Assembly: GCA_934271235.1 (NCBI GenBank)
Contig: CAKQQT010000005.1
Location: forward strand, 62,001 to 126,000
Length of the DNA stretch: 64,000 nt
Direction: 5' to 3'
Source: an uncultured Clostridia bacterium
GTDB lineage: Bacteria > Bacillota > Clostridia > Peptostreptococcales > Anaerovoracaceae
Shown in pieces: positions 1-64,000 of the stretch. Under the pieces are notes generated by a model. It had not been told where the DNA came from and ran no database searches. It saw only the letters and a list, made by a program, of their open reading frames with translations. The translations under genes were made by a program, and so were the position numbers. Numbering within the stretch: position 1 is the first letter of the stretch; each line of letters starts with the position of its first letter.

Positions 1-842
1 TTCCGCGCGTAGTCCGGGCTGTCGTTGACGCCCTTGACCAGTGTATATTCAAAGGTGATGCGCCGCGCGGTCGTTTCTGTATAAGTCCGGCAAGCCTCCA
101 GCAGTGCTTCCATTGGATAGGCTTGATTGACAGGCATGATCGCATCCCGCATCTCGTTGCTGACCGCGTGCAGGGAAATCGCCAGATTGACCTGCGAGAA
201 ATCCTCTGCAAAACGCGCGATCATCGGTACCAGACCGCAAGTCGAAACGGTGATATTGCGCATGCCGATATTGAGTCCGTTCGGGTCGTTGATGATGCGG
301 ATAAACTTCGCGAGATTCTCATAATTGTCAAACGGTTCGCCGGTCCCCATCACCACCACATGACTGATGCGCTGCCCGGTCTCCCGCTGCGCAGCCAGGA
401 TCTGCCCGGCGATCTCGCCGGGTGTCAGATTCCGTTTCAGTCCGCCGATGGTCGAAGCGCAGAAGCGGCAGCCCATGCGGCAGCCAGCTTGTGAAGAGAC
501 ACAGATTGAATTACCGAATTTATACTGCATGAACACGCTTTCGATCGCGTTGCCGTCCGCAAGCCGAAAGAGAAACTTGCGCGTGCCGTCGATCTTAGAA
601 ACCTGCATCCGCAGGACTTCCAAAGATGGTATTGCAGCCTGTGCCGCGAGTTTCTCACGCAGTGTCTTCGGCAGATTATTCATTTCCGCAAAGCTCTGTG
701 CACCGCTGCGAAAACTCCCGTCTTTCGCCATGCCGCCGTAGATCCAGCCGAAGATCTGCTTCGCGCGGAACTTCGGTTCCCGCAGCGTTTCTGTCACAAA
801 GCGCTCCAGCTCTTGATACTCCAAATTTGTCAAATCTATCAT
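1..842 (-). CDS. rlmN: 23S rRNA (adenine2503-C2)/tRNA methyltransferase RlmN, partial
   Basis: Radical-SAM enzyme that methylates C2 of A2503 in 23S rRNA and A37 of some tRNAs. Translating the minus strand from the ATG at 842 gives an N-terminal helical domain and then the CX3CX2C cluster CRMGCRFC at residues 121-128, which binds the 4Fe-4S. The GTGEP-type SAM motif (VVMGTGEPFDNY) follows, then an SLHAV stretch typical of RlmN. The reading frame runs off the left edge after about 280 codons of an expected 340-350, so the C-terminus with its catalytic Cys is missing from the window. The start codon overlaps the TGA of the upstream acetyltransferase gene as ATGA, so translation is probably coupled. 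Confidence 0.95.
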   Translation of the reverse strand, partial: MIDLTNLEYQELERFVTETLREPKFRAKQIFGWIYGGMAKDGSFRSGAQSFAEMNNLPKTLREKLAAQAAIPSLEVLRMQVSKIDGTRKFLFRLADGNAIESVFMQYKFGNSICVSSQAGCRMGCRFCASTIGGLKRNLTPGEIAGQILAAQRETGQRISHVVVMGTGEPFDNYENLAKFIRIINDPNGLNIGMRNITVSTCGLVPMIARFAEDFSQVNLAISLHAVSNEMRDAIMPVNQAYPMEALLEACRTYTETTARRITFEYTLVKGVNDSPDYAR

Positions 843-1378
843 CGTTTCATTTCCTTTTTTTCTGCAGGATCCGCTGTCAGCTGATACGCGATCCGCGGCG
901 TACCGTCGGCCTGAAAAATAATGCCGCATTCCCGGAATCCGAGCCGCTCGCAGGCCCGCCGCATGGTTGTGTTCTGTTCATGCGTATCCATGCGGATCTC
1001 GGGGCTCTGTGTCAAACAATATTGCAGACACTCTCGCAGCATGCCTCTGCGTGTTCCGTCGCTTGCCATTCTGTGGATCGTGCCGTATGGTTCTTCATTC
1101 GGCCAGCTTCCGTTTTCAATATATCCGTAAGTCGGGTCCTCTCCGATGATGAAAGAAAAAACGCCATGGATAGCTTCCTGCCGGTCCGTCTGCTCTTCCG
1201 CTTCGTCAAGCCAGACAAAAAACTGTCCCTGCTCGATATCCCGCCGGATCAGCTCCGGCGACGGATATCCGTTTACCCACTGCGCGGCATTTCCCTCGCC
1301 GCGCATATAGCAGCGGCCGGCATCCAGGATCTGCATAGCTTTCTCAAGATCCTCGATCTTTGCTTCTCTTACGATCAT
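839..1378 (-). CDS. GNAT family N-acetyltransferase
   Basis: A 179-residue protein of the GNAT fold (acetyl-CoA-dependent N-acyl transfer). It starts MIVREAKIEDLEKAMQI, the usual beta1-alpha1 opening, and ends with a motif-B-like segment THEQNTTMRRACERLGFREC. The pattern 'N..M.+.+E+LGF' is common in small acetyltransferases acting on amino acids or small molecules. The reading frame extends 12 codons further upstream, but the ATG at 1378 is preferred because AAAGGAG lies 7 nt before it. It overlaps rlmN by 4 nt downstream. The substrate cannot be told from sequence. Confidence 0.88.
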   Translation of the reverse strand: MIVREAKIEDLEKAMQILDAGRCYMRGEGNAAQWVNGYPSPELIRRDIEQGQFFVWLDEAEEQTDRQEAIHGVFSFIIGEDPTYGYIENGSWPNEEPYGTIHRMASDGTRRGMLRECLQYCLTQSPEIRMDTHEQNTTMRRACERLGFRECGIIFQADGTPRIAYQLTADPAEKKEMKR

Positions 1379-1397
1379 ACGCCGTCTCCTTTTATCC

Positions 1398-1844
1398 TTA
1401 TTCTGCGCCTTCATCCAACTTGCGTCCGCATTTACGGCAGAAGGTGTAAGTTTCTTTCACCGGCGCGCCGCAGTACGGGCAGAAATTGTTTTCGCTCTGC
1501 GGTACGGCATGAAAATGTTCTCCCTGCGATCCCGGAGCTTCGGCGTCCGTTCTTTCGTCGCTGTCGGCTTTGGCGTTCCTGCCGAACCTTTCGTTCAGCG
1601 GGTCCTCTTCTTCTCCCTCATCGACAATGTCGAATGCGGAGTATCGCTTTTCTCCGGCAGCGTTTTTCATATTGTAGATCACGCCGACGACCGCCATCAC
1701 AACGAAAATAATGCCGAATGCGGCAAAGAACGGCACGCCCGTCTGCGCAGCCATAATGGTCCAAAATATGCCGAAAACAGCAGCTCCGATCCCGGCGATC
1801 CCGCTCATCATCGATGGGCCTCTGCCCGGTTTGATACTTTTCAT
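1398..1844 (-). CDS. two-TM membrane protein with C-terminal zinc ribbon
   Basis: A 148-residue protein. Two hydrophobic segments at about residues 12-35 and 38-57 form a membrane hairpin. An acidic linker follows (about 65-110), then a C-terminal double-CXXC zinc ribbon (CPYCG near 122 and CRKCG near 136). This layout is widespread in Firmicutes and has no assigned enzyme activity; the ribbon is probably cytoplasmic. The start has a GAGGAAAG ribosome-binding site. It is the first gene of a short run into the acetyltransferase and rlmN. Function unknown. Confidence 0.8.
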   Translation of the reverse strand: MKSIKPGRGPSMMSGIAGIGAAVFGIFWTIMAAQTGVPFFAAFGIIFVVMAVVGVIYNMKNAAGEKRYSAFDIVDEGEEEDPLNERFGRNAKADSDERTDAEAPGSQGEHFHAVPQSENNFCPYCGAPVKETYTFCRKCGRKLDEGAE

Positions 1845-1881
1845 CTTTCCTCGTCCCCCTTAAATTGTATGAAATTTCTAC

Positions 1882-1998
1882 TTGTATTCCAATCTATGCT
1901 GTGATAGAATAAAAGCAAGAGGTAAGCCAAACGGCTACCGGTGTAGATTATTTAAAAAAATAACCGCCACATTTTGACCGAGGGGCGGTTATTTTTTT
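1882..1998 (+). ncRNA. antisense RNA antitoxin of a type I toxin-antitoxin-like pair (copy 1)
   Basis: A promoter TTGTAT-N17-TAGAAT (1882-1910) drives a short plus-strand RNA starting near 1917. It contains a small stem-loop (GGTAAGCC/GGCTACC, about 1920-1939) and ends at a bidirectional hairpin (1953-1998). Its 3' end overlaps the 3' end of the minus-strand toxin mRNA. That is the arrangement of RatA-TxpA and BsrG-SR4 type pairs. A second copy with the same spacing of parts lies at 13405-13516. The architecture is read directly; antitoxin function is inferred. Confidence 0.7.
1953..1998. terminator. bidirectional terminator shared by toxin mRNA and antisense RNA (copy 1)
   Basis: Stem AATAACCGCC / GGGCGGTTATT with A-rich and T-rich flanks on both sides, so it can end transcripts from either direction. 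Confidence 0.75.
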
Positions 1999-2072
1999 AT
2001 GTAAGCAATCAGCAGAGTTACAACTAAACTTGTGAAGGTCAGACCTAACATCAGTATTTCATAATCCGTCAT
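1989..2072 (-). CDS. 27-residue holin-like membrane toxin peptide (type I TA, copy 1)
   Basis: A very short ORF (ATG at 2072) preceded by the strong Shine-Dalgarno AAAGGGGGTGA. The peptide begins MTDYEILMLGL, continues as one hydrophobic helix, and ends in two lysines. The family of small holin-like toxins in Firmicutes (MTVYE...-type openings, single TM, basic tail) has this form. Its mRNA starts from TTGTTC-N17-TAAAAT (2127-2155) and ends at the hairpin shared with the antisense RNA. Toxicity is inferred from family likeness and from the antisense partner. Confidence 0.72.
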   Translation of the reverse strand: MTDYEILMLGLTFTSLVVTLLIAYIKK

Positions 2073-2126
2073 TTACTCACCCCCTTTCGGGGTAACCGCT
2101 CTTTGGCTCGTCCTCTTGCTGCATCT

Positions 2127-2155
2127 ATTTTACCATAAATCGCAGCCAAGAACAA
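2127..2155 (-). promoter_or_regulatory. promoter of toxin mRNA (copy 1)
   Basis: On the minus strand: -35 TTGTTC, 17-bp spacer, -10 TAAAAT. The transcript would begin near 2120 with AGCAAGAGG, the same 5' sequence that begins the antisense RNA on the other strand. The pair is therefore bordered by inverted copies of a short leader. Confidence 0.7.
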
Positions 2156-2175
2156 GCGTTCTTTGTCTATTTCTT

Positions 2176-2880
2176 CTATTTTTTGATTTTCCGCAAGGCC
2201 CGCATCACGATCTCGGCTGCCTTGTCCGCCGCTTTTTTCTCAAACGCCGCGTAGTCTTCCTGCGCGCCGCCGTCCGCAAGATCGGAAATACAGCGGACGA
2301 TCCCGATCGGCACCTTATTGACATAGGCCGTATGCGCCACCGCGCAGCTCTCCATTTCCACACATAACGTCCGCGGGAAACGCGCTTTCAGCAGGCTTTT
2401 CTGTTCCGAGTCGGTCACAAAAGCGTCGCCGGTAAGGATCAGTCCTTGGTGTGCCTTTGTCCCGTCCTGCTTCTCCTCGCACTGTTCTTTCGCGCTCTGC
2501 AGCAGGATCCCGGTCAGCTGCGGATCGGTCTCAAAAAACTCCCGGTACGGAAACAGTTCGGTCAGCTGCGATCTTCTGACGTCATGATAGGTCAGCCGCT
2601 CCGCCGCCACCACATCCAGATGCCGGACCGCCGGGTCCAGGCTTCCCGCGATACCGGTATGGAGCAGTCGGTCAACGCCAAAGCGGTCGAGCATCAGCTG
2701 CGTATAGATCGCCGCATTGATCTTGCCGACGCCGCAAGTCGAAAGGACTGTCGGATGACCACAAAGCGTTCCCTCGTAGTATTTCATGCCGTTATATTCC
2801 GATGTTTTCACGTTTTCCATGGCGGACGCAAGCAGCTCCGCCTCGACCCACATGGCCGAAAGAATACCGATCCTGTTCAT
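2176..2880 (-). CDS. mtnN: 5'-methylthioadenosine/S-adenosylhomocysteine nucleosidase
   Basis: Cytoplasmic nucleosidase (Pfs/MtnN) that splits adenine from methylthioadenosine and S-adenosylhomocysteine, feeding methyl recycling and autoinducer-2 precursors. At 234 residues it has the family's usual length. It opens IGILSAMWVEAELL with the catalytic Glu near residue 13, then STCGVGKINAA (ribose/phosphate-side loop), GIAGSL, the CVEMES segment whose Glu binds the ribose, and CISDLAD with the catalytic Asp. No close operon partner; a 215-bp gap with the ileS terminator lies upstream. Confidence 0.95.
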   Translation of the reverse strand: MNRIGILSAMWVEAELLASAMENVKTSEYNGMKYYEGTLCGHPTVLSTCGVGKINAAIYTQLMLDRFGVDRLLHTGIAGSLDPAVRHLDVVAAERLTYHDVRRSQLTELFPYREFFETDPQLTGILLQSAKEQCEEKQDGTKAHQGLILTGDAFVTDSEQKSLLKARFPRTLCVEMESCAVAHTAYVNKVPIGIVRCISDLADGGAQEDYAAFEKKAADKAAEIVMRALRKIKK

Positions 2881-2992
2881 CTTGTATCACCTCTCTATTA
2901 TTTTAATATACAAGTCTTTTTTTGTCCACTGATTTGTGGATTTACGGATCTGCGGAGAAGTCGTCCGATGTCGTTCCGAGGCGCGTTTTTTC

Positions 2993-3034
2993 AAAAAAAG
3001 ATACAGCACAGTTTTGTTCCTATGCTGTATCTCG
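2993..3034 (-). terminator. rho-independent terminator of ileS
   Basis: Ten-bp stem AGATACAGCA/TGCTGTATCT followed on the minus strand by a run of seven T, about 60 bp after the ileS stop. Confidence 0.85.
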
Positions 3035-3095
3035 ATTTCATCTTGTTGGTCTTCGCTTCGCCTTGCTTGCCTTGGCTCAGCGTTTCGTCTGCGTG

Positions 3096-6000
3096 CTATA
3101 CGCGTGCCACCTGAATGCCGGTCTTATGTCCGTTCAGGTCGTAAGTGCTGTCGCAAGCGCCGTCCTTGAGTTCGACTGCCAGCGTTTCGCTCTTGATATA
3201 ATCTTCGTGTTTCGCGACCGCGGCTTTGACAGCATCGTCCGCGTCCACGGTGATCGCGATCTTGTCCATCATTTCATAATCGGCCTGTTTACGCAGCTGC
3301 TGCACCTTGGATACCAGCTCTCTTGCCAGGCCTTCATCTACCAGCTCCGGCGTCAAGGTCGTATCCAGAATGGTGAAGATATTGTTTTCCATCGCGACCG
3401 CAAAGCCTTCTTTTGCGGTGATGCGGATATCCAAGAATTCCTTGGTGATCTCAAATGCTTCTCCATCCAGCGTCAGGACCGTTTTGCCTTCTGCTTCCAC
3501 TTTTGCGATGAAAGCTGCCGGTTCTTCCTTGCCGAGTGCAGCCGCGAATGCCTTGATCTTGCTGCCCAGTACCGGCCCTGCAGTCTTGAAATTCGGCTTC
3601 AAAGAGAAGTTCATATATTGATCGAGATTCTTCTCAAAGACCACTTTCTTAACGTTCAGTTCTTCCATGATCAATGGTACCAGGTCACCGATCAATGCTT
3701 CATATTTGCCGTCTACCAGCACTTCCGAAAGCGGCTGACGTACTTTGATCCTCTCTTTTTCACGCGTACCGCGACCGAGCCCTACCAAGGCTCTGACGAT
3801 ATCCATACGTTCTTCCACGCCCTTGTCTACCAGGGACAGATCGGCCTTCGGGAAGAAGGCAACGTGAACGGTATCTTCACCGGTCAGATCGGTATAGATC
3901 TCATCCGCGATGAACGGTGCGATCGGTGCGATCAGTTTGGCAACGCCGACCAGGATCTCATAAGTCGTCGCGTAAACACTCTTCTTGTCTTCCGTCAGTT
4001 CTTCTGCATAGAATCTACGACGTGCACGACGGATATACCAGTTGGACAGATCTTCTGCCACAAAATCGGTAATCGCTCTGACGGTTCTCATATGGTCATA
4101 TTGATCCATATCTTCCGTTACATCGTGTACGAGCTGATTGTATTTGCTGAGGATCCAGCGATCGAGTTCCGGTCTCTTTGCATAGTCGACCGTAAAGGTT
4201 CTCGGATCGATATCATCCTGATTTGCGTAAAGGACAAAGAAGTTATATACGTTCCGCAGGGTTCCGAAGAACTTGCTGACCACGTCTTTGAGGCCTTCTT
4301 CGTCGAACTTGGTCGGCGTCCATGCAGGCGATACGGACAACAGATACCATCTGGTCGCATCCGCGCCGTATTTATCCAGCATTTCAAACGGCGATACGGT
4401 ATTGCCCTTGTGCTTGGACATCTTTTTACCCTCTTTGTCGAGGATCAGGTCGTTGACCAGTACGTTTCTGTATGGCGCACAGCCTTTGACAATTGTAGAA
4501 ACTGCCATCAGCGAATAGAACCAGCCTCTGGTCTGGTCGATGCCTTCGCAGATGAAGTCTGCCGGGAACAGCTGATCAAAGTCCTCCGTGTGTTCAAACG
4601 GATAATGCCACTGTGCGAACGGCATGGAACCGGAGTCAAACCAGCAGTCCATAACTTCCGGGATTCTGTGCATCGGCTTGCCGCATTCCGGGCAGGTCAA
4701 GGTCACATCATCCACATACGGTCTGTGCAGCTCGATCGATTCATCGATATTTTCGTTTGCCAGTTCCACCAGCTCTTTCCTGGAGCCGACGCAGTGCAGA
4801 TGACCGCATTCGCATCTCCAGATCGGGATCGGCGTGCCCCAGTATCTGGAACGGGAGATCGCCCAGTCTTTGACTTCTGCCAGCCAGTTGCCGAAACGCT
4901 TTTCGCCGACATATTCCGGATACCAGTTGACTGTATTATTGTTTGCAACGAGCTGATCCTTCAGCTTAGACATTTCGATATACCAGGATGGCTTTGCATA
5001 ATAAACCAGCGGCGTATCGCATCTCCAGCAGTGCGGATAGTTATGCTCTAATTTTTCTTTTTTATAGATCTTATCGCCCTCTGCCAGATATTTGATGATC
5101 TCGACATCCAGGCCATCTTCCATAACGAAACGGCCTTTCCAAGGCGTTTCGGTATATTTTCCGCGTTCATCGACCGGCTGCAGTACCGCAAGGTTATATT
5201 TGCGGCCGCACTGATAGTCATCTTCACCGAAGGCCGGCGCGGTGTGAACGATGCCGGTACCGTCTTCTGTGGAAACGTAGTCCATGCAGGTAACGATGAA
5301 CGCCGCTTTGTTCTTGTCCGGTACGCAGAACGGCATCAGCTGTTCGTATTCCCAGTATTCCATGTCACGGCCCTTGAGTTCTTCGAGCACTTCGTATTCG
5401 TCGCCCGCGAGCACTTTCGGTGCCAGTCCCTTGGATACATAGAAGATATTGCCCTCATTGTCACCGGAAGTCATCTTGACCTTGACATAATCGATGTCCG
5501 GGCCGACGGTCAGCGCGATGTTGGAAGCCAGGGTCCAAGGGGTTGTCGTCCACGCGAGAAAATATTCGTTGTCGGTACCTTTTTTCTTGAATTTGCAGGT
5601 CAGGGTGTTGACTTTGACCATCTTATACCCTTGTGCAACTTCATGGGATGCCAGACCGGTTCCGCAGCGCGGGCAGTACGGCAGGATCTTGTGTCCCTCG
5701 TAGATCAGGCCCATATCGAAGGCTTTTTTGAGGATCCACCAGCCGGTTTCGATATAATCGTTATCCAGCGTGATATAGGGGTGATCCATGTCAGCCATAT
5801 AAGCCATGCGGTCGGACATATCCGTCCACATATTGGTATAGGTGAAAACAGATTCGCGGCACTTTTCGTTGAATTCCTTGATACCGTAAGCTTCGATATC
5901 CTGCTTGCCGGAGAATCCGAGCTGCTTTTCTACTTCGATCTCGACCGGGAGTCCGTGGGTATCCCAGCCGCCTTTTCTCTTGACCTGATAGCCCTGCATC

Positions 6001-6215
6001 GTCTTGTAACGGTTGATGGAGTCCTTCAGAGTTCTCGCCATCACGTGGTGGATGCCCGGCTTGCCGTTCGCCGTCGGGGGTCCTTCATAGAATACGAAAG
6101 ATGGTGCGCCCTCGCGCGCGGAGACGCATTTGTGCAGCAGGTCTTCTTCTTTCCATTTCGCTACCTGTTCCTTTTGCACTTCTGCAATCGGTTTTTCTGA
6201 TAAGTTCTTAAACAT
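3096..6215 (-). CDS. ileS: isoleucyl-tRNA synthetase (type 2, eukaryote-like)
   Basis: Class I synthetase charging tRNA-Ile, 1039 residues. The HIGH motif appears as GIHHVMAR and the KMSKS loop as KKMSKHKGN. The CP1 editing domain follows the WDTHGLP motif and the C-terminal anticodon-binding region is intact. Length and the GxHHVMAR signature fit the IleS2 clade, which is typically less sensitive to mupirocin (family knowledge; not testable here). A longer frame runs 19 codons upstream into the leader, but MFKNLSEKPI at 6215 has GAGGAAAGG before it. It is controlled by the T-box leader immediately upstream and terminated at 2993-3034. Confidence 0.97.
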   Translation of the reverse strand: MFKNLSEKPIAEVQKEQVAKWKEEDLLHKCVSAREGAPSFVFYEGPPTANGKPGIHHVMARTLKDSINRYKTMQGYQVKRKGGWDTHGLPVEIEVEKQLGFSGKQDIEAYGIKEFNEKCRESVFTYTNMWTDMSDRMAYMADMDHPYITLDNDYIETGWWILKKAFDMGLIYEGHKILPYCPRCGTGLASHEVAQGYKMVKVNTLTCKFKKKGTDNEYFLAWTTTPWTLASNIALTVGPDIDYVKVKMTSGDNEGNIFYVSKGLAPKVLAGDEYEVLEELKGRDMEYWEYEQLMPFCVPDKNKAAFIVTCMDYVSTEDGTGIVHTAPAFGEDDYQCGRKYNLAVLQPVDERGKYTETPWKGRFVMEDGLDVEIIKYLAEGDKIYKKEKLEHNYPHCWRCDTPLVYYAKPSWYIEMSKLKDQLVANNNTVNWYPEYVGEKRFGNWLAEVKDWAISRSRYWGTPIPIWRCECGHLHCVGSRKELVELANENIDESIELHRPYVDDVTLTCPECGKPMHRIPEVMDCWFDSGSMPFAQWHYPFEHTEDFDQLFPADFICEGIDQTRGWFYSLMAVSTIVKGCAPYRNVLVNDLILDKEGKKMSKHKGNTVSPFEMLDKYGADATRWYLLSVSPAWTPTKFDEEGLKDVVSKFFGTLRNVYNFFVLYANQDDIDPRTFTVDYAKRPELDRWILSKYNQLVHDVTEDMDQYDHMRTVRAITDFVAEDLSNWYIRRARRRFYAEELTEDKKSVYATTYEILVGVAKLIAPIAPFIADEIYTDLTGEDTVHVAFFPKADLSLVDKGVEERMDIVRALVGLGRGTREKERIKVRQPLSEVLVDGKYEALIGDLVPLIMEELNVKKVVFEKNLDQYMNFSLKPNFKTAGPVLGSKIKAFAAALGKEEPAAFIAKVEAEGKTVLTLDGEAFEITKEFLDIRITAKEGFAVAMENNIFTILDTTLTPELVDEGLARELVSKVQQLRKQADYEMMDKIAITVDADDAVKAAVAKHEDYIKSETLAVELKDGACDSTYDLNGHKTGIQVARV

Positions 6216-6492
6216 ATTGAATCCTTTCCTCATTGGTTCTTTACAGAAAAAAATCCCTAAACCAATGATCACATTGATTTAGGGACGATTATACATAAAC
6301 CGCGGTACCACCCTAATTGCGAGCCTCAAACAAGGCCGCCTCTCTTTAGTGTGTCAGACTCCGGAGTGATATTCGCACAGGACACGCCCCGCAACTCTCT
6401 CAGCTCCTGCCGCAAACGGCATTCAGAATCGCTCTCTGTAAGGTTTGTCGTCCGGCTACTGGTTCCTTCACCGTCTGAAAATATTTGATTAC
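6216..6492 (-). promoter_or_regulatory. T-box leader of ileS (tRNA-Ile-sensing riboswitch)
   Basis: Contains the T-box core AGGGTGGTACCGCGG (6300-6315) and then a terminator hairpin CCCTAAATCAATG/CATTGGTTTAGGG with a T run (about 6246-6288). A candidate specifier triplet ATC (Ile) lies at 6368-6370 within GAATATCACTCC. Uncharged tRNA-Ile would favour the antiterminator and raise ileS expression. Confidence 0.93.
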
Positions 6493-6498
6493 CACACT

Positions 6499-6527
6499 AT
6501 TGTACTTGCCTTGTCCGCAAAAGTCAA
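6499..6527 (-). promoter_or_regulatory. promoter of the ileS T-box transcript
   Basis: Minus strand TTGACT, 17-bp spacer, TACAAT; start of transcription expected near 6492. Confidence 0.8.
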
Positions 6528-6534
6528 GAGGTTT

Positions 6535-6909
6535 TTATGCTTCCCACAGTCCGTGCAGATTGCAGTATGCGTAAACGGCTTCTACGGCGTCGCCTTCTGC
6601 CAGCGCGAAGCAGACTTCCGGCTTTTCGCCCGGTTTCAGGTGCTTGAGCTGTGTACCGTTCTGTGTTGTCAGGCTGATCCATTCGATGAAGTGTTCCGCC
6701 AGCATCGGGTGCTCGACGCTGCCGACTGCGACTTTCACCAGACCGTTCTCCACGCTGTAAACCGGAACGTGCTTTTCAACCGACGCGTCCACAGTGCCCG
6801 GCACCAGTTCCTGCATGGCTTCTCCGCAGCATACAACCGGCACGCCCTTGTCTTCGATCTTTTCGATGATGTTTCCGCAATGTGCGCATTTATAAAATTT
6901 CTGTTTCAT
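6535..6909 (-). CDS. dfx: desulfoferrodoxin (superoxide reductase)
   Basis: Cytoplasmic enzyme reducing superoxide to peroxide in anaerobes, 124 residues. The N-terminal desulforedoxin-type domain has its four Cys as CAHCG (8-12) and VCCGEAM (26-32), so this is a 2Fe form. The C-terminal catalytic domain supplies the His4Cys site: EKHVPV (His), VEHPM (His), EHFIEW (His) and CNLHGLW (Cys and His). It is the last gene of perR-rbr-dfx, 54 bp after rbr, and is presumably expressed with them from the PerR-boxed promoter. Confidence 0.94.
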   Translation of the reverse strand: MKQKFYKCAHCGNIIEKIEDKGVPVVCCGEAMQELVPGTVDASVEKHVPVYSVENGLVKVAVGSVEHPMLAEHFIEWISLTTQNGTQLKHLKPGEKPEVCFALAEGDAVEAVYAYCNLHGLWEA

Positions 6910-6963
6910 TTTAAATTCCTCCTGATCTTCTTTTTATATTTTTCTGTATTTTTCGTGTTTTCT

Positions 6964-7509
6964 CTAGTAATTTTCTTTCCGTACTTCGAAGTAGCTCTGC
7001 GGATGATTGCAGGTCGGGCAAACGTCCGGCGCTTCTGTACCGACAACGATGTGTCCGCAGTTTCTGCATTCCCAAACTTTCACTTCGCTCTTTGCGAAAA
7101 CTTCCTGTGCTTCCACATTGTGCAGCAGCGCGCGATATCTTTCTTCGTGATGCTTTTCGATCTCACCGACCAGACGGAATTTTACTGCCAGCTCCGGAAA
7201 GCCCTCAGCCTCTGCTGTCTTGGCAAAATCCTCATACATATCGGTCCATTCGTAATTTTCGCCCTCTGCCGCCGCTGCGAGATTCTCTGCGGTATCGCCG
7301 ATGCCGGCAAGTTCTTTGAACCACATTTTCGCGTGTTCCTTTTCATTATCAGCCGTCTTTAAGAACAAAGCCGCGATCTGCTCGAAGCCCTGCTTCTTCG
7401 CGACGGACGCGAAATAAGTATATTTGTTTCTTGCCTGGGATTCTCCTGCGAATGCTGCTTCCAAGTTCTTTTCGGTTTGTGTTCCTGCGTATTTGGTCTG
7501 TTTTGCCAT
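6964..7509 (-). CDS. rbr: rubrerythrin (NADH/rubredoxin-linked peroxidase)
   Basis: A 181-residue peroxide-scavenging protein of anaerobes. The N-terminal ferritin-like four-helix domain carries di-iron ligands in [12 protein letters not shown] and [10 protein letters not shown] and again in [10 protein letters not shown]. The C-terminal rubredoxin domain has CRNCG and CPTCN (about residues 147 and 163). It takes electrons from a rubredoxin-type donor to reduce H2O2. It lies between perR and dfx, 21 bp after perR, which points to joint control by PerR. Confidence 0.96.
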
Positions 7510-7530
7510 GATTTTGATCTCCTTTTCTGA

Positions 7531-7929
7531 TTACTTTTGATTTTGATTGTCATCTGCTTTTAATTTTCGGCATGCGGGGCAGATAAAGCGGATCATCAGC
7601 TGATACGATACGATCTCATAGCCGAGCTGCCGCTCGATCGCCGGTGTCAGGTCTTCCAGCCGGATATCAAAGAGTTCCCCGCAGCGGGTACAGATCATGT
7701 GATCATGCCGGGTCGTATTATCGTATCGATCCGGCTGTCCTGGGTTGGAGATCCGGATGATCTTCCCCTGTGCCAGCAGCGTCTTCAGATTATTATATAC
7801 GGTTGCCTGCACGATTTTCGGATTTCTTTTTTTTGCTTCGATAAAGATCTGTTCGGCTGTCGGATGTTCTTTCGACTGTAAGATGATCTCCAGAAGCAGT
7901 TCGCTGTACTTTGACATGGTTTCCCTCAT
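7531..7929 (-). CDS. perR: Fur-family peroxide-responsive repressor PerR
   Basis: A winged-helix metalloregulator of 128-132 residues. The DNA-binding domain includes HPTAEQIFIEAKKRNPKI and ATVYNNLKTL (recognition helix). The HDHMICTRCGE motif supplies the Zn/Fe ligands, and CPAC near the C-terminus is the second half of the structural Cys4 zinc site. Two starts are possible: ATG at 7929 or ATG at 7917 (MSKYSELL, with GAGGGAAACC before it). It heads perR-rbr-dfx. PerR is preferred over Fur because of the target genes and the operator just upstream. Confidence 0.92.
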   Translation of the reverse strand: MRETMSKYSELLLEIILQSKEHPTAEQIFIEAKKRNPKIVQATVYNNLKTLLAQGKIIRISNPGQPDRYDNTTRHDHMICTRCGELFDIRLEDLTPAIERQLGYEIVSYQLMIRFICPACRKLKADDNQNQK

Positions 7930-7952
7930 GCGTTTCTCTTTATTTTTTAAAA

Positions 7953-8000
7953 TTAGAATAATTCTAAATATATATTACACAATACTTAGCTGTTTGTCAA
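7953..8000 (-). promoter_or_regulatory. perR promoter with PerR box
   Basis: Promoter TTGACA-N17-TAATAT on the minus strand (7972-8000). Just downstream of the -10 lies the perfect 15-bp palindrome TTAGAATTATTCTAA (7953-7967), close to the known PerR/Fur consensus. The position fits autoregulation and peroxide derepression of perR-rbr-dfx. Confidence 0.9.
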
Positions 8001-8021
8001 CTACTTTTTTTATCTTTTTTT

Positions 8022-10166
8022 TTACCGAAGCAGCTTTTTCTGCACTGCAAAGAATAGATCCAGCTTCCGCGGCTTGTCCGCGAACTGTATCGTGATCTGC
8101 TGCTCCGTGATCTCCAGGATGACGCCCTCTCCGAACTTAAAGTGTGTCACAAGACTGCCTACGTCAAACTGTTGACAGAATTGTCTGCAAAGTTCCGCGC
8201 GCTGCGCGGCGTCTGCCTGCGGATGGCTGCTTTCCGGTTTTCGCTTCAGCGCGTCCGTTCTCTGCTTCTTTGCCGTCTTGCCGAAAATCTCCTCACAGAA
8301 GGTAGATTTCCGATCTGTGGTGAACAGATGGAGCTGCTCTTTGGCGCGCGTCATGCCGACATAGAAAAGGCGGCGTTCTTCCTCATAGGTCTCCAGTTCC
8401 TGCCGTGACGCTGTTTTCAGACCGGCCGGCACACGCTCCGGCAGGATCCCGTCGATGACATCCAGCAGGTACACGGTATCGTATTCCAGCCCTTTGCTGG
8501 CGTGGATCGTGGAAAGCAGGATCGCGTGTTCCTCATACGGCGTTCCCTCGCTGATCCGCTGCTTTAAGTAATCCAGACGGTCAAGGAACTCCGCGGGCGT
8601 CGCTTCGCGGCTGCCGAGGATCCGCAGGATCTCCAGTTTGCTTTCTCCTTTGATCCCGCTGCGGGTGAGATAGTCCCGATAGCCCAGATATTCCGTCACG
8701 CGGTACAAGGCTTTGTCGGCTCGCTCCGTCAGCATATTGCGCAAATGCGTACGGACAGACTTGGTGCTTGCGGCGGCATGCGCGTTCAGTTCCCCATATT
8801 CCAATGCCGCGTCCAGAACCGGGATGTCGCGCGCAGCGCTGATCTCGGCGATGCGCCGCGCTTCTGCCTTTTTGATATAAGTTCCGATCTTATAATATAC
8901 CTGCAAAAAGGCCTCTGTATCATAAGGGTTGACCGCGAGTTTGAAGATCTGCACGATATCCAGTACCGTCCGATGACTAAAAAAAGTCATGTCCATCTGC
9001 CGCATCCGGTAAGGCGTCCCGTTCCGCTCCAGAAGATCCACCAGCGGCAAGGCACATTCGTTGTCACGATACAGCGCTGCCGTCCGCTGCGGCTCCGATG
9101 CGCGGACACAGGTTCCCGCGACCTTGGCCAGATAGCGATACTGCGCGCCGCGGCTGCCGACCGCGATCTCTCGAATGGCGGAGCGCTCCGCGCGGGCGGC
9201 TTTCATGGTCTTCGGATGACGAAAGACATTCTTTTGGATAAAACGGTCCGCTGCGTTGACGATATCCGCCGTTGAGCGAAAATTTTCTTCCATCAGCAGC
9301 ACCTCCGCGCCCGGATGCTGCTCTTCAAACTGCAGCAGCGCCTGCGGATAGGCCGCGCGAAAGCCGTAAATGCTCTGATCCTCGTCGCCGACCAGGAACA
9401 GATTTTCTGTTCGCGACGCCAAAAGCGCAAGGATGGCATGCTGGATCTTGGAAGTATCTTGAGCTTCATCGACGCAGAGATACGGATACTGCCGCTGAAA
9501 ATAGGCTAAAAGCTCCGGAAACTTGCGCAGCATCTGATACGCGTATACCATCTGATCGTCATAATCCATCTGCCGCCGCTCCCGCAGAACTTGACTGTAC
9601 CGTTGATAGATCTGCGTAAGGTGCAGCGGATCTTCGAGTTCTTGTTCCATCTGCTTGATCTCATCCGCCGTCAGCATACTGTTTTTGATATAGGCGATCA
9701 GCGTGCGCACGGTCTGCAGATCGTTTTCGGTCGGATACGCATGTTCCGTCTCCTGATAGATGGCGGAAAGCAGCGCCGCGGTTTGTTTTTCATCCTGCAG
9801 CAGTTCGAAAGGCTTTCGGCCGATACGTTTGCCGTAATACTGTATGATCTTGGCGCAGATCCCGTTGATCGTCCGGAATTCAAAACGCTGCGCAAGTTCT
9901 TCGCCGAAGTACGCGGCACAGCGATCCGCCATGTCTTTCGTCGCGGCAACGGTATAGGTCACCGTGAGCACCTTCTCCGGCTCGATGCCGCAGCAGAGCG
10001 CCATATACCCAAGACGCGTCACTAGGACCGTCGTTTTGCCGGATCCCGGCACTGCCAGCAGCAGCACCGGTCCCTTGACTTTTTGTACAGCTCTTTTTTG
10101 CTGCTCGTTCAGTTTTTTCGCGTATTTTTGTTCAAATTCATTCCAGTTCATGTTTTCTTTCTTCAT
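8022..10166 (-). CDS. UvrD/PcrA-like superfamily 1 DNA helicase
   Basis: A 714-residue ATP-dependent 3'-5' helicase. Q motif LNEQQKRAV (19-27), Walker A VPGSGKTT (39-46), DEAQDTS Walker B, motif III GDEDQSIYGFRAA, motif V STIHASKGLEYD and motif VI VGMTRAKEQLH are all intact. The C-terminal 40 residues (FKFGEGVILEI...) resemble the Tudor-like tail of PcrA that contacts RNA polymerase. It is shorter than a typical PcrA, and a genome may hold a second paralogue, so no symbol is given. Alternative start MNWNEF lies 5 codons in. Confidence 0.92.
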   Translation of the reverse strand: MKKENMNWNEFEQKYAKKLNEQQKRAVQKVKGPVLLLAVPGSGKTTVLVTRLGYMALCCGIEPEKVLTVTYTVAATKDMADRCAAYFGEELAQRFEFRTINGICAKIIQYYGKRIGRKPFELLQDEKQTAALLSAIYQETEHAYPTENDLQTVRTLIAYIKNSMLTADEIKQMEQELEDPLHLTQIYQRYSQVLRERRQMDYDDQMVYAYQMLRKFPELLAYFQRQYPYLCVDEAQDTSKIQHAILALLASRTENLFLVGDEDQSIYGFRAAYPQALLQFEEQHPGAEVLLMEENFRSTADIVNAADRFIQKNVFRHPKTMKAARAERSAIREIAVGSRGAQYRYLAKVAGTCVRASEPQRTAALYRDNECALPLVDLLERNGTPYRMRQMDMTFFSHRTVLDIVQIFKLAVNPYDTEAFLQVYYKIGTYIKKAEARRIAEISAARDIPVLDAALEYGELNAHAAASTKSVRTHLRNMLTERADKALYRVTEYLGYRDYLTRSGIKGESKLEILRILGSREATPAEFLDRLDYLKQRISEGTPYEEHAILLSTIHASKGLEYDTVYLLDVIDGILPERVPAGLKTASRQELETYEEERRLFYVGMTRAKEQLHLFTTDRKSTFCEEIFGKTAKKQRTDALKRKPESSHPQADAAQRAELCRQFCQQFDVGSLVTHFKFGEGVILEITEQQITIQFADKPRKLDLFFAVQKKLLR

Positions 10167-10196
10167 CTTTCTAAACGTGCAGATCGCCGCTTACAC

Positions 10197-10233
10197 CAAA
10201 AAGCCCCTGCAAAGCGGATGCGCTGCAGGGGTC
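10197..10233 (-). terminator. terminator of yicC-gmk-rpoZ
   Basis: Stem CCCCTGCA/TGCAGGGG followed by CTTTTTGG on the minus strand, about 12 bp after the rpoZ stop. Confidence 0.88.
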
Positions 10234-10244
10234 TTTGATAAGCT

Positions 10245-10448
10245 TTATAAATCTTCTTCGTTTCTCTTGTAGGTGATCAGGTCTTCCGCGATCTCATGTG
10301 CCGCGATGGAAACCGGCCGATCGATGTCAACATCGGTCAGGATCGGCTTGCCGTCGATGATGTCACGCGCTCTTTTGGCGGCTAAGATCACCAGCGTATA
10401 GCGGCTGTCTGCCTTTTTTCTGATTTCGTTAATGGATGGATATAACAT
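10245..10448 (-). CDS. rpoZ: RNA polymerase omega subunit
   Basis: A 67-residue omega subunit. MLYPSINEI is followed by SRYTLVILAAKRARDI, the conserved helix that wraps the beta' C-terminus. Its ATG overlaps the gmk stop codon by one base (TAATG), so it is translationally coupled. The order gmk-rpoZ is conserved in Firmicutes. Confidence 0.95.
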   Translation of the reverse strand: MLYPSINEIRKKADSRYTLVILAAKRARDIIDGKPILTDVDIDRPVSIAAHEIAEDLITYKRNEEDL

Positions 10449-11071
10449 TATTCTTCCTCCTTATACTTTTTAACCAATTCGTCAGCAGTCATGGTGACTC
10501 TCGAATGCTCCGCAACAACGATCGCTTTGACGCGCGATACCGCCTCATCCAGTTCTCCGTTCACCACACAATAATCATATTTTTCGATAAAGGAAAGCTC
10601 TTTCAGGGTTTCGCCCAAGCGCATCTCGATGGCTTCCGCCGTTTCGGTCCCGCGCCCCGTCAGACGTTTCCGCAGTTCTGCCATGGATGGCGGCAGAATG
10701 AAGATGAATACGCCGTCCGGATAGTTCTCTTTGACTTTCAAAGCGCCCTGAATGTCAATCTCCAATATCACGTCAATGCCTTGCTTTAATTTTTCGAGGA
10801 CAGGTTCTTTTGGGGTTCCGTATCTGCGGCCGTAGACCTGGGCATGTTCCAAAAATCCGTCGGCTCCGATGCGTTCCACGAATTCTTCTTCTGTCACAAA
10901 GTAATAATGAACGCCGTGGATCTCTCCCTCTCTGGGCTGCCGTGTCGTCATGGAAACCGAAAGCTCAAGGTCTGTCTGCGCGAGCAGCTCCTTGCAGATC
11001 GTTCCCTTTCCCGCACCGGATGGCCCGGAAAGAATAAATAGTTTTCCCTTATGTTTTTCTTCTAAATACAT
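10448..11071 (-). CDS. gmk: guanylate kinase
   Basis: Phosphorylates GMP to GDP; 207 residues. The P-loop is LSGPSGAGKGT (residues 14-24). The GMP-binding region has TTRQPREGEIHGVHYYF, and LEIDIQGALKVKE carries the conserved Asp/Gln. The lid region RLTGRGTET follows. It is preceded by yicC with a 120-bp gap in which nothing else was recognised; the remA-like gene found here in Bacillus is absent. Confidence 0.96.
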   Translation of the reverse strand: MYLEEKHKGKLFILSGPSGAGKGTICKELLAQTDLELSVSMTTRQPREGEIHGVHYYFVTEEEFVERIGADGFLEHAQVYGRRYGTPKEPVLEKLKQGIDVILEIDIQGALKVKENYPDGVFIFILPPSMAELRKRLTGRGTETAEAIEMRLGETLKELSFIEKYDYCVVNGELDEAVSRVKAIVVAEHSRVTMTADELVKKYKEEE

Positions 11072-11191
11072 AAAAACTCCTGCCGTCTGTTTATCTGCAT
11101 ATCTTCGTAAATCTGAATTTATATTTTATCACAAAATCCTACTTGTTTCAAGTAGTCCGGATAAATTTCTTTCTGATTTTGCGAAACGAGG

Positions 11192-12088
11192 TTATTCGAT
11201 ATTCTGCACCTGTTCACGGATCTTCTCGATCTCACTTTTCAGATCCAGCATATAGCCGGTGATGGTGATGTCGTTGGCTTTGGAACCGATGGTGTTGGCT
11301 TCCCGGTTCATCTCCTGCACCAGAAAATCCAGCTTTTTGCCGTCCGGCTGGCTGCTCTTGGTCACGATCTCCCGCAGCTGGATGATATGGCTGTTGAGCC
11401 GGGTGATCTCTTCATCGATCGCACATTTATCCGCAAAGATCGCGGCTTCTACCAAGATCCGGTCCTCCGGGATCTGTACACTGTTTCCGATCAGCTCGGT
11501 GATGCGTTCCCGCAGTTTGGCGGTATAATCGGTCGCGACCTGCGGAGCGCGCTCTGCGATCTGATCCAGCAGTTCTTTGAGATGATCGCCTTTTTCCAGC
11601 AGATCCTCCGCCAGTTTCGCGCCTTCGGCTGCACGCATCTGATCCAGATTCTCCGCAGCCTGTACGGTCGGGATCAGCAGCGCCCGGATGATCTCTTCTT
11701 CATCTTCGGCAGCCGGCGTGACTCTCACGACATCCGGCAGTCCGGCGATCTGCAGCAGGGAAAGCTGATCGTCAAAGCCTTCCGGCTTTCCGAGCGCGCT
11801 GCGCAGGCTCATCATCTTTCCCAGATACTGCTTTGCCAGATCCTCGTTCACCTGAATGCTGACATCGCTGTCACCGATGTTTTCCACCATGATCGAAACA
11901 TCTGCCTTGCCGCGGCGGATATGTTCCTTTACCGCGCTCTTGATCTTATCTTCCGCGAAAGAGTAGCGGCGCGGCATTTTCACCGAAATATCCGAATAGC
12001 GGTGATTGACGGTCTTGATCTCGACCACCATATTGCGCTTGCCGTCTGTATATTCTCCTCTGCCAAAGCCTGTCATACTTTTGATCAT
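11192..12088 (-). CDS. yicC: YicC family endoribonuclease
   Basis: A 298-residue protein starting MIKSMTGFGRGE, the signature of YicC/YloC. It has the N-terminal VEIKTVNHRYSDISVKMPR segment and the C-terminal domain ending KLDFLVQEMNREANTIGSKAND with conserved Glu and Asn. E. coli YicC is a hexameric endoribonuclease acting on small RNAs. The neighbour order yicC-gmk-rpoZ is typical of Firmicutes. Confidence 0.93.
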   Translation of the reverse strand: MIKSMTGFGRGEYTDGKRNMVVEIKTVNHRYSDISVKMPRRYSFAEDKIKSAVKEHIRRGKADVSIMVENIGDSDVSIQVNEDLAKQYLGKMMSLRSALGKPEGFDDQLSLLQIAGLPDVVRVTPAAEDEEEIIRALLIPTVQAAENLDQMRAAEGAKLAEDLLEKGDHLKELLDQIAERAPQVATDYTAKLRERITELIGNSVQIPEDRILVEAAIFADKCAIDEEITRLNSHIIQLREIVTKSSQPDGKKLDFLVQEMNREANTIGSKANDITITGYMLDLKSEIEKIREQVQNIE

Positions 12089-12147
12089 ACCCGTTTACCT
12101 CTCTTTTTCTATGTTTTTTCTGTATGATTCCGGGAAATATTGTACCG

Positions 12148-12177
12148 AAAAAAAAGCCCCTTGGCAAGGGGCTTTTG
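12148..12177. terminator. bidirectional terminator after the aldo/keto reductase gene
   Basis: AAAAGCCCCTTGGCAAGGGGCTTTT is a near-perfect hairpin; on the minus strand it ends in eight T. Confidence 0.85.
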
Positions 12178-12206
12178 TCACGAAATTGTCAAAATTATCA
12201 AGATTC

Positions 12207-13376
12207 TTATTTTCGATCCAGTTTGATCCGTTCCGCGCTGACTTTGGCCCAGTCCGGTCCCTCTGCAACGATCTTTGCCAGTTCCGCAAGCGCAGCCGGA
12301 ATGTCGATATGCTGCGGACAGACCTGCGCGCATGCGCCGCAGCCGATACAGGCCGCCGGCCGCTGTTCTTCCGGCAGGGCGTTGATCACCATACCGCTCA
12401 TCAGCGTCGGACTGAACTTCGCGTCATTATAGATCTTCAAGAGATACGGGATATCCAACTGCATCGGACATCCGTCGCAGCAGTAGCGGCAAGCGGTACA
12501 TGGTACGATGTCCATCATCCCCTGCGCGATCTCCGCCAGCAGCGCCTGTTCGGTTTCACTGAGCGGTTCAAAATTCCGGAATGTCTTTAAGTTATCGTCC
12601 ACATGCTCCATGGTCGTCATGCCGCTGAGCACGACCGATACGTTCGGCAGGCTGCCGACAAAGCGGAACGCCCAGGACGTAACAGAATCCTGCGGGCACA
12701 GGGTTTTCATCTTTGTTTCGCTCTCCGCATCGAGGACCGCCAGTCTTCCTCCTCTGCACGGCTCCATAACGATGATCGGCAGGCCCATTTCGGTGACCAG
12801 CTCATATTTTTCCTTCGCCTGCTGCAGACTCCAGTCGAGATAGTTGATCTGCAGCTGGACAAACTCCAGATCTTTGCCGAATTCCTTGAGGTAGCTTTCC
12901 AGCATCGGCAGTTGGCCGTGGGAGGATATCCCCAGATGACGAATGCGGCCTTTGGCCTTTTGCTCCAGCAAATAATCCATCACCTTCAGCTTCTGATCCA
13001 GATAGGTCGGCAGACTGCTTTCCATGACGTTATGTAATAAATAAAAATCAAAATAATCGGTTTTGCAGCGTTTCAGTTGGCGTTCAAACGCATCCACCGG
13101 ATCATAATCCGGGTTGATCAAGTGCCCCGGAGTCTTTGTCGCTAGATAAAAGCTCTCGCGCGGATATTTTTGCAGTGCTTCTCCTAAGAATTCTTCGGAT
13201 TCGCCCTGATGATAGACATAGGCTGTATCAAAATAGTTCACACCGTTTTGATACAGGGTATCGACCAGCTGCTGCGCCTTTGTGCGGTCGATCGCGCCGT
13301 TCTCCTGCGTCGGAAGACGCATTGCGCCGAAGCCGAGCAAGGAAACCTCTTCTCCGCATAAAAATCTTTTTTCCAT
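12207..13376 (-). CDS. aldo/keto reductase with C-terminal 4Fe-4S ferredoxin domain
   Basis: A 389-residue protein. Residues 1-260 form an AKR TIM barrel: FGAMRLPT, then GVNYFDTAYVYH with the catalytic Asp/Tyr, and LATKTPG with Lys. The C-terminus has a degenerate CxxCxxCxxxCP near 285-295 (CTACRYCCDGCP) and a canonical CIGCGACAQVCP near 344, a ferredoxin-like pair of clusters. Such fusions are common in Clostridia; substrates are unknown and a flavin-independent, ferredoxin-linked reduction is assumed. It stands alone between terminators. Confidence 0.92.
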   Translation of the reverse strand: MEKRFLCGEEVSLLGFGAMRLPTQENGAIDRTKAQQLVDTLYQNGVNYFDTAYVYHQGESEEFLGEALQKYPRESFYLATKTPGHLINPDYDPVDAFERQLKRCKTDYFDFYLLHNVMESSLPTYLDQKLKVMDYLLEQKAKGRIRHLGISSHGQLPMLESYLKEFGKDLEFVQLQINYLDWSLQQAKEKYELVTEMGLPIIVMEPCRGGRLAVLDAESETKMKTLCPQDSVTSWAFRFVGSLPNVSVVLSGMTTMEHVDDNLKTFRNFEPLSETEQALLAEIAQGMMDIVPCTACRYCCDGCPMQLDIPYLLKIYNDAKFSPTLMSGMVINALPEEQRPAACIGCGACAQVCPQHIDIPAALAELAKIVAEGPDWAKVSAERIKLDRK

Positions 13377-13404
13377 CCTGCGATGCCTCCTTTTGATGTA
13401 GTGC

Positions 13405-13516
13405 TTGCATTTTTATTTTCTCTGTGATAGAATAAGAACAAGAGGAAAGCCGAATGGCTGACCTAATTGGATTTGTTAAAAAACCGCTTAGTTTTCAGTC
13501 TTGGGCGGTTTTTTAA
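13405..13516 (+). ncRNA. antisense RNA antitoxin of a type I toxin-antitoxin-like pair (copy 2)
   Basis: Promoter TTGCAT-N17-TAGAAT (13405-13433), then a 5' sequence AACAAGAGGAAAGCC with a small stem-loop, ending at the bidirectional hairpin AAAAAACCGC/GCGGTTTTTT (13477-13516). Spacing and 5' sequence match copy 1 at 1882-1998. Confidence 0.65.
13477..13516. terminator. bidirectional terminator of TA copy 2
   Basis: Stem AAAAAACCGC/GCGGTTTTTT with A- and T-rich flanks, overlapping the 3' end of the toxin-position ORF. Confidence 0.7.
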
Positions 13517-13565
13517 TGCTTATCGTAATTCTTAACTTCAAAAAAGTGATCGTTACTTTCAACAT
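13488..13565 (-). CDS. 25-residue basic/hydrophobic peptide, toxin position of type I TA copy 2
   Basis: ATG at 13565 after GGAAAGGGTG, aligned with the toxin start of copy 1. The peptide begins MLKVTITFLKLRITISI and ends lysine- and proline-rich. It lacks the MTxYE opening and long uncharged helix of copy 1, so it may be a different toxin or a decayed one. Its promoter, antisense RNA and shared terminator remain intact. Confidence 0.45.
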   Translation of the reverse strand: MLKVTITFLKLRITISIKKPPKTEN

Positions 13566-13653
13566 TGTATCAGCACCCTTTCCGAAATCCAAAACCCTTT
13601 TGAATTTTGAAAAGGTCAACCGCGCTCTGGCTTATCCTCTTGCTGCTTTATTA

Positions 13654-13682
13654 TATCATACACACCAGAAGAAAACAAGCGT
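13654..13682 (-). promoter_or_regulatory. promoter of toxin-position mRNA (copy 2)
   Basis: Minus strand TTGTTT, 17-bp spacer, TATAAT (coordinates to within a base or two), then AAAGCAGCAAGAGG, the same leader sequence as copy 1. It lies just upstream of, and divergent from, rqcH. Confidence 0.65.
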
Positions 13683-13739
13683 TCTTTTGATACACCTTAC
13701 GCAAAATACAAACACACAGCACCCGAAAGGAGAAACTCT

Positions 13740-15434
13740 GTGGCTTACGACGGAATCGTTACCCGGGCGGTCGTCCGGGAACTGCAAAATACTATTTTAC
13801 TGGGAAAGATCGAGAAGGTTTATCAGCCGGAGGCAGATGAACTCGTCTTTCATATCCATACCAAAAACGGCAACCGCAAACTGTTTGCATCGGCCGGCTC
13901 GGCACACGCACGCCTGCATTTCATCGAATCCAACCCGGTCAATCCACCGGCGCCGCTTTCGTTCTGCATGCTGCTGCGCAAACATCTGCAGGGCGGACGC
14001 ATTACGGATATTCAACAAAAAGACTCGGAGCGTATCATCGAGATCTCCCTGGAAACGTTGAACGAGCTGGGCTTTACGGTTTCCAAAAAGCTGATCTTTG
14101 AGATCATGGGCAAGCACAGCAATATCGTGCTGGTCGATCTGGCGACCGGAAAGATCATCGACGCCATTAAGCGGATCTCCTTTGATGTCAATCGTGTGCG
14201 GCAGATCCTGCCGGGCCTGCTCTATCAATATCCGCCGGCACAAGACAAAACGCCGTTCCGCGAGATCACAGCGGAGGCGGTCGCCGCCCTGCCGCAGGAC
14301 AGCAAAGCGATCCTGCAGGCGATCGGCGGCATCGCTCCGGCCTTTGCCGGAGAACTGGCTCTGCACGCAGGCACAGACCGTGCCGCCTATTTTGAACGAG
14401 TCCGCGCGCAGATCGAAACGGGTATCGACACTGCTTATGTTTACGAGGATGACAAGCAGCATCCGGTGGAATTCTATCCGGTCCCGTTGACAGACTATGC
14501 AGCAAGCTGTGAAACGAGATTGTTCGGCAGCATGAGCGCCGCGCTCGAATCCTATTTTTCAAAAAAGGCTTCCTCCAATCAGGGCCGGCAAAAATCCCAT
14601 GACCTGATCAAATCTGTGACGGCAAGTCTGGACAAGATGTATCTGAAGAAAAAGCGTCTCTCCGAGGATCTGCTCAAAGCGGAAAATTCCGAAGATCTGA
14701 GGCTGTTCGGCGAGCTTTTGACCGCGAATCTGCATCTGGTCCAGCCGGGGATGAAGTCCGTCCGTGTCATCAACTACTACGACGGCAAAGAGATCGAGAT
14801 CCCGCTGGATGTCAAACTGGCGCCTGCCAAGAACGCGCAGCATTATTTCAAGAAGTACGCAAAGGCCAAGACTGCCGTCAAAGAGAAGCAGATCCAGCTC
14901 ACCGAAAACGACGGAGAGATCAGCTATCTGGAATCCGTGCTCGCCTTTCTGGAAAATACGGAAGACGTCAAGGAGATCGACGCTCTGCGCACCGAGCTGG
15001 TCGAAACCGGTTACCTGCGCCGCCGAAGACAGAACGGCGGCTTCCGCGAAAAGAAGTATAAACCGGAACCGTATCAGTATACGCTTTCCAACGGCATGAC
15101 CGTACTCGTCGGCCGCAACAACAAAGAAAACGATGCCCTGACGCTCAAGACAGCAGGCAAGAAAGACCTCTGGCTGCACACGAAGGATATCCCGGGTTCT
15201 CACGTCATCGTGCAGTGCGGCGGCGTGCAGCCGGATGAAACCGCGATCTTCGAAGCAGCCGCCATCGCCGCCTATCACAGCAAGGCCCGCGGCTCCGAAA
15301 ACGTTCCGGTCGATTATGTTCCGGTCAAATATGTCAAAAAACCGGCCGGCGCCAAACCGGGCATGGTGATCTTTACCAACAACCGCACGGTATGGGTCAC
15401 TCCGAAACTGCCGGGACAAGAGACAAAAGCGTAA
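13740..15434 (+). CDS. rqcH: Rqc2 homolog RqcH (NFACT family ribosome quality-control factor)
   Basis: Binds stalled 50S-nascent chain-tRNA complexes and directs C-terminal alanine tailing. 564 residues from a GTG start with AAAGGAG 8 nt upstream. NFACT-N domain: MAYDGIVTRAVVRELQN and then HARLHF. A coiled coil spans about 280-400. The C-terminal NFACT-R domain has LWLHTKDIPGSHVIV near 480. Formerly called fibronectin-binding protein FbpA. It is a lone plus-strand gene and converges with ispH-rpsA. Confidence 0.93.
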   Translation: MAYDGIVTRAVVRELQNTILLGKIEKVYQPEADELVFHIHTKNGNRKLFASAGSAHARLHFIESNPVNPPAPLSFCMLLRKHLQGGRITDIQQKDSERIIEISLETLNELGFTVSKKLIFEIMGKHSNIVLVDLATGKIIDAIKRISFDVNRVRQILPGLLYQYPPAQDKTPFREITAEAVAALPQDSKAILQAIGGIAPAFAGELALHAGTDRAAYFERVRAQIETGIDTAYVYEDDKQHPVEFYPVPLTDYAASCETRLFGSMSAALESYFSKKASSNQGRQKSHDLIKSVTASLDKMYLKKKRLSEDLLKAENSEDLRLFGELLTANLHLVQPGMKSVRVINYYDGKEIEIPLDVKLAPAKNAQHYFKKYAKAKTAVKEKQIQLTENDGEISYLESVLAFLENTEDVKEIDALRTELVETGYLRRRRQNGGFREKKYKPEPYQYTLSNGMTVLVGRNNKENDALTLKTAGKKDLWLHTKDIPGSHVIVQCGGVQPDETAIFEAAAIAAYHSKARGSENVPVDYVPVKYVKKPAGAKPGMVIFTNNRTVWVTPKLPGQETKA

Positions 15435-15465
15435 AAGCTTTCCCTCAAAGATCCAAAAACAAAAT

Positions 15466-15501
15466 CAGAGAGCCGATAAACGGCTCTCTTCTTTGTTTTT
15501 T
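15466..15501 (+). terminator. terminator of rqcH
   Basis: GAGAGCCG-ATAAA-CGGCTCTC followed by TTCTTTGTTTTTT, 30 bp after the rqcH stop. Confidence 0.88.
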
Positions 15502-15518
15502 CATGAAAATGACGATGC

Positions 15519-17483
15519 TTATTCTTCGTCTTCTTCCGGATAATCTTCTTCTGCGTCTTCTGCAGGAACATCCAGAGTCTGCTTGATGCTGAGGCTGATT
15601 CTCTTTCTTTCGGTATCGATGTCGAGGATCTTTGCATCTACAGTTTGTCCAACGGTTAATTCTTCCGCGATGTCGTTCACTCTCTTGTGAGCAACTTCGG
15701 AGATATGTACCAGTCCGTCAAGGCCCGGTTCCAGTTCTACGAATGCACCGTATTCTTTGATCTGAACAACTTTACCGGTAACAACCTGTCCGATCTGGTA
15801 TTTTTCGTTGATCACGGACCATGGTTCCGGCGTTGTCTGCTTTAAGCCTAAGGAAATCTTGCCCTTTTCGTCGTTCATGGATAAGATCTTAACCTTAACC
15901 TTGTCGCCGATCGCAAGAACTTCCTGCGGATGTTTCAGCTTGCCCCAGGAGATCTCGGAGATGTGGAGCAGTCCGTCGATGCCGCCCAGATCTACGAATG
16001 CGCCGTAGTCGGTAAATCTCATGACCGTACCTTCTACGATGTCGCCGACCTGCAGCTTATCCCAGACTTCTTTCATTCTCTGTTCCTTTTCTTCTACAAG
16101 GATCACCTTGTGGGAGAATACAGCTCTGCCTCTCTTCTGGTCAACTCTGGTAACTCTTACCGGAAGTTCCTGACCGATAAATTCTTCAGCGTTTTCAACG
16201 TATTTGTCAGAAAGCTGGGACAGAGGGATAAATCCGGATACTTCTTTATATGCCGCGATTACGCCACCATTCACCTGCTTAACCACTTTCACGTTAATGA
16301 TAGATTTGTTCTCGAGCGCTTCAATGATCTCATTCCAGTGTTCATTGACTTCTAATTTCTTCTTAGAAAGTAAAATCACGCCTTCGCCGTCATCGGTCTT
16401 GATGACTTTTGCCTGGATTTCATCGCCTTCTTTGAATAAATCTGTTAGCTTCTGGTCTCCTTCCAATGTTACTTCTTCTTTCGGAATCACTCCGTCTTTT
16501 TTGCATCCCATGTTAACGATGATCTCTTTGTCAGTAACTTGATGTACCTTTCCGTTAACAGTTTCGCCGATTCTTGGTAGTCTTAAGGACTTTTCGATGT
16601 CGTCCATTAAGTCCATCATGTTCATTTCAGTGATGTTTTCACTCATGGTAGCAATAACCTCCTTAATTACGCATTCAGGCGTCGATGCACCTGCTGCAAC
16701 TCCTATTCTATTATATTTTGCGATTTTGTGCAACGGTAAATCTTCGATTTTTTCAATAAAATATACATTTTTGCATCTTTTTTTTGCGATTTCAGCGAGT
16801 TTTTGCGTATTGGAACTGTTCTTGCCGCCGATCACGAGGAAACAATCACAGATTTCTGCCAATTTCATACAGCTGTTCTGTCGGAGCGTGGTCGCGCTGC
16901 AGATGGTGTTATGGATCACCGTCTGTTTTCCTGCGCCGTCGAAGACAGCTTGGACATCATCCAGCAGCTGCCGCTTGATGGTCGTCTGGCAGACAACGAA
17001 AAGGTTGTCCTCCTTTACCCCGCGCGCTGCTTCCGCCGACGAGACCACCAGCGCGGTATTCCCGCACCAGCCGTTGATCCCTCGGACCTCCGGATGTTCC
17101 GCGTCTCCGAGGATCACCACCTGATAGCCGTCCGCATAAGCCTTTTCCACCAGATCATGGATCTTCTTCACAAACGGACAGGTCGCATCCACGATGCGGA
17201 TGCCGCGCGCGGCGGCTTCCGCGAAAAAGGCCTTGGATTCTCCGTGCGAGCGCACGATCAGCGTATCATTTTCCGCGACCTGCGTGAAACGCTCCGCGAT
17301 CTGCACGTTCTGCGCTGCCAGCGCATCTGTGACCGTCCGGTTATGGATCAGCGGTCCCCATGTATAGAGTTTTCCTTCTGTTTGATCCGCCTTTTTTTGT
17401 CGGATCTGTGCTTCTGTTTTTTCCAGCGCCTGTTTCACTCCGAAACAGAAGCCGGAATTCTCAGCGACTAAGATTTCTTTCAT
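15519..17483 (-). CDS. ispH: bifunctional IspH (HMBPP reductase) - ribosomal protein S1 fusion
   Basis: A 654-residue fusion. Residues 1-285 are IspH, the last step of the MEP isoprenoid pathway, with the three 4Fe-4S cysteines in GFCFG (C13), DATCPFV (near 97) and TICSATT (near 192). Residues about 295-640 hold four S1 RNA-binding repeats, the last two with the classic GDIVEGTVMRFTDYGAFVDL and GQVVTGKVVQIKEYGAFVEL. The fusion is known from Clostridia. No frameshift or internal stop separates the halves. It closes the Tad pilus/SPOR gene run, 9 bp after the SPOR gene, so it may be co-transcribed. Confidence 0.95.
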   Translation of the reverse strand: MKEILVAENSGFCFGVKQALEKTEAQIRQKKADQTEGKLYTWGPLIHNRTVTDALAAQNVQIAERFTQVAENDTLIVRSHGESKAFFAEAAARGIRIVDATCPFVKKIHDLVEKAYADGYQVVILGDAEHPEVRGINGWCGNTALVVSSAEAARGVKEDNLFVVCQTTIKRQLLDDVQAVFDGAGKQTVIHNTICSATTLRQNSCMKLAEICDCFLVIGGKNSSNTQKLAEIAKKRCKNVYFIEKIEDLPLHKIAKYNRIGVAAGASTPECVIKEVIATMSENITEMNMMDLMDDIEKSLRLPRIGETVNGKVHQVTDKEIIVNMGCKKDGVIPKEEVTLEGDQKLTDLFKEGDEIQAKVIKTDDGEGVILLSKKKLEVNEHWNEIIEALENKSIINVKVVKQVNGGVIAAYKEVSGFIPLSQLSDKYVENAEEFIGQELPVRVTRVDQKRGRAVFSHKVILVEEKEQRMKEVWDKLQVGDIVEGTVMRFTDYGAFVDLGGIDGLLHISEISWGKLKHPQEVLAIGDKVKVKILSMNDEKGKISLGLKQTTPEPWSVINEKYQIGQVVTGKVVQIKEYGAFVELEPGLDGLVHISEVAHKRVNDIAEELTVGQTVDAKILDIDTERKRISLSIKQTLDVPAEDAEEDYPEEDEE

Positions 17484-17491
17484 TCTGCTTG

Positions 17492-18058
17492 TTATGCACC
17501 GACTGCGGTTATGAACACATCGGTGATCTCCTTGTCTTTTACTTTTGCGAGATCCTGCAGCGCAGTCTCTTTTTTCTCTGTGATCGGACTCATGACTTTG
17601 AATACATGATCGATCTCTACCACGTTGGTCTTGATCCCTTTTGCCTGCAGCGCGTCAGAAAGTTCCTGTGCGGCCTCCTTGCTGGAAAAAGCACCGAACT
17701 GCAGCGCATAGCCTTCGTCGGTTTCTGCGGCGGTATCAGTCGTATCCGCGGCATTTGCATCAACATCTGCGTCAGTGTCAGCATCTTCACCTGCGTCCGT
17801 GTCCGCGTCAGCATCCGCGTCGGCGTCGGCGGCTGCGTCCGCTTTTTTTGTTTCTTTCGTCTTTTCTTCCGTCAGCTCCTGCGCGGGACTTTCTTCGGCG
17901 TTGTAGCCGATCAGCGGGCCGATCACGAAACGAGCCGTTAAAAAGCCCAGACCGACCGCCAAAAGTATTATACCAAGAAACAGGGATAATTTCACCCCGG
18001 AATTTTCGCCCGCAGGCTTTCTTTTTCTGACTTTTCTCCTGATCTTTCTCCCCGGCAT
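17492..18058 (-). CDS. SPOR-domain membrane protein with Asp-Ala repeat linker
   Basis: A 188-residue protein with a basic cytoplasmic N-terminus (RKIRRKVRKRKP), one TM helix (about 24-48), a low-complexity acidic linker of alternating Asp/Ala/Thr (about 75-112), and a C-terminal SPOR domain starting YALQFGAFSSKEAAQEL. SPOR domains bind denuded septal peptidoglycan, so a role at the division site or forespore septum is possible. Linker length may vary between strains because the DNA is repetitive (17750-17850). Confidence 0.87.
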   Translation of the reverse strand: MPGRKIRRKVRKRKPAGENSGVKLSLFLGIILLAVGLGFLTARFVIGPLIGYNAEESPAQELTEEKTKETKKADAAADADADADADTDAGEDADTDADVDANAADTTDTAAETDEGYALQFGAFSSKEAAQELSDALQAKGIKTNVVEIDHVFKVMSPITEKKETALQDLAKVKDKEITDVFITAVGA

Positions 18059-18119
18059 CCCATTTCCTCCCTTACCGCAGTTTTTCTTTTTTTCCTATCT
18101 ATATGCGGCAGCGGCATTT

Positions 18120-18644
18120 TTATGCGAAAAACGCGATCTCGCGCCGTCGTTCTTCCAGGCAGCCGATGAGCCGATCCGTCTTCCGGTCTTCCTCTTCCAC
18201 GAGATGTTCCAGCAGTTTCAGGCTCTGCAGTCCGTTTCCGGCCGCAAGCGGTTTCAGTTCCGCAAACAGGCATCGCAGGCTCTCACGTGCATTTCCCTTT
18301 TCGGTCATCGGAAGATACGCCAATCGGACCTCAGAAAGATCCCGACGGACATACAAGGTATCCGGATTCAGCACGTAATCCTCCGGGAAAAGGAGACAGT
18401 CTCTGCAGCTGTCGATCAGCCGCAGGATCTTTTCAGCCAGCAGCAGGATCTGCTCCGCGTCCAGCTTTTCCATATGACGCAGCCGCAGATAACCCTCCGT
18501 ATGATAGACGCCGAAACAGAAGCTTTCTCCCTGCAGCAGGCTGAACGGCAGGATCCCGCTGCAGTTTCCGCGCAGAAGGGTCTCTCGGATATACGGAGCC
18601 GCAAAAGATCCCGTTTTCAGATTCACGATCCGTTTTTCAAGCAT
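18120..18644 (-). CDS. DUF6382-like protein of the Tad pilus locus
   Basis: A 174-residue soluble protein with no TM segment. The opening MLEKRIVNLKTGSFAAPYIRE and the later LFPEDYVLNPDTLYV segment resemble the DUF6382 N-domains that, in other Firmicutes, sit before FHA domains near Tad genes. No FHA domain is present here. It overlaps the upstream TadE-like gene by 8 nt. Function unknown; proximity suggests pilus assembly or signalling. Confidence 0.6.
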   Translation of the reverse strand: MLEKRIVNLKTGSFAAPYIRETLLRGNCSGILPFSLLQGESFCFGVYHTEGYLRLRHMEKLDAEQILLLAEKILRLIDSCRDCLLFPEDYVLNPDTLYVRRDLSEVRLAYLPMTEKGNARESLRCLFAELKPLAAGNGLQSLKLLEHLVEEEDRKTDRLIGCLEERRREIAFFA

Positions 18645-19323
18645 GCGCGCCTCCTTTGCAGATCAGACAGGCTGTATAGCCCTTGCCCTCCGCGTCCCGC
18701 AGTTCCATTTCCAGCCGCTGTTCTTCGCCTGCGTAATCCTGTTTGACATAGCGGCAGTCCGCCGCGTGATAACGATAGCCGTATTTCGGAAAAACGACGA
18801 CCGGTCTGGAAGCTTCTCCGTCCGTGAAGTCCGCCGCGTCCAAAGGTTCCTGCGGCCGCTCCGCGCCGGTAAAACCGCGGGTCAAAAGTCCCTGCTCAAA
18901 GCGGATCTTCCCGTAGATGCCGATAGGATTCTGTACCTCAAAAACAGCTTCGGTATCGACAGCGATCAAGTCATCGATCACTCCGCCGGCGCTGCGGTCT
19001 GTATACCGATAATCAAAATTGCGGACCGTAAACTTCCGCAGCGCCGGATTTTCTTTCTCGACTGCCGAGACAAGCGAGAGTTTGCAAAGGGAAACCACAT
19101 TCAAATCTTGATAAGCGTTTAGTCCGATCTCTCGCATTTCTCTGCAGGTCGTAAAGCCGATATTTTCACAAATGCCGATGATGCGGATCACCAGCGCCAA
19201 GGCGATCACGCACAGGATGAACAGCGGAAGCGACATCGAAGCCTCGACCAGATAACTTCCTCTTTTGTTATTGCTGCGCGTCCTTTTAATCTTTGGCAAA
19301 GTCGGTATTGTTTTTTCTGTCAT
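18637..19323 (-). CDS. TadE-like pseudopilin
   Basis: About 228 residues. A short basic segment ends in NNKRGSYLVEASMSLPLFIL, the prepilin-like processing and TM helix of TadE proteins. An extracytoplasmic domain follows, with paired Cys (CRYVKQD and CLIC at the C-terminus) that could form disulfides. The start at 19323 overlaps the end of the DUF5702 gene; the ribosome-binding site is weak. It probably contributes a minor pilin to the Tad pilus. Confidence 0.78.
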   Translation of the reverse strand: MTEKTIPTLPKIKRTRSNNKRGSYLVEASMSLPLFILCVIALALVIRIIGICENIGFTTCREMREIGLNAYQDLNVVSLCKLSLVSAVEKENPALRKFTVRNFDYRYTDRSAGGVIDDLIAVDTEAVFEVQNPIGIYGKIRFEQGLLTRGFTGAERPQEPLDAADFTDGEASRPVVVFPKYGYRYHAADCRYVKQDYAGEEQRLEMELRDAEGKGYTACLICKGGAHA

Positions 19324-20572
19324 AGGTCTCTGTAAATCCATAGGTTTTTCCGTTTACCCGCAGCCGGTAATCCAGCCCGGTATAATAGTCCCGCAGCAGA
19401 AAGCTTCCGTTATACAGATATTTAAAGTTGATCTGCATCAGATCCATCATGCGCAAAGCGCGGATCTCCTGCGGCAGCGCGGCAGTGAGCAGTTTCAGAT
19501 AGTCTTCATAGCTCTGTCCTGCCGTACTCTGCGGACGGATAAAGGGTTCTTTCTGTTTTGGCGTTTTGTCTTCCTCTTCCTCGTTGTCGCCGCTGAATTC
19601 CGCAGCCAGCACGTTTTCGAGCGAGATCGCCCAGTTTTCGTCTTTCTTGCGGAGCGCCACACACTCCCCCGTGTCGAGCAGCCGCAGATCATTCTCGGCT
19701 TCGATCAAAGCCCAGCTTTCCAAGATCAATGCCTGCGTCAGCACCGCGGCGGGACCCGGCGAAATAACCTCTGCGGCAGCCAGCGCGGCCTCTCGTTTTT
19801 CCGTACAGCGGTAAAGATAGGTCAGATTCAGCGCGTTGCGCACCGCGAGCAGGACCCGCCGCACATACTTCCGCGCTTTTTCATCATCCGCTTTTCCGCT
19901 GAGGATATACTCCGCCTCGTTTCGCAAAAAGGTATCACCGAGCTCTTTTTCCGCGGGTTCCTCAATTCCGGCATGCTTGAAGAATGTAAAGATATAGCGG
20001 ATATCCGCGGCGCGTGCCGCAGTTTGACCCAGAGAAAATTCCTCGTCAAGGCTCTGCAGCAGCCGCGTTAAGTTCAGACCCTCTTTTTTTCCGGCAGACG
20101 GCAGGCTGCTGAGGATCCAGGCACTGCGGACCGCGCGGTTTCCCGTTCCTTCCGACTGTCCCTCCGCACGGAAGATCGGCTCGGGCCGCACCCCTGACAG
20201 AACAATCTCCTGTATCTGTTTCTCAAAAACATCGACGTTCGTAATCGCGTAGTCTTCCAAACGGACTTTTTCCGCGCGGCAATCGACATAGGATTTACCG
20301 CTGCAGGTGTAATCCGCGTAAAAGTTCAGCTTTTTTTCTGCCATCACAGCGTCCCCGTAAAATCCGAACAAGCCGTATCGCGCTTTCAGCGTGCGGTCGT
20401 ATTCTGCGAGGATGCTCCTGCCCCACAGAACGCCGAAGCTCCGTGCACTGCTGCCGACGGCCGCCTGCCCCGATGCAAGGAGTACGGCCGAGACAAAGAT
20501 CATCATCGCGCACAGGCTGATCGTCAGGAAAACAAGATAAGAGCCTTTTTTGCTTCGGAAGATCTTTTTCAT
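19286..20572 (-). CDS. DUF5702/TadG-like secreted membrane protein
   Basis: A 428-residue protein. MKKIFRSKKGSYLVFLTISL gives a prepilin-like N-terminus and a single TM helix. The rest is a long extracytoplasmic domain containing a conserved LKARYGLFGFYGD segment typical of Clostridial DUF5702 proteins of Tad loci. The ATG at 20572 is chosen for its AGGAG box; an upstream frame extension overlaps the preceding gene. Likely a minor pilin or assembly factor. Confidence 0.75.
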   Translation of the reverse strand: MKKIFRSKKGSYLVFLTISLCAMMIFVSAVLLASGQAAVGSSARSFGVLWGRSILAEYDRTLKARYGLFGFYGDAVMAEKKLNFYADYTCSGKSYVDCRAEKVRLEDYAITNVDVFEKQIQEIVLSGVRPEPIFRAEGQSEGTGNRAVRSAWILSSLPSAGKKEGLNLTRLLQSLDEEFSLGQTAARAADIRYIFTFFKHAGIEEPAEKELGDTFLRNEAEYILSGKADDEKARKYVRRVLLAVRNALNLTYLYRCTEKREAALAAAEVISPGPAAVLTQALILESWALIEAENDLRLLDTGECVALRKKDENWAISLENVLAAEFSGDNEEEEDKTPKQKEPFIRPQSTAGQSYEDYLKLLTAALPQEIRALRMMDLMQINFKYLYNGSFLLRDYYTGLDYRLRVNGKTYGFTETYDRKNNTDFAKD

Positions 20573-20778
20573 GCCTGCTCCTGTCCGATCGTCTGCCGCA
20601 GCCGATCCTGCGCACGGATGCAAGATATCTCCGCCGGCCGGAACACCTTGCCGCGGTCTGCGTCGTGCTGCTCGATCTGTCGGTCAAGATCCTGATAGAA
20701 CTGCATCATCAGCGCGATCAGCGCAGCCATGATCAAACAGGTCAGCGGAACGACCAGCGAGGCCTCCACAAATTTCAT
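20569..20778 (-). CDS. small TadE-like pseudopilin
   Basis: 69 residues: MKFVEASLVVPLTCLIMAAL gives a Glu-5-type pilin cleavage/TM helix, then a short charged tail. It overlaps the following gene's ATG by 4 nt. Likely a minor pilin. Confidence 0.68.
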   Translation of the reverse strand: MKFVEASLVVPLTCLIMAALIALMMQFYQDLDRQIEQHDADRGKVFRPAEISCIRAQDRLRQTIGQEQA

Positions 20779-20796
20779 GCTGCTGCCTCCGTTCTG

Positions 20797-20973
20797 TCAA
20801 AATTTCGCGGAACTGAGCGAGCCGAACGTATCTTCGACAAAGTCGGTGATCTGCGTTTTGAAGATCAGACCCAGCGTCACAGCGATCGCGATCAGGATCG
20901 CTACCTGGATCATCTCCATGCCGCGTTTGTTCCGGATAAGATTCCCATGTAACGATTTTCTTTTTTTGTTCAT
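20797..20973 (-). CDS. Flp-type major pilin candidate
   Basis: About 58 residues from the ATG at 20973, which has AGAGGAG upstream. The sequence has a basic leader (NKKRKSLHGNLIRNKRG), then a Glu-containing hydrophobic helix (MEMIQVAILIAIAVTLGLIF) and a short polar tail with FVEDTF. This is the form of Flp pilins processed by a TadV-type peptidase; no such peptidase gene is seen in the window. Confidence 0.7.
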   Translation of the reverse strand: MNKKRKSLHGNLIRNKRGMEMIQVAILIAIAVTLGLIFKTQITDFVEDTFGSLSSAKF

Positions 20974-21010
20974 TTGAATTCTCCTCTCTGCCATCTTGTT
21001 TTCTTTTTCT

Positions 21011-21502
21011 CTACATCTGCAGCATGGCGGGCGCTGCCGTCATCGCGATCAGAGCGATCAGCAGGATACCGAGCGGGAAGCTCATCTTGCTTTCCGCGGT
21101 CCGGATCTGCCCGAGCACGATCTGTTTGCGCAGATTCCAGAGCAGTTCGCTCTGTTCCTCCAGTTTTTCCCATAGATCTGTCCCCTTCTCCTGATTTTCC
21201 AGCAAGATCCCGGTCACGCGATTCAGTTCCCGCACATTGGAAAATCTGCCGAACTTGCGGAATTCCGCAAGCAAGCTTTGTCCGCTGCGCGAAGAGGCCT
21301 GTCGGATCCTGACAAACTCCCGCGTAAAATAGTTTTGCTCCGAGGGCGGGAGCCGTTCATATCCGTCCGCGATCCGCTGCAGGGCTGCAGCCAAGACCAT
21401 GCCGCTCCCCTGCAGCAGCAGAAGCTGATTCAAAAATCCAGGCAAGGCGCACAAGATCTCGTTCCGATTCTGCTCCATTGTTTTTTTCACTTTAGATTTC
21501 AA
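21011..21502 (-). CDS. TadC-like pilus assembly inner-membrane protein
   Basis: 163 residues of the type II secretion F domain: FLNQLLLLQGSGMVLAAALQRIADGY resembles the GxSL/GM-A-AL motif, and a C-terminal TM helix (LGILLIALIAMTAAPAML) follows. Shorter than full TadC, with only one clear C-terminal TM pair. It overlaps tadB by 11 nt. Confidence 0.75.
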   Translation of the reverse strand: MKSKVKKTMEQNRNEILCALPGFLNQLLLLQGSGMVLAAALQRIADGYERLPPSEQNYFTREFVRIRQASSRSGQSLLAEFRKFGRFSNVRELNRVTGILLENQEKGTDLWEKLEEQSELLWNLRKQIVLGQIRTAESKMSFPLGILLIALIAMTAAPAMLQM

Positions 21503-22238
21503 TTTGATCGATCCTTTCCATCAGCAGCAGCGCGCAGGCGATCATTCCGACGGCAAAGGTCGTAATGCCGATCCCACGGCCGGTCTCATACATCGGTTCC
21601 AAATAGGAGGGCGCCGTCAGGCGCATCAGCAGTACCATCGCAAACGGTGCCAAAGCGATGATACGGCTTTCAAAGGCTTTCTGCGCCATCAGCGCTTTCA
21701 GTTCCGCCTCGATGCGGATCTTGTCGCCGATGACCGCGGCAGCCCGGTTTATGGCCGCGGTCAGATCTCCGCCGGATCCGCGGCAGATCTCATACACATT
21801 TACGAAATCCGCGATATCCGCAAGCCCGCTGCGTTCCGCGAGATCGCGCAGTACCGCGAGCGCATCCTCTTGTCCCTGTCGGATGCGCCGGAGCATATAG
21901 TCCAATTCCCGCATCATATCCGTTTTATCTTCATAGGTTCCGCCGCAGAGTTCTCTTGCCTCCTGCAGCGCTTCCGACATCGGTCTTCCGGCGGAGACCG
22001 CGAAAGAAAGCGCGTACAGTACGTCCCGAAACTGCAGCAGGAGTGCCGCCTTTCTGCGTTCATTCTCTCGCTTCCGATAGCGCGGATAAACGCAGAGGCA
22101 GATCGCCCACAGCAGCAGTCCGATCCGGAGGCTGTCATAAAAAAGGATGCCGACGCTGAGCCCGGCTGCAGCCGTCAGGCAGATGAAACGGATGCGGCTT
22201 TCAATCGATAAGGTCGAGTTCGTATAATCGGCGCACAT
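21492..22238 (-). CDS. TadB-like pilus assembly inner-membrane protein
   Basis: 248 residues. N-terminal TM hairpin (about 18-50), then a T2SSF cytoplasmic domain with FAVSAGRPMSEALQEARE, and two C-terminal TM helices. Partner of TadC under the TadA ATPase. It overlaps the TadA/CpaF gene by 38 nt. Confidence 0.82.
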   Translation of the reverse strand: MCADYTNSTLSIESRIRFICLTAAAGLSVGILFYDSLRIGLLLWAICLCVYPRYRKRENERRKAALLLQFRDVLYALSFAVSAGRPMSEALQEARELCGGTYEDKTDMMRELDYMLRRIRQGQEDALAVLRDLAERSGLADIADFVNVYEICRGSGGDLTAAINRAAAVIGDKIRIEAELKALMAQKAFESRIIALAPFAMVLLMRLTAPSYLEPMYETGRGIGITTFAVGMIACALLLMERIDQIEI

Positions 22239-23436
22239 AAGACTCTCCTTTCAGAACCGCTTTGCGTGTGTGCAGAAGCCGGTTTCCCGTTCGTTTCAGT
22301 TCCCCGTCCGTTCCCATTTTCATCAGTTCGTTCAGAAGAAACCTGCCGTCACGATAATCGACCAGCTCCACGATGTCCGTGATCTTTCGCGTCCCGCCGT
22401 CCAGCTTTTCGACATGGACCAGGATATCGATCCCCTCCGCGATCTGCGCGCGAATGGCGTCGACCTCCAGCGGGATCGCCATCAGATACATAGATTCCAG
22501 ACGCTTAAGCATACCGCCGACGGAATTTCCGTGTCCGGTGCTCATGCCCGCATGTCCGGTATTCATGCCGTTGAGCATATCCGCCACTTCGCCGCCGCGC
22601 ACCTCGCCGACGATGATGCGGTTCGGCCGCATACGCAGACTGCTGCGGATCAGATCCGCCATCGTGATGCCCCCTTTGCCGGCGGCGTTGCTGCTGCGGC
22701 ACTCCATATGTACGATATTTTCGATCTCCTGCATCTTGAGTTCCATGCTGTCTTCTACAACGACCACGCGCTCCTGCCGCGGGATCGCTTCCGCCAGCGC
22801 GTTCAGCAGCGTGGTCTTGCCGGAAGACGTGCCGCCGCTCACAAAAAGATTGTAGCCGCAGCCGACCAGGATCCGCAGCAGCTCTGCCCCTTCCGCCGAA
22901 ACGGTCCCGTTCCGTTCCAGATCCGCGAGATGCAGAAACCCCTCGGAAAACTTTCGGATCGTCAGCGCAGGACCGTTGATCGCGACGTTCCGATAAACGC
23001 CGTTGACGCGGGATCCATCCGGGAGTCTGGCATCCACGATCGGATGCATTTCATTGATCTCACGATGCACCTGCCCGGCAATGCCGCGGAGGACCTCTTC
23101 CAGCTCTGCCGTCGAATCAAAGGCCCACGGATAGCGTTCGATCTTTCCGTCGCGCTCCACAAAAATATGTTCCGGTCCGTTGACCATGATCTCCGAAACC
23201 GCCGCGTCATGCAGCAGCGGATCGAGAATACTGAGCGTTCTGCGGGTCTTCAGAAAAAGCTTCTGTATGGCTTCCTCCACTTCACGATCCGAAAACATCG
23301 CGGTCTGCGGATCGTCGAAAATATGCAGGATAATGCGTTCCATAGCCCCGCTGTCATCCAATTCTTCTTCCTCTGCGAGCAGCATGCGGATCTCATCCAG
23401 CTGCCTTTCCAAAAAAGCGGCCAAGTTCTGTTCCAT
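22201..23436 (-). CDS. TadA/CpaF family pilus assembly ATPase
   Basis: Hexameric secretion ATPase powering Tad pilus assembly, 411 residues. It has a long helical N-domain, then DAAVSEIMVNGPEHIFVERDG. Walker A is SGGTSSGKTT, the Asp box VVVEDSMEL, Walker B-like RIIVGEVRGGE, and the His box is TGHAGMSTGHGN. The ATG at 23436 has GGGGAGAGGCGGGAG upstream; a longer frame upstream is unlikely to be coding. Confidence 0.92.
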   Translation of the reverse strand: MEQNLAAFLERQLDEIRMLLAEEEELDDSGAMERIILHIFDDPQTAMFSDREVEEAIQKLFLKTRRTLSILDPLLHDAAVSEIMVNGPEHIFVERDGKIERYPWAFDSTAELEEVLRGIAGQVHREINEMHPIVDARLPDGSRVNGVYRNVAINGPALTIRKFSEGFLHLADLERNGTVSAEGAELLRILVGCGYNLFVSGGTSSGKTTLLNALAEAIPRQERVVVVEDSMELKMQEIENIVHMECRSSNAAGKGGITMADLIRSSLRMRPNRIIVGEVRGGEVADMLNGMNTGHAGMSTGHGNSVGGMLKRLESMYLMAIPLEVDAIRAQIAEGIDILVHVEKLDGGTRKITDIVELVDYRDGRFLLNELMKMGTDGELKRTGNRLLHTRKAVLKGESYVRRLYELDLID

Positions 23437-23488
23437 TCTCCCGCCTCTCCCCTTTCTTTTATTTCCTTTACTTGCTCTTTTTTCCATT

Positions 23489-24460
23489 CTATGTGTGAAA
23501 AAAAAGCAGCTCTTCGGCCATTCTTCGCAGATCGCGGGCAAAGATCCCATTCTGCGCGATCTCCACAAACCCTCTGCCGCTGTCTCCGTTTTGCCGCACA
23601 AAGCTCTGCGGATCGTTGGTCAATATAAAATGCCGTTCTCCTGCCTGATAGCAGCTGCCGCGATTTTCTATGCGGATCTCCTCGTCCGCGGCAAAGGTTT
23701 CCGGCGGCCGGAGTCCGCAGCGGCTATCTGCCCGGTTCAGCAGCTGCAGCCGCATACCGGCCAGCCGTTCATCCGCTGCCGTCCCGCAATCCAAGATCAC
23801 TGTTCCGAAACCGGCGAACAGATCGGACTGTGCCTGCAGGCGCAAGACGCTGTCCGCAGGCAGGGTCAGAAAGCGCAGCCCGTAAAAGTCTTTTGCCAGA
23901 TAAGGCTGTAAACGGACCGTCTGCTGCTGCCGCAGGCGATAGGAAAGTTCGGCTGCCGGACGAAACGCCGCTTCCGTGATCTCGGTATACCATTTCCATC
24001 CTCCTGCCCGGCGGCCGGAGCGGCCCGCGTCAATTTCCAGATAGAGCACTTCCTGTTCGGATGCGCCGGCAAGGATCCTGCCGAGTGTCAGCGCGGCCGC
24101 CGTTGTGCCTGCGCCCCCGGTCACCGCCGAAAAGATCAGCGTCTGTACCGCCGTTTTCGTTTTCGGAGATAACAGCCGCCCACGTCGCGGTCCGCAGGCA
24201 TCCAGTATTTTTTCCAGTATCACAGGGGCAGGCCGGAAACATTCTTCGAGCGTCAGGCCGACAAAACGGACCGTCTGCGGCAGTTCATCCGGCCGCGCGT
24301 GTTCTTCGGCAAGCAGAACATCGCAGCCTGAGACGCTCTCCGCTCCTCCCGGCTTCCGGACATCGATCTGCAGCCCCGGACACAGTTCGCACAGTCTGCG
24401 CGCCAGCCTTTGGGCATAAACAAGATCCGTAAAAGCCATTTTGATGCGGATGATCTCCAT
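23489..24460 (-). CDS. TadZ/CpaE-like pilus localisation ATPase with altered Walker A
   Basis: A 323-residue MinD/ParA-type protein. An N-terminal receiver-like domain (about 1-100) is followed by the ATPase fold. The P-loop reads SAVTGGAGTTAAAL, so the usual GK(S/T) lysine is replaced by Thr; the Walker B-like strand is GTVILDCG. TadZ proteins often carry such changes and act as polar hubs rather than active ATPases. First gene of the Tad operon; AAGGGAGG precedes the ATG. Confidence 0.82.
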   Translation of the reverse strand: MEIIRIKMAFTDLVYAQRLARRLCELCPGLQIDVRKPGGAESVSGCDVLLAEEHARPDELPQTVRFVGLTLEECFRPAPVILEKILDACGPRRGRLLSPKTKTAVQTLIFSAVTGGAGTTAAALTLGRILAGASEQEVLYLEIDAGRSGRRAGGWKWYTEITEAAFRPAAELSYRLRQQQTVRLQPYLAKDFYGLRFLTLPADSVLRLQAQSDLFAGFGTVILDCGTAADERLAGMRLQLLNRADSRCGLRPPETFAADEEIRIENRGSCYQAGERHFILTNDPQSFVRQNGDSGRGFVEIAQNGIFARDLRRMAEELLFFHT

Positions 24461-24499
24461 TTTCCGCCTCCCTTCTTTACATTCTTTTCTTTTGATAAC

Positions 24500-24528
24500 A
24501 ATATATTACATTTTACATAATTTGTCAA
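24500..24528 (-). promoter_or_regulatory. promoter of the Tad operon
   Basis: Minus strand TTGACA-N17-TATATT; the -35 box overlaps the stop codon of the upstream TepA/ClpP-like gene. Confidence 0.8.
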
Positions 24529-25229
24529 CCATTATTTTCAATAAACCTGCGAAGTTTTTGAATGGCCTGTGACAGCGAACCGATCTCGTCGACCAGCCCC
24601 ATCTCGACCGCTTCCGGTCCGAACAGCAGCGTACCGACATCGTTGGCCATATTATCTGTGCAGTTCATCTTTTCCTCGATCTCCGCGCGGGAAGCATGGG
24701 AGTGCTCGACAATAAAGTCCACCACACGCTCCTGCGTCTTTTTCATATATTCGAACGTCGGCTCTGCCGTGATCAGGGTGCCGCTGGTCCGGATCGGATG
24801 CAGGGTCATGGTCGCCGTTTTGGCAGCAAACGTATAGTCCGCGGAAACCGCCAACGGAATGCCGATGCTGTGTCCGCCGCCGATCACCAGAGAAACCGTC
24901 GGCTTGGAAATTCCCGCGACCAGTTCCGCCAGCGCCAGACCTGCCTCCACATCGCCGCCGACCGTGTTCAGGATCAGCAGCAGTCCTTTGATCTGCGGAT
25001 TTTCTTCTACCGCGATCAGTTCCGGGATCAGATGCTCATACTTGGTGGTCTTATTATCCTGCGGCAGAACGGAATGCCCCTCGATGCTGCCGATGATCGT
25101 AATATACTGCAGGTCGCTCTTAAAATCGGTACCGCCCGCGAGCAGCCCCAGCTCCTTGATCAGATCCGCCGCTTCCTCCGCGGTCTGCTTCGTTTCGCTC
25201 TTCTTGTCCTTTTCTTTCTCGTCGCTCAT
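24525..25229 (-). CDS. ClpP/TepA-type protease (translocation-enhancing protein family)
   Basis: A 234-residue ClpP-fold serine peptidase. An acidic/basic N-terminus precedes the core. The strand-helix GLLLILNTVGGDVEAGLALAE provides the oxyanion region, and GGGHSIGIPLAVSADYTF holds the nucleophilic Ser in a G-H-S-I-G context. HPIRTSGT supplies a His. No signal peptide is seen. ATG at 25229 chosen for GGGCGGAG upstream. Family roles include membrane protein or sporulation-related proteolysis; substrates unknown. Confidence 0.86.
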   Translation of the reverse strand: MSDEKEKDKKSETKQTAEEAADLIKELGLLAGGTDFKSDLQYITIIGSIEGHSVLPQDNKTTKYEHLIPELIAVEENPQIKGLLLILNTVGGDVEAGLALAELVAGISKPTVSLVIGGGHSIGIPLAVSADYTFAAKTATMTLHPIRTSGTLITAEPTFEYMKKTQERVVDFIVEHSHASRAEIEEKMNCTDNMANDVGTLLFGPEAVEMGLVDEIGSLSQAIQKLRRFIENNG

Positions 25230-25318
25230 ATTCTCCGCCCTCTTTTCGTAAAATATTGAAAGTAATTCTTTCGTCTGCAATTTGCTCTGCGTTATTATGT
25301 GTAAAGGAGGCTTGAAAT

Positions 25319-25549
25319 ATGCGACTCTCGGAAATCGGAGACAAAGAGATCGTCGATCTTTCGAACGGCAGCATGCACGGAAAACTCTGGGATGCGGAAA
25401 TTCTCTTTGATGAAAATACAGGTGTGATCCATGCGCTGATGGTGCCGGACTTTCAGAGCAGCCGCTCCTATCTCAAAGAAAATTTGCAGCTTCCGTGGAA
25501 ATCGATTATAATAGTCGGAGAAGACATGATCATCTTTCAATCATGCTAG
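25319..25549 (+). CDS. YlmC/YmxH family PRC-barrel protein
   Basis: 76 residues: MRLSEIGDKEIVDLSNGSMHGKLWDAEILFDENTG. This is the short PRC-barrel family called YlmC/YmxH, tied to sporulation in Firmicutes. AAAGGAGG precedes the ATG. It is divergent from the TepA gene and followed after 28 bp by the hydrolase. Confidence 0.88.
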   Translation: MRLSEIGDKEIVDLSNGSMHGKLWDAEILFDENTGVIHALMVPDFQSSRSYLKENLQLPWKSIIIVGEDMIIFQSC

Positions 25550-25577
25550 AGAAAGGCTTTTCGACGGTTATTCGGTC

Positions 25578-26531
25578 ATGAAGAAAAAATTCGCAAAAAA
25601 TATCCCATATCTTTTGCTGCTGATCTTCGGCGTACTCCTGCTGGCGGAGGCGCTGTGGCTCTCGTCGTTTTTCGGCACGGCTCCGCAGAAAGACGCAGCA
25701 TTCCGCGGCTATCAGTCGGTCCGCGAGCAGTTCTTTCTGGAGCGCGGCGACGGGACTTATACCCTGGCGGAAGCCGTCTATCCCAAGGATTATCCCGGCA
25801 GCATGCCGCTGGTCGCCATGGGGCACGGATTTACGGGAACGCGCAACAGCGGCGGTGCCGAAGAACTGGCGGAGCGTTTGGCAGGCTGCGGTATCGCGAC
25901 CGTACGCATGGATTTTGATCCTTACACAAAGCCTGCAAAAGACAGCTCCCAGACACACGACTATACCCTCTCGTCCATGCAGGCGGATCTGCTGCGCGGG
26001 ATCGGCTATATGCGCGGGCATCACGCCGTTGATACGAGCCGGATCGGACTCTACGCGCGCAGCATGGGCGGGCGTGTGGCGATGACCATGGCCAATGAAA
26101 GCAGCGGCGGTTATGATTATCAGGCACTGGCGCTGGTCGCGCCGGCCGGAAATCGCACCGCCATGATCGACTATATGGGCGGGCAGGCAGCCTGGGACAA
26201 AATGAAAGAAACCGCTGTCCGCGATGGCTTCGTGCTCCGTCAGGGACTGAAGCTGACGCCGGAATGGTTCGCGGAATTCGAAGCTTACGATCCTTGCCGG
26301 CACGGAGACCGCTTCGGAGAAAAGCCGGTCCTCGTCATCCGCAACACCCTGGACTATGTCGTAACGCCAACGACCAGTCTGGAATGCGCGAAAGCATATA
26401 AAAACAGCCGGGTGATTACCGTAACGACCGATAATTACCACGGCTATGAAATGAGCTATGCGGATTCAGCTCTCAAAGAGCAGCTGATGGGCGCGATCAC
26501 CGATCACTTTGTGTCGGCGTTTGCGGAATAG
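25578..26531 (+). CDS. membrane-anchored alpha/beta hydrolase
   Basis: A 317-residue alpha/beta hydrolase with an N-terminal TM anchor or signal (residues 9-30) and an extracytoplasmic catalytic domain. VAMGHGFTGTRNSGG is the oxyanion/HG motif, YARSMGG holds the nucleophile (A-R-S-M-G), a late Asp lies in NTLDYVVTPTT, and His in NYHGYE completes the triad. An esterase or lipase-like activity is inferred. Its last 35 bp overlap the 3' end of the convergent Na/Pi transporter gene. Confidence 0.87.
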   Translation: MKKKFAKNIPYLLLLIFGVLLLAEALWLSSFFGTAPQKDAAFRGYQSVREQFFLERGDGTYTLAEAVYPKDYPGSMPLVAMGHGFTGTRNSGGAEELAERLAGCGIATVRMDFDPYTKPAKDSSQTHDYTLSSMQADLLRGIGYMRGHHAVDTSRIGLYARSMGGRVAMTMANESSGGYDYQALALVAPAGNRTAMIDYMGGQAAWDKMKETAVRDGFVLRQGLKLTPEWFAEFEAYDPCRHGDRFGEKPVLVIRNTLDYVVTPTTSLECAKAYKNSRVITVTTDNYHGYEMSYADSALKEQLMGAITDHFVSAFAE

Positions 26532-28320
26532 CATCTGCCGCGGCAGCTTCTTCTGCTGTCTGCGGAAGCGCATATTTGCTTTCGTAGATCCTTTCCCGTT
26601 CCTTAAAGTGATCTGTATCGTATTTTTTGACGGTTTTCAGATACTTGTGCATATCGAACTCGTTCTTCTGCGTTTCGATCGTGCAGACTGCCAGATTCGA
26701 GCAGTGGTCCGCGACACGTTCCAGGTTCGTGCTGAGATCCGAAAGCATGAAGCCCAGCTCGATGGTGCAGGTTCCCTTGCGCAGACGTTCGATGTGCCGA
26801 TCCTTGACTTCCGCGTTGAGCGTATCGATGACTTCTTCCAGCGGTTCTACGCTGCCTGCCAGTTCCATATCCAAATGGATAAAGGCGTCCGTCGCCATAT
26901 TAACGATCTCCCGTACCGCGTCCATATAGACACGGACTTCTTCCTGTGCCGCTTCGGAAAACTGTACATTCTTGCGGTCCATCTCTTCCGCGGTCTCGCT
27001 GATGTTCTTGGCGTGGTCGGAGATCCGTTCCAGATCCCCGATGCTATGCAAGATCAGATTGAGCAGACGGCTGTCGTTCTGGTTCAGATCTTCCCGTTCC
27101 AGTCTGACGATATAGGCGCCCAGCGCGTCCTCATAGCGGTCGATCTTGGACTCCAGCGCGGATACATATTCCGCGGCGCTGTCGGTATAGTTTCCGATCA
27201 TATCCATCGCTCGGAACACGCAGTCCCTTGAGAGATTTGCCATCTTGTCCGCCACCTTGCGGCACTGTCCCGCCGCGATGGACGGCGTTTCCAGAAAACG
27301 TTCGTCCAGAAGCTGCAGTGTTTCGTCCTGCGCTTTCTTTTCCGGCGCGTCTTTGACCAGAATGTTGGCCAGTTTTTCCAGATGCTTGCAGAACGGCAGC
27401 AGCAGGAGCGTCGCGGAAATGTTGAAAATGCTGTGGATGATCGCGATGTTCGCCGGATTGACCCGATTGCCCAAAAAGTCGAACTGCAGGATCGCGTTGC
27501 CGATATAGAACACGCTTAAAAAGATCACGGTGCCGATGATATTGAAGGACAGATGGACAGCCGCGACACGTTTCGCACCCTTATTTGCCCCGATGGAGGA
27601 CAGGATCGCCGTGATGCAGGTACCAATGTTCTGTCCCATGATGATCGGGATCGCCGCGCCGTAGGTTACAGAGCCGGTCATGCAGAGTGCCTGCAGGATA
27701 CCGACCGAGGCGGACGAGCTCTGAATGGCTGCCGTAAAAACAGCGCCTGCCAGCACGCCCAGCACCGGATTGGAAAACATGGTCAGGATATTGACGAACT
27801 CCGGCACATCTTTGAGCGGTTCTACCGCGCTGCTCATGATATCCATGCCGTACATCAAGACGGCAAAGCCGATCAGGATCAGACCGATGTTATGTTTCTT
27901 TTCATTTTTGGTGAACATCATGAAGCCGATGGCGATCGCTGCCAGGATCGGCGAAAAGGACATCGGTTTCAGCATCTGAATGAAAAAGCTGCTGCCGTCG
28001 ATCGACGCCAGGCTCAAAAGCCAAGCGGTCGCCGTTGTTCCGATGTTCGCTCCCATGATGACCGGGATCGCCTGACTCAGGCGCATGATCCCGGAATTTA
28101 CAAAACCGACCAGCATGACCGTTGTTGCCGAGGAACTCTGAATGACTGCCGTTACCGCACAGCCCAGAAGCACACCTCGCGGGACGCTGGAAGTCAAACT
28201 TCCCAATATCTTTTCCAACTTATTGCCCGATGTCCGCGTCAGACCGTCGCCCATAGTTTCCATACCGAACAGGAACAGACACAATCCTCCGAGCATCTGC
28301 AGCACGCCGAAAATATCCAT
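26497..28320 (-). CDS. Na/Pi cotransporter family protein with PhoU-like domain
   Basis: 607 residues. Two Na/Pi-cotransporter repeats (about 1-150 and 170-320) each carry the QSSSATT/QSSSASVG motif. The cytoplasmic C-terminal half (about 345-560) is a PhoU-type helical domain that may regulate uptake. Expected function: sodium-driven phosphate movement across the membrane. AAAGGAGAG precedes the start. The tail after 560 is low-complexity. Confidence 0.92.
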   Translation of the reverse strand: MDIFGVLQMLGGLCLFLFGMETMGDGLTRTSGNKLEKILGSLTSSVPRGVLLGCAVTAVIQSSSATTVMLVGFVNSGIMRLSQAIPVIMGANIGTTATAWLLSLASIDGSSFFIQMLKPMSFSPILAAIAIGFMMFTKNEKKHNIGLILIGFAVLMYGMDIMSSAVEPLKDVPEFVNILTMFSNPVLGVLAGAVFTAAIQSSSASVGILQALCMTGSVTYGAAIPIIMGQNIGTCITAILSSIGANKGAKRVAAVHLSFNIIGTVIFLSVFYIGNAILQFDFLGNRVNPANIAIIHSIFNISATLLLLPFCKHLEKLANILVKDAPEKKAQDETLQLLDERFLETPSIAAGQCRKVADKMANLSRDCVFRAMDMIGNYTDSAAEYVSALESKIDRYEDALGAYIVRLEREDLNQNDSRLLNLILHSIGDLERISDHAKNISETAEEMDRKNVQFSEAAQEEVRVYMDAVREIVNMATDAFIHLDMELAGSVEPLEEVIDTLNAEVKDRHIERLRKGTCTIELGFMLSDLSTNLERVADHCSNLAVCTIETQKNEFDMHKYLKTVKKYDTDHFKERERIYESKYALPQTAEEAAAADAIPQTPTQSDR

Positions 28321-28438
28321 AACACTCTCTCCTTTACATTCTTCTTTCTGATTCTTAACTCTTCTCGTACAGATTCTATTGTAAAGGCTGCTGAGGGAAA
28401 ATAAAAGTTAAATGTATGTAAAATCGTACTGCACGTCG

Positions 28439-29761
28439 CTAAGCTTCTGCCGGTCCTGCCGTTTTTTTGGATACGATCAGAGATTCCGCGCAGTGACCGC
28501 AGATGTTCTCTACCTTGATGTCCAGCTGATCGGTCTCCATGCAGAACGAAGCTCCGTCCTCCGGAATACTTCCGAGTTCACCCAGCACATAACCGCCGAA
28601 CGTATCGTATTCTTCGGCCGACAGATGGATGTCCAGCGCTTCCTCCACATCGTCGATCGCCGTGCCGCCCAGGATCCTCCAGCAGTTCTCCGCCAGCTTC
28701 GTGATCTCACAAGGCTTCTGCGGCTCGCCTTCTTCAAACAATTCCCCGATCAGCAGTTCCACCAGATCATGCATGGTCGCGATCCCGCTCATGCCGCCGT
28801 ACTCATCGATCGCCACGGCAAAATGTACGCCGCTGGCTTTCATCTGCCGGCACAGGACGTCGGCTTTCATATTTTCCGGTACAAAATACGCCTTGCGCAG
28901 ACAGTGCTCCAGTACACGCTCTTTGGTCAGCTCGTCATCGCGCCAGTCCATGCGGTAGAACGCCCGGATATCCAGGACCCCGATGATGTCGTCCGCATCT
29001 TTGCCGCAGACCGGCATGTAATTATGCCGGGAATCGCGCGCGGTCTCTTCCCAGACCTCCAACGCATCCTGCATATCCAGCATGACCACCTCTTTGCGGT
29101 GCGTGCAGAGCTCTTCGACAGAGATATCGTTGAAATCGAGCACATTCTGGATCATCTCGTTTTCCTCCGCGTCGATCACGCCCTTTTCACTGCCGACGGC
29201 CGCCATCATGCGGATCTCTTCCTCGGTCACGGTTTCATCCTCTTCCGGGCTGATCCCCAGCAGTTTCAGGATCCCGTTCGTAGAAGCCGTCAAAAGCCAT
29301 ACCAGCGGTTTGAACAGCCTTGACACCAGCGAAAGCGGTGCGGAGACGGACAGCGCGATCTGCTCGGTCTTATTCATCGCCACACGCTTCGGGATCAGCT
29401 CACCGAAAACAATGCTGAAATAGGCGATCACCAACGTGATCAAAAAAACGCAGACGGAATTCAGCACGCTCTGCGGGATCTGCACACCTGCCGCCAACAG
29501 CTTCTGCACGAGCGGCGCCGCGAAATTGTCCGCGGCATAAGCGCTTCCCAAAAATCCGGCCAGTGTGATCGCCACCTGGATCGTTGCCAGGAATCTCGCA
29601 GGCTGCGCGGTCAGCTCCACGAGCCGTTTGGCTTTCTTGTTTCCTTTTTTCGCGAGGCGCGCAAGCTTCGCGTCGTTCATCGAGATCACCGCGATCTCCG
29701 CGCTCGCGAATACGGCGTTCAACGCGATCAGTACCATTTGCAAAAGGATTGCTCCTGCCAT
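28439..29761 (-). CDS. HlyC/CorC (CNNM) family transporter with CBS pair
   Basis: 440 residues. N-terminal CNNM/DUF21 membrane domain with about four TM segments (VFASAEIAVISM; FSIVFGELIPKRVAMNK), then a cytoplasmic CBS pair (about 200-330), then a C-terminal CorC_HlyC domain (GGYVLGELGSIPEDG). Members move or regulate Mg2+ or other divalent cations. ATG at 29761 has GAGAGGAG upstream. The ncRNA terminator lies about 50 bp before it. Confidence 0.9.
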   Translation of the reverse strand: MAGAILLQMVLIALNAVFASAEIAVISMNDAKLARLAKKGNKKAKRLVELTAQPARFLATIQVAITLAGFLGSAYAADNFAAPLVQKLLAAGVQIPQSVLNSVCVFLITLVIAYFSIVFGELIPKRVAMNKTEQIALSVSAPLSLVSRLFKPLVWLLTASTNGILKLLGISPEEDETVTEEEIRMMAAVGSEKGVIDAEENEMIQNVLDFNDISVEELCTHRKEVVMLDMQDALEVWEETARDSRHNYMPVCGKDADDIIGVLDIRAFYRMDWRDDELTKERVLEHCLRKAYFVPENMKADVLCRQMKASGVHFAVAIDEYGGMSGIATMHDLVELLIGELFEEGEPQKPCEITKLAENCWRILGGTAIDDVEEALDIHLSAEEYDTFGGYVLGELGSIPEDGASFCMETDQLDIKVENICGHCAESLIVSKKTAGPAEA

Positions 29762-29809
29762 GTTCTTTCTCCTCTCAAGATCATAATGCTTTTTTGTGAT
29801 TTCAGAACA

Positions 29810-30030
29810 CAAAAAGGCATGGCCTGCTATAGACCATACCTATCCTGTCTTTTTCTGTTTATGATGCAACACAGACTATCCGCACAATCTGCTTTCCTCT
29901 TGGAATTGTGCTGTCTTCGGGGTTCCGTACTACAAGAAGGCCCGCCGTCGTCCATGTGTTTCACCATCCTTTTCCTTTGGTATTTCCCGCAGGTGGCTCT
30001 GCTGTACGCGAGAGTTTTCATGCGGGATTG
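29810..30030 (-). ncRNA. structured ncRNA (or riboswitch-like leader) with own promoter and terminator
   Basis: A minus-strand promoter TTGACT-N17-TAAAAT (30037-30065) would start RNA near 30030. The roughly 220-nt product has a 5' hairpin CCCGCA/TGCGGG, an internal stem GCACAAT/ATTGTGC, and a rho-independent terminator GGTATGGTC/GGCCATGCC with TTTTT (29811-29840). No plausible ORF. The terminator ends just before the CNNM/CBS transporter gene, so it may be a cis-acting leader. It did not match the M-box, yybP-ykoY, ydaO, fluoride, SAM or T-box cores that I know; 6S RNA or another housekeeping RNA is possible. Confidence 0.65.
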
Positions 30031-30036
30031 AAAGTT

Positions 30037-30065
30037 ATTTTAGCTTATTTTACTGTCGGAGTCAA
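30037..30065 (-). promoter_or_regulatory. promoter of the 29.8-30.0 kb ncRNA
   Basis: TTGACT, 17-bp spacer, TAAAAT on the minus strand, immediately before the structured region and after the ThrE gene pair. Confidence 0.75.
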
Positions 30066-30091
30066 GAAGATCTTCCGTTTCATACATTTTC

Positions 30092-30532
30092 TTAACAGCC
30101 GGATCTGCGATTTTTGATGTAGGTCCAGTACTTGCTGCCGATGGCAGTGATGATGAAGCCGAGCGCGATCGCCAGCGCGATGGTGATGGTATTGTTCGCG
30201 TTGGTCATCATGACTTCCTCATCCTTTTCGACAATGCCGAGCATGGTGTAATACAAGCCGCTTCCGGGGATCAGCGGTACAGCCGCCGTGGTCAGGAAGA
30301 TCGTCGCAGGCGCTCTGCCGACGCGCGCCATCACTTCCGCAAAGATGCCGACAAAGATCGAGGCGATCAGGTACGGAATAAAATAATCGTCAAAGCCCGG
30401 CTGTACCAGCAGGTATACGATCCAGGTCAGCGCGCCGCCGATACCGGCTGCCGCCAGCTGCTTTCCTTTCATATTAAAAAAAAGCGCAAAACCTAAGGAA
30501 CCGATAAAGGCCGAAAGAATCTGTCCGATCAT
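30092..30532 (-). CDS. threonine/serine exporter, small subunit (ThrE C-terminal domain, DUF3815)
   Basis: 146 residues, four to five TM helices (SLGFALFFNMKG; PYLIASIFVGIFAEVMAR; RAPATIFLTTAAVPLIPGSGLYYTMLG). The PLIPG motif marks the second half of ThrE-type exporters. The ATG overlaps the TGA of the large subunit gene (ATGA), showing coupled synthesis of a split transporter. Confidence 0.88.
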   Translation of the reverse strand: MIGQILSAFIGSLGFALFFNMKGKQLAAAGIGGALTWIVYLLVQPGFDDYFIPYLIASIFVGIFAEVMARVGRAPATIFLTTAAVPLIPGSGLYYTMLGIVEKDEEVMMTNANNTITIALAIALGFIITAIGSKYWTYIKNRRSGC

Positions 30533-31344
30533 AAGATACCGCCTCCCGTCACCAGAATGGACAGCGCGAAGCCGCACGCGATGACCGCTGCCAGCAGCAG
30601 CGAATTGACCAGCCTCAAAAGTCCGGTCGCCAGATCGCCGATCAGCATATCCCGCACCGCGTTGGTCATCGCGATGCCCGGGATCTGGATCATGATCGCG
30701 CCGATCATGATCTTGTCTGTATGTACGCCGATGCCCAGATGCACCAACGCCACGGACAGAAGGCCCGCGGCAAGCGCCGCGACAAAGTTGATTGCCAGCA
30801 GATTATTATCCCTGCGGCTCAGGATGTACAGCAGCCAGATGACCATGACGCCGACCAGCGCCGACGCGGCGCCGTCCAAAAGATTCCCTCCGAAAAAAAA
30901 CGCGAAACCGCCGGCGATCAAAATTGCCGCAAGATAGCGGATCCAAACGGAATAAATCTTTCGCTCCATCACCTGCGCGAAGTGCTCGGTCAGCTTTTGC
31001 AGATCCGGTTTTTCGGCACAGATATAGCGCGACAAAGCGTTCAGATAGTCCAATCTGTCAAAATTTACATCGCTGCGGACAATGCGGCGGATCTGCGTCA
31101 GGATCTCGCCGTCCGGTGCTTCCATCGTCACCTGGATGTTGGAAGTGATGACAAACGCGTTGATGCGGTCGCAGCCGTACGCTCTGCACATGCGCTCCAC
31201 ACTGTCCTCGACACGGCTGACCTCTGCTCCGGCTACCAGCATTTCCTCGGCAATATCCAAGATCGCCTGCAGCAGTTTGCTGTAATCGACAGCAGGACGC
31301 GCGGCAGCGGCCGCCTTGTTTTGCGTCAGTGTTCCCGTGTTCAT
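30529..31344 (-). CDS. threonine/serine exporter, large subunit (ThrE N-terminal domain, DUF1212)
   Basis: 271 residues. A cytoplasmic N-terminal domain contains AGAEVSRVEDSVERMCRAYG, the DUF1212 signature. Five TM helices follow, with IPGIAMTNAVRDMLIGDLATG near the end. Works with the next gene as a two-protein ThrE. Overlaps the acetyltransferase gene stop by 4 nt. Confidence 0.9.
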   Translation of the reverse strand: MNTGTLTQNKAAAAARPAVDYSKLLQAILDIAEEMLVAGAEVSRVEDSVERMCRAYGCDRINAFVITSNIQVTMEAPDGEILTQIRRIVRSDVNFDRLDYLNALSRYICAEKPDLQKLTEHFAQVMERKIYSVWIRYLAAILIAGGFAFFFGGNLLDGAASALVGVMVIWLLYILSRRDNNLLAINFVAALAAGLLSVALVHLGIGVHTDKIMIGAIMIQIPGIAMTNAVRDMLIGDLATGLLRLVNSLLLAAVIACGFALSILVTGGGIL

Positions 31345-31868
31345 AGCTTCTCCTGCTCTGCCTGCGCCGCTGTTTTTTCGGGTTTATCCAATTCCAGCTT
31401 CATGACCTCCGGATGGCAGCTGACCTGATACTGCGGACATTGCTTGCATTCAAAGAAATTCGGCGCGTCCTGCGGATCAATGGCCGTAAAGCCCAACGTA
31501 CGGAAAAATCCCGGTGCCCGAGCGACCAGATAGATCGCGTCGCCGCCTCTTTTCAGCACTTCCTGTTTCACCTTTTCCACCAGCATCTTGCCGAGCCCGG
31601 CTTTGCGCAGCGCCGGATCGACGGCGATCCCGTCGATGATGTAACGTCCCTCCCGCAGCGCCAGCACGCAGCCTGCAGCCAACGCGTCCTTTCCGTCGGT
31701 ATGGGCCTCCTTGACATGCGTCAGATCGTCCTGCACGGCTTGGCTGATCTTCCAGCATTTGATGATATCGGTGTCAACTTCCTCATCGCCGTCGAATTCC
31801 AGGCCGTTCTTTACGAAAAATTGTACCAGACGCTCATATTCGTCTGTCGTGCGCATGATAAATTTCAT
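31341..31868 (-). CDS. GNAT family N-acetyltransferase
   Basis: 175 residues. Acetyl-CoA binding motif A is IDGIAVDPALRKAGLGKMLVEKV (R-K-A-G-L-G), and motif B is ARAPGFFRTLGF. A C-terminal Cys-containing segment (ECKQCPQYQVSCHPEVM) is unusual and could bind metal. It resembles the ArgA-like acetyltransferases with a C..C tail. AAGGAG precedes the ATG at 31868. Confidence 0.86.
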   Translation of the reverse strand: MKFIMRTTDEYERLVQFFVKNGLEFDGDEEVDTDIIKCWKISQAVQDDLTHVKEAHTDGKDALAAGCVLALREGRYIIDGIAVDPALRKAGLGKMLVEKVKQEVLKRGGDAIYLVARAPGFFRTLGFTAIDPQDAPNFFECKQCPQYQVSCHPEVMKLELDKPEKTAAQAEQEKL

Positions 31869-31902
31869 CTGTTTTCTCCTTATCCTTGTATCCCTTTTTC
31901 TT

Positions 31903-33249
31903 TTACCGCGGTCCACTCGCCAGCAGACTGCGCAGCACCCCGCGGATCTGTCCGATCAGATACAGAGAACCCGCGAACAGGATCACGTCGTAATCCTCTT
32001 TGCGGCGCAGAGCCTCGCAGACGGCTTCTTCCGCGTCCGCGTCCGCCTCGCAGCGCGCGCCGAGCTTCTCTATGGCGGCTTTCAGATCCTCTTTTTTCAT
32101 TCTGCGCGGGTTCACCGGCTCCGTGGCGATAAAGTCACTTGTAATGTCTCGGAATGTCTCCAAGATCCGTGCGGTATCCTTGTCAGCCAGCATGCCGGTT
32201 ACCAGCAGGATCCTCTTCCGCGGACAAAAGTCTTTGACCGCATTGCGCAGGACATTGGCACCGTCCGGGTTATGCGCGCCGTCGATGATCACGACCGGCT
32301 TCGCGTTCGGTGCGGTCAGCACTTCGAATCTGCCGATCTGCTTGGCTTTTTGCATGCCGCTGTATAATTTATCCCGTTGTATCTGCACATCGCCGCGTTC
32401 TTCGAGCAGATTGATGGCCGAAAGCGCCGCGATCGCGTTTTCGATCTGATGCTCCCCGACCATGGAGATCCGGAGATCCTCAAACAGCACGCCTTGAAAG
32501 TCTGCATCAAAGCAGCTGCCGGAAAGTCCCTGCTCCTTGATCTTATACGGAATGTTCCGAGTTTCGAAGAACAGCGAACCGTGTTCGGCCGCGGTCCGTT
32601 CGATCACTTCCAAGGCTTCCGGCGCTTTCGCGCTGGTCACCACCGGGCAGCCGTCCTTAATGATGCCGGCTTTTTCCCAGGCGATCTGTGCCAGCGTATT
32701 GCCGAGCCGGTCGGTATGGTCGTAAGAGATCGAGGTGATGACCGAAATCAGCGGCGTTTTACAGACATTGGTCGAATCGCCGCGTCCGCCGAGGCCTACC
32801 TCCAGCACGACATAGTCTGCCCCTTTTTCGTAAAAATACAAAAAAGCGATCGCCGTGATGACCTCAAATTCCGTCGGAGACTGCTTGCCCGCATCGACCA
32901 TGACCTGCACCTTTTCCAACACGCGGTCGGTATATGTAGCCAGATCTTCGTCGCTGATATAGGCGCCGTCCAACTCGATCCGTTCGTTGAAAACTTCCAG
33001 GAACGGCGAAGTATACAGGCCGGTGCGGTAGCCGTTTTCCTGCAAAACAGAATACAGATAACGGCAGACAGAGCCCTTGCCGTTGGTCCCCGCTACATGG
33101 ATCACCTTGAGTTTGTCCTGCGGATCATCCAGCAGGTGCAATAGTTCCGTCATGCGTTCCAGTCCGAGGATACTGCCGAATTTTTCAAATGCATGAATTT
33201 TGCCGATGGCGCCTGCGGCGCCGTCGGCATATGGTTTGTTGTCTATCAT
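31903..33249 (-). CDS. folC: folylpolyglutamate synthase / dihydrofolate synthase
   Basis: 448 residues of the Mur-ligase fold. HVAGTNGKGSVCRYL is the P-loop and TSPFLEVFNERI the folate loop; the central domain has EVGLGGRGDSTNV, and the C-terminal domain has IIDGAHNPDGA. Adds glutamate to (dihydro)folates. Its ATG overlaps the valS stop as ATGA, so it is co-transcribed from the valS T-box unit. Confidence 0.94.
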   Translation of the reverse strand: MIDNKPYADGAAGAIGKIHAFEKFGSILGLERMTELLHLLDDPQDKLKVIHVAGTNGKGSVCRYLYSVLQENGYRTGLYTSPFLEVFNERIELDGAYISDEDLATYTDRVLEKVQVMVDAGKQSPTEFEVITAIAFLYFYEKGADYVVLEVGLGGRGDSTNVCKTPLISVITSISYDHTDRLGNTLAQIAWEKAGIIKDGCPVVTSAKAPEALEVIERTAAEHGSLFFETRNIPYKIKEQGLSGSCFDADFQGVLFEDLRISMVGEHQIENAIAALSAINLLEERGDVQIQRDKLYSGMQKAKQIGRFEVLTAPNAKPVVIIDGAHNPDGANVLRNAVKDFCPRKRILLVTGMLADKDTARILETFRDITSDFIATEPVNPRRMKKEDLKAAIEKLGARCEADADAEEAVCEALRRKEDYDVILFAGSLYLIGQIRGVLRSLLASGPR

Positions 33250-35975
33250 GATAATTTTTCCCTAATGGAGGCAATCTGTGCGGAAACCTTGGCCAGCATT
33301 TCCTCATACATCGCCAGTTTTTCCTTTTCTGCCTGGATCTTCGCTTCCGGCGCCTTGTTCACAAAGCCCGGATTGGAGAGCATGCCCGTCGAACGTTTGA
33401 CTTCGCCCTGCAGGCGTTTTTCTTCTTTTTCGAGTCTGGCCAGCTCTTCCGCGAAATCGACCAGATCGTCGAGCGGGATATAAATCTCCGCGCCGTCGAT
33501 GACCGCGGATACCGCGTCTGCCGGCACCTCTGCCTTGCTGCTCGCGAAAGTGATCTCCGTGATGTTGGCAAGGTTCTTCAGATAAGTCTCGCCGCGCTGC
33601 ATGGTCTCTGCCTTGTCACTGCTCGCCAGAATGATGGCTTTGATCTTCTTGGACGGCGCTACATTCTTCTCTGCCTTGATGTTGCGGATCGCCTTGATCG
33701 CGTCCATCGCCATCTCTACCGTCTTGACAGCCTGCGGATAGACATAATGCAGGCTTGTTTCCGGCCATGCCGCGCTGATCAGATAGCCCTGTTCGTCCTC
33801 GCCGTGCGGCAGGAAGCCCCAGATCTCTTCAGTGATGAACGGCATGAACGGGTGCAGCAGCTTGAGCATGTTCTTCAGGCACATCACTAAGACGAAACGA
33901 ACGACTTTTTTATCTTCTTCATCCTCGCCCCACAGTCTTGCCTTGACCAGTTCGATGTACCAGTCGCAGTATTCGTTCCAGATCAGGTCGTAAACACGCT
34001 GACCGGCTAACGCCAGATCGTAGCGTTCCATCGCGTTGTTGACGTATTCGATCGCGTCATTGACGCGGTTGATCATCCATTTATCTTCATCCCGCAGCGG
34101 AATGTTCGCGAAATTCGTGGTGTTCGCGCAGGCACCGCCGCAGCAGTCCTCGCAGCATTTTGCCAGCGGCTTGAACTCACCGGCATCGTCCTGCAGGTTC
34201 ATGATGACAAATCGGGACGCGTTCCACAATTTATTCGCGAAGTTTCTGGAGTTTTCCAGTCGGTCCTCGGTGAAACGCATGTCGTTGCCCGGCGTGATAC
34301 CGGTGGAAAGCATGAAGCGCAGCGCGTCCGCGCCGTATTTGTCGATGATCTCCAGCGGGTCGATGCCGTTGCCCAGTGATTTGGACATCTTGCGTCCCTG
34401 TGCGTCGCGTACCAGGCCGTGGATATAAACATCGTGGAACGGTACCTCGCCCATGTATTCCAGACCGGAGAATACCATTCTGACAACCCAGAAGAAGATG
34501 ATATCATATCCGGTCACCAGTACGTCAGTCGGGTAGAAATAATCCAGTTCCGGCGTTTTTTCCGGCCAGCCGAGCGTGGAGAACGGCCATAACGCGGAAG
34601 AAAACCAGGTGTCCAGGACATCTTCGTCCTGCTTAAAGTGCGTACAGCCGCATTTCGGACATTTTTCCGGCGTATCGTAAGCAACGACGATCTCACCGCA
34701 GTCCTCGCAGTAATAAGCCGGGATCCGGTGGCCCCACCAAAGCTGACGGGAAATACACCAGTCCTTGATGCCTTCCAGCCAGTGCAGATAGATCTTTTCA
34801 AAACGTTCCGGGATATGTCTGAGCTTGCCGTTTTTCGCGACCTCGATCGCCGGCTTCGCGAGTTCTTCCATCTTTACGAACCACTGCTCGGATACCATAT
34901 CCTCGATGACCGTATGGCAGCGGTAGCAGGTGCCCATCGGAATGACCTTTTCTTCGGTCTTGATCAGATAACCGGCTGCTTCCAGATCGGCTACCCAGTT
35001 TTTACGGCACTCGTAACGATCCTGGCCCTCATATTTGCCTGCCAGCGCATTCATCGTCGCATCTTTGTTGATACAGGAAACGACCGGCAGTCCCGCACGC
35101 TGTCCGACTTCAAAGTCGTTCGGGTCGTGCGCCGGGGTGATCTTTACCGCGCCGGTACCCTTTTCAGGGTCCGGATATGGGTCGGCGATGATCGGGATCT
35201 CCTTGCCTACCAGCGGCAGGATGACTTTCTTGCCGACAACCGCCTTATAGCGTTCGTCATCCGGATGTACCGCGATAGCCTCATCGGAGAACATGGTCTC
35301 CGGTCTGGATGTCGCAACGATGATACCGTCGAAATCAGCCGTCGGCTCTACTGCCGGATATTTGAAATACCAGTACTTTCCGTTTTTATCTTCATGCTCG
35401 ACTTCCGCGTCCGAAAGCGACGTGCCGCACTGAGGACACCAGTTGACCAGGCGGTTTCCTCTGTAGATCAGACCTTTTTGATATAACTTGATGAACGCCG
35501 CCTTGACTGCCTGGTTGCATCCCTCGTCCATCGTGAACCGTTCACGCGACCAGTCGCAGGAGTCGCCGAGCTTGCGGCACTGACGGGTGATGCGTCCGCC
35601 GTATTCTTCTTTCCATGCCCAGGCGCGCTTCAAGAATTCTTCTCTGCCCAGATCTTCTTTTTCCAAGCCCTCATCGGCACGGATCTTTTCTACAACTTTG
35701 ACCTCTGTCGCAATGCTGGCATGATCGGAGCCCGGCAGCCATAATGCGCTGTAGCCCTGCATCCGCTTCCATCTTGTCAATACATCCTGCAAGGTCTGGT
35801 CAAGCGCGTGTCCCATATGCAGCTGCCCGGTGATGTTTGGCGGCGGCATGACGATCGTGAACGGCTTTTTGTCCGGATCCACTTCCGCCCGAAACGCGCC
35901 GTTGGTTTCCCACATTTCGTAGATACGATCTTCGAAATCTTTCGGATTATAGGTTTTTGCTAAGTTTTTTTCCAT
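33246..35975 (-). CDS. valS: valyl-tRNA synthetase
   Basis: Class I synthetase, 909 residues. HIGH motif as QLHMGHALDQ, KMSKS as GRKMSKSLGN, a CP1 editing domain with VATSRPETMFSDEA, and the C-terminal ValRS coiled-coil arm (last 70 residues, charged heptads). An additional Cys-rich stretch KCCEDCCGGAC near 640 is noteworthy. Governed by a T-box leader and followed by folC. Confidence 0.97.
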   Translation of the reverse strand: MEKNLAKTYNPKDFEDRIYEMWETNGAFRAEVDPDKKPFTIVMPPPNITGQLHMGHALDQTLQDVLTRWKRMQGYSALWLPGSDHASIATEVKVVEKIRADEGLEKEDLGREEFLKRAWAWKEEYGGRITRQCRKLGDSCDWSRERFTMDEGCNQAVKAAFIKLYQKGLIYRGNRLVNWCPQCGTSLSDAEVEHEDKNGKYWYFKYPAVEPTADFDGIIVATSRPETMFSDEAIAVHPDDERYKAVVGKKVILPLVGKEIPIIADPYPDPEKGTGAVKITPAHDPNDFEVGQRAGLPVVSCINKDATMNALAGKYEGQDRYECRKNWVADLEAAGYLIKTEEKVIPMGTCYRCHTVIEDMVSEQWFVKMEELAKPAIEVAKNGKLRHIPERFEKIYLHWLEGIKDWCISRQLWWGHRIPAYYCEDCGEIVVAYDTPEKCPKCGCTHFKQDEDVLDTWFSSALWPFSTLGWPEKTPELDYFYPTDVLVTGYDIIFFWVVRMVFSGLEYMGEVPFHDVYIHGLVRDAQGRKMSKSLGNGIDPLEIIDKYGADALRFMLSTGITPGNDMRFTEDRLENSRNFANKLWNASRFVIMNLQDDAGEFKPLAKCCEDCCGGACANTTNFANIPLRDEDKWMINRVNDAIEYVNNAMERYDLALAGQRVYDLIWNEYCDWYIELVKARLWGEDEEDKKVVRFVLVMCLKNMLKLLHPFMPFITEEIWGFLPHGEDEQGYLISAAWPETSLHYVYPQAVKTVEMAMDAIKAIRNIKAEKNVAPSKKIKAIILASSDKAETMQRGETYLKNLANITEITFASSKAEVPADAVSAVIDGAEIYIPLDDLVDFAEELARLEKEEKRLQGEVKRSTGMLSNPGFVNKAPEAKIQAEKEKLAMYEEMLAKVSAQIASIREKLS

Positions 35976-36019
35976 TTGTGTCAGATTTCCTTTCTGTAAA
36001 TAGATTGCGGCCGCTTGGG

Positions 36020-36275
36020 AAAAGAGCTTCTCCCGGATCTTATCTCAGAAAAAAACGTCCCTCGCAAGGCCGTTCGGCTTTGCAAAGGACGAAAATAACA
36101 TTCCGCGGTACCACCTTTGTTCCTGCTTTTGTCAAGCAGACCCTCATTGATCTCAAAACTCGGAAGCAACCTTCAGAAAACGCATCCTTGCGGGACTCTC
36201 AGCCTCGGTCCCGATTCTCTGTAAAGCGCGGCTTTCCCTACTCCTCTTCGTCATCGTTTCTATTGGATTTTCAAT
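36020..36275 (-). promoter_or_regulatory. T-box leader of valS (tRNA-Val-sensing riboswitch)
   Basis: Core AAGGTGGTACCGCGG at about 36100-36115, followed by the terminator hairpin GTCCTTTGCAA/TTGCGAGGGAC with a T run (about 36050-36095). A candidate specifier GTT lies in GAAGGTTGCTTCC (about 36160-36175). Confidence 0.92.
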
Positions 36276-36281
36276 AGAAAC

Positions 36282-36310
36282 ATTGTATAACGCGAGCGCC
36301 TGCTTGTCAA
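36282..36310 (-). promoter_or_regulatory. promoter of valS T-box transcript
   Basis: Minus strand TTGACA-N17-TACAAT, consensus spacing. Confidence 0.85.
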
Positions 36311-36316
36311 GAAAAA

Positions 36317-38521
36317 TCAGATAACTTTTGTCTCCTCCAGTTTTTCGTTAAACGCTTCATTCAAGCGGATGATCGGCTTTCTCAGCACCAGGCCCAAAAG
36401 CAGCGACGCGATCAAGTAAAGGCCGAGGATCCCCAGCTCTTTCCAGTAGACATTGCCGTAAAATCCCGCGATGCACTCGCGCATAGCCGCCATGCTGTGC
36501 GTGAACGGCAGCAGCACATACAGTTTTTGGAAGAATGTCGGTGTCATCTCGATCGGGAACGTTCCGCCGGAACCCGCTACCTGAATGACCATCAGGACGA
36601 CGCAGATCGCTTTCCCGATGTCGCCGAAGGAAACCGTCAGCGTGTACAGCAGATTGACAAATACGATGCTGGTAAACCAGCCCGCGAGCATAAAATAAAA
36701 CGGATGCTCACACTGGATCTCCAGGAAGTACAGATCGCCCAGACAGATCAGTCCGCTCTGCAAAAGTCCGATGATCAAGAACAGGATATATCTTCCCAGA
36801 TACAGCTGCGCCGGCGTCACATCGGCAAGCTCCTCCTGCCGTTTGCGGTCCACGTTGACTTTCATCATCGCCACCAGCACAACGCCGCCGACCCAGATCG
36901 CCAGAACGGAGTAGAACGGCGCCATGGCTGATCCGTAATTCTCTACCGGATAATACTTTATGGTGTTCAGCTTCACCGGGGCTGCCAGAAATTCACTGAC
37001 CTCTGTCGGATCCGTGCCGAGGATCTCATCCAATTCCTCCGTATCGCTGTCCTGTACTGCCTTGTTGATCTTGGCGGATACGCGGCGGATCTCTTTCGCG
37101 CCGCTGCGGATCATGCCGGAAGTATCTTCGAGCGCCGCCTGCAGCTTGATGAGATTACCGGAAAGATCACCGGTGCTGGCGTCGATCTGCGCCGCCGCTG
37201 CATCCAGCTGATCCAGCAGGTCGACTGCCGCGTCTCCGGAAGCGTCGAAGCTGTCGATCAGCTGCAGGATCTTCGTTTCCACATTGGCTTCATAATCCGC
37301 CTGCAGTTCCGAGGCCGCCAGGTAATTTCCCTCGATTTCCGCTTTCAGCGTCTGCCGCTTCTGCTCGATCTCACGCTCGGTACGATACAGATCGTTTGCC
37401 GCGCCTTGCAAGTCATCCCGCAGCGCGCTCTGCAGATCGATCTGCTTCTGCAGATTGCGGATCATGCGATCCAGCGCGTCCTGCGTGATGCCCGCGAACT
37501 CCGGCAGGTTGTCCCGCAGTTCCTGCAGGTTCTGTTTGACTTTTTCCGCCGCCTGTACCTGCTGATCGACCTTGGCCGCAAGCTCCGCGAGCACCTTTTG
37601 TCCGGCTTCCATATCCTGATACAGAAGATCCATCGCCGCGTCTGCCTGCTTGGCGATCTCCTGATAGCTTTCTTTCGTCTGCCGCAGCGCCAGATTGACC
37701 GCTTCCGTCGTCCCGGTCACCGCACCGGACAGGCTCGATATCGTCTGCGTGACCTGCTGCAGATCTTTCTGTGCCTTGCCCGCCTTGCCGACTGCCGCGT
37801 CCAGCATCTCCGCGGAGCTGTCGGTCACGCGGCTCAGCGAGGAAACGATCGACGCGAACGTATCGACCAGATCGGCGGAATCATCCAGCTCGCCTGCCAG
37901 TTCCTGCAGGTTCGCCGTAAAATTCTCCATCGTTTCCTTGCCCTCGGTTTCATCGAGGACCTGCGTCAGTCCTTCCAGAATGTCGAGACCGACTTCCGTG
38001 ACGGTCTGCGCGAAGACCTGATCGATCTGTTTCTGCACCGCGCTGGCGCCCTTGTCCGTGATCTTCGGCGCGATCGCGTTTTCTTTTTCATTCAGATAGT
38101 ATAAAATATCCGACCGCTGGATCCGTTCTTTTGAAAACAGGCTCATGATGTCACGGCTGAAAGACTCCGGCAATACGATCGCCGCGTAGTATTTCCCCGA
38201 TTTGACCCCCTGGACCGCCGCATTTTCATCCGTAAAGATCCAGTTCAGCTGTTTGTTCTCGTGCAGGTTCATCTCGACCTGATCGCCGACGTTCAGCGTG
38301 ATCGGAAAAAGACTTCCCCGATAGCCTTCGTCCATGTTGGCGACCGCGACTTTGAGGTTGCCGGTGCTGCCGTAGGGATCCCAGCTGGCGGCGATATTGA
38401 ACCAGGCGTACAGAGACGGAACGATCGTCAGTCCCATGACCACGATCCAGGCGATCGTGTTGTTGCGGATCTTTTTCAGATCACCGGTAAAGATCTTACC
38501 GATATTGCGCAGTGTCTTCAT
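36317..38521 (-). CDS. YhgE/Pip domain membrane protein (1)
   Basis: 734 residues. N-terminal TM (ITWIV..VPSLYAWFNIAASWDPY) precedes the conserved YhgE N-domain with VAVANMDEGYRG. A long extracytoplasmic coiled-coil region (about 150-520) follows, and the C-terminal part has about five TM helices of the ABC-2 type. Pip (phage infection protein) in Lactococcus is a phage receptor; related EsaA proteins serve type VII secretion. Start overlaps the preceding YhgE gene as ATGA. Confidence 0.87.
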   Translation of the reverse strand: MKTLRNIGKIFTGDLKKIRNNTIAWIVVMGLTIVPSLYAWFNIAASWDPYGSTGNLKVAVANMDEGYRGSLFPITLNVGDQVEMNLHENKQLNWIFTDENAAVQGVKSGKYYAAIVLPESFSRDIMSLFSKERIQRSDILYYLNEKENAIAPKITDKGASAVQKQIDQVFAQTVTEVGLDILEGLTQVLDETEGKETMENFTANLQELAGELDDSADLVDTFASIVSSLSRVTDSSAEMLDAAVGKAGKAQKDLQQVTQTISSLSGAVTGTTEAVNLALRQTKESYQEIAKQADAAMDLLYQDMEAGQKVLAELAAKVDQQVQAAEKVKQNLQELRDNLPEFAGITQDALDRMIRNLQKQIDLQSALRDDLQGAANDLYRTEREIEQKRQTLKAEIEGNYLAASELQADYEANVETKILQLIDSFDASGDAAVDLLDQLDAAAAQIDASTGDLSGNLIKLQAALEDTSGMIRSGAKEIRRVSAKINKAVQDSDTEELDEILGTDPTEVSEFLAAPVKLNTIKYYPVENYGSAMAPFYSVLAIWVGGVVLVAMMKVNVDRKRQEELADVTPAQLYLGRYILFLIIGLLQSGLICLGDLYFLEIQCEHPFYFMLAGWFTSIVFVNLLYTLTVSFGDIGKAICVVLMVIQVAGSGGTFPIEMTPTFFQKLYVLLPFTHSMAAMRECIAGFYGNVYWKELGILGLYLIASLLLGLVLRKPIIRLNEAFNEKLEETKVI

Positions 38522-41055
38522 GGCTTTTCCTCTCCTTTCAGCTCCTGCAGCAGATCCTCCTTAGACTTATTGGCGTAGCGCATCTTGCTCTGCAGATTTT
38601 CGTGCACAAATTCCAGAATGATCAGGAACGTGGAAATCGCAATGATCGCGCAGATCCACAGCACCAAAAAGACCATCTTGGAAGACACGCTGAACATCAA
38701 GACCAAAAAGACGGTCGGCAGCAAAAGGATCAGCAGGAACCCCAGCTTGGTCCATTTCTTATAATTTTCTTCAAAATGCAGCGTCTTCTCGACCATTTTT
38801 TCGTGAAAAACTTCCTGATCGGCCAGAATGTCGATCGCAGTCGAAAGTTTTACCCGTTCGCGGGTCATGCCGCTTTCCTCGCAGATCATCAATCCGGTCT
38901 CTTCCAACTTTTTGTCGAACATACGGTTCAGGTTGAGCATCAAGAGCCGCACGCCCAGACCGATCAAAAGGGCGATCGGCAGATACAGCGCCAGACAGGC
39001 GATGTTTTTCCAGTATAAATGATCGTGCATCCCCGCGATCGCTTCCCGCATGGCGTTGATCCCGTAGGTAAACGGCAGCAGCGGGTGCAGATTGCGGAAG
39101 AAGGCCGGCGTCATCTCGATCGGATAAGTGCCCGCGGAACCCGGGATCTGCAGGATGACCAAGATGACGCAGACCGCCTTGCCGATATGCTTAAACGTGA
39201 GCGAAAGCGCGTAGATCAGGTTTACGTAAACAAAGGAAATGAACATTCCCGCACCGATAAACGCCAGCGGATGCTCACACTGCGTCTTGAGCAGGAAAAT
39301 ATCCCCCAGACAGATGATCACGGCCTGGATCAGACCGACTGCGATAAACAGCAGCCAGCGGCCGAAATACGCCTGCGTCGGCGTGATCTTTTTCAATTTT
39401 TTGTCCCGGTCCACTTCCAGTTTGAAAATGGCGATCAGCACGATGCCGCTGACCCAGATGGCCAGATTCGTATAGAACGGCGTCATTGCCGATCCGTAGT
39501 TTTTTACCGGGAAAAGGCTGACTGTCGTCAGCTGTACCGGCGAAGAGATGAAGTCCGCGACCACTTTCGCGTTCAGTCCGCGGTCCTGCAGGAATTCTTC
39601 ATAGGCGGAATACGAGTCGGCGCTGCGCAGCGCACTGATCTCATCCGCCACATGATCGACCCGACCGCTCACGCGTTTCAGCGCTGAAGCCGTTGCCGTA
39701 AGCGCGTTCCGTGTCTCGTCCACACAGTTGTCAAGTTCATCGAGGATCGTCCGCAGCTGCACCATCGTCGGTTCCATGGACGATAAGATACCGGAAAGCG
39801 TTCCGCCCTGTATCGACAGGACATCCAGCGTCCGGTTCAGTACCGGGAAAACATCGGTGTTGAGGATGTTCTTCGCGTCGCTGAGGCTCTTTCGCTCCGC
39901 CTGCAAGGCCCCGTAAACGCTGGTCTGGGTATTCAAAAGCAGATCCGATGCGTCTTCCAGACGTTTCAGCGTCTTTTCCAGACTTTGCAGGACCTCCTGA
40001 TATCTCTGGTTTTGTTTTTCGAGCGCCGCGACGGCGGTTTCCAGAGCGGCGTTCGGATACAGGCTGTTCAGACGCTTCAATTCCTCCAGATTTGCCTCAT
40101 TGCGATCGATCACGGCCTGTGTTTTGGTGATCAGCCGCGTCAGCTGCGCCTCGGCCTTGGCAAGCTCACTCTGCAGGTCGCTCAGATCCTCCCCTGCAGC
40201 GGTTTCGATCTCCGACAAATGCCGGTCGCCCTGTGCGATCGCTCCCTCAAGCTGGATCGAGAACAGACTGACGGACTGCCTTACCGCAGCCAGTGTATCC
40301 AGCGACAGGTCGATCGTTCCCGCGCCCTCATCCGCGATCCGTTCGGTCTTCTTCAAGGTCTTGCGCGCTCCGCTGATGACTTCTTTGCTGTCCTTCGCGA
40401 TCTTGTCCAGACCCTTGAGGACGTCCTGCTGCGCGTTCAGCTCCTGCGCCGCCTTGCGGACCGTGCTCGCCGACTTGCGATTGACAGCCCCGAGGTTTTC
40501 GGACACGGACAGGATCGTTTCATCCAGGATCTCGGACACAGCCTCCGACGCGACCGAAACGAAGGTCTGATTGACCTGCTGCTGGACCGTCGTCGCTCCG
40601 GTATCCGTGACCTTCGGCGCGATGGCGTTCTTTTTTTCATTCACAAAATATTCGATCTCCGGCGAGTGGATATTGCCGGACAGTACACTGACCATGCTCT
40701 GGCTGAAATCCTCCGGGATCACGATCGCCGCGTAGTAATCTCCGGCCTCCACGCCGTCGATCGCGCTCTGACGGTCGGTAAAGGTCCATCCCAACGCATC
40801 GTTTTCTTTTAGATTCTTGATGATCTCCTCGCCGACGTTCAGCTCGCCGACCAGTTCGTGATCGGTGCCTTTGTCGCAGTTCGCTACCGCGATGAGGATC
40901 CCCTGCGTATTGCTGTAAGGGTCCATGTTTGCGGCAATGTTGAACCAGGCGTACAGCGACGGTATGACGCAGACGCCCAAGAGCACGATCACCGCCACCC
41001 AATTGGAAAGCAATCGTTTCAAATCTCTGAAAAATATCTGAAAAATCGTTTTCAT
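38518..41055 (-). CDS. YhgE/Pip domain membrane protein (2)
   Basis: 845 residues, same plan as its downstream neighbour: TM (VIVLLGVCVIPSLYAWFNIAAN), VAVANCDKGTDHELVG, a coiled-coil extracytoplasmic domain (about 170-540) and about five C-terminal TM helices. An extra C-terminal section (about 750-845) holds two more TM helices. The ATGA overlap with the next gene suggests the two proteins form a heteromeric complex. No WXG100 or EssC gene is seen nearby. Confidence 0.87.
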   Translation of the reverse strand: MKTIFQIFFRDLKRLLSNWVAVIVLLGVCVIPSLYAWFNIAANMDPYSNTQGILIAVANCDKGTDHELVGELNVGEEIIKNLKENDALGWTFTDRQSAIDGVEAGDYYAAIVIPEDFSQSMVSVLSGNIHSPEIEYFVNEKKNAIAPKVTDTGATTVQQQVNQTFVSVASEAVSEILDETILSVSENLGAVNRKSASTVRKAAQELNAQQDVLKGLDKIAKDSKEVISGARKTLKKTERIADEGAGTIDLSLDTLAAVRQSVSLFSIQLEGAIAQGDRHLSEIETAAGEDLSDLQSELAKAEAQLTRLITKTQAVIDRNEANLEELKRLNSLYPNAALETAVAALEKQNQRYQEVLQSLEKTLKRLEDASDLLLNTQTSVYGALQAERKSLSDAKNILNTDVFPVLNRTLDVLSIQGGTLSGILSSMEPTMVQLRTILDELDNCVDETRNALTATASALKRVSGRVDHVADEISALRSADSYSAYEEFLQDRGLNAKVVADFISSPVQLTTVSLFPVKNYGSAMTPFYTNLAIWVSGIVLIAIFKLEVDRDKKLKKITPTQAYFGRWLLFIAVGLIQAVIICLGDIFLLKTQCEHPLAFIGAGMFISFVYVNLIYALSLTFKHIGKAVCVILVILQIPGSAGTYPIEMTPAFFRNLHPLLPFTYGINAMREAIAGMHDHLYWKNIACLALYLPIALLIGLGVRLLMLNLNRMFDKKLEETGLMICEESGMTRERVKLSTAIDILADQEVFHEKMVEKTLHFEENYKKWTKLGFLLILLLPTVFLVLMFSVSSKMVFLVLWICAIIAISTFLIILEFVHENLQSKMRYANKSKEDLLQELKGEEKP

Positions 41056-41301
41056 ATTTTCCGAATTCCCCCTGTGGAATGATAGTGAAAAAATCCCTAT
41101 TATTAATTTAACGTTTCCTTAAAAAAAGTCAATGGACATATTTTATTTGTGGGAAAATTTTATTTTTTTTGCTTTCTTGTCGGATTCTTTGCATATTTTT
41201 TCTTTTCATTGCGGACAGTTTCATGTATAATAGAAGCAGAAAATTCTGATGAAAATATAGTGCCGCGCATCTTTTTCGGCACGGCAGAACGGAGATCTCA
41301 A

Positions 41302-41631
41302 ATGAAACTGATTACAGCAATCATCAATAAAAAAGACGCAGCCTGTGTCTGCGATTCTTTAACCGAAGCAGGCTTTTTCTTCACCAAACTGGCGACATCC
41401 GGCGGCTTCCTCAAAGAGGGTAATCTGACGCTGCTGATCGGCGTAGACGACGATAAAGTCCACGACGCGCTCGAAGTCATCCGCCTGCACTGTCTGAAGC
41501 GTACAGAAGCCGCGCCGGTCATGATCGGTGCCGATGCCAGCGTTTCCGCGTTCAGCTACGCTGCCCCGCAGGTCGTTGTCGGCGGCGCGACCGTCTTCGT
41601 CACCAATGTCGAGCAGTTTGAAAAATACTGA
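41302..41631 (+). CDS. darA: cyclic-di-AMP receptor DarA (PII-like)
   Basis: 109-residue PII-like trimeric receptor. MKLITAIINKKDAACVCDSL is followed by FTKLATSGGFLKEGNLTLLIGVDDDKV, the family's c-di-AMP loop. Start at 41302 chosen because GGAGATC precedes it and family members begin MKLI. An extended -10 TGTATAAT lies upstream near 41225. It is divergent from the YhgE genes. Confidence 0.92.
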   Translation: MKLITAIINKKDAACVCDSLTEAGFFFTKLATSGGFLKEGNLTLLIGVDDDKVHDALEVIRLHCLKRTEAAPVMIGADASVSAFSYAAPQVVVGGATVFVTNVEQFEKY

Positions 41632-41661
41632 TCCAAAAAACACCGGACACCAAGGTTCGAT

Positions 41662-41712
41662 AAAGAAGCGTCCGCAGAGTTCTCATCTTCGCTCTGCGGA
41701 CGCTTCTTTGTA
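41662..41712. terminator. bidirectional terminator between darA and DUF2325
   Basis: Eighteen-bp stem AAAGAAGCGTCCGCAGAG with its exact complement, A-rich on one side and TTCTTTG on the other. Confidence 0.9.
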
Positions 41713-41741
41713 TCCTTGCATTTGTATGATCTTGTATATGG

Positions 41742-42029
41742 TTACACATTGGCCGCGGTATGGCTGTCCAGCACATTCTTCAAAGCAGCCATGGAACTGG
41801 ACTGACAGCGCGCAATGCGGATATTTCTCTTTTTCGCCTGTTCATTCGCGTGATGCAGCATCTTGTGCGACATCGTGCTCGTAAACAAGATCAGAAGATC
41901 CGGATTCCCGAAATTCTGCAGACCCTTTTCCGTCTTGGCAAAGACCTTTGCGCTGCAGTCGTAAGACTTGCACAAGTCCTCATATCTTCTGACCATTCTT
42001 TCATTCCCGCCGATAATTACAACACTCAT
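41742..42029 (-). CDS. DUF2325 domain protein
   Basis: 95 residues: MSVVIIGGNERMVRRYEDLCK and then DLLILFTSTMSHKMLHHANEQAKKRNIRIARCQSSS, a Rossmann-like fold typical of DUF2325. Close homologues lie with metal or cation uptake genes. The TTAGC-N4-GCTAA box upstream places it in the same regulon as the feo genes. Confidence 0.85.
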   Translation of the reverse strand: MSVVIIGGNERMVRRYEDLCKSYDCSAKVFAKTEKGLQNFGNPDLLILFTSTMSHKMLHHANEQAKKRNIRIARCQSSSMAALKNVLDSHTAANV

Positions 42030-42155
42030 ATCTGTACTCCTTTGTCACTTTCTTGTCTCTCTATGCTTGCGTTCGTATCTCCTTATACGCCCTCTTTGAT
42101 CTTTTATTTTTTCTCTTATTTCTTCGATGTCTTCGTGTTTTCTTTTTCGTTCAAG

Positions 42156-42169
42156 TTAGCATACGCTAA
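42156..42169. promoter_or_regulatory. Feo-regulon operator, copy 1 (upstream of DUF2325)
   Basis: TTAGCATACGCTAA, within a possible promoter on the minus strand (TTGACT-N16-TAACTT), so a bound repressor would block polymerase. Confidence 0.72.
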
Positions 42170-42281
42170 CCACCAGTCAAAAGAGAAATGCCTTTCGGCA
42201 TTCACTTTTGCTTCAGCCTTTGCCGGGAGCCGCAGGCTGCACGCCTGCCGCTCCCGCTTTCCGCTGATGTTATGTTTTGAT

Positions 42282-42455
42282 TTATTCTGTCTTGTGGCAG
42301 GACCCCGCCATTGCACAATGTGCGCAGTTACAGCCACAGGAGGATTTTCCTTTTTTCTTGTTCTTGACAAGACTTCGGATAATCGCTGCTACGATCAGCA
42401 CCAGCACCAGCGATATGATGATGGTACTCAAATTCTCTGTGATCCAGTTTAACAT
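42282..42455 (-). CDS. FeoB-associated Cys-rich membrane protein
   Basis: 57 residues: MLNWITENLSTIIISLVLVL gives one N-terminal TM helix, then a basic stretch NKKKGKSSC and a Cys cluster CGCNCAHC...C. This is the known small partner encoded after feoB in many Clostridia. It lies 80 bp downstream of feoB on the same strand; the metal-binding role is inferred. Confidence 0.9.
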   Translation of the reverse strand: MLNWITENLSTIIISLVLVLIVAAIIRSLVKNKKKGKSSCGCNCAHCAMAGSCHKTE

Positions 42456-42535
42456 ATTGACTGACTCCCTTCACTTGAATTTTTCTTTGTTTTCTCTCTT
42501 TTATCATACACCGGTCAGACCGGTTTCAAACAGAA

Positions 42536-45031
42536 TTATTTTGTCTTTGTTTCCAGCTTGGTCGCTTCTTTGTAAGGACGAACCAGCATGTAGATGATCA
42601 GTGCCAGTGCCGCGAGCGCGAAGATCAAGCCGATCACGTTCAGGTGACCTGTGAACGCGTTGCCGAACTGGTTGATCATTAATGCTACCAGATATGCGAA
42701 ACCGCACTGATAACCGATCGCGAACCAAGTCCATTTTGCGTTGTTCATTTCACGCTTGATCGCACCGATCGCTGCGAAGCAAGGTGCGCACAGCAGGTTG
42801 AATACCAGGAACGCGTAGCCGCTGATCGGCGTGAATACGGATGCCAGAGTCGTGTAAACGTCTCCTGCCGCGCCGTAGAGGATACCCATGGTACCAACGA
42901 TGTTTTCCTTTGCGACCAGACCGGTGATGGATGCAACGGTTGCTTCCCAAGTGCCGAATCCGAGTGGCGCAAAGATCCAGCAGATCGCGCCGCCGATAGC
43001 TGCTAAGATGGACTGATCCAGTTCGTCTTCTGCTAACATTCTGAAGCCTTCATCGGTAAATCCGAAATAGGATGTGAACCATACCAGGATGGTGGACAGT
43101 AAGATGATGGTACCTGCTTTCTTGATGAAGGACCATCCACGTTCCCACATGGAACGCAGTACGTTGCCCAGTGTCGGCATGTGGTAAGCCGGAAGTTCCA
43201 TAACGAACGGAGCCGGATCGCCTGCGAACATCTTGGTCTTCTTCAGCATGATACCGGAAATGATGATCGCTGCCATACCTACAAAGTATGCACTGGTTGC
43301 AACCCAAGCGGATCCGCCGAAGATCGCGCCTGCGATCATCGCGATGAACGGAACTTTCGCGCCGCAAGGGATAAAGGTCGTTGTCATGATCGTCATACGA
43401 CGGTCACGTTCATTCTCGATCGTACGGGAAGCCATGATACCAGGGATACCGCAGCCGGTACCGATCAGCATCGGAATGAAGGATTTACCGGAAAGACCGA
43501 ACTTACGGAAAATACGGTCGAGTACGAATGCGATACGAGCCATGTAACCGCAAGCTTCCAGGAAAGCAAGCAGTAAGAACAGTACGAGCATCTGCGGAAC
43601 GAAGCCGAGGACTGCGCCGACACCGGCTACGATACCGTCAAGCAGCAGTCCGGACAGCCATTCTGCCGTACCTGCGGATTCCAGAGCGTTGCCGATCAGG
43701 ACCGGGATACCAGGTACCCATGTACCGTAAGTGGAAGTATCCGGTGCACCGTAAGCCTCTTTGTAATCGGTATTGAGATATTCATCAACGGCTGCTTCGT
43801 AGTCGGCTTTGGTCACGCCGTCCACGGTTTCAACCGCCAGAGTTTCCTCATCTTCGACTTCATAGGAAACGCTTGCATCTGCCGGGACCAGAGTGTCTAA
43901 CTCTTCCAGTGCAGCTTTTGCAGCATCTTCGGAGTAGTCTTCGCTTTCCATATCCAGTGCAGCCGCGATGTCGTCTGTACCGTATTCGTCTGCGAACGCG
44001 CCGATGATCAGGTCGGTATCGCCGTACTGCTCTGCAGCTTCTTCGTACTGCGCGGTACCCATTCCGAAGAGATGATAACCGTCGCCGAACAGTCCGTCGT
44101 TTGCCCAGTCTGTCGCTGCGCTCCCGACCGTTACCATCGCGATGTAGTAAACAAGGAACATGATGACCGCGAAGATCGGCAGACCCAGCCAACGGTTGGT
44201 GACTACTTTATCGATCTTGTCGGAAGTGGACAGCTGTCCTTTGTTCTGTTTCTTGTAGCACGCCTTGATGATGGACGCGATGTAGATATATCTTTCGTTG
44301 GTGATGATGGATTCTGCGTCATCATCCATTTCTTTTTCAGCCGCCTTGATGTCTTCTTCGATGTGTGCCAGGACCTGCGGATCGATGTGCATGCTGTCAA
44401 GGACCTTATCATCTCTTTCAAAGATCTTGATCGCGTACCATCTCTGCTGTTCTTCCGGCATATTATGTACCGCTGCTTCTTCGATATGCGCCAGCGCGTG
44501 TTCTACAACGCCTGCGAACGTATGCATCGGAACGGTCTTGCTGTTCTTTGCCGCGTCGATCGCCGCTTCTGCCGCTTCCATAACGCCGGTGCCTTTTAAC
44601 GCGGAGATCTCAACGATCTTGCAGCCAAGCTGTCTGGAGAGTTCTTCGGTATTAATCTTGTCGCCGTTCTTCTTTACGATATCCATCATGTTGATGGCAA
44701 CAACGACCGGAATGCCGAGTTCGGTCAGCTGTGTGGTCAGGTACAGGTTTCTTTCCAGATTGGTACCGTCGATGATGTTCAGGATCGCGTCCGGACGTTC
44801 ACCGATCAGGTAGTTTCTTGCAACAACCTCTTCCAATGTATATGGAGAAAGGGAATAAATACCCGGAAGGTCGGTGATGATGACATCATCGTGCTTCTTT
44901 AATTTACCTTCTTTTTTCTCGACGGTTACGCCCGGCCAGTTGCCGACAAACTGGTTGGAACCGGTGAGCGCATTGAACAATGTGGTCTTACCACAGTTCG
45001 GGTTACCCGCAAGGGCAATTCTGATACTCAT
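42536..45031 (-). CDS. feoB: ferrous iron transporter FeoB with a large acidic insertion
   Basis: GTP-gated Fe(II) importer, 831 residues. G1 GNPNCGKTTLFN (9-20), G2 region PGVT, G3 DLPG (54-57), G4 NMMD (114-117). The GDI helical domain runs to about 265. The core has nucleoside-recognition (Gate) repeats with GFVPQM and IPCGAKVPF. Between the first two core TM segments (about residues 320-435) sits a strongly acidic, Glu/Asp/Tyr-rich insertion of about 115 residues that is probably extracytoplasmic. An operator lies upstream at 45079-45092. Confidence 0.95.
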   Translation of the reverse strand: MSIRIALAGNPNCGKTTLFNALTGSNQFVGNWPGVTVEKKEGKLKKHDDVIITDLPGIYSLSPYTLEEVVARNYLIGERPDAILNIIDGTNLERNLYLTTQLTELGIPVVVAINMMDIVKKNGDKINTEELSRQLGCKIVEISALKGTGVMEAAEAAIDAAKNSKTVPMHTFAGVVEHALAHIEEAAVHNMPEEQQRWYAIKIFERDDKVLDSMHIDPQVLAHIEEDIKAAEKEMDDDAESIITNERYIYIASIIKACYKKQNKGQLSTSDKIDKVVTNRWLGLPIFAVIMFLVYYIAMVTVGSAATDWANDGLFGDGYHLFGMGTAQYEEAAEQYGDTDLIIGAFADEYGTDDIAAALDMESEDYSEDAAKAALEELDTLVPADASVSYEVEDEETLAVETVDGVTKADYEAAVDEYLNTDYKEAYGAPDTSTYGTWVPGIPVLIGNALESAGTAEWLSGLLLDGIVAGVGAVLGFVPQMLVLFLLLAFLEACGYMARIAFVLDRIFRKFGLSGKSFIPMLIGTGCGIPGIMASRTIENERDRRMTIMTTTFIPCGAKVPFIAMIAGAIFGGSAWVATSAYFVGMAAIIISGIMLKKTKMFAGDPAPFVMELPAYHMPTLGNVLRSMWERGWSFIKKAGTIILLSTILVWFTSYFGFTDEGFRMLAEDELDQSILAAIGGAICWIFAPLGFGTWEATVASITGLVAKENIVGTMGILYGAAGDVYTTLASVFTPISGYAFLVFNLLCAPCFAAIGAIKREMNNAKWTWFAIGYQCGFAYLVALMINQFGNAFTGHLNVIGLIFALAALALIIYMLVRPYKEATKLETKTK

Positions 45032-45078
45032 TTCTAAATTCCTCTCTTTCTGTCGGTCAGCATTCGCTTGTCATTAAA

Positions 45079-45092
45079 TTAGCAATCGCTAA
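45079..45092. promoter_or_regulatory. Feo-regulon operator, copy 2 (between feoA and feoB)
   Basis: TTAGCAATCGCTAA, 48 bp before the feoB start, suggesting an internal promoter under the same repressor. Confidence 0.72.
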
Positions 45093-45138
45093 CCGAAAAA
45101 CTGAAAATCAAGGGAATCGCTTCCCCTCCGTTTTTGTC

Positions 45139-45366
45139 CTATTCAACTTCGACTTCGATCATACCGGCGTCTTCTTTTCTGAGCGACAGTTCATAGCCGC
45201 GCACGGTAACTTCGACCGGATCGCCGAGCGGTGCAACTTTACGGATGTATACTTCTACGCCTTTTGTCAGGCCCATATCCATGATACGACGCTTGACAGC
45301 ACCTTCGCCATGAAGCTTTACGACCTTGACGGTTTCACCGATCTTCGCATCTCTGAGCGTTTTCAT
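45139..45366 (-). CDS. feoA: FeoA SH3-like protein (1)
   Basis: 75 residues: MKTLRDAKIGETVKVVKLHGEGAVKRRIMDMG and then GLTKGVEVYIRKVAPLGDPVEV, the complete FeoA fold that helps FeoB. AAGGAGG precedes the ATG. Confidence 0.92.
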   Translation of the reverse strand: MKTLRDAKIGETVKVVKLHGEGAVKRRIMDMGLTKGVEVYIRKVAPLGDPVEVTVRGYELSLRKEDAGMIEVEVE

Positions 45367-45471
45367 TGTCTATTTCCTCCTTGCATGAAATTACTTTATT
45401 GTAATAGATGATGGCGCGGCCCTTTGCTGACCGCATTTATTTTAAGGGTCCATCCGCACGGAACGTTCCCT

Positions 45472-45693
45472 TTATATCATGATCTTTCTGGCCATTTCCT
45501 GGTCGATGGCGACTCTGGCCTCTTTCACATTGACGATCAGGTTGCCTGCCACCGTCGCGATCACAGTCACCGTACCGCCGACCACAAATCCCAGATTCTC
45601 AAGATGCTTTTTCACCTCAGGGCTGCCCCCGATCTTTTTGATGATGTTTTCCGTTCCCGCATCTGCAAGATTTAACGGCATCATATCTGTCAC
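45472..45693 (-). CDS. feoA: FeoA SH3-like protein (2)
   Basis: 73 residues: LNLADAGTENIIKKIGGSPEVKKHLENLGFVVGGTVTVIATVAGNLIVNVKEARVAID. A second, divergent FeoA and first gene of the feoA-feoA-feoB unit. Clostridial iron operons often carry two. Starts after two operator copies. Confidence 0.9.
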   Translation of the reverse strand: MTDMMPLNLADAGTENIIKKIGGSPEVKKHLENLGFVVGGTVTVIATVAGNLIVNVKEARVAIDQEMARKIMI

Positions 45694-45711
45694 CTCGCTT
45701 CTCGTTTCAGA

Positions 45712-45725
45712 TTAGCTTTTGCTAA
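45712..45725. promoter_or_regulatory. Feo-regulon operator, copy 3
   Basis: TTAGCTTTTGCTAA, in the 5' untranslated region of the first feoA, 19 bp before its start. Confidence 0.72.
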
Positions 45726-45744
45726 CTTCAACGTCAAAATTTAG

Positions 45745-45796
45745 TTAGCTCTCGCTAACCACATCTTATAATACACATTCTTTTGTCCTTTGTCAA
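45745..45796 (-). promoter_or_regulatory. feo operon promoter with operator copy 4
   Basis: Promoter TTGACA-N17-TATTAT on the minus strand (45768-45796), with TTAGCTCTCGCTAA (45745-45758) at the transcription start. Two operators 33 bp apart (same helical face) suggest cooperative binding by a DtxR/MntR- or Fur-class regulator not encoded in the window. Confidence 0.8.
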
Positions 45797-45856
45797 TAGT
45801 TTTTTAAGAAAATTTTAGATTTTTGAAGAATTTTTCGTCGGAAAAACGCGGAGAAA

Positions 45857-45885
45857 GCAAAAAGACGAGGTATGCCCTCGTCCTT
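45857..45885 (-). terminator. terminator of the AIM24-like gene
   Basis: GACGAGG-GCATA-CCTCGTC followed by TTTTTGC on the minus strand. Confidence 0.85.
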
Positions 45886-45926
45886 TTCGTTCCTATAATT
45901 GCTCGTCTGCTTTTCGCGCCGCGGTC

Positions 45927-46607
45927 TTAATTGCCCGATGTCGGTATAAATTCGCTGATCGCGCCCGCCACGCTCGAGATCGGCATCGTCTGCAGCCAGA
46001 CCTTGCCAGGCCCGGTAAGCAGCGTATTGAACAGTCCCTCGCCGCCCAGCAGTTTGTTCTTCAGGCCCGGTACCTGCCGGATCTCCATGCTCACGCTCGT
46101 CTCAAAGCCTGCCACATTGCCGGTGTCCACCAAAAGCTGCTGCCCCGGCGCCAGATCATATTCTACCAGATCGCCGTCGATCTCCGCAAACGCGATCCCG
46201 TTTCCGGAAAGCTTCTGCATAATGAAACCCTCACCGCCGAAAAGTCCGGCTCCCAGTTTGCGGCTGAAGTGGATATCCAGTTTCACGCCGGCCGTCGACG
46301 CCAGAAACGCGCGCTTCTGCAGGATAAACTCTCGGCCGCCCGTGATCTCCAGCGGAAGGACCTTTCCCGGAAAGCTCGACCCGAATGCGATCATCGCGTC
46401 GTTCGCCTCCGCGGTATAAATGTTCTGGAACATCGATTCGCCCGAAAAAGCCTTGGAAAACATTTTTCCCAAGCCGCCGCCTGTCGTGTCCATCCGGAAG
46501 TTCGTCGTCTGCCAGACCATCGAGCCTTTTTCGGTGATCATCTGCTCACCCCGGTTCAGATAACAGACCACTACCGGAAACGCGCCGCCTTTGATTTCGT
46601 ATTTCAT
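45927..46607 (-). CDS. TIGR00266/AIM24 family protein
   Basis: 226 residues, a beta-rich barrel protein with no TM helices. MKYEIKGGAFPVVVCYLNRGEQMITEKGSMVWQ is followed by several Gly-rich loops, including GAGLFGGEGFIMQKLSG and LKNKLLGGEGLFNTLLTGPG. These repeats define the family, which relates to mitochondrial AIM24; the molecular role in bacteria is unknown. Monocistronic with its own terminator. Confidence 0.9.
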   Translation of the reverse strand: MKYEIKGGAFPVVVCYLNRGEQMITEKGSMVWQTTNFRMDTTGGGLGKMFSKAFSGESMFQNIYTAEANDAMIAFGSSFPGKVLPLEITGGREFILQKRAFLASTAGVKLDIHFSRKLGAGLFGGEGFIMQKLSGNGIAFAEIDGDLVEYDLAPGQQLLVDTGNVAGFETSVSMEIRQVPGLKNKLLGGEGLFNTLLTGPGKVWLQTMPISSVAGAISEFIPTSGN

Positions 46608-46754
46608 CCTTTTCCCCTTTCCCGCGGAACATGCTGCTGCCCGCGCCAGAAACTTTTTTTATCTTCTACGTTGATTTTATTCGATTTTTGAGGAAAACGC
46701 AAGCGTCACGGCCGCGATCTTCCCGTTTTTGTCGTCATCCGTCGTTTTTCGCCG

Positions 46755-48044
46755 TCATTCGTCATAAGGCTCGTCGCCGTCGTCGTACCACTCGTCCCAA
46801 GCCTCGTCTTCGTCATCGTAGTCTCCCGGATTATCCTCCCAGAGATCTTCCGGATTATCGTAATCGTCGCGCACCCCGCCCCACGGTATGGTACCGCCGT
46901 TTCCGCTGTTCCCGCCGTTCTTGTCATCTCTGCCCGACTTTTTCGGATCAAAATAGCCGAAAGAATACAGCATATATTCGCTGTCGTTCTCATGTTTGAA
47001 GCATAGACCGGACGCGAGCAGCTCATGGTCATCGGTGTACCAATAAAGTTTTATGGAACGATGGTCTTCCTCCAGCCGGTCAAAATCCCGACACTTGACC
47101 TCTTCATCCGGTTCTCCCAGCGAAGTGTATTTCAGACAGCTCACCGGCATGCCCTCGATCGGCAGCTTCCCGCCGTACAGCTTCTTGAGACGTTTCTGCT
47201 CCTCCGCAGCCTGTCTGCGCTGTTCGGCGCGTGCCTCTGCGTCCCGGTCGGCCTTGTACTTTGCGACTTGCTTGCGCAGCGTATTGACTGCATCCTGCCA
47301 ATCGGTATCGTACCGCAGATCGATCTCGCGAAGCTCCTCACTGCCGCCGACATATTCCTTTACGTTTTCATAGGTCCCGGCATATTCGCAGAACACCGCC
47401 AGCCCCTGCGCGTCCCGGTAATCCGGTACTTTTTCAAAAAGCTTCTCCGCCGTCGCATAATCCCCGCCGGCCAGCGCCTGCAGCGCCTTTTCATATTCCT
47501 GCGCCTGCTGCTGTTGATGCTCCACAGCCCCCAGCACAAGCAGCCCGCCAAGCAAGACCAGCACAAGCAGGAGCCGCCGCACCGACTTTTTGTCAAACCG
47601 CCGTTTTGCTCGCTGTCCCACGACCGGCCGCGCGGTCTGCTTCGCTCGCTCCGCCGACGATTGGCCCACGCTCGCCTTATCTGCCGGTTCCGCCCGCTCC
47701 GAAGTGTCGAGATCTGCCGCCGTTTGCCGCCCCGCGCTCGCCTCTGACTTTCCTACTTTCTGCGCTGCTTGCGGCTTCTTTCCTTTCGTATCCCACTGCG
47801 CAGGCTTTTCCGCCCTTGCAAGAACGTGTTTCGTCCGCTCCGGCGGATACGGCGCATCCGCTTCCGTGCAGCGGATCACTTTCATCACCTGTCCGACCCG
47901 GACACGATCCTCTTTGCCGAACGGGACCGAGACAAACTCCCCCGCTCGCAGACTCTCATCCTCCGTGATATAGGAAAACGTCCGAGTCGCGTTGCCGAAC
48001 CGGACCATGCAATAGATATATTCCTGTACTGCCTTGCTTTCCAT
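46755..48044 (-). CDS. membrane protein with PriA 3'BD-like N-domain and acidic tail
   Basis: 429 residues. The first 60 residues (YIYCMVRFGNATRTFSYITED...VSVPFGKEDRVRVGQVMKV) resemble the small beta-barrel DNA-3'-end-binding domain of PriA. A charged linker of about 90 residues follows, then one TM helix (about 158-176), an extracytoplasmic helical region with TPR-like YEKALQALAGGDYATAEKLFEKVPDYRDA, and an Asp/Glu/Gly-rich C-terminus. Function unknown. Confidence 0.75.
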   Translation of the reverse strand: MESKAVQEYIYCMVRFGNATRTFSYITEDESLRAGEFVSVPFGKEDRVRVGQVMKVIRCTEADAPYPPERTKHVLARAEKPAQWDTKGKKPQAAQKVGKSEASAGRQTAADLDTSERAEPADKASVGQSSAERAKQTARPVVGQRAKRRFDKKSVRRLLLVLVLLGGLLVLGAVEHQQQQAQEYEKALQALAGGDYATAEKLFEKVPDYRDAQGLAVFCEYAGTYENVKEYVGGSEELREIDLRYDTDWQDAVNTLRKQVAKYKADRDAEARAEQRRQAAEEQKRLKKLYGGKLPIEGMPVSCLKYTSLGEPDEEVKCRDFDRLEEDHRSIKLYWYTDDHELLASGLCFKHENDSEYMLYSFGYFDPKKSGRDDKNGGNSGNGGTIPWGGVRDDYDNPEDLWEDNPGDYDDEDEAWDEWYDDGDEPYDE

Positions 48045-48157
48045 GCTGCGCGGATACCTCCTGTGCTTTCTATTATCTGCAGTATACCATTTTCCAGCGA
48101 TCGCTTCAATGCCGAAGCTTCCAATTTAAAAGATGTGTAAACCGCAAAGAACATGGC

Positions 48158-48182
48158 AGAAAAAGCAGGCTCATTGCCTGCT
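48158..48182 (-). terminator. terminator of the 81-residue ORF
   Basis: GCAGGC-AATGA-GCCTGC followed by TTTTTCT on the minus strand, overlapping the ORF's stop codon. Confidence 0.82.
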
Positions 48183-48426
48183 ATATGATCGGCCCCCAAA
48201 AGGCTACGTCGTCCATCCATTCTGCCATTGAATTGTGCATTTTCCGTCTCACGCTTCGCGTTGCCCACCACGCCTTTTCGTATATCTTCAGCTGCAAGCC
48301 GTGCGGAAGCGGTCCCAGGAATACTCTGACCCATAAGGTCGCTGCTTTTCGCGCTACCACTATAAGTTTGATACGTAATGGCGCCTCTTTCATAATCCGG
48401 GTAATTTGTTCGTCTGTCAGAAACAT
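48181..48426 (-). CDS. 81-residue hypothetical protein
   Basis: MFLTDEQITRIMKEAPLRIK..., basic and Trp-rich, with a hydrophobic stretch at about 22-42. A weak AGAAAGG lies 11 nt upstream, and a terminator hairpin begins at the stop codon, which supports expression. No family recognised. It adjoins the CRISPR array on its trailer side. Confidence 0.5.
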   Translation of the reverse strand: MFLTDEQITRIMKEAPLRIKLIVVARKAATLWVRVFLGPLPHGLQLKIYEKAWWATRSVRRKMHNSMAEWMDDVAFWGPII

Positions 48427-48486
48427 TCAGTACCAACCTTTCTGCTGCATTTCAGCTTCGCTTTCATTTTCTCCAAAGTATCCTGA

Positions 48487-48640
48487 TTATGCAAATATAA
48501 ACTCTACAATTTCCGATAAGTCTGCTAATGACTTCCCATCATAGAATTTATCATTCATAACTTCATCAATAGTTCCATATGTTTTTGTATTTTCTCCATA
48601 CCACACCTGAAAAGTTGCCGCTTGCGAGGCATGACTTTCC
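48487..48640 (-). pseudogene. possible remnant of a small gene next to the array trailer
   Basis: The minus strand reads TFQVWYGENTKTYGTIDEVM and continues to ADLSEIVEFIFA before a stop at 48487. It looks protein-like but has no start or ribosome-binding site, and a stop in the same frame lies just upstream. Either a frameshifted remnant or chance. Confidence 0.3.
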
Positions 48641-48680
48641 TTTCCAGTTTTTCAAAAGCGTAACAACAAAAAATTCTACT

Positions 48681-49376
48681 CATACCCCACGTTATAAAAT
48701 TACACTACTCTCAAACTATGCAATATCTTTGTTACTAACAGACACAGTTCGACAACCATATGAAATTACACTACTCTCAAACTGGGAACAGTTACATCAA
48801 GAAGGTAACTGTGTTCGACAACCATATGAAATTACACTACTCTCAAACACCGCAACAATGCTTTTAATGCACAGCAGGGTTCGACAACCATATGAAATTA
48901 CACTACTCTCAAACCTATGCACTTCATACATCCTTGGAAGTCTTGTTCGACAACCATATGAAATTACACTACTCTCAAACGCTTCTCACTATATAGCAGC
49001 AATATCCGTTGTTCGACAACCATATGAAATTACACTACTCTCAAACAGAAGCGCGGCGTGGATCCGGCGCTGGTGAGTTCGACAACCATATGAAATTACA
49101 CTACTCTCAAACTTGAATACAATTATTTAAATTACAATGCAGGTTCGACAACCATATGAAATTACACTACTCTCAAACTGTATCTCGATTCCGTATTTTT
49201 CAGCAGTCGTTCGACAACCATATGAAATTACACTACTCTCAAACCATGCTGATGGCATAATTTGACGAAAGGAGGTTCGACAACCATATGAAATTACACT
49301 ACTCTCAAACATCCGTATGCACCCGGCGCTTCAACTAATAGTTCGACAACCATATGAAATTACACTACTCTCAAAC
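48681..49376 (-). CRISPR. type II-A CRISPR array, 11 repeats of 36 bp, 10 spacers of 30 bp
   Basis: Ten identical repeats start at 48747, 48813, 48879, 48945, 49011, 49077, 49143, 49209, 49275 and 49341. Each begins GTTCGACAACCATATGAAAT on the plus strand. An eleventh copy, degenerate in its first half (48681-48716), marks the trailer. All spacers are exactly 30 bp. Transcription is on the minus strand, as shown by the tracrRNA anti-repeat and the trailer position, so the leader is at the csn2 side. No spacer match elsewhere in the window was noticed. Confidence 0.98.
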
Positions 49377-49407
49377 CTCAATTTTCGAATAAACGCCACT
49401 ACACGCC

Positions 49408-49421
49408 GTAATTTCATATGG
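49408..49421 (+). repeat. 14-bp inverted copy of the repeat core in the CRISPR leader
   Basis: GTAATTTCATATGG on the plus strand is the reverse complement of CCATATGAAATTAC inside every repeat. It lies between the first repeat (ends 49376) and the csn2 stop (49429). In a minus-strand transcript it forms an anti-repeat able to pair with the first repeat. Confidence 0.75.
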
Positions 49422-49428
49422 GCACACG

Positions 49429-50100
49429 TTAGTGTATCTCACATAAATCAATATCAATTATATACTCATTGCTGCTATGATTCAATCGAATCTGCTGATC
49501 GCAAATAAAAAGTATATACAAATCATAGTAACTGGCACACGTCTCAATATATGCATAGTCATTCATGGTCAAATAAGCATTACAGTTTACAAAGAGAAAT
49601 ACATTTTTACTCAATAATTTTTGCATATTTGTCATATACTCTATGGACCTTTCCGCAAAGCTGCCTTTCGGATCGTGCATGCGTACCGAGTAGTTTTTCA
49701 GGACAGCAGAGAACACAAAATCTTCTTCAAACTCCAGTTGATAATCTGACTGATGGTTCAGTACATTTAAGGTTTCTAACAACTTTCCGTTAATCTCTGC
49801 AAAAGAGCTTAGCAGATCCTGACTCTCCGCGACACTCTGTAAAGATAAGAAAAGTTTTTTCTGTATTTCCCGTTTTTCATAAGTTAAGTCAAAAGGTGTG
49901 AAGATAACATCTGCATAACGTATTAGATCGTATCTGTCTTCGTTATCATACAAGGAAATTTCATCACTTTTTTTCTCAAGAACTTCTTTTAGCATAAGTG
50001 TCACTTGTTCGAAGATTCTGGAAGACTCCAACGCAAGCACATTCGCTTTTCCTTTTTTTAATTCCATGGACAGAGAAATTTTAGGGCAGATCAGTTTCAT
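49429..50100 (-). CDS. csn2: Csn2, type II-A adaptation protein
   Basis: 223 residues, a ring-forming tetrameric dsDNA-end binder acting with Cas1-Cas2 and Cas9 in spacer acquisition. [37 protein letters not shown] and [18 protein letters not shown] match the Csn2 core. The length is close to the 220 of S. pyogenes. Its ATG overlaps the cas2 stop (ATGA). Presence of csn2 defines subtype II-A. Confidence 0.92.
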
Positions 50101-50417
50101 AGCACTACAAGCCTTTCATCCGTATCTATGATATCATTTTTTGATGATCCGATCACAAATTCCATACGTGCATATTGCTTTTCCGTTATCACAAGAAGCT
50201 GTACCAAGCCAGAATTCGGTTTATTCATTTTGACTGCCTGTACGATCGCATCTGCGACCGTTGTGTTTAAGGCAAGCTTGCAGTACACGCTCTCCTGCAT
50301 CATCAGGAATCCCTTTTGGATCAAAAATTTTCGAAATTTGCGATATTGCCGCTTATTTTCTCCGGTTTCCGTCGGCAGATCAAAAAAGACAATGACTCTC
50401 ATATACCTATAATTCAT
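50097..50417 (-). CDS. cas2: Cas2, type II
   Basis: 106 residues: [33 protein letters not shown] with the ferredoxin-fold Asp after VIVFF. The N-terminus matches the MSYRYMR opening of type II-A homologues. Overlaps cas1 by 11 nt. Confidence 0.96.
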
Positions 50418-51285
50418 TTCTATAAAACTTTATTAAAGAAACGTCTCTTTCATTCAAAGCATCAAATAAACTTCGGCAGTAAATCTTGATCGCATTGCTG
50501 ACAAAATTGTTTTTACCGTCAATGATAACACTCTCACCTAAGAATTGCAGTACCTGCATTTTTTCATCGTGTTCAAAACAGACAGGGTTCATTGCTTTTA
50601 CCGTCCGGTCGATCAAAATGCGAAAAGGTTCCATAAAATCTGATGCAAGATTGAACGGATTGAACATATTATCATGAAATAATCCGAGCTGCGTGATATA
50701 TCCGTTTGCTGCGATCTCACGATTAAAACAGGAAAGCAAGATCCCATACCCGTAATTCAGCGCTGCGTTAATTGAATTTTCTGCGCTTCTGGTAAATTCC
50801 ATACCGAATAACGCATTAAAATATACTTTCGCCGCATGCCCTTCCCGGTTTGTCACATCTCCGGGTTCTATCTCCCGGATGTATTGAGCAAGCAGATCTG
50901 CCTGCTCAATACATCCGCTGTCTCTTAGAAATTCTGATTGCTTTCTTATCTTTTCAGCAACGATTTCTGTCCAGATGAGTTCTTTTTCTGTCTGTTTCCA
51001 AGATATCTGCTTTTTAACTTTTAAGCTCGTATCATGACTCCCATAATACGGCAATAGTTCAGAGTGCGGATTATGCTGTTCATCACAGAAAATGATCTTT
51101 ACTTTTTTCTTGGTTAGTTCACATAGGAGTGCCGCAGTCAAAGATACTGCTGTAGATTCTACAATCAGCATTCCGATCTCGCTTAAATGCACCCGTCTGG
51201 TTTCATCCTGTTTGCGAACAACCAAGTAGTCCATTTTATAGTCCAGCTTCGCATAGCCTCGAACCACGATCGTACGCCAGCTCAT
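50407..51285 (-). CDS. cas1: Cas1, type II
   Basis: 292 residues; metal-dependent integrase. Active-site residues lie in TNREGHAAK (E148), [10 protein letters not shown] (H204) and ASDFMEPFR (E219). Begins one base after the cas9 stop codon. Confidence 0.97.
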
Positions 51286-51286
51286 G

Positions 51287-54200
51287 TTACAACTCGATCC
51301 GGTTTTCGAAAAGACCTGTAACGGATTGATTTATCAAAATCAACTTGCTTTTTCCTACTGTGTTTTTATTTACAGCCATATTTCCGGCATTTTTGCTCCC
51401 GCCTATACTGGTTAAATCACACTTTGTTTCAATGTCACAGCGTAACATGGTGATAATTTCGTTAACAAGTTTCATTTGTTCCATTGGACTCAAGCATATG
51501 AACTTTTCTCTTTTTTCTCCCAAAAATTTCCCTTGATTAGCCGGTCTTTTGCAATATGCGTTCAAAAGTTTTTCAGTTAGTTCATCATAAATGGATATTA
51601 AATCGTCTGAAGAAATTTTGTCGAACTTCTTACTTAAAGCATACCCTCTATTATTATCTAATTTTTTTTCAATGCGCCGAATCATTTCTTCTTTTGACTT
51701 CATCACCAATTGTTGATTATTTTTGAACTTTAAATTACTTGCATCAGCCGATCTTATCCGCATCGGATAGCCGTCAATTTCCAGCAATGCATTTTTTTTG
51801 ATGCAATCCCGAAGCACCTTCACATTTTTTAATTGTTTTACGTTTATGCAATATTCAAGATATGCATTGGGATCATGTTCTAACATATTCGCAACATAAA
51901 TCGGCACTTCCATAATATTGCGGACGCGCTCTCCTTTTTTCCCGTCGAATTCTATCAGTGCAAAATAAGAAGTATTCGCGCTGCTGTAGCCGCCGTATTT
52001 AGCGGTATCCAATCCTTTTTTCAGTGCGATCGGTGCTGCCTTTGTTTTGGGTGCGATGGTTTCATCAAACAGCTGCCCTTTTCCGCAATAAGTGTATTCG
52101 GTATATAAAATATCGTTTCTGCGCATCGTCCTACGTATTTTCTCTAAAGTTCCACCTGTTTTTTCACCTTTTTCATTACGTTTCTTTCCGTTATGATCAG
52201 GTGCTTCCCAGATTTTTTCTCCTTTGCGGTATACATCGTAATCGAAAACACGGCTAACATTATAGAATCGCTCTTTACCGGCTTTCTGCTGGTCTTTTAT
52301 CCATTGCATCGGATTCAATGTGAATTTCGTGCTGTATACATCCCCGGCAACAATGTTCAGATATGCGTCCTTGGCATGATGGTAGTCATTGACTCGTCTG
52401 GACTTCAACATGTTTAAATCGTCTTTTCTAAAATCTGAAACGATGCCTGCTTTTACCGGAATTACTTTGGTCCCCTCTCTTTCATAAAGTTGCTTCAAAA
52501 GCTCAACAACTGCTTTTGAGGATTGTCGTGTCTCCACAAGCTGACGGTTGATGAAACCGCCTAATTCTTCTGCGCTGAAGTCTTCCCGGCGCATCAAACG
52601 GTCATACTTCTTTTTCGAAATAAAGCCTTTTTCAAGGAGCATCGCCCACCATTCTCTTTGCTGCCGCTGAACCTGTGCGGAAATCAAGCCATCGCTTTTC
52701 TTTGCGTTGTATTCCTTGTTGACAAGGACCAAATTGTCGAGGCTGTCATCTTTCAGTTTTGACTGCGGATAAATGTGATCGCGATCCCACTTTGCGTTGC
52801 CTGCCATAAGCTGCTGAATATCGATCGGTTCTCCGGAATACATGCAGCGCCCCATTTGGGTGTAATACAAATACAGTTTCATACTGTTGAAGCTTCTTTC
52901 ATCGGTTTCATCGATTTCTTTGCACCAATCTCTCGTATCTGTTTTACATGCCGCATAAAGCTCCAGTAATTTTGTTTTTCTGGATACGGTACGCTTTTTT
53001 TCTTCCGCTCCGCGTGCCATCTCAACAAAGACTTTGTCCGGAGCGTGTCCCATCACGTCTTTGACCTCCTCTACGATTTCAATGCTCTGCCAGATCGCGC
53101 GTTTGGTAGCTGGGGAAACATACAGATCTTTCACCACAGAATCATAGGTAATGTCCGTGATGATCCCACGTTTTTCCGCATTTTTCTTTTCAATTTCTTC
53201 TTTGAAAGTAAACCTGCTGCTAAGAAGCTGCATCAGATTCCAATTGGTTTGCCACAGCGCTTCTATGATCGTAAAAACTTCTCCGGTTTCTTTGTCAGTT
53301 CCTGTGACTCCATTTAAAAACGCTTCCGAAAAATTACCCCATCCGTTGTAGCGGAAACTTTGGATTTTCTTTTGCTGTTCCTGCGTCAGTTCATCGGGGT
53401 AACAAGCTTGTATGACTTTTTGAGTCATTTTCCAGTCATCACCGTAAATAGTCTTCCATCGGATGATATCTTCGACCATTTTCTTGATCCGGTCTTCATG
53501 GATTCTGTTTCCAAAGACTTTCTTCTCAAAATCGAGATAAGCTGTGAGATTTGCCTTAAAATCTTGATCAAACCCACTCAGATCTTCTTTTTTTAGGCTT
53601 GGATCCTGCTGCTGCAAATACTCCAGCAGCTTTTTCCCTGTGACCCTACTTTTTGTTTCAAATAGATCCTGATAGATCTGCTGCTTCTGCGTAACCGTTA
53701 TCTCATGCCCTCTGATTTTTAAGTTGTTCAATTCATTCAGAACCATAAAACGGCTATATAGAAGCGACATTTTAGGAATCACATCTTCACCTATCAAATA
53801 AGTACATTTATTTGTCATATGTCGAATGAATCTTTCATTTGAGGCTTCTTCATCGATCTTTTCCGAAAAATTCCATGGGTAAATTCTTCCGTCTTCCTTT
53901 CTCTGCACCCAAACATTCGCGCCCTCGTTTTGATGGCGTGTGCTTAGCGGTCCTACATAATAAGGAATTCTAAAGTTAAAGATAGAAATGATTTTTTCTG
54001 CGGTACTTAGCCCCTGTTCATCTCTACCCGCAAGAAACGGTAAATAAATTGCGGCATTCGCAAGTATTCTTTGCAGTTCAGCTTCGTGAATCTGCTTTGG
54101 CACAGATCCGTTATTTTTACTTCTTTGGATCGGAAGCAAAGACTTGTTTTCAACTTCTGCGCACACGGCCTCATACGATACACGATCGTTCTCGTCCACA

Positions 54201-55426
54201 TCCATCTTATCAAGGATCTTTTTTAACTCTTTGTAAAAGTCTTCTTCACTGCATTTTTTCAGGTTTTTCTTCTTATTTCGAGTCTTCACGCTGCCGATAT
54301 AACTTGCGTAGTTTGCCTTTTTCGCTTCCGTGCCGTCAAAGAATGCTTTGTACTCGTTTATATTGCAATACCGCTTCATCAATTGTTTCAGCTTCTTTAG
54401 GTTCTGTTGATGCTTTTCATATTGTTTTACCTTTGCAAAAGACAGATATTCTTCAGAACCCAAGATATCAACCAGCACACCCCAGTCATAAACAGCTTTT
54501 ATACAGTCTAAAATATAACAGGTATCCGGCATCTGCGACTCAAGCTCCGGGTGGACGACTTCATCGTAAGCACTTTCTGCAAAGGAAAAAGAAGTTTTTT
54601 CAAATCCCGCAAAATCTTCTTCAAAAATTTTGCTTATGTCACCTTTATTTCCTACCACCAGCTTACAGAGCTGATCAAGCGCAGTTTTCCTGCGCTTTAT
54701 TTCGTCTTTATCTTCGCAGGCGGCATCATCAACGGTAAGCAGGCTTTTCATTTGTCTTGCTTTTTCACTTTTTGATATTTTTTTATTTTTCAAAATCTGT
54801 TCTATCGCGGTGCGATCTTTTTCAGCTAATAAAATTCCCAGCCCGTTTTCTTTATCTTCAATGGCCTCCAGAAGTCTTCCGAATACACTTTTAAAATTTT
54901 TCGCATCTCCCAAACTTCCGTCAATCAAAAAATGTCCTCTGTATTTCAAGATATGATGCAGTGCCAGGTATACAAGTCGGATGTCATGCGGTTCTTTGCT
55001 TTCGATCAGTTCTTTTCTCAGATGGTAAATTGTCGGATACTCTTTATAATAATCGACATCCGAATAGTCATTTGATACAAACAGCGTTCGCTTTTCTGTG
55101 ATTTCATTGCTTTTATCCTCAGGATGGAGCCTGCTCTCATTTAATCGGATAAAGAAAGTCGGATCAATTTTGAAAATTTCTTCTTTAAAAAGATCTTGCA
55201 GCAGATCGATACGCTGCACACGTCTTTGCAGTCTGCGTCTGTTCGCACGTTTCATTCTTCTTTCTGCTGCGGTGTTTGCAGACTCAAACAGACGGATGCC
55301 CCACATTGCTTTGCGATTAAAGCGGCATAAATCATAGCTGGGATTTGTTACTGCCCAACCGACAGAATTCGTTCCGATGTCCAATCCTATATAATAGGTT
55401 TGCACTTTTCTTGTAATATTTTTCAT
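51287..55426 (-). CDS. cas9: Cas9 nuclease, type II-A
   Basis: 1379 residues from the ATG at 55426 (AGAGAGGGG upstream); a longer frame to 55486 would run through the promoter region and the anti-repeat. RuvC-I is IGLDIGTNSVGWAV with D16. The Arg-rich bridge helix (ERRMKRANRRRLQRRVQR) is at about 55-72. RuvC-II KVFVEMARG has E802, HNH RDHIYPQSKL has H884, and RuvC-III YHHAKDAYLN has H1016/H1017/D1020. All catalytic residues are intact, so it should be an active double-strand nuclease. Confidence 0.98.
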   Translation of the reverse strand: MKNITRKVQTYYIGLDIGTNSVGWAVTNPSYDLCRFNRKAMWGIRLFESANTAAERRMKRANRRRLQRRVQRIDLLQDLFKEEIFKIDPTFFIRLNESRLHPEDKSNEITEKRTLFVSNDYSDVDYYKEYPTIYHLRKELIESKEPHDIRLVYLALHHILKYRGHFLIDGSLGDAKNFKSVFGRLLEAIEDKENGLGILLAEKDRTAIEQILKNKKISKSEKARQMKSLLTVDDAACEDKDEIKRRKTALDQLCKLVVGNKGDISKIFEEDFAGFEKTSFSFAESAYDEVVHPELESQMPDTCYILDCIKAVYDWGVLVDILGSEEYLSFAKVKQYEKHQQNLKKLKQLMKRYCNINEYKAFFDGTEAKKANYASYIGSVKTRNKKKNLKKCSEEDFYKELKKILDKMDVDENDRVSYEAVCAEVENKSLLPIQRSKNNGSVPKQIHEAELQRILANAAIYLPFLAGRDEQGLSTAEKIISIFNFRIPYYVGPLSTRHQNEGANVWVQRKEDGRIYPWNFSEKIDEEASNERFIRHMTNKCTYLIGEDVIPKMSLLYSRFMVLNELNNLKIRGHEITVTQKQQIYQDLFETKSRVTGKKLLEYLQQQDPSLKKEDLSGFDQDFKANLTAYLDFEKKVFGNRIHEDRIKKMVEDIIRWKTIYGDDWKMTQKVIQACYPDELTQEQQKKIQSFRYNGWGNFSEAFLNGVTGTDKETGEVFTIIEALWQTNWNLMQLLSSRFTFKEEIEKKNAEKRGIITDITYDSVVKDLYVSPATKRAIWQSIEIVEEVKDVMGHAPDKVFVEMARGAEEKKRTVSRKTKLLELYAACKTDTRDWCKEIDETDERSFNSMKLYLYYTQMGRCMYSGEPIDIQQLMAGNAKWDRDHIYPQSKLKDDSLDNLVLVNKEYNAKKSDGLISAQVQRQQREWWAMLLEKGFISKKKYDRLMRREDFSAEELGGFINRQLVETRQSSKAVVELLKQLYEREGTKVIPVKAGIVSDFRKDDLNMLKSRRVNDYHHAKDAYLNIVAGDVYSTKFTLNPMQWIKDQQKAGKERFYNVSRVFDYDVYRKGEKIWEAPDHNGKKRNEKGEKTGGTLEKIRRTMRRNDILYTEYTYCGKGQLFDETIAPKTKAAPIALKKGLDTAKYGGYSSANTSYFALIEFDGKKGERVRNIMEVPIYVANMLEHDPNAYLEYCINVKQLKNVKVLRDCIKKNALLEIDGYPMRIRSADASNLKFKNNQQLVMKSKEEMIRRIEKKLDNNRGYALSKKFDKISSDDLISIYDELTEKLLNAYCKRPANQGKFLGEKREKFICLSPMEQMKLVNEIITMLRCDIETKCDLTSIGGSKNAGNMAVNKNTVGKSKLILINQSVTGLFENRIEL

Positions 55427-55444
55427 TTTCCCCTCTCTTTTCGC

Positions 55445-55473
55445 TTGACACATAAACTTTAGTACGCTATACT
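55445..55473 (+). promoter_or_regulatory. tracrRNA promoter
   Basis: TTGACA-N17-TATACT on the plus strand, pointing away from cas9 and within the cas9 5' region. A candidate cas9 promoter on the other strand uses TTGTCA (in the anti-repeat) and TATAGC, so the two promoters overlap. Confidence 0.85.
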
Positions 55474-55479
55474 CTAAGT

Positions 55480-55594
55480 ATCTCAAATGACAACCATATG
55501 AGATTACACTACAGGTTCAAATAAAGAATTTTTCTAACCGCCCTTTAAGGGCCTCCACAAGGTGTGGATAACTCGCGAAAGCGAGTTTTTTATT
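55480..55594 (+). ncRNA. tracrRNA
   Basis: The anti-repeat (about 55488-55521) pairs with the repeat over a lower stem (TCAAA with TTTGA), a bulge AGGT opposite GA, and a 24-bp upper stem with one G-U pair; this is the layout of Cas9 guide duplexes. Downstream come a nexus-like region, then hairpins GCCC/GGGC (about 55540-55552), CCACA/TGTGG (about 55554-55566) and the terminator ACTCGCGAAAGCGAGT (55571-55586) with a T run. Confidence 0.95.
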
Positions 55595-55689
55595 TTCTTT
55601 TTGCTTCTTTCCGAACTTTTTCGGCATTCTCTATCTGTTTCTGTGGTTCCCTGTAGTTTCTTCATTATACACCTTTTTCCCGCTTCATG

Positions 55690-55718
55690 TTGACAAATAT
55701 TTGCAAAAGTCATAAAAT
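55690..55718 (+). promoter_or_regulatory. promoter of the WYL regulator gene
   Basis: TTGACA-N17-TAAAAT, 48 bp before the ATG; CGGAGG ribosome-binding site. Confidence 0.85.
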
Positions 55719-55765
55719 TAACAATATAAATATAATTTTTTTCTCTTTTTTTCGGAGGATCTTTT

Positions 55766-56782
55766 ATGGCAAACAAAAGCGGCGGAAGACAACGATTGCT
55801 CGCGGTTTATGAAATCCTTAGAGAATTCAGTGACACGGAAGTGAGCTTAACAAAATCTCAGATATGTGACCTCCTTGATGAACGCTACGGTCTGGAGGCT
55901 GATCAGCGAACGGTTCAAGATGATCTAGATTGCCTGCTGGAATCCGGATGCATCCGCTCAGATAAAAAGAATTGTTTTCATTTTACTGTACGTCCTTTTG
56001 AGGACTGGGAACTAAAAATGCTGGTCGATGGTATTGCGCAAACCGATTATTTTGAGCCGCGCACTTTAAATCATATTATTGAAAAAATCATCTCTCTTGC
56101 AGGTCCTACCGATGCCGAAATGCTGCGCAGGAATCGTCCTGCGCTCGACTATGCTGTAAAAGAAAATGATTTTTATCTTTCGGAGAATCTGCGCAGACTA
56201 ACTTCTGCAGTGAAAGAACTGCATCCGGTCCAATTTGAATATTTCAAATTAGACGAAAATAAACTTCCGGTTCTTCATGGCTGCGGAACCTATCTGGTAC
56301 ACCCATATATCATCGTAAAGCGCAATACCTTTTACTATCTCGTCAGCTACCGGGAGGGTGATTCTTCCTTGCGTTATTTCCGCATCGATCGTATGCGGAA
56401 CATCGTGATCCAAGAAGATCAAAAAAGGCTTTCTCCGTGTCATCTTCCGATTGGGGATAAAACTGACGAGATCAACCATTATTTACGCAACAATACCGAT
56501 AGCTTTTGGGGAGAAAAAATATCTGTCATCGTCCGGCTTGACGGCACACCAAGCATCCTCTATGATGTTTTTGGCATTGAAAATGTAAATCTTACTTCAG
56601 AAAAAGATCCGTCTGTTTTTTGCATCAATGCGCAGGAGAATGCCGGACTATATCATAATCTCATGAAACTCGGTCCATCGATCACTGTATTGGAGCCGGC
56701 CGCTGTCCGTGCGCAGTATCTCCACGAACTAAGAACGATGCTTTCAAAATATAATGAAGATCCGCTATCGCCGTATCTTTAG
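55766..56782 (+). CDS. WYL-domain transcriptional regulator between the two CRISPR systems
   Basis: 338 residues. N-terminal winged helix (about 8-75: SLTKSQICDLLDERYGLEADQRTVQDDLDCL). The central WYL domain has HPYIIVKRNTFYYLVSY and RYFRIDRMRNI with the basic ligand-binding residues; a WCX-like C-terminal extension follows. WYL proteins sense nucleic-acid or nucleotide ligands and often repress defence genes. It is convergent with cas7c. It is a candidate for binding the palindrome at the mini-RNA promoter (60684-60712). Confidence 0.9.
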   Translation: MANKSGGRQRLLAVYEILREFSDTEVSLTKSQICDLLDERYGLEADQRTVQDDLDCLLESGCIRSDKKNCFHFTVRPFEDWELKMLVDGIAQTDYFEPRTLNHIIEKIISLAGPTDAEMLRRNRPALDYAVKENDFYLSENLRRLTSAVKELHPVQFEYFKLDENKLPVLHGCGTYLVHPYIIVKRNTFYYLVSYREGDSSLRYFRIDRMRNIVIQEDQKRLSPCHLPIGDKTDEINHYLRNNTDSFWGEKISVIVRLDGTPSILYDVFGIENVNLTSEKDPSVFCINAQENAGLYHNLMKLGPSITVLEPAAVRAQYLHELRTMLSKYNEDPLSPYL

Positions 56783-56829
56783 AACGTAGCCAAATAATGT
56801 TTCCATTCCACTAAATTCTTTCAAGTATG

Positions 56830-56896
56830 CCTGGACCGAAAAAGGAAAATATCAAGGTGTACAATTTCTACTCACACGCCTCATGCGAGGCGCGAC
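56830..56896 (-). CRISPR. solitary type I-C repeat with one spacer-sized stretch in the 3' region of cas7c
   Basis: A 33-bp repeat (56864-56896, minus strand) begins GTCGCGCCTCGCATGAGGCG, has the 6-bp stem CGCCTC/GAGGCG and ends TGAGTAGAAAT. Its form (GTCGC start, central hairpin, ...AAAT end) is that of I-C repeats. It starts 32 bp after the cas7c stop with no terminator between, so the cas transcript should contain it. A 34-nt unique stretch follows (56830-56863), with no second repeat. Confidence 0.78.
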
Positions 56897-56928
56897 TTTT
56901 GATTTTTCCCTAGCTCTTGCCAGCTTAT

Positions 56929-57789
56929 TTACAGCTTTTCAATCAGTTCTACACCTTCCGGCATCTGACGATCAACTATGATCTCGTAATCGCTGAATGC
57001 ACGCGGCGGTTCGTCTTCATTCTTTGGTTTCACATCAATTTTGCCAAAAAGCAGATGCGACGGTGCGTTGCCTAAAACGCAATCGTGCTTAAAAACGTAG
57101 AGTTTGCGCATGCACATTTTGCCTCTTGCCGCACTGTGATCAATTTCAAACATGTTAATGATCGCCTCCCACAGCACATCTAAGTCCTCTTCCGAAAGCT
57201 GCGTTGTTTTCTGCGCCAATGCTGCGGAGACATAGCCCTCCGCACGATACAGTGCATAAGGGATAATGTACTTTCTTCCCATTTCGGTATTGCCGGTTTC
57301 CGTTCTTTCTTCGGTCGTACGGGCCTGTCGGGTAATGGTCACTTCATCTCTTGAGATCGGTGATATGCTGCGGGCAAAATTGATCTGTACCGGGCCTCTG
57401 ATAATACCGCATGGGTCGGTTCCCGTGGACATCACCGCACCGAATGTTCTGACGTCAAAGTAGTTTCTGCACATGTAAGCGCAAGCTTTCTTCACATCAT
57501 TCGCATTTTTGCCTTTTTGTCCTGTTTCAAGCCCCTGCGCTTCATAGGCCTCAGTAAATTTCGCGTTCAAAAAGCGGTCTGGCTTGATCAAGATATTATA
57601 GCCTGCCTCTCCTTCTTTCACAAGCTCTACGTAGTTTCGGATTTTCCGTTTCAGACAAACGTCTGTAATATACCCAAGGCCAGTTGCCGGGTCCATACGC
57701 GGTGCATTGCCTGCATCCGGGTCGCCGTTCGGATTTCCGTTCTCTACATCAAAAAGCATTAAGAAATCATATCGGTTCTGAATTGCCAT
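56929..57789 (-). CDS. cas7c: Cas7c (Csd2), type I-C Cascade backbone
   Basis: 286 residues. MAIQNRYDFLMLFDVENGNPNGDPDAGNAPR is the typical Cas7c start (FDVxNGNPNGDPD), with later GAVMSTGTDPCGIIRGPVQINFARSI. It coats the crRNA spacer in multiple copies. ATG at 57789 has GGGAGG upstream. Last gene of the three-gene cas operon. Confidence 0.96.
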   Translation of the reverse strand: MAIQNRYDFLMLFDVENGNPNGDPDAGNAPRMDPATGLGYITDVCLKRKIRNYVELVKEGEAGYNILIKPDRFLNAKFTEAYEAQGLETGQKGKNANDVKKACAYMCRNYFDVRTFGAVMSTGTDPCGIIRGPVQINFARSISPISRDEVTITRQARTTEERTETGNTEMGRKYIIPYALYRAEGYVSAALAQKTTQLSEEDLDVLWEAIINMFEIDHSAARGKMCMRKLYVFKHDCVLGNAPSHLLFGKIDVKPKNEDEPPRAFSDYEIIVDRQMPEGVELIEKL

Positions 57790-57802
57790 TCTATTTACCT
57801 CC

Positions 57803-58180
57803 CTATTTTTCTTCACGTTTCTTTTCTCGCGGCAGTCGTAATGTTTGCTGGTAGTAGCCTACGACAAACGCACCTTGCTCTTCCAAGGTCAACCTTTTCG
57901 GGAAATTTCCCTCTAGCTTATCCATAATTTCTGCTTGCAGCATCTTATACGGTTTATACATGCCCGGTTTTTTGACCCTGATTTTTCGCATATGAGCGCT
58001 CGACAATTTTTCTAAAGTCGGAAACGTCATCATTGGTTTCTCCATCGCCGAAGGATAATAGCTATCTTTTATCGTTCTGTTTAATTTTGTTTCGGCAGAG
58101 GTTGCCTGGATCCCCTCTAATACAGCAAACAACCTGCCGCATAAGTATCCGATGTCACAACAGTTTTTGTCTAATTTCAC
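57803..58180 (-). CDS. cas11c: Cas11c small subunit, internal start within cas8c
   Basis: In-frame GTG at 58180 (codon 497 of cas8c), preceded 8 nt upstream by a perfect AAGGAGG. The product is about 125 residues (MKLDKNCCDIGYLCGRLFAVLEGIQ...), the size and start region of the I-C small subunit made by internal translation in characterised systems. The Shine-Dalgarno inside the coding sequence is direct evidence. Confidence 0.82.
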   Translation of the reverse strand: MKLDKNCCDIGYLCGRLFAVLEGIQATSAETKLNRTIKDSYYPSAMEKPMMTFPTLEKLSSAHMRKIRVKKPGMYKPYKMLQAEIMDKLEGNFPKRLTLEEQGAFVVGYYQQTLRLPREKKREEK

Positions 58181-59668
58181 TTTCCATACCTCCTTTTTGT
58201 TTTCGTCCTCTTGATGTTTTGCCGTGCGTTCTTCCGCGTGATGCATCAAGTATGCTTTCGCCAGACCTGCGCGAGTCTTGGTCACGTACTTGTCGATTTT
58301 GACCTTTCGTATCACCGTTTCCAGCAATGATTTCGGATATGGATACCCGTAGATAATGGATCCCATAAGCTTACTGAACAATGCCGGATCCATTTTTTCT
58401 TCTCTGCTCCTCGGGACATATTTGGGCGTTTCACCTTCTGTGCTTTCTTTCAGGGACAGGCAGTGCATTTTGATACCGGAAAGCGGCACGACCCGCACCT
58501 CCTTCGACACCTGCAGTTCATCCTGAAACTTTGCTGCGTTCCACAGCATGTCCAAAAACTTTTGCCGATAGACAAATTTGATAGAAATTCTGGAAGTATT
58601 CGGTTTCAATCCGACGATATAGAAATCTATATTGCCGTCCAACTTTGCATCCAAGGTCCTTAATTCTTTACTTGTGACTTTTGTCTGCATGCCTCTCTCC
58701 AGCAGACTCTTTAAGATCGCATTCATCTTTGTTGCATCGGGCATGCCCGCCAGCAGTTCCTGCAGCAGCATTTCGTGCGCATCTCCGCCATCCATCGCCC
58801 AAAAAGCAACGGTAATATCATCCATGATCATGCGGTGCGACCGCTGTTTGAGAATGTAATTCAAAGCCTCCGTGTACTTATGCATCGCGAGTTCCGAAAT
58901 ATTGCTGTTGTAAGACTGGTCATTGCCATAGGAGTTTTCCGACGGATTATTGAACCCGATCAGAACTCCTCCGGTCGAAGCTCCACCTGCAACGCCTTTG
59001 ATCTTGCTGTGGATCCTTGCAATATCAGAAACTTCTCCTGTGATAGCGCACTGCGCCTGATACTCGCCGGGCTGGCTCTGACTCTGCACATATTCACGCT
59101 CCCATTTTGCTTTGATCTGCGGATCGTCTTGCAGCAGCAAGTCAGGATGTCCGGCAAGACAGAATGCAAAACCTGCGCTTGTATAGTCTTTCCCTAAGTC
59201 TAAAAGATGTCGGTTCTCCGTTTCACCCTCCGGTTTCCAGGATCGCAGGAAGTTGCGAAAGGCATCAATGATTGGACTGTTGAGCCCGTCAATGAATTCC
59301 AGATTTCGGTCCACAAAAGCCTGATGCGATTTTACAGCCTTTCCGGTTCTGTCCTGCGGATTCAGGCTCTCTTTCTCGCGATTCAGTCCAAAGATGTACA
59401 GCGGCCTGTGTTCGATCGTATTGCTCTCGATGCCTGATTTCTCTGTTCTCTTGGGAAAGCGCATGATCCTCTGGATTTGTTTTTCCTTCACATTTCCGTT
59501 CTTCTGCACCTGTTTCTCAATCTCCTGACAGGAAACGATTTTATCTACTTGTCCCTCCGGCGTCAGCACAATTTTATATTTGATCGACACTTCGGAATAG
59601 CCGTCCGGAACAACCAGTCCTTTTTCTGCCAGCACATCGTAGTAATCACATAAGGCTTTGATCAGCAT
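57803..59668 (-). CDS. cas8c: Cas8c (Csd1), type I-C Cascade large subunit
   Basis: 621 residues. Starts MLIKALCDYYDVLAEKGLVVP with AGAGAGG upstream (a longer frame is rejected). Internal landmarks are GFNNPSENSYGNDQSYNSN, ISELAMHKYTEALNYIL and VAFWAMDGGDA. It recognises the PAM and recruits Cas3 in standard systems. It overlaps the cas5c stop by 7 nt. The C-terminal quarter doubles as Cas11c. Confidence 0.95.
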   Translation of the reverse strand: MLIKALCDYYDVLAEKGLVVPDGYSEVSIKYKIVLTPEGQVDKIVSCQEIEKQVQKNGNVKEKQIQRIMRFPKRTEKSGIESNTIEHRPLYIFGLNREKESLNPQDRTGKAVKSHQAFVDRNLEFIDGLNSPIIDAFRNFLRSWKPEGETENRHLLDLGKDYTSAGFAFCLAGHPDLLLQDDPQIKAKWEREYVQSQSQPGEYQAQCAITGEVSDIARIHSKIKGVAGGASTGGVLIGFNNPSENSYGNDQSYNSNISELAMHKYTEALNYILKQRSHRMIMDDITVAFWAMDGGDAHEMLLQELLAGMPDATKMNAILKSLLERGMQTKVTSKELRTLDAKLDGNIDFYIVGLKPNTSRISIKFVYRQKFLDMLWNAAKFQDELQVSKEVRVVPLSGIKMHCLSLKESTEGETPKYVPRSREEKMDPALFSKLMGSIIYGYPYPKSLLETVIRKVKIDKYVTKTRAGLAKAYLMHHAEERTAKHQEDENKKEVWKVKLDKNCCDIGYLCGRLFAVLEGIQATSAETKLNRTIKDSYYPSAMEKPMMTFPTLEKLSSAHMRKIRVKKPGMYKPYKMLQAEIMDKLEGNFPKRLTLEEQGAFVVGYYQQTLRLPREKKREEK

Positions 59669-60390
59669 CGCAGTTCCTCTCTGTACTTTTTTACATCGAT
59701 CACACCGTTCACCATATGCGGATGATAGTACATGGTCGTTGCTCGATCTGAAAATTTTGGATCGTCCCAATCTCCGTTGATAGGAACACCCCTGTCCTCG
59801 AAACTGACCCGATAGCACATGTATCCGAGATCCACATCGCCCGATTCCAAGATCGTGCTGCTGATGTCCTTGTAGTTAAAGTTATCAACCAGTTCTATCT
59901 GCTCGACCGGAAATTCACTGCACCCAAAGCACGGCTGACGAAACCACTGTCCTTTTTCGATCCGGCGCTTGATGATGTTATAATGTTTTTTCTCTCCATC
60001 TGTTTCCTCTTCATTTTTTAACCCGGTCAGTTCAAAATGAAAGGCGATACCGTACTTGACATCTTTCAGTACCATAGCTGCCCGCTGACTGCGGCATTCC
60101 GACGTATAGATCTCCGGTTCTCCGCCATTGCCGTTCATACGGCTTTTCATCGCTGACAACAGCACTTTGTCTTTCACTTCATTACGCCGGATGTTTGCAA
60201 AATCGATTGGATTGAAAACCACGATCTCATCAATGACGTAGCGGATCGCCGGTTTCCAGTAGATGCTTTTCAGCATGCCTTCCAACGCACCCGGTGTCGG
60301 CACGTCATAGCTGACGCGTTCTACCTTGAACTCACTTCTCGTAAAGCAGGCGTAGTCCCCTTTTGCAAGAATTTTGAATCCGTAACTCAT
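59662..60390 (-). CDS. cas5c: Cas5c (Cas5d), type I-C pre-crRNA endonuclease
   Basis: 242 residues. MSYGFKILAKGDYACFTRSEFKVERVSYDVPTPGALEGMLKSIYWKPAI is the typical Cas5c start. In I-C systems Cas5c cuts at the base of the repeat hairpin, leaving an 11-nt handle. AAGGGAG precedes the ATG. No cas3 gene precedes it, unlike standard I-C operons. Confidence 0.95.
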   Translation of the reverse strand: MSYGFKILAKGDYACFTRSEFKVERVSYDVPTPGALEGMLKSIYWKPAIRYVIDEIVVFNPIDFANIRRNEVKDKVLLSAMKSRMNGNGGEPEIYTSECRSQRAAMVLKDVKYGIAFHFELTGLKNEEETDGEKKHYNIIKRRIEKGQWFRQPCFGCSEFPVEQIELVDNFNYKDISSTILESGDVDLGYMCYRVSFEDRGVPINGDWDDPKFSDRATTMYYHPHMVNGVIDVKKYREELRC

Positions 60391-60488
60391 ACAATCACTC
60401 CCTTCGTATCTTTTTTTCTATCTATAAAAAATAATCAGATTACTGCATGTTCTTTCACAAAATAATAAGTGTTACTTTATAAAAACTT

Positions 60489-60547
60489 ATTTCTTGATAT
60501 AGTGCAAATTTTATATTTATACTACTAAAAATAATACCTTTTGTCAA
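60489..60547 (-). promoter_or_regulatory. cas5-8-7 operon promoter with RNA-guide target site
   Basis: Promoter TTGACA-N17-TAGTAT (60519-60547), transcription start near 60512. At 60489-60504 the plus strand reads ATTTCTTGATATAGTG, identical to the first 16 nt of the guide in the mini-crRNA upstream. The three bases 5' of this protospacer are CTT, near the pyrimidine-rich I-C PAM (TTC is canonical). A bound Cascade would sit at about +8 to +24. Confidence 0.82.
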
Positions 60548-60561
60548 CGCCTCAAATTCCA

Positions 60562-60687
60562 GAAAACGCAAAATAAGACGAGTATACCAAAAAAGTACAC
60601 CCGTCTCATTTTTCTCACTATATCAAGAAATATTTCTACTCACGCGCCCCGCGCGACAGTCCCCCACGTTCTACCACGCTTCGGACA
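60562..60687 (-). ncRNA. CreR-like mini-crRNA: promoter, shortened I-C repeat, 16-nt self-matching guide, terminator
   Basis: Promoter TTGCAA-N17-TATAAT (60694-60722), transcription start near 60687. A 26-nt repeat (60632-60657) has the hairpin CGCGC-GGG-GCGCG and ends TGAGTAGAAAT, the same 11-nt handle as the full I-C repeat at 56864. The guide begins ATTTCTTGATATAGTG (60616-60631), identical to the cas promoter-proximal site; the following bases do not match. The RNA ends at a hairpin (60574-60607) with a T-rich tail. Confidence 0.85.
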
Positions 60688-60722
60688 AAGGTTATTATAG
60701 CAAACCTTTGTCACCCTTGCAA
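60684..60722 (-). promoter_or_regulatory. mini-crRNA promoter with a 10-bp palindromic operator over the -10 box
   Basis: GACAAAGGTT (60684-60693) and its exact complement AACCTTTGTC (60703-60712) bracket the -10 box (60694-60699). This is a typical site for a dimeric repressor; the nearest regulator gene is the WYL protein. It could also act as a 5' RNA hairpin only if transcription began upstream of the predicted start. Confidence 0.75.
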
Positions 60723-61140
60723 TGTATTTTTCCCGCATTGGATTTTTTCATTCACAGCTGAAAAAAACGCAACATTTCTCCGAAAATCCGCCTTTTTCCG
60801 GCGTTGATTCAGGGCTCATTGCGTTTTTGAATGTGCCCCGCGTAATTCTCCAATCAAATTCTAAAATTGGGGGGTTTACAAGCTTTTTTCAAGCAAAAAT
60901 TGGAGAATTTCCAAGGAGCTCTCAAATTCCGCAACACGACGCAGCAAGCTGCGGATCATTCACGGTATGCAGCCGGCTACGCGCGATGTGCAGCTCGGCA
61001 GGTCATATACGGCAGACGCTATGCCGCGGACCCATGCTGAGGCTCCCGCGCGCTCCGCCGCAAACGGCAAGAGCGGCCAGAGCGGCATCAGCAGCAAGAG
61101 CGGCAGGCGCATCAGCGGCCAGCAATATGGGCAGGTGCAA
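60723..61140. other. non-coding stretch between the mini-crRNA and the CoA-transferase
   Basis: No convincing gene. Holds a 10-bp inverted repeat AAAAACGCAA/TTGCGTTTTT (60763-60828) with an inner stem, a likely terminator. It also holds an 11-bp perfect inverted repeat AATTCTCCAAT/ATTGGAGAATT (60844-60854 and 60899-60909). 60960-61140 is GC-rich with AGC/GGC runs and may be a decayed coding sequence; a plus-strand frame starting at 60967 lacks a ribosome-binding site and runs antisense into the next gene. Confidence 0.55.
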
Positions 61141-62517
61141 TCAGTACATCCGTTTGCTGGTATTGGACCAGATGCCCATTTTTTCGGCTTCTCGGATCAT
61201 GTCGTCGCGGAAGTCCGGATGGGCGATGTTGATCAGCATCTCGGCGCGTTCCCAGGTGGACTTGCCTTTGAGGTTGGCCGCGCCGTATTCCGTGACGATG
61301 AAGCCGGTGCAGGAACGTGGGGTAGTCACCACGGAGCCCGGCGGCAGGATCGGCGTGATCAGGGATACTCGGCTGCCATCCTTGAGCGTTCTGGTGGACG
61401 GCAGGCACAAGAAGCTCTTGCCGCCGTTGGAACGGTAGGCGCCGATTACGAAGTCGAGCTGACCGCCGGTACCGCTGACCTGTTTATAGCCGGCGGTCTC
61501 CGCGCAGACCTGCCCGTAAATATCAACCGCGATACAGCTGTTGATGGAAACGAACTTGTTGATCTCCGCGATGTTCGTACAGTTGTTGACCCACTCGACC
61601 GGCGCGCAGCAGCAGGTCGGATTGTTGTTGATAAAATCATAGAGCCGCTTGCTGCCGGCCGCGAAGGAATAAACCGCTCTGCCATGGTTCATCGGCAGAT
61701 TGATCTTATTGACGATCTTGCCCGCCGCGTAAAGATCCAAGTACGCGTCCACGAACATTTCGGTATGAATGTTCAGTTCATTGATATCGGAATTCGCCAA
61801 TAAGGAGCCAACCGACGACGGCAGACCGCCGATACCGATTTGAATGGTGGAACCGCTTTCCAGATGCTGCACCACATGATTGGCGATCTCTTGATCCTCT
61901 GCCGACGGCGCTTTGATCTTTAACTCTGCCAGCGGCAGGTTCTCGCCCTCGACGATATAGTCTACATCTTTGATATTGATCTCGTTGCTGTAACCGTAAG
62001 CAAACGGCATGTTTTCATTGACCTCCACGACGATCTTGCGCGCGCCGCGAATGACACCCAGCATATCCGCGACCTGCGGTCCGAGGTTAAAATCCCCGTT
62101 GCTGTCCATCGGTCCGACCTGAAACATCGCGACATCGATATGATTGCCATTGTCATTCCAAAGATCCGGCAGTTCGCAGAACATCATCGGCATGTACCAG
62201 CAGTTGCCTTCGTCTGCCATGCGGCGATCGAAAGCGCTGAAATGCGCGGAAGTAAAGCGCACATGCTTCGGACCTTCCTCCCCCAGCGCCGCGGCCGCCC
62301 GATAGGTAGCCAGAGGTTCCTCGTGGATTCCCACCGTCGATAAAATCGTAACATCCCGCAGCTCAGACACGCGCATCGCGAGTGCCTTATCCATCGTATC
62401 GACAATACCCGCGCCGGTGCCGAAATGCACCCGGTATCCGTTGCGTACGACCTGTGCCGCCGTCTCCGCCGAAACCCGCTTGCTCTCATATTCCAATTTA
62501 TAATTATTTGACTGCAT
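61141..62517 (-). CDS. acetyl-CoA hydrolase/transferase family CoA-transferase
   Basis: 458 residues. LNIHTEMFVDAYLDLY carries the catalytic Glu (HTEM) of the 4-hydroxybutyrate/butyryl-CoA:acetate CoA-transferase group. GIGGLPSSVGSLL and the C-terminal VTTPRSCTGFIVTEYGAANLKGKS (CoA-binding) also fit. The exact acyl substrate is not predictable; a fermentative acid-producing role is likely. ATG at 62517 chosen for AAAGGAGACAAGG. Confidence 0.9.
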   Translation of the reverse strand: MQSNNYKLEYESKRVSAETAAQVVRNGYRVHFGTGAGIVDTMDKALAMRVSELRDVTILSTVGIHEEPLATYRAAAALGEEGPKHVRFTSAHFSAFDRRMADEGNCWYMPMMFCELPDLWNDNGNHIDVAMFQVGPMDSNGDFNLGPQVADMLGVIRGARKIVVEVNENMPFAYGYSNEINIKDVDYIVEGENLPLAELKIKAPSAEDQEIANHVVQHLESGSTIQIGIGGLPSSVGSLLANSDINELNIHTEMFVDAYLDLYAAGKIVNKINLPMNHGRAVYSFAAGSKRLYDFINNNPTCCCAPVEWVNNCTNIAEINKFVSINSCIAVDIYGQVCAETAGYKQVSGTGGQLDFVIGAYRSNGGKSFLCLPSTRTLKDGSRVSLITPILPPGSVVTTPRSCTGFIVTEYGAANLKGKSTWERAEMLINIAHPDFRDDMIREAEKMGIWSNTSKRMY

Positions 62518-62728
62518 CCTTGTCTCCTTTCGGCCTGCCCCGCAGGCCATTCGTAAAAATCTTTGTGTGCCTTTGCCAACTGAAGGTATGATCTTATCAT
62601 ACCACTTTTTGCGCTCTCCTGCACGTCAAACTTCATCTTCGCGGGCATCTTGCGGTCGCTTCTCGGGCAGAAGGCTTCATCTTCACAGGCACGTTCCGGG
62701 CAGAAGATTTTCTTTTCCCGGGAAAATA

Positions 62729-64000
62729 TTACGGCTGCAGGCGGTTCCGATCACGTGGGAAAGCAGCTGCTTCGCGGATGTTTTCCAGTCCGAGGAGTTT
62801 TTCGACGACCCGCTCCATGCCCAGGCCGAAGCCGCCGTGCGGCGGCAGGCCGTATTTGTGCATGGTCAGGTAGTTTTCAAAGTCAGCAGGGTCCATATGG
62901 CGTTTTTTCATCTTGGCAACCTGCTGGTCGTAATCATGGATACGCTGGCCGCCGGTGGTGATCTCCAGTCCGTTCAGCAGCAGATCATAGCTCAAAGTGT
63001 AGCGCGGATTTTCCGGATCGTCCATCGCATAAAACGGCCGTTTGACTGACGGATAATGGGTCACAAACACCAGCGGAGAGCCGGTTTCCGCAAGGAAATG
63101 CTGTCCCAGCCATTTTTCTTCTTCCGGCGAAAGGTCAACCGGATCGGTGATCTTCTTACCGCTGGCTTTGGCATAGAGCTCCTTGGCGTCGACAAAACGG
63201 ATCTGCGGGATCTGTACCGTTTTCAGGTCCGGCAGGCGCTGCCCCTTTCCCAGCACCAGATCCAGTTCGTCTGCGTACTCACGGTTCAAGAGACCGAAGA
63301 GGTAGACGAACAGGCGCGCTTCCAGTTCCATCAGATCCTCAAAGCTGTCGAGAAAGCCCATTTCCAGATCCATGCCCTGAAATTCTGTCAGGTGGCGCGG
63401 CGTGTTGGAATTTTCCCCACGGAACACCGGTCCGACCGTAAAGACCTTTTCAAAGACGCCGACCATGGCCTGTTTGTACTGCTGCGGACTCTGGTTCAGA
63501 TAGGCACGCTGGTCGAAATATTTGACCATGAACATATCTGCGCCGCCTTCGGCACCGCCCATGACCATTTTCGGCGGCACAAACTCCACGAAGCCCTCTT
63601 CCCGCAGGAAACTGCGAAAGCCATGCATCACGCCGTCTGCCACTTTCATGATCGCACGGATCCGCGGATTTCGCAGGGCGACAACCCGGTTGTTGAGCAT
63701 GGTGTCCAGCTGCAGATTTTTGATCTTGCGGTCATTAGAGATTTCCAGCGGCAGCCTTTCTGCCGGACCGCCGACTTTCGTGATCGTTTCCATCCGAATA
63801 TCAAACCCCAGCGGACTCCGCTCATCGGCAGCGATCCGGCCGTCGAGAAGAACCCAGTCCTCCGGCTGGATGTCATGGATGTCAAAGTTCGATTTGCCTG
63901 CTTCCCAGATACACTGGAACACACGTCTTGGACTTCTGACATTGACAAAGGCAAACTCACCCATGTCCTTGATATGATGGATCGCGCCTTTCACGCTTAC
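62729..64000 (-). CDS. aspS: aspartyl-tRNA synthetase, archaeal type, partial at the right edge
   Basis: Class II synthetase. Visible: OB-fold part (KGAIHHIKDMGEFAFVNVRS), motif 2 (VFRGENSNTPRHLTEFQGMDLEMGF) and motif 3 (GGFGLGMERVVEKLLGLENIREAAAFPRD). FPRDRNRLQP at the end favours Asp over Asn specificity. The frame stays open to the window end; about 10-20 N-terminal residues should lie beyond, as a GTG at 63994 falls inside the OB fold. Archaeal-type AspRS can be non-discriminating and serve the indirect Asn-tRNA route, which would need gatCAB elsewhere. Confidence 0.9.
   Translation of the reverse strand, partial: VSVKGAIHHIKDMGEFAFVNVRSPRRVFQCIWEAGKSNFDIHDIQPEDWVLLDGRIAADERSPLGFDIRMETITKVGGPAERLPLEISNDRKIKNLQLDTMLNNRVVALRNPRIRAIMKVADGVMHGFRSFLREEGFVEFVPPKMVMGGAEGGADMFMVKYFDQRAYLNQSPQQYKQAMVGVFEKVFTVGPVFRGENSNTPRHLTEFQGMDLEMGFLDSFEDLMELEARLFVYLFGLLNREYADELDLVLGKGQRLPDLKTVQIPQIRFVDAKELYAKASGKKITDPVDLSPEEEKWLGQHFLAETGSPLVFVTHYPSVKRPFYAMDDPENPRYTLSYDLLLNGLEITTGGQRIHDYDQQVAKMKKRHMDPADFENYLTMHKYGLPPHGGFGLGMERVVEKLLGLENIREAAAFPRDRNRLQP

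Follow-up and report, generated by a model that had tools for sequence, protein, structure and literature searches.

The minus-strand unit that lies upstream of cas5c in this window (the whole stretch of DNA analysed, 64,000 nucleotides) most likely specifies an RNA of the CreR type, through which a Cascade of Cas5c, Cas8c and Cas7c would repress its own operon. CreR is a crRNA-like RNA by which Cascade represses the operon that encodes it, and we recognize its signature here because six guides, all different from one another, each match a site ahead of their own cas genes beside CTT or CTC. As the unit stands before cas3 in five relatives, this I-C branch has probably inherited it as a regulator, which the window has kept although its operon no longer has cas3, cas4, cas1 and cas2.

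Predicted guide RNA unit and self-target

The unit, the promoter that it appears to address and the self-target are arranged as follows.

60694–60722, minus strand: predicted promoter of the guide RNA unit (−35 TTGCAA at 60722–60717, N17, −10 TATAAT at 60699–60694)
60657–60632, minus strand: ectopic, shortened type I-C repeat of 26 nt with a short hairpin, GTCGCGCGGGGCGCGTGAGTAGAAAT
60616–60631, minus strand: 16-nt guide ATTTCTTGATATAGTG, directly 3′ of the repeat
60570–60612, minus strand: terminator-like hairpin closing the unit (terminator scan)
60519–60547, minus strand: predicted promoter of the cas5c operon (TTGACA at 60547–60542, N17, TAGTAT at 60524–60519)
60489–60504, plus strand: self-target (protospacer), identical to the guide (sequence match)
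60486–60488, plus strand: CTT in the PAM position, beside the self-target

Promoter-like sequence, repeat, guide and terminator-like hairpin thus follow in succession on the minus strand from 60722 to 60570. The promoter of the unit scores 10/12 in a consensus scan, with a TG preceding its −10 element, and the interval 60380–60900 holds five promoter-like sites against a shuffle mean of 2.2. The RNA fold has a z score of −5.44 relative to shuffles, and a search of 54000–62000 against Rfam returned no match at the gathering score. The 12-nt 3′ end of the short repeat, GTGAGTAGAAAT, is shared by the full 33-nt repeat at 56896–56864 and by I-C arrays in several relatives; when one mismatch is allowed, it occurs at only two places in the 64-kb window, namely these two repeats, and by simple arithmetic the chance expectation for such a 12-nt handle is about 0.00006 per 500 nt, both strands counted.

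Counting the last T of the handle, the inverted match between guide and site is perfect over 17 nt (60488–60504 and 60616–60632), the one shared T lying at a boundary where T is the last letter of both handle and PAM, and guide positions 17 and 18 are mismatched. The original prediction had described a minus-strand unit with the promoter TTGCAA-N17-TATAAT, a 26-nt repeat, a guide and a terminator, had given this repeat the same handle as the full I-C repeat at 56864, and had let the match of the 16-nt guide to 60489–60504 end at the repeat boundary (bar one T) and after position 16; every one of these elements is present in the sequence. If transcription starts 7 nt past TTGACA-N17-TAGTAT, the self-target begins about 8 nt downstream of the cas5c transcription start, and a 34-nt footprint from 60489 would extend to 60522, i.e. 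into the cas5c −10 element.

Distribution of units among relatives

Relatives of Cas5c were taken from a protein scan of species genomes (loci L001–L006) and from whole-genome Cas5c searches (1493 genome look-ups, repeats included), in which most groups were sampled rather than covered completely; L037 and L038 duplicate L004 and L003, respectively. The unit count covers 19 long-Cas5c operons, the window included, in which 500 nt or more precede the first cas gene. Left out are L067 and L075, whose contigs end inside cas3, and L074, where cas3 is interrupted by a run of N; in L074 the interval 4965–6674 holds only the end of cas3, after the N run and an ORF that resembles an integrase by eye. 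Handles in L042 and L043 were searched for as the exact 9-mer GAGTAGAAA without mismatches and then by the looser guide–site scan described below.

Six of the 19 operons carry a unit (window, L005, L024, L043, L068 and L069), in each case with its repeat outside the array and beside the cas operon; the repeat of the L043 unit is hardly degenerate. The remaining 13 have none, including L001, the sister of the window on the Cas5c tree of the fetched loci, so the unit is not required. The carriers do not form one clade, since each of the sister pairs window/L001, L024/L023 and L069/L071 has one member with a unit and one without on that tree. A search of the 13 unit-free relatives for other handle ends gave nothing except a hairpin palindrome in L006, and no unit outside the arrays was seen in nine I-C operons that are more distant, of which one has just 327 nt upstream. 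In all five unit-bearing relatives cas3 adjoins cas5 and the unit precedes cas3 (the L043 contig ends in cas5).

Covariation of guide and site

Within 16 positions the guide matches its own site at 16 in the window, 14 in L005 and 15 in each of L024, L043, L068 and L069, and the PAM position is occupied by CTT in five loci and by CTC in L069. The matches of the guides to their own sites sum to 90/96; only one of the 720 pairings of guides with sites is this good, the next reaching 83 and the mean being 50. The guides differ at 131 position pairs, and both sites follow in 114. Covariation of guide and target in related genomes had been named as a check of the CreR-like reading, and the two do vary together in the six loci.

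When the 500 nt upstream of cas5c were shuffled with dinucleotides preserved, a 16/16 match arose in 0/1000 cases for the window, and in the relatives the observed match was reached by 3 shuffles per 1000 for L005, 1 for L043 and 0 for L024, L068 and L069. When the flank was also required (CTT for the window, L005, L024 and L043; CTT or CTC for L068 and L069), the count was 0/1000 in each of the six. A scan of 24 entries without a PAM rule (GAAA[TC], an exact 8-nt seed and 14/18 positions) returned three matches, each of them a handle unit beside CTT, and missed L005, which has 7/8 seed positions. A looser scan of 30 entries from 28 genomes (AA[AG][TC] end, at most one seed mismatch, 14/16 positions, and CTT, CTC, TTC or TTT as flank) returned seven, the six units and the palindrome in L006. 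As controls, 343 guides were taken from the sequences that follow handles; nearly all of them are array spacers, and two genomes contribute twice. A single control guide reaches 13/16 in its own cas upstream region, with ACT as flank.

The positions of the mismatches were also compared. Among positions 1–16 they fall at 8 and 12 in L005, at 12 in L024, L068 and L069, and at 15 in L043, the window having none. Four of the six are at position 6 or 12 (all four at 12), for which P is 0.002–0.003 if positions are equal and loci independent, a value that is approximate because the loci are related. According to PMC5904413, Cascade flips out every sixth position. Position 18 is mismatched in five of the six loci, and matching fails soon after position 16–19 in five, whereas in L043 it continues to 20/22 positions; as L043 keeps this match despite having cas3, the match is not always seed-only. 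For interference by the E. coli I-E system a requirement of more than 18 bp is given in PMC5904413, and purely by analogy most of the pairs would fit binding without cutting, with L043 closest to that limit. The same source describes promoter occlusion in E. coli I-E as greatly weakened by six PAM-distal mismatches.

Phage matches of array spacers suggest CTT and CTC as plausible PAMs of the long-Cas5c branch, on thin data from two spacers: one spacer of the L024 array lies beside CTC in two phage records and another beside CTT. A third L024 spacer, mismatched at its position 2, has CAC and CGC flanks in the two records opened. The L023 array matched a single phage record, at 20 places and itself array-like, and no phage matches were found for the L036 array. 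Three faecal ‘Bacteriophage sp.’ records that match I-C arrays or Cas5c (MT836150.1, MT838203.1 and MT836695.1) are perhaps bacterial contigs.

Site geometry and proposed mechanism

The geometry of the site varies among the six loci. In the window it is placed downstream of the −10 element of cas5c. In L024 and L043 it stands just upstream of TTGACG/A-N17-TATNNT with the PAM facing the promoter, and in L069 and L068 it is upstream of the −35 element, with the PAM towards it, beside TTGTAA-N17-TAAAAT and TTGAAA-N17-TAACAT, respectively (each 9/12). L068 has a better promoter-like site (10/12, 4253–4281) nearer cas3 and away from the site of the guide. The L005 site is in direct orientation, beside a promoter-like TTGACA-N17-TATNNT sequence. 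In the five relatives the predicted promoter by the site ends about 50–175 nt before cas3. Cascade bound at these sites could hinder the predicted promoters, not necessarily in one way. The terminator scan places a hairpin on the strand of the unit in three of the six (window, L005 and L043) and on the opposite strand in L024; in L068 and L069, as judged by eye, inverted repeats with longer loops precede T runs.

We propose that the unit would be transcribed from TTGCAA-N17-TATAAT and that Cas5c would trim the transcript at the hairpin base, giving an RNA that begins with the 11-nt handle TGAGTAGAAAT; the handle and Cas11c of the I-C Cascade are subjects of PMC7684278. The trimmed RNA would load into Cascade, which would then open the site in an R-loop of some 16 bp, immediately past the −10 element of cas5c, and, once bound, block initiation or early elongation of the cas5c operon. 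Release would come when Cascade falls, or when other crRNAs or an anti-CRISPR occupy it.

A type I-C operon without cas3

Four further features of the window make up the remainder of the locus.

59662–60390, minus strand: cas5c, pre-crRNA endonuclease and Cascade subunit, 242 aa
57803–59668, minus strand: cas8c, 621 aa, the C-terminal part resembling solved Cas11c chains
56929–57789, minus strand: cas7c, 286 aa
56864–56896, minus strand: lone full-length I-C repeat of 33 nt, 32 nt past cas7c

The type I-C effector set Cas5c, Cas8c and Cas7c is present in the usual gene order, and solved I-C complexes contain chains that match Cas5c and Cas8c. Searches by tblastn with Cas3, Cas4 and Cas1 of the Mogibacterium I-C system gave no match at 1e-4 within the 64-kb window, the operon has no room for cas2, and an I-C array is absent from the window. 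The original prediction of a system with no cleavage module stands for the 64 kb searched, where tblastn finds no Cas3, and its reach is that of the window. Genes of CRISPR-associated transposons (tns/tniQ) are not among the 17 proteins scanned with Pfam between 26.5 and 64 kb.

The relatives have cas3, together with cas4 and cas1 where the contig reaches. Across 21 other long-Cas5c loci fetched, a cas3 match lies beside cas5 in 20 and cas3 is interrupted in L074, so the cas3-less layout was not seen again. Since such units occur in relatives with cas3, the simplest reading is that the unit arose before the cas3-less state. It had further been suggested that, in a system without a cleavage module, the unit may be a dedicated regulator; this part receives no support from the unit itself, since the other five units precede cas3 and the unit by itself is then no proof of such a role.

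Elsewhere, Cas5c relatives were found in 10 plasmid records (all below 60% identity) and one phage-collection record (40%), and none were found in viral contigs. In L068 about 1 kb (9009–10063) separates the matches to cas8 and cas7, which is longer than in the relatives compared alongside. The window also contains a separate type II-A system at 48678–55520, with Cas9, Cas1 and Csn2 (all three by profile), a Cas2-sized ORF at 50097–50417, an array of ten perfect 36-nt repeats and, at 55485–55520 upstream of cas9, an anti-repeat that is probably part of a tracrRNA. A WYL-domain regulator (55766–56782, plus strand) lies between this locus and the I-C operon and could control either. The aspartyl-tRNA synthetase of the window shows 83–84% identity to two genomes in the family of Mogibacterium kristiansenii and is about equally close to proteins named Anaerovoracaceae, so the host probably belongs to that family.

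Alternative explanations

The fate of the unit after the loss of cas3 can be read in two other ways. It is possible, if rather doubtful, that a working CreR of a complete I-C ancestor was passively left behind in an operon that has been decaying since cas3, cas4, cas1, cas2 and the array were lost. The gene content of the relatives, with cas3 and, contig permitting, cas4 and cas1, would suit such a history, as would the single full repeat that remains behind cas7c; in the nearest genus a Cas8c match is found in just one of five genomes, at 30% identity (L055, G801:C76), and among the Cas8c sequences the root-to-tip distance is greatest for the window (1.56, followed by L001 with 1.41). Decay sits poorly with cas5c, cas8c and cas7c, which are all open and full length in the window, and with the 16-position match of the window, the sole perfect one among the six. 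Relaxed selection shows no clear sign in Cas5c or Cas7c, neither of which is accelerated, and Cas8c is ambiguous. We consider it unlikely that Cascade has been repurposed, without nuclease and array, as a self-limiting RNA-guided transcription factor, whose dose CreR would set and which the guide of the lone repeat would address to other genes. Retention of the Cascade genes, their promoter and the CreR unit while nuclease and adaptation genes are absent from the window would be expected from it, and the lone repeat, a second ectopic guide unit if it is not the final repeat left from a deleted array, could supply the address; the 19–21 nt tested on either side of this repeat have no exact match in viral contigs. 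Within the window, however, the best target for a lone-repeat guide matches at 11/16 without a CTT or CTC flank, and there is no seed target flanked by CTT or CTC; units precede cas3 in relatives as well, and no second cas3-less layout came from the 21 other long-Cas5c loci.

Three further readings concern the nature of the unit itself. CreA antitoxins likewise have degenerate repeats and partial promoter matches, as described in PMC9458426, so the unit might be a CreA whose targeted promoter drives a small toxin RNA and not cas. We hold this to be highly improbable: the predicted promoter in the window ends 129 nt before the cas5c start, the scan placing no terminator in this interval, and the promoters by the sites, ending about 50–175 nt from cas5c or cas3, leave little room for a toxin gene. 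An anti-CRISPR RNA of the Racr kind, left by a mobile element, would also present a solitary I-C repeat behind a promoter, and RacrIC1 is an example reported in PMC10651486. In six of six units, though, a guide with a PAM-flanked site follows the repeat, the neighbouring genes are chromosomal, and the 28-nt stretch of handle and guide is absent from the viral contigs searched; we give this origin next to no credence. Scarcely more credible is a chance or purely structural inverted repeat, such as an attenuator or a protein operator. The two copies in the window are indeed inverted and could form a long hairpin, but those in L005 are in direct orientation, and in all six loci the match starts at the handle boundary, one shared T aside, beside CTT or CTC, and guide and site covary.

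Under the preferred reading, autorepression by a CreR-type RNA, the window is a case in which effector genes and autorepressor are retained in an operon without cas3, and this combination poses directly the question of whether Cascade was kept for regulation.

Comparison with known systems

CreRs mediate autorepression in types I-B, I-E and V-A according to PMC13131331, are placed in type I and V-A by PMC12737573 and are described in brief in PMC12948488. A type I-C CreR is not among the literature matches listed, in which CreR in this sense appears in reviews only.

The locus resembles type I-C systems (cas3-5-8-7-4-1-2) in the usual order of cas5c, cas8c and cas7c, and differs from them in that the window is without I-C cas3, cas4, cas1 or array and the operon without room for cas2. 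With Racr RNAs such as RacrIC1 the unit has in common a solitary type I-C repeat behind a promoter, but it has a guide with a self-target and is chromosomal rather than phage-borne. CreTA shares the degenerate ectopic repeat, the partial guide match at a promoter and Cascade as repressor; here, no toxin gene is seen and the targeted promoter precedes cas. The scaRNA that acts with Cas9 in Francisella is similar in its degenerate repeat and in a pairing of about 15 bp for repression, as given in PMC9458426, whereas its effector is of class 2 and its target another. The unit is set apart from the known CreRs by belonging to type I-C, by its single repeat, by an operon without cas3 and by a role that is predicted, and it shares with them a crRNA-like unit outside the array, a degenerate repeat and a partial match to the cognate cas promoter.
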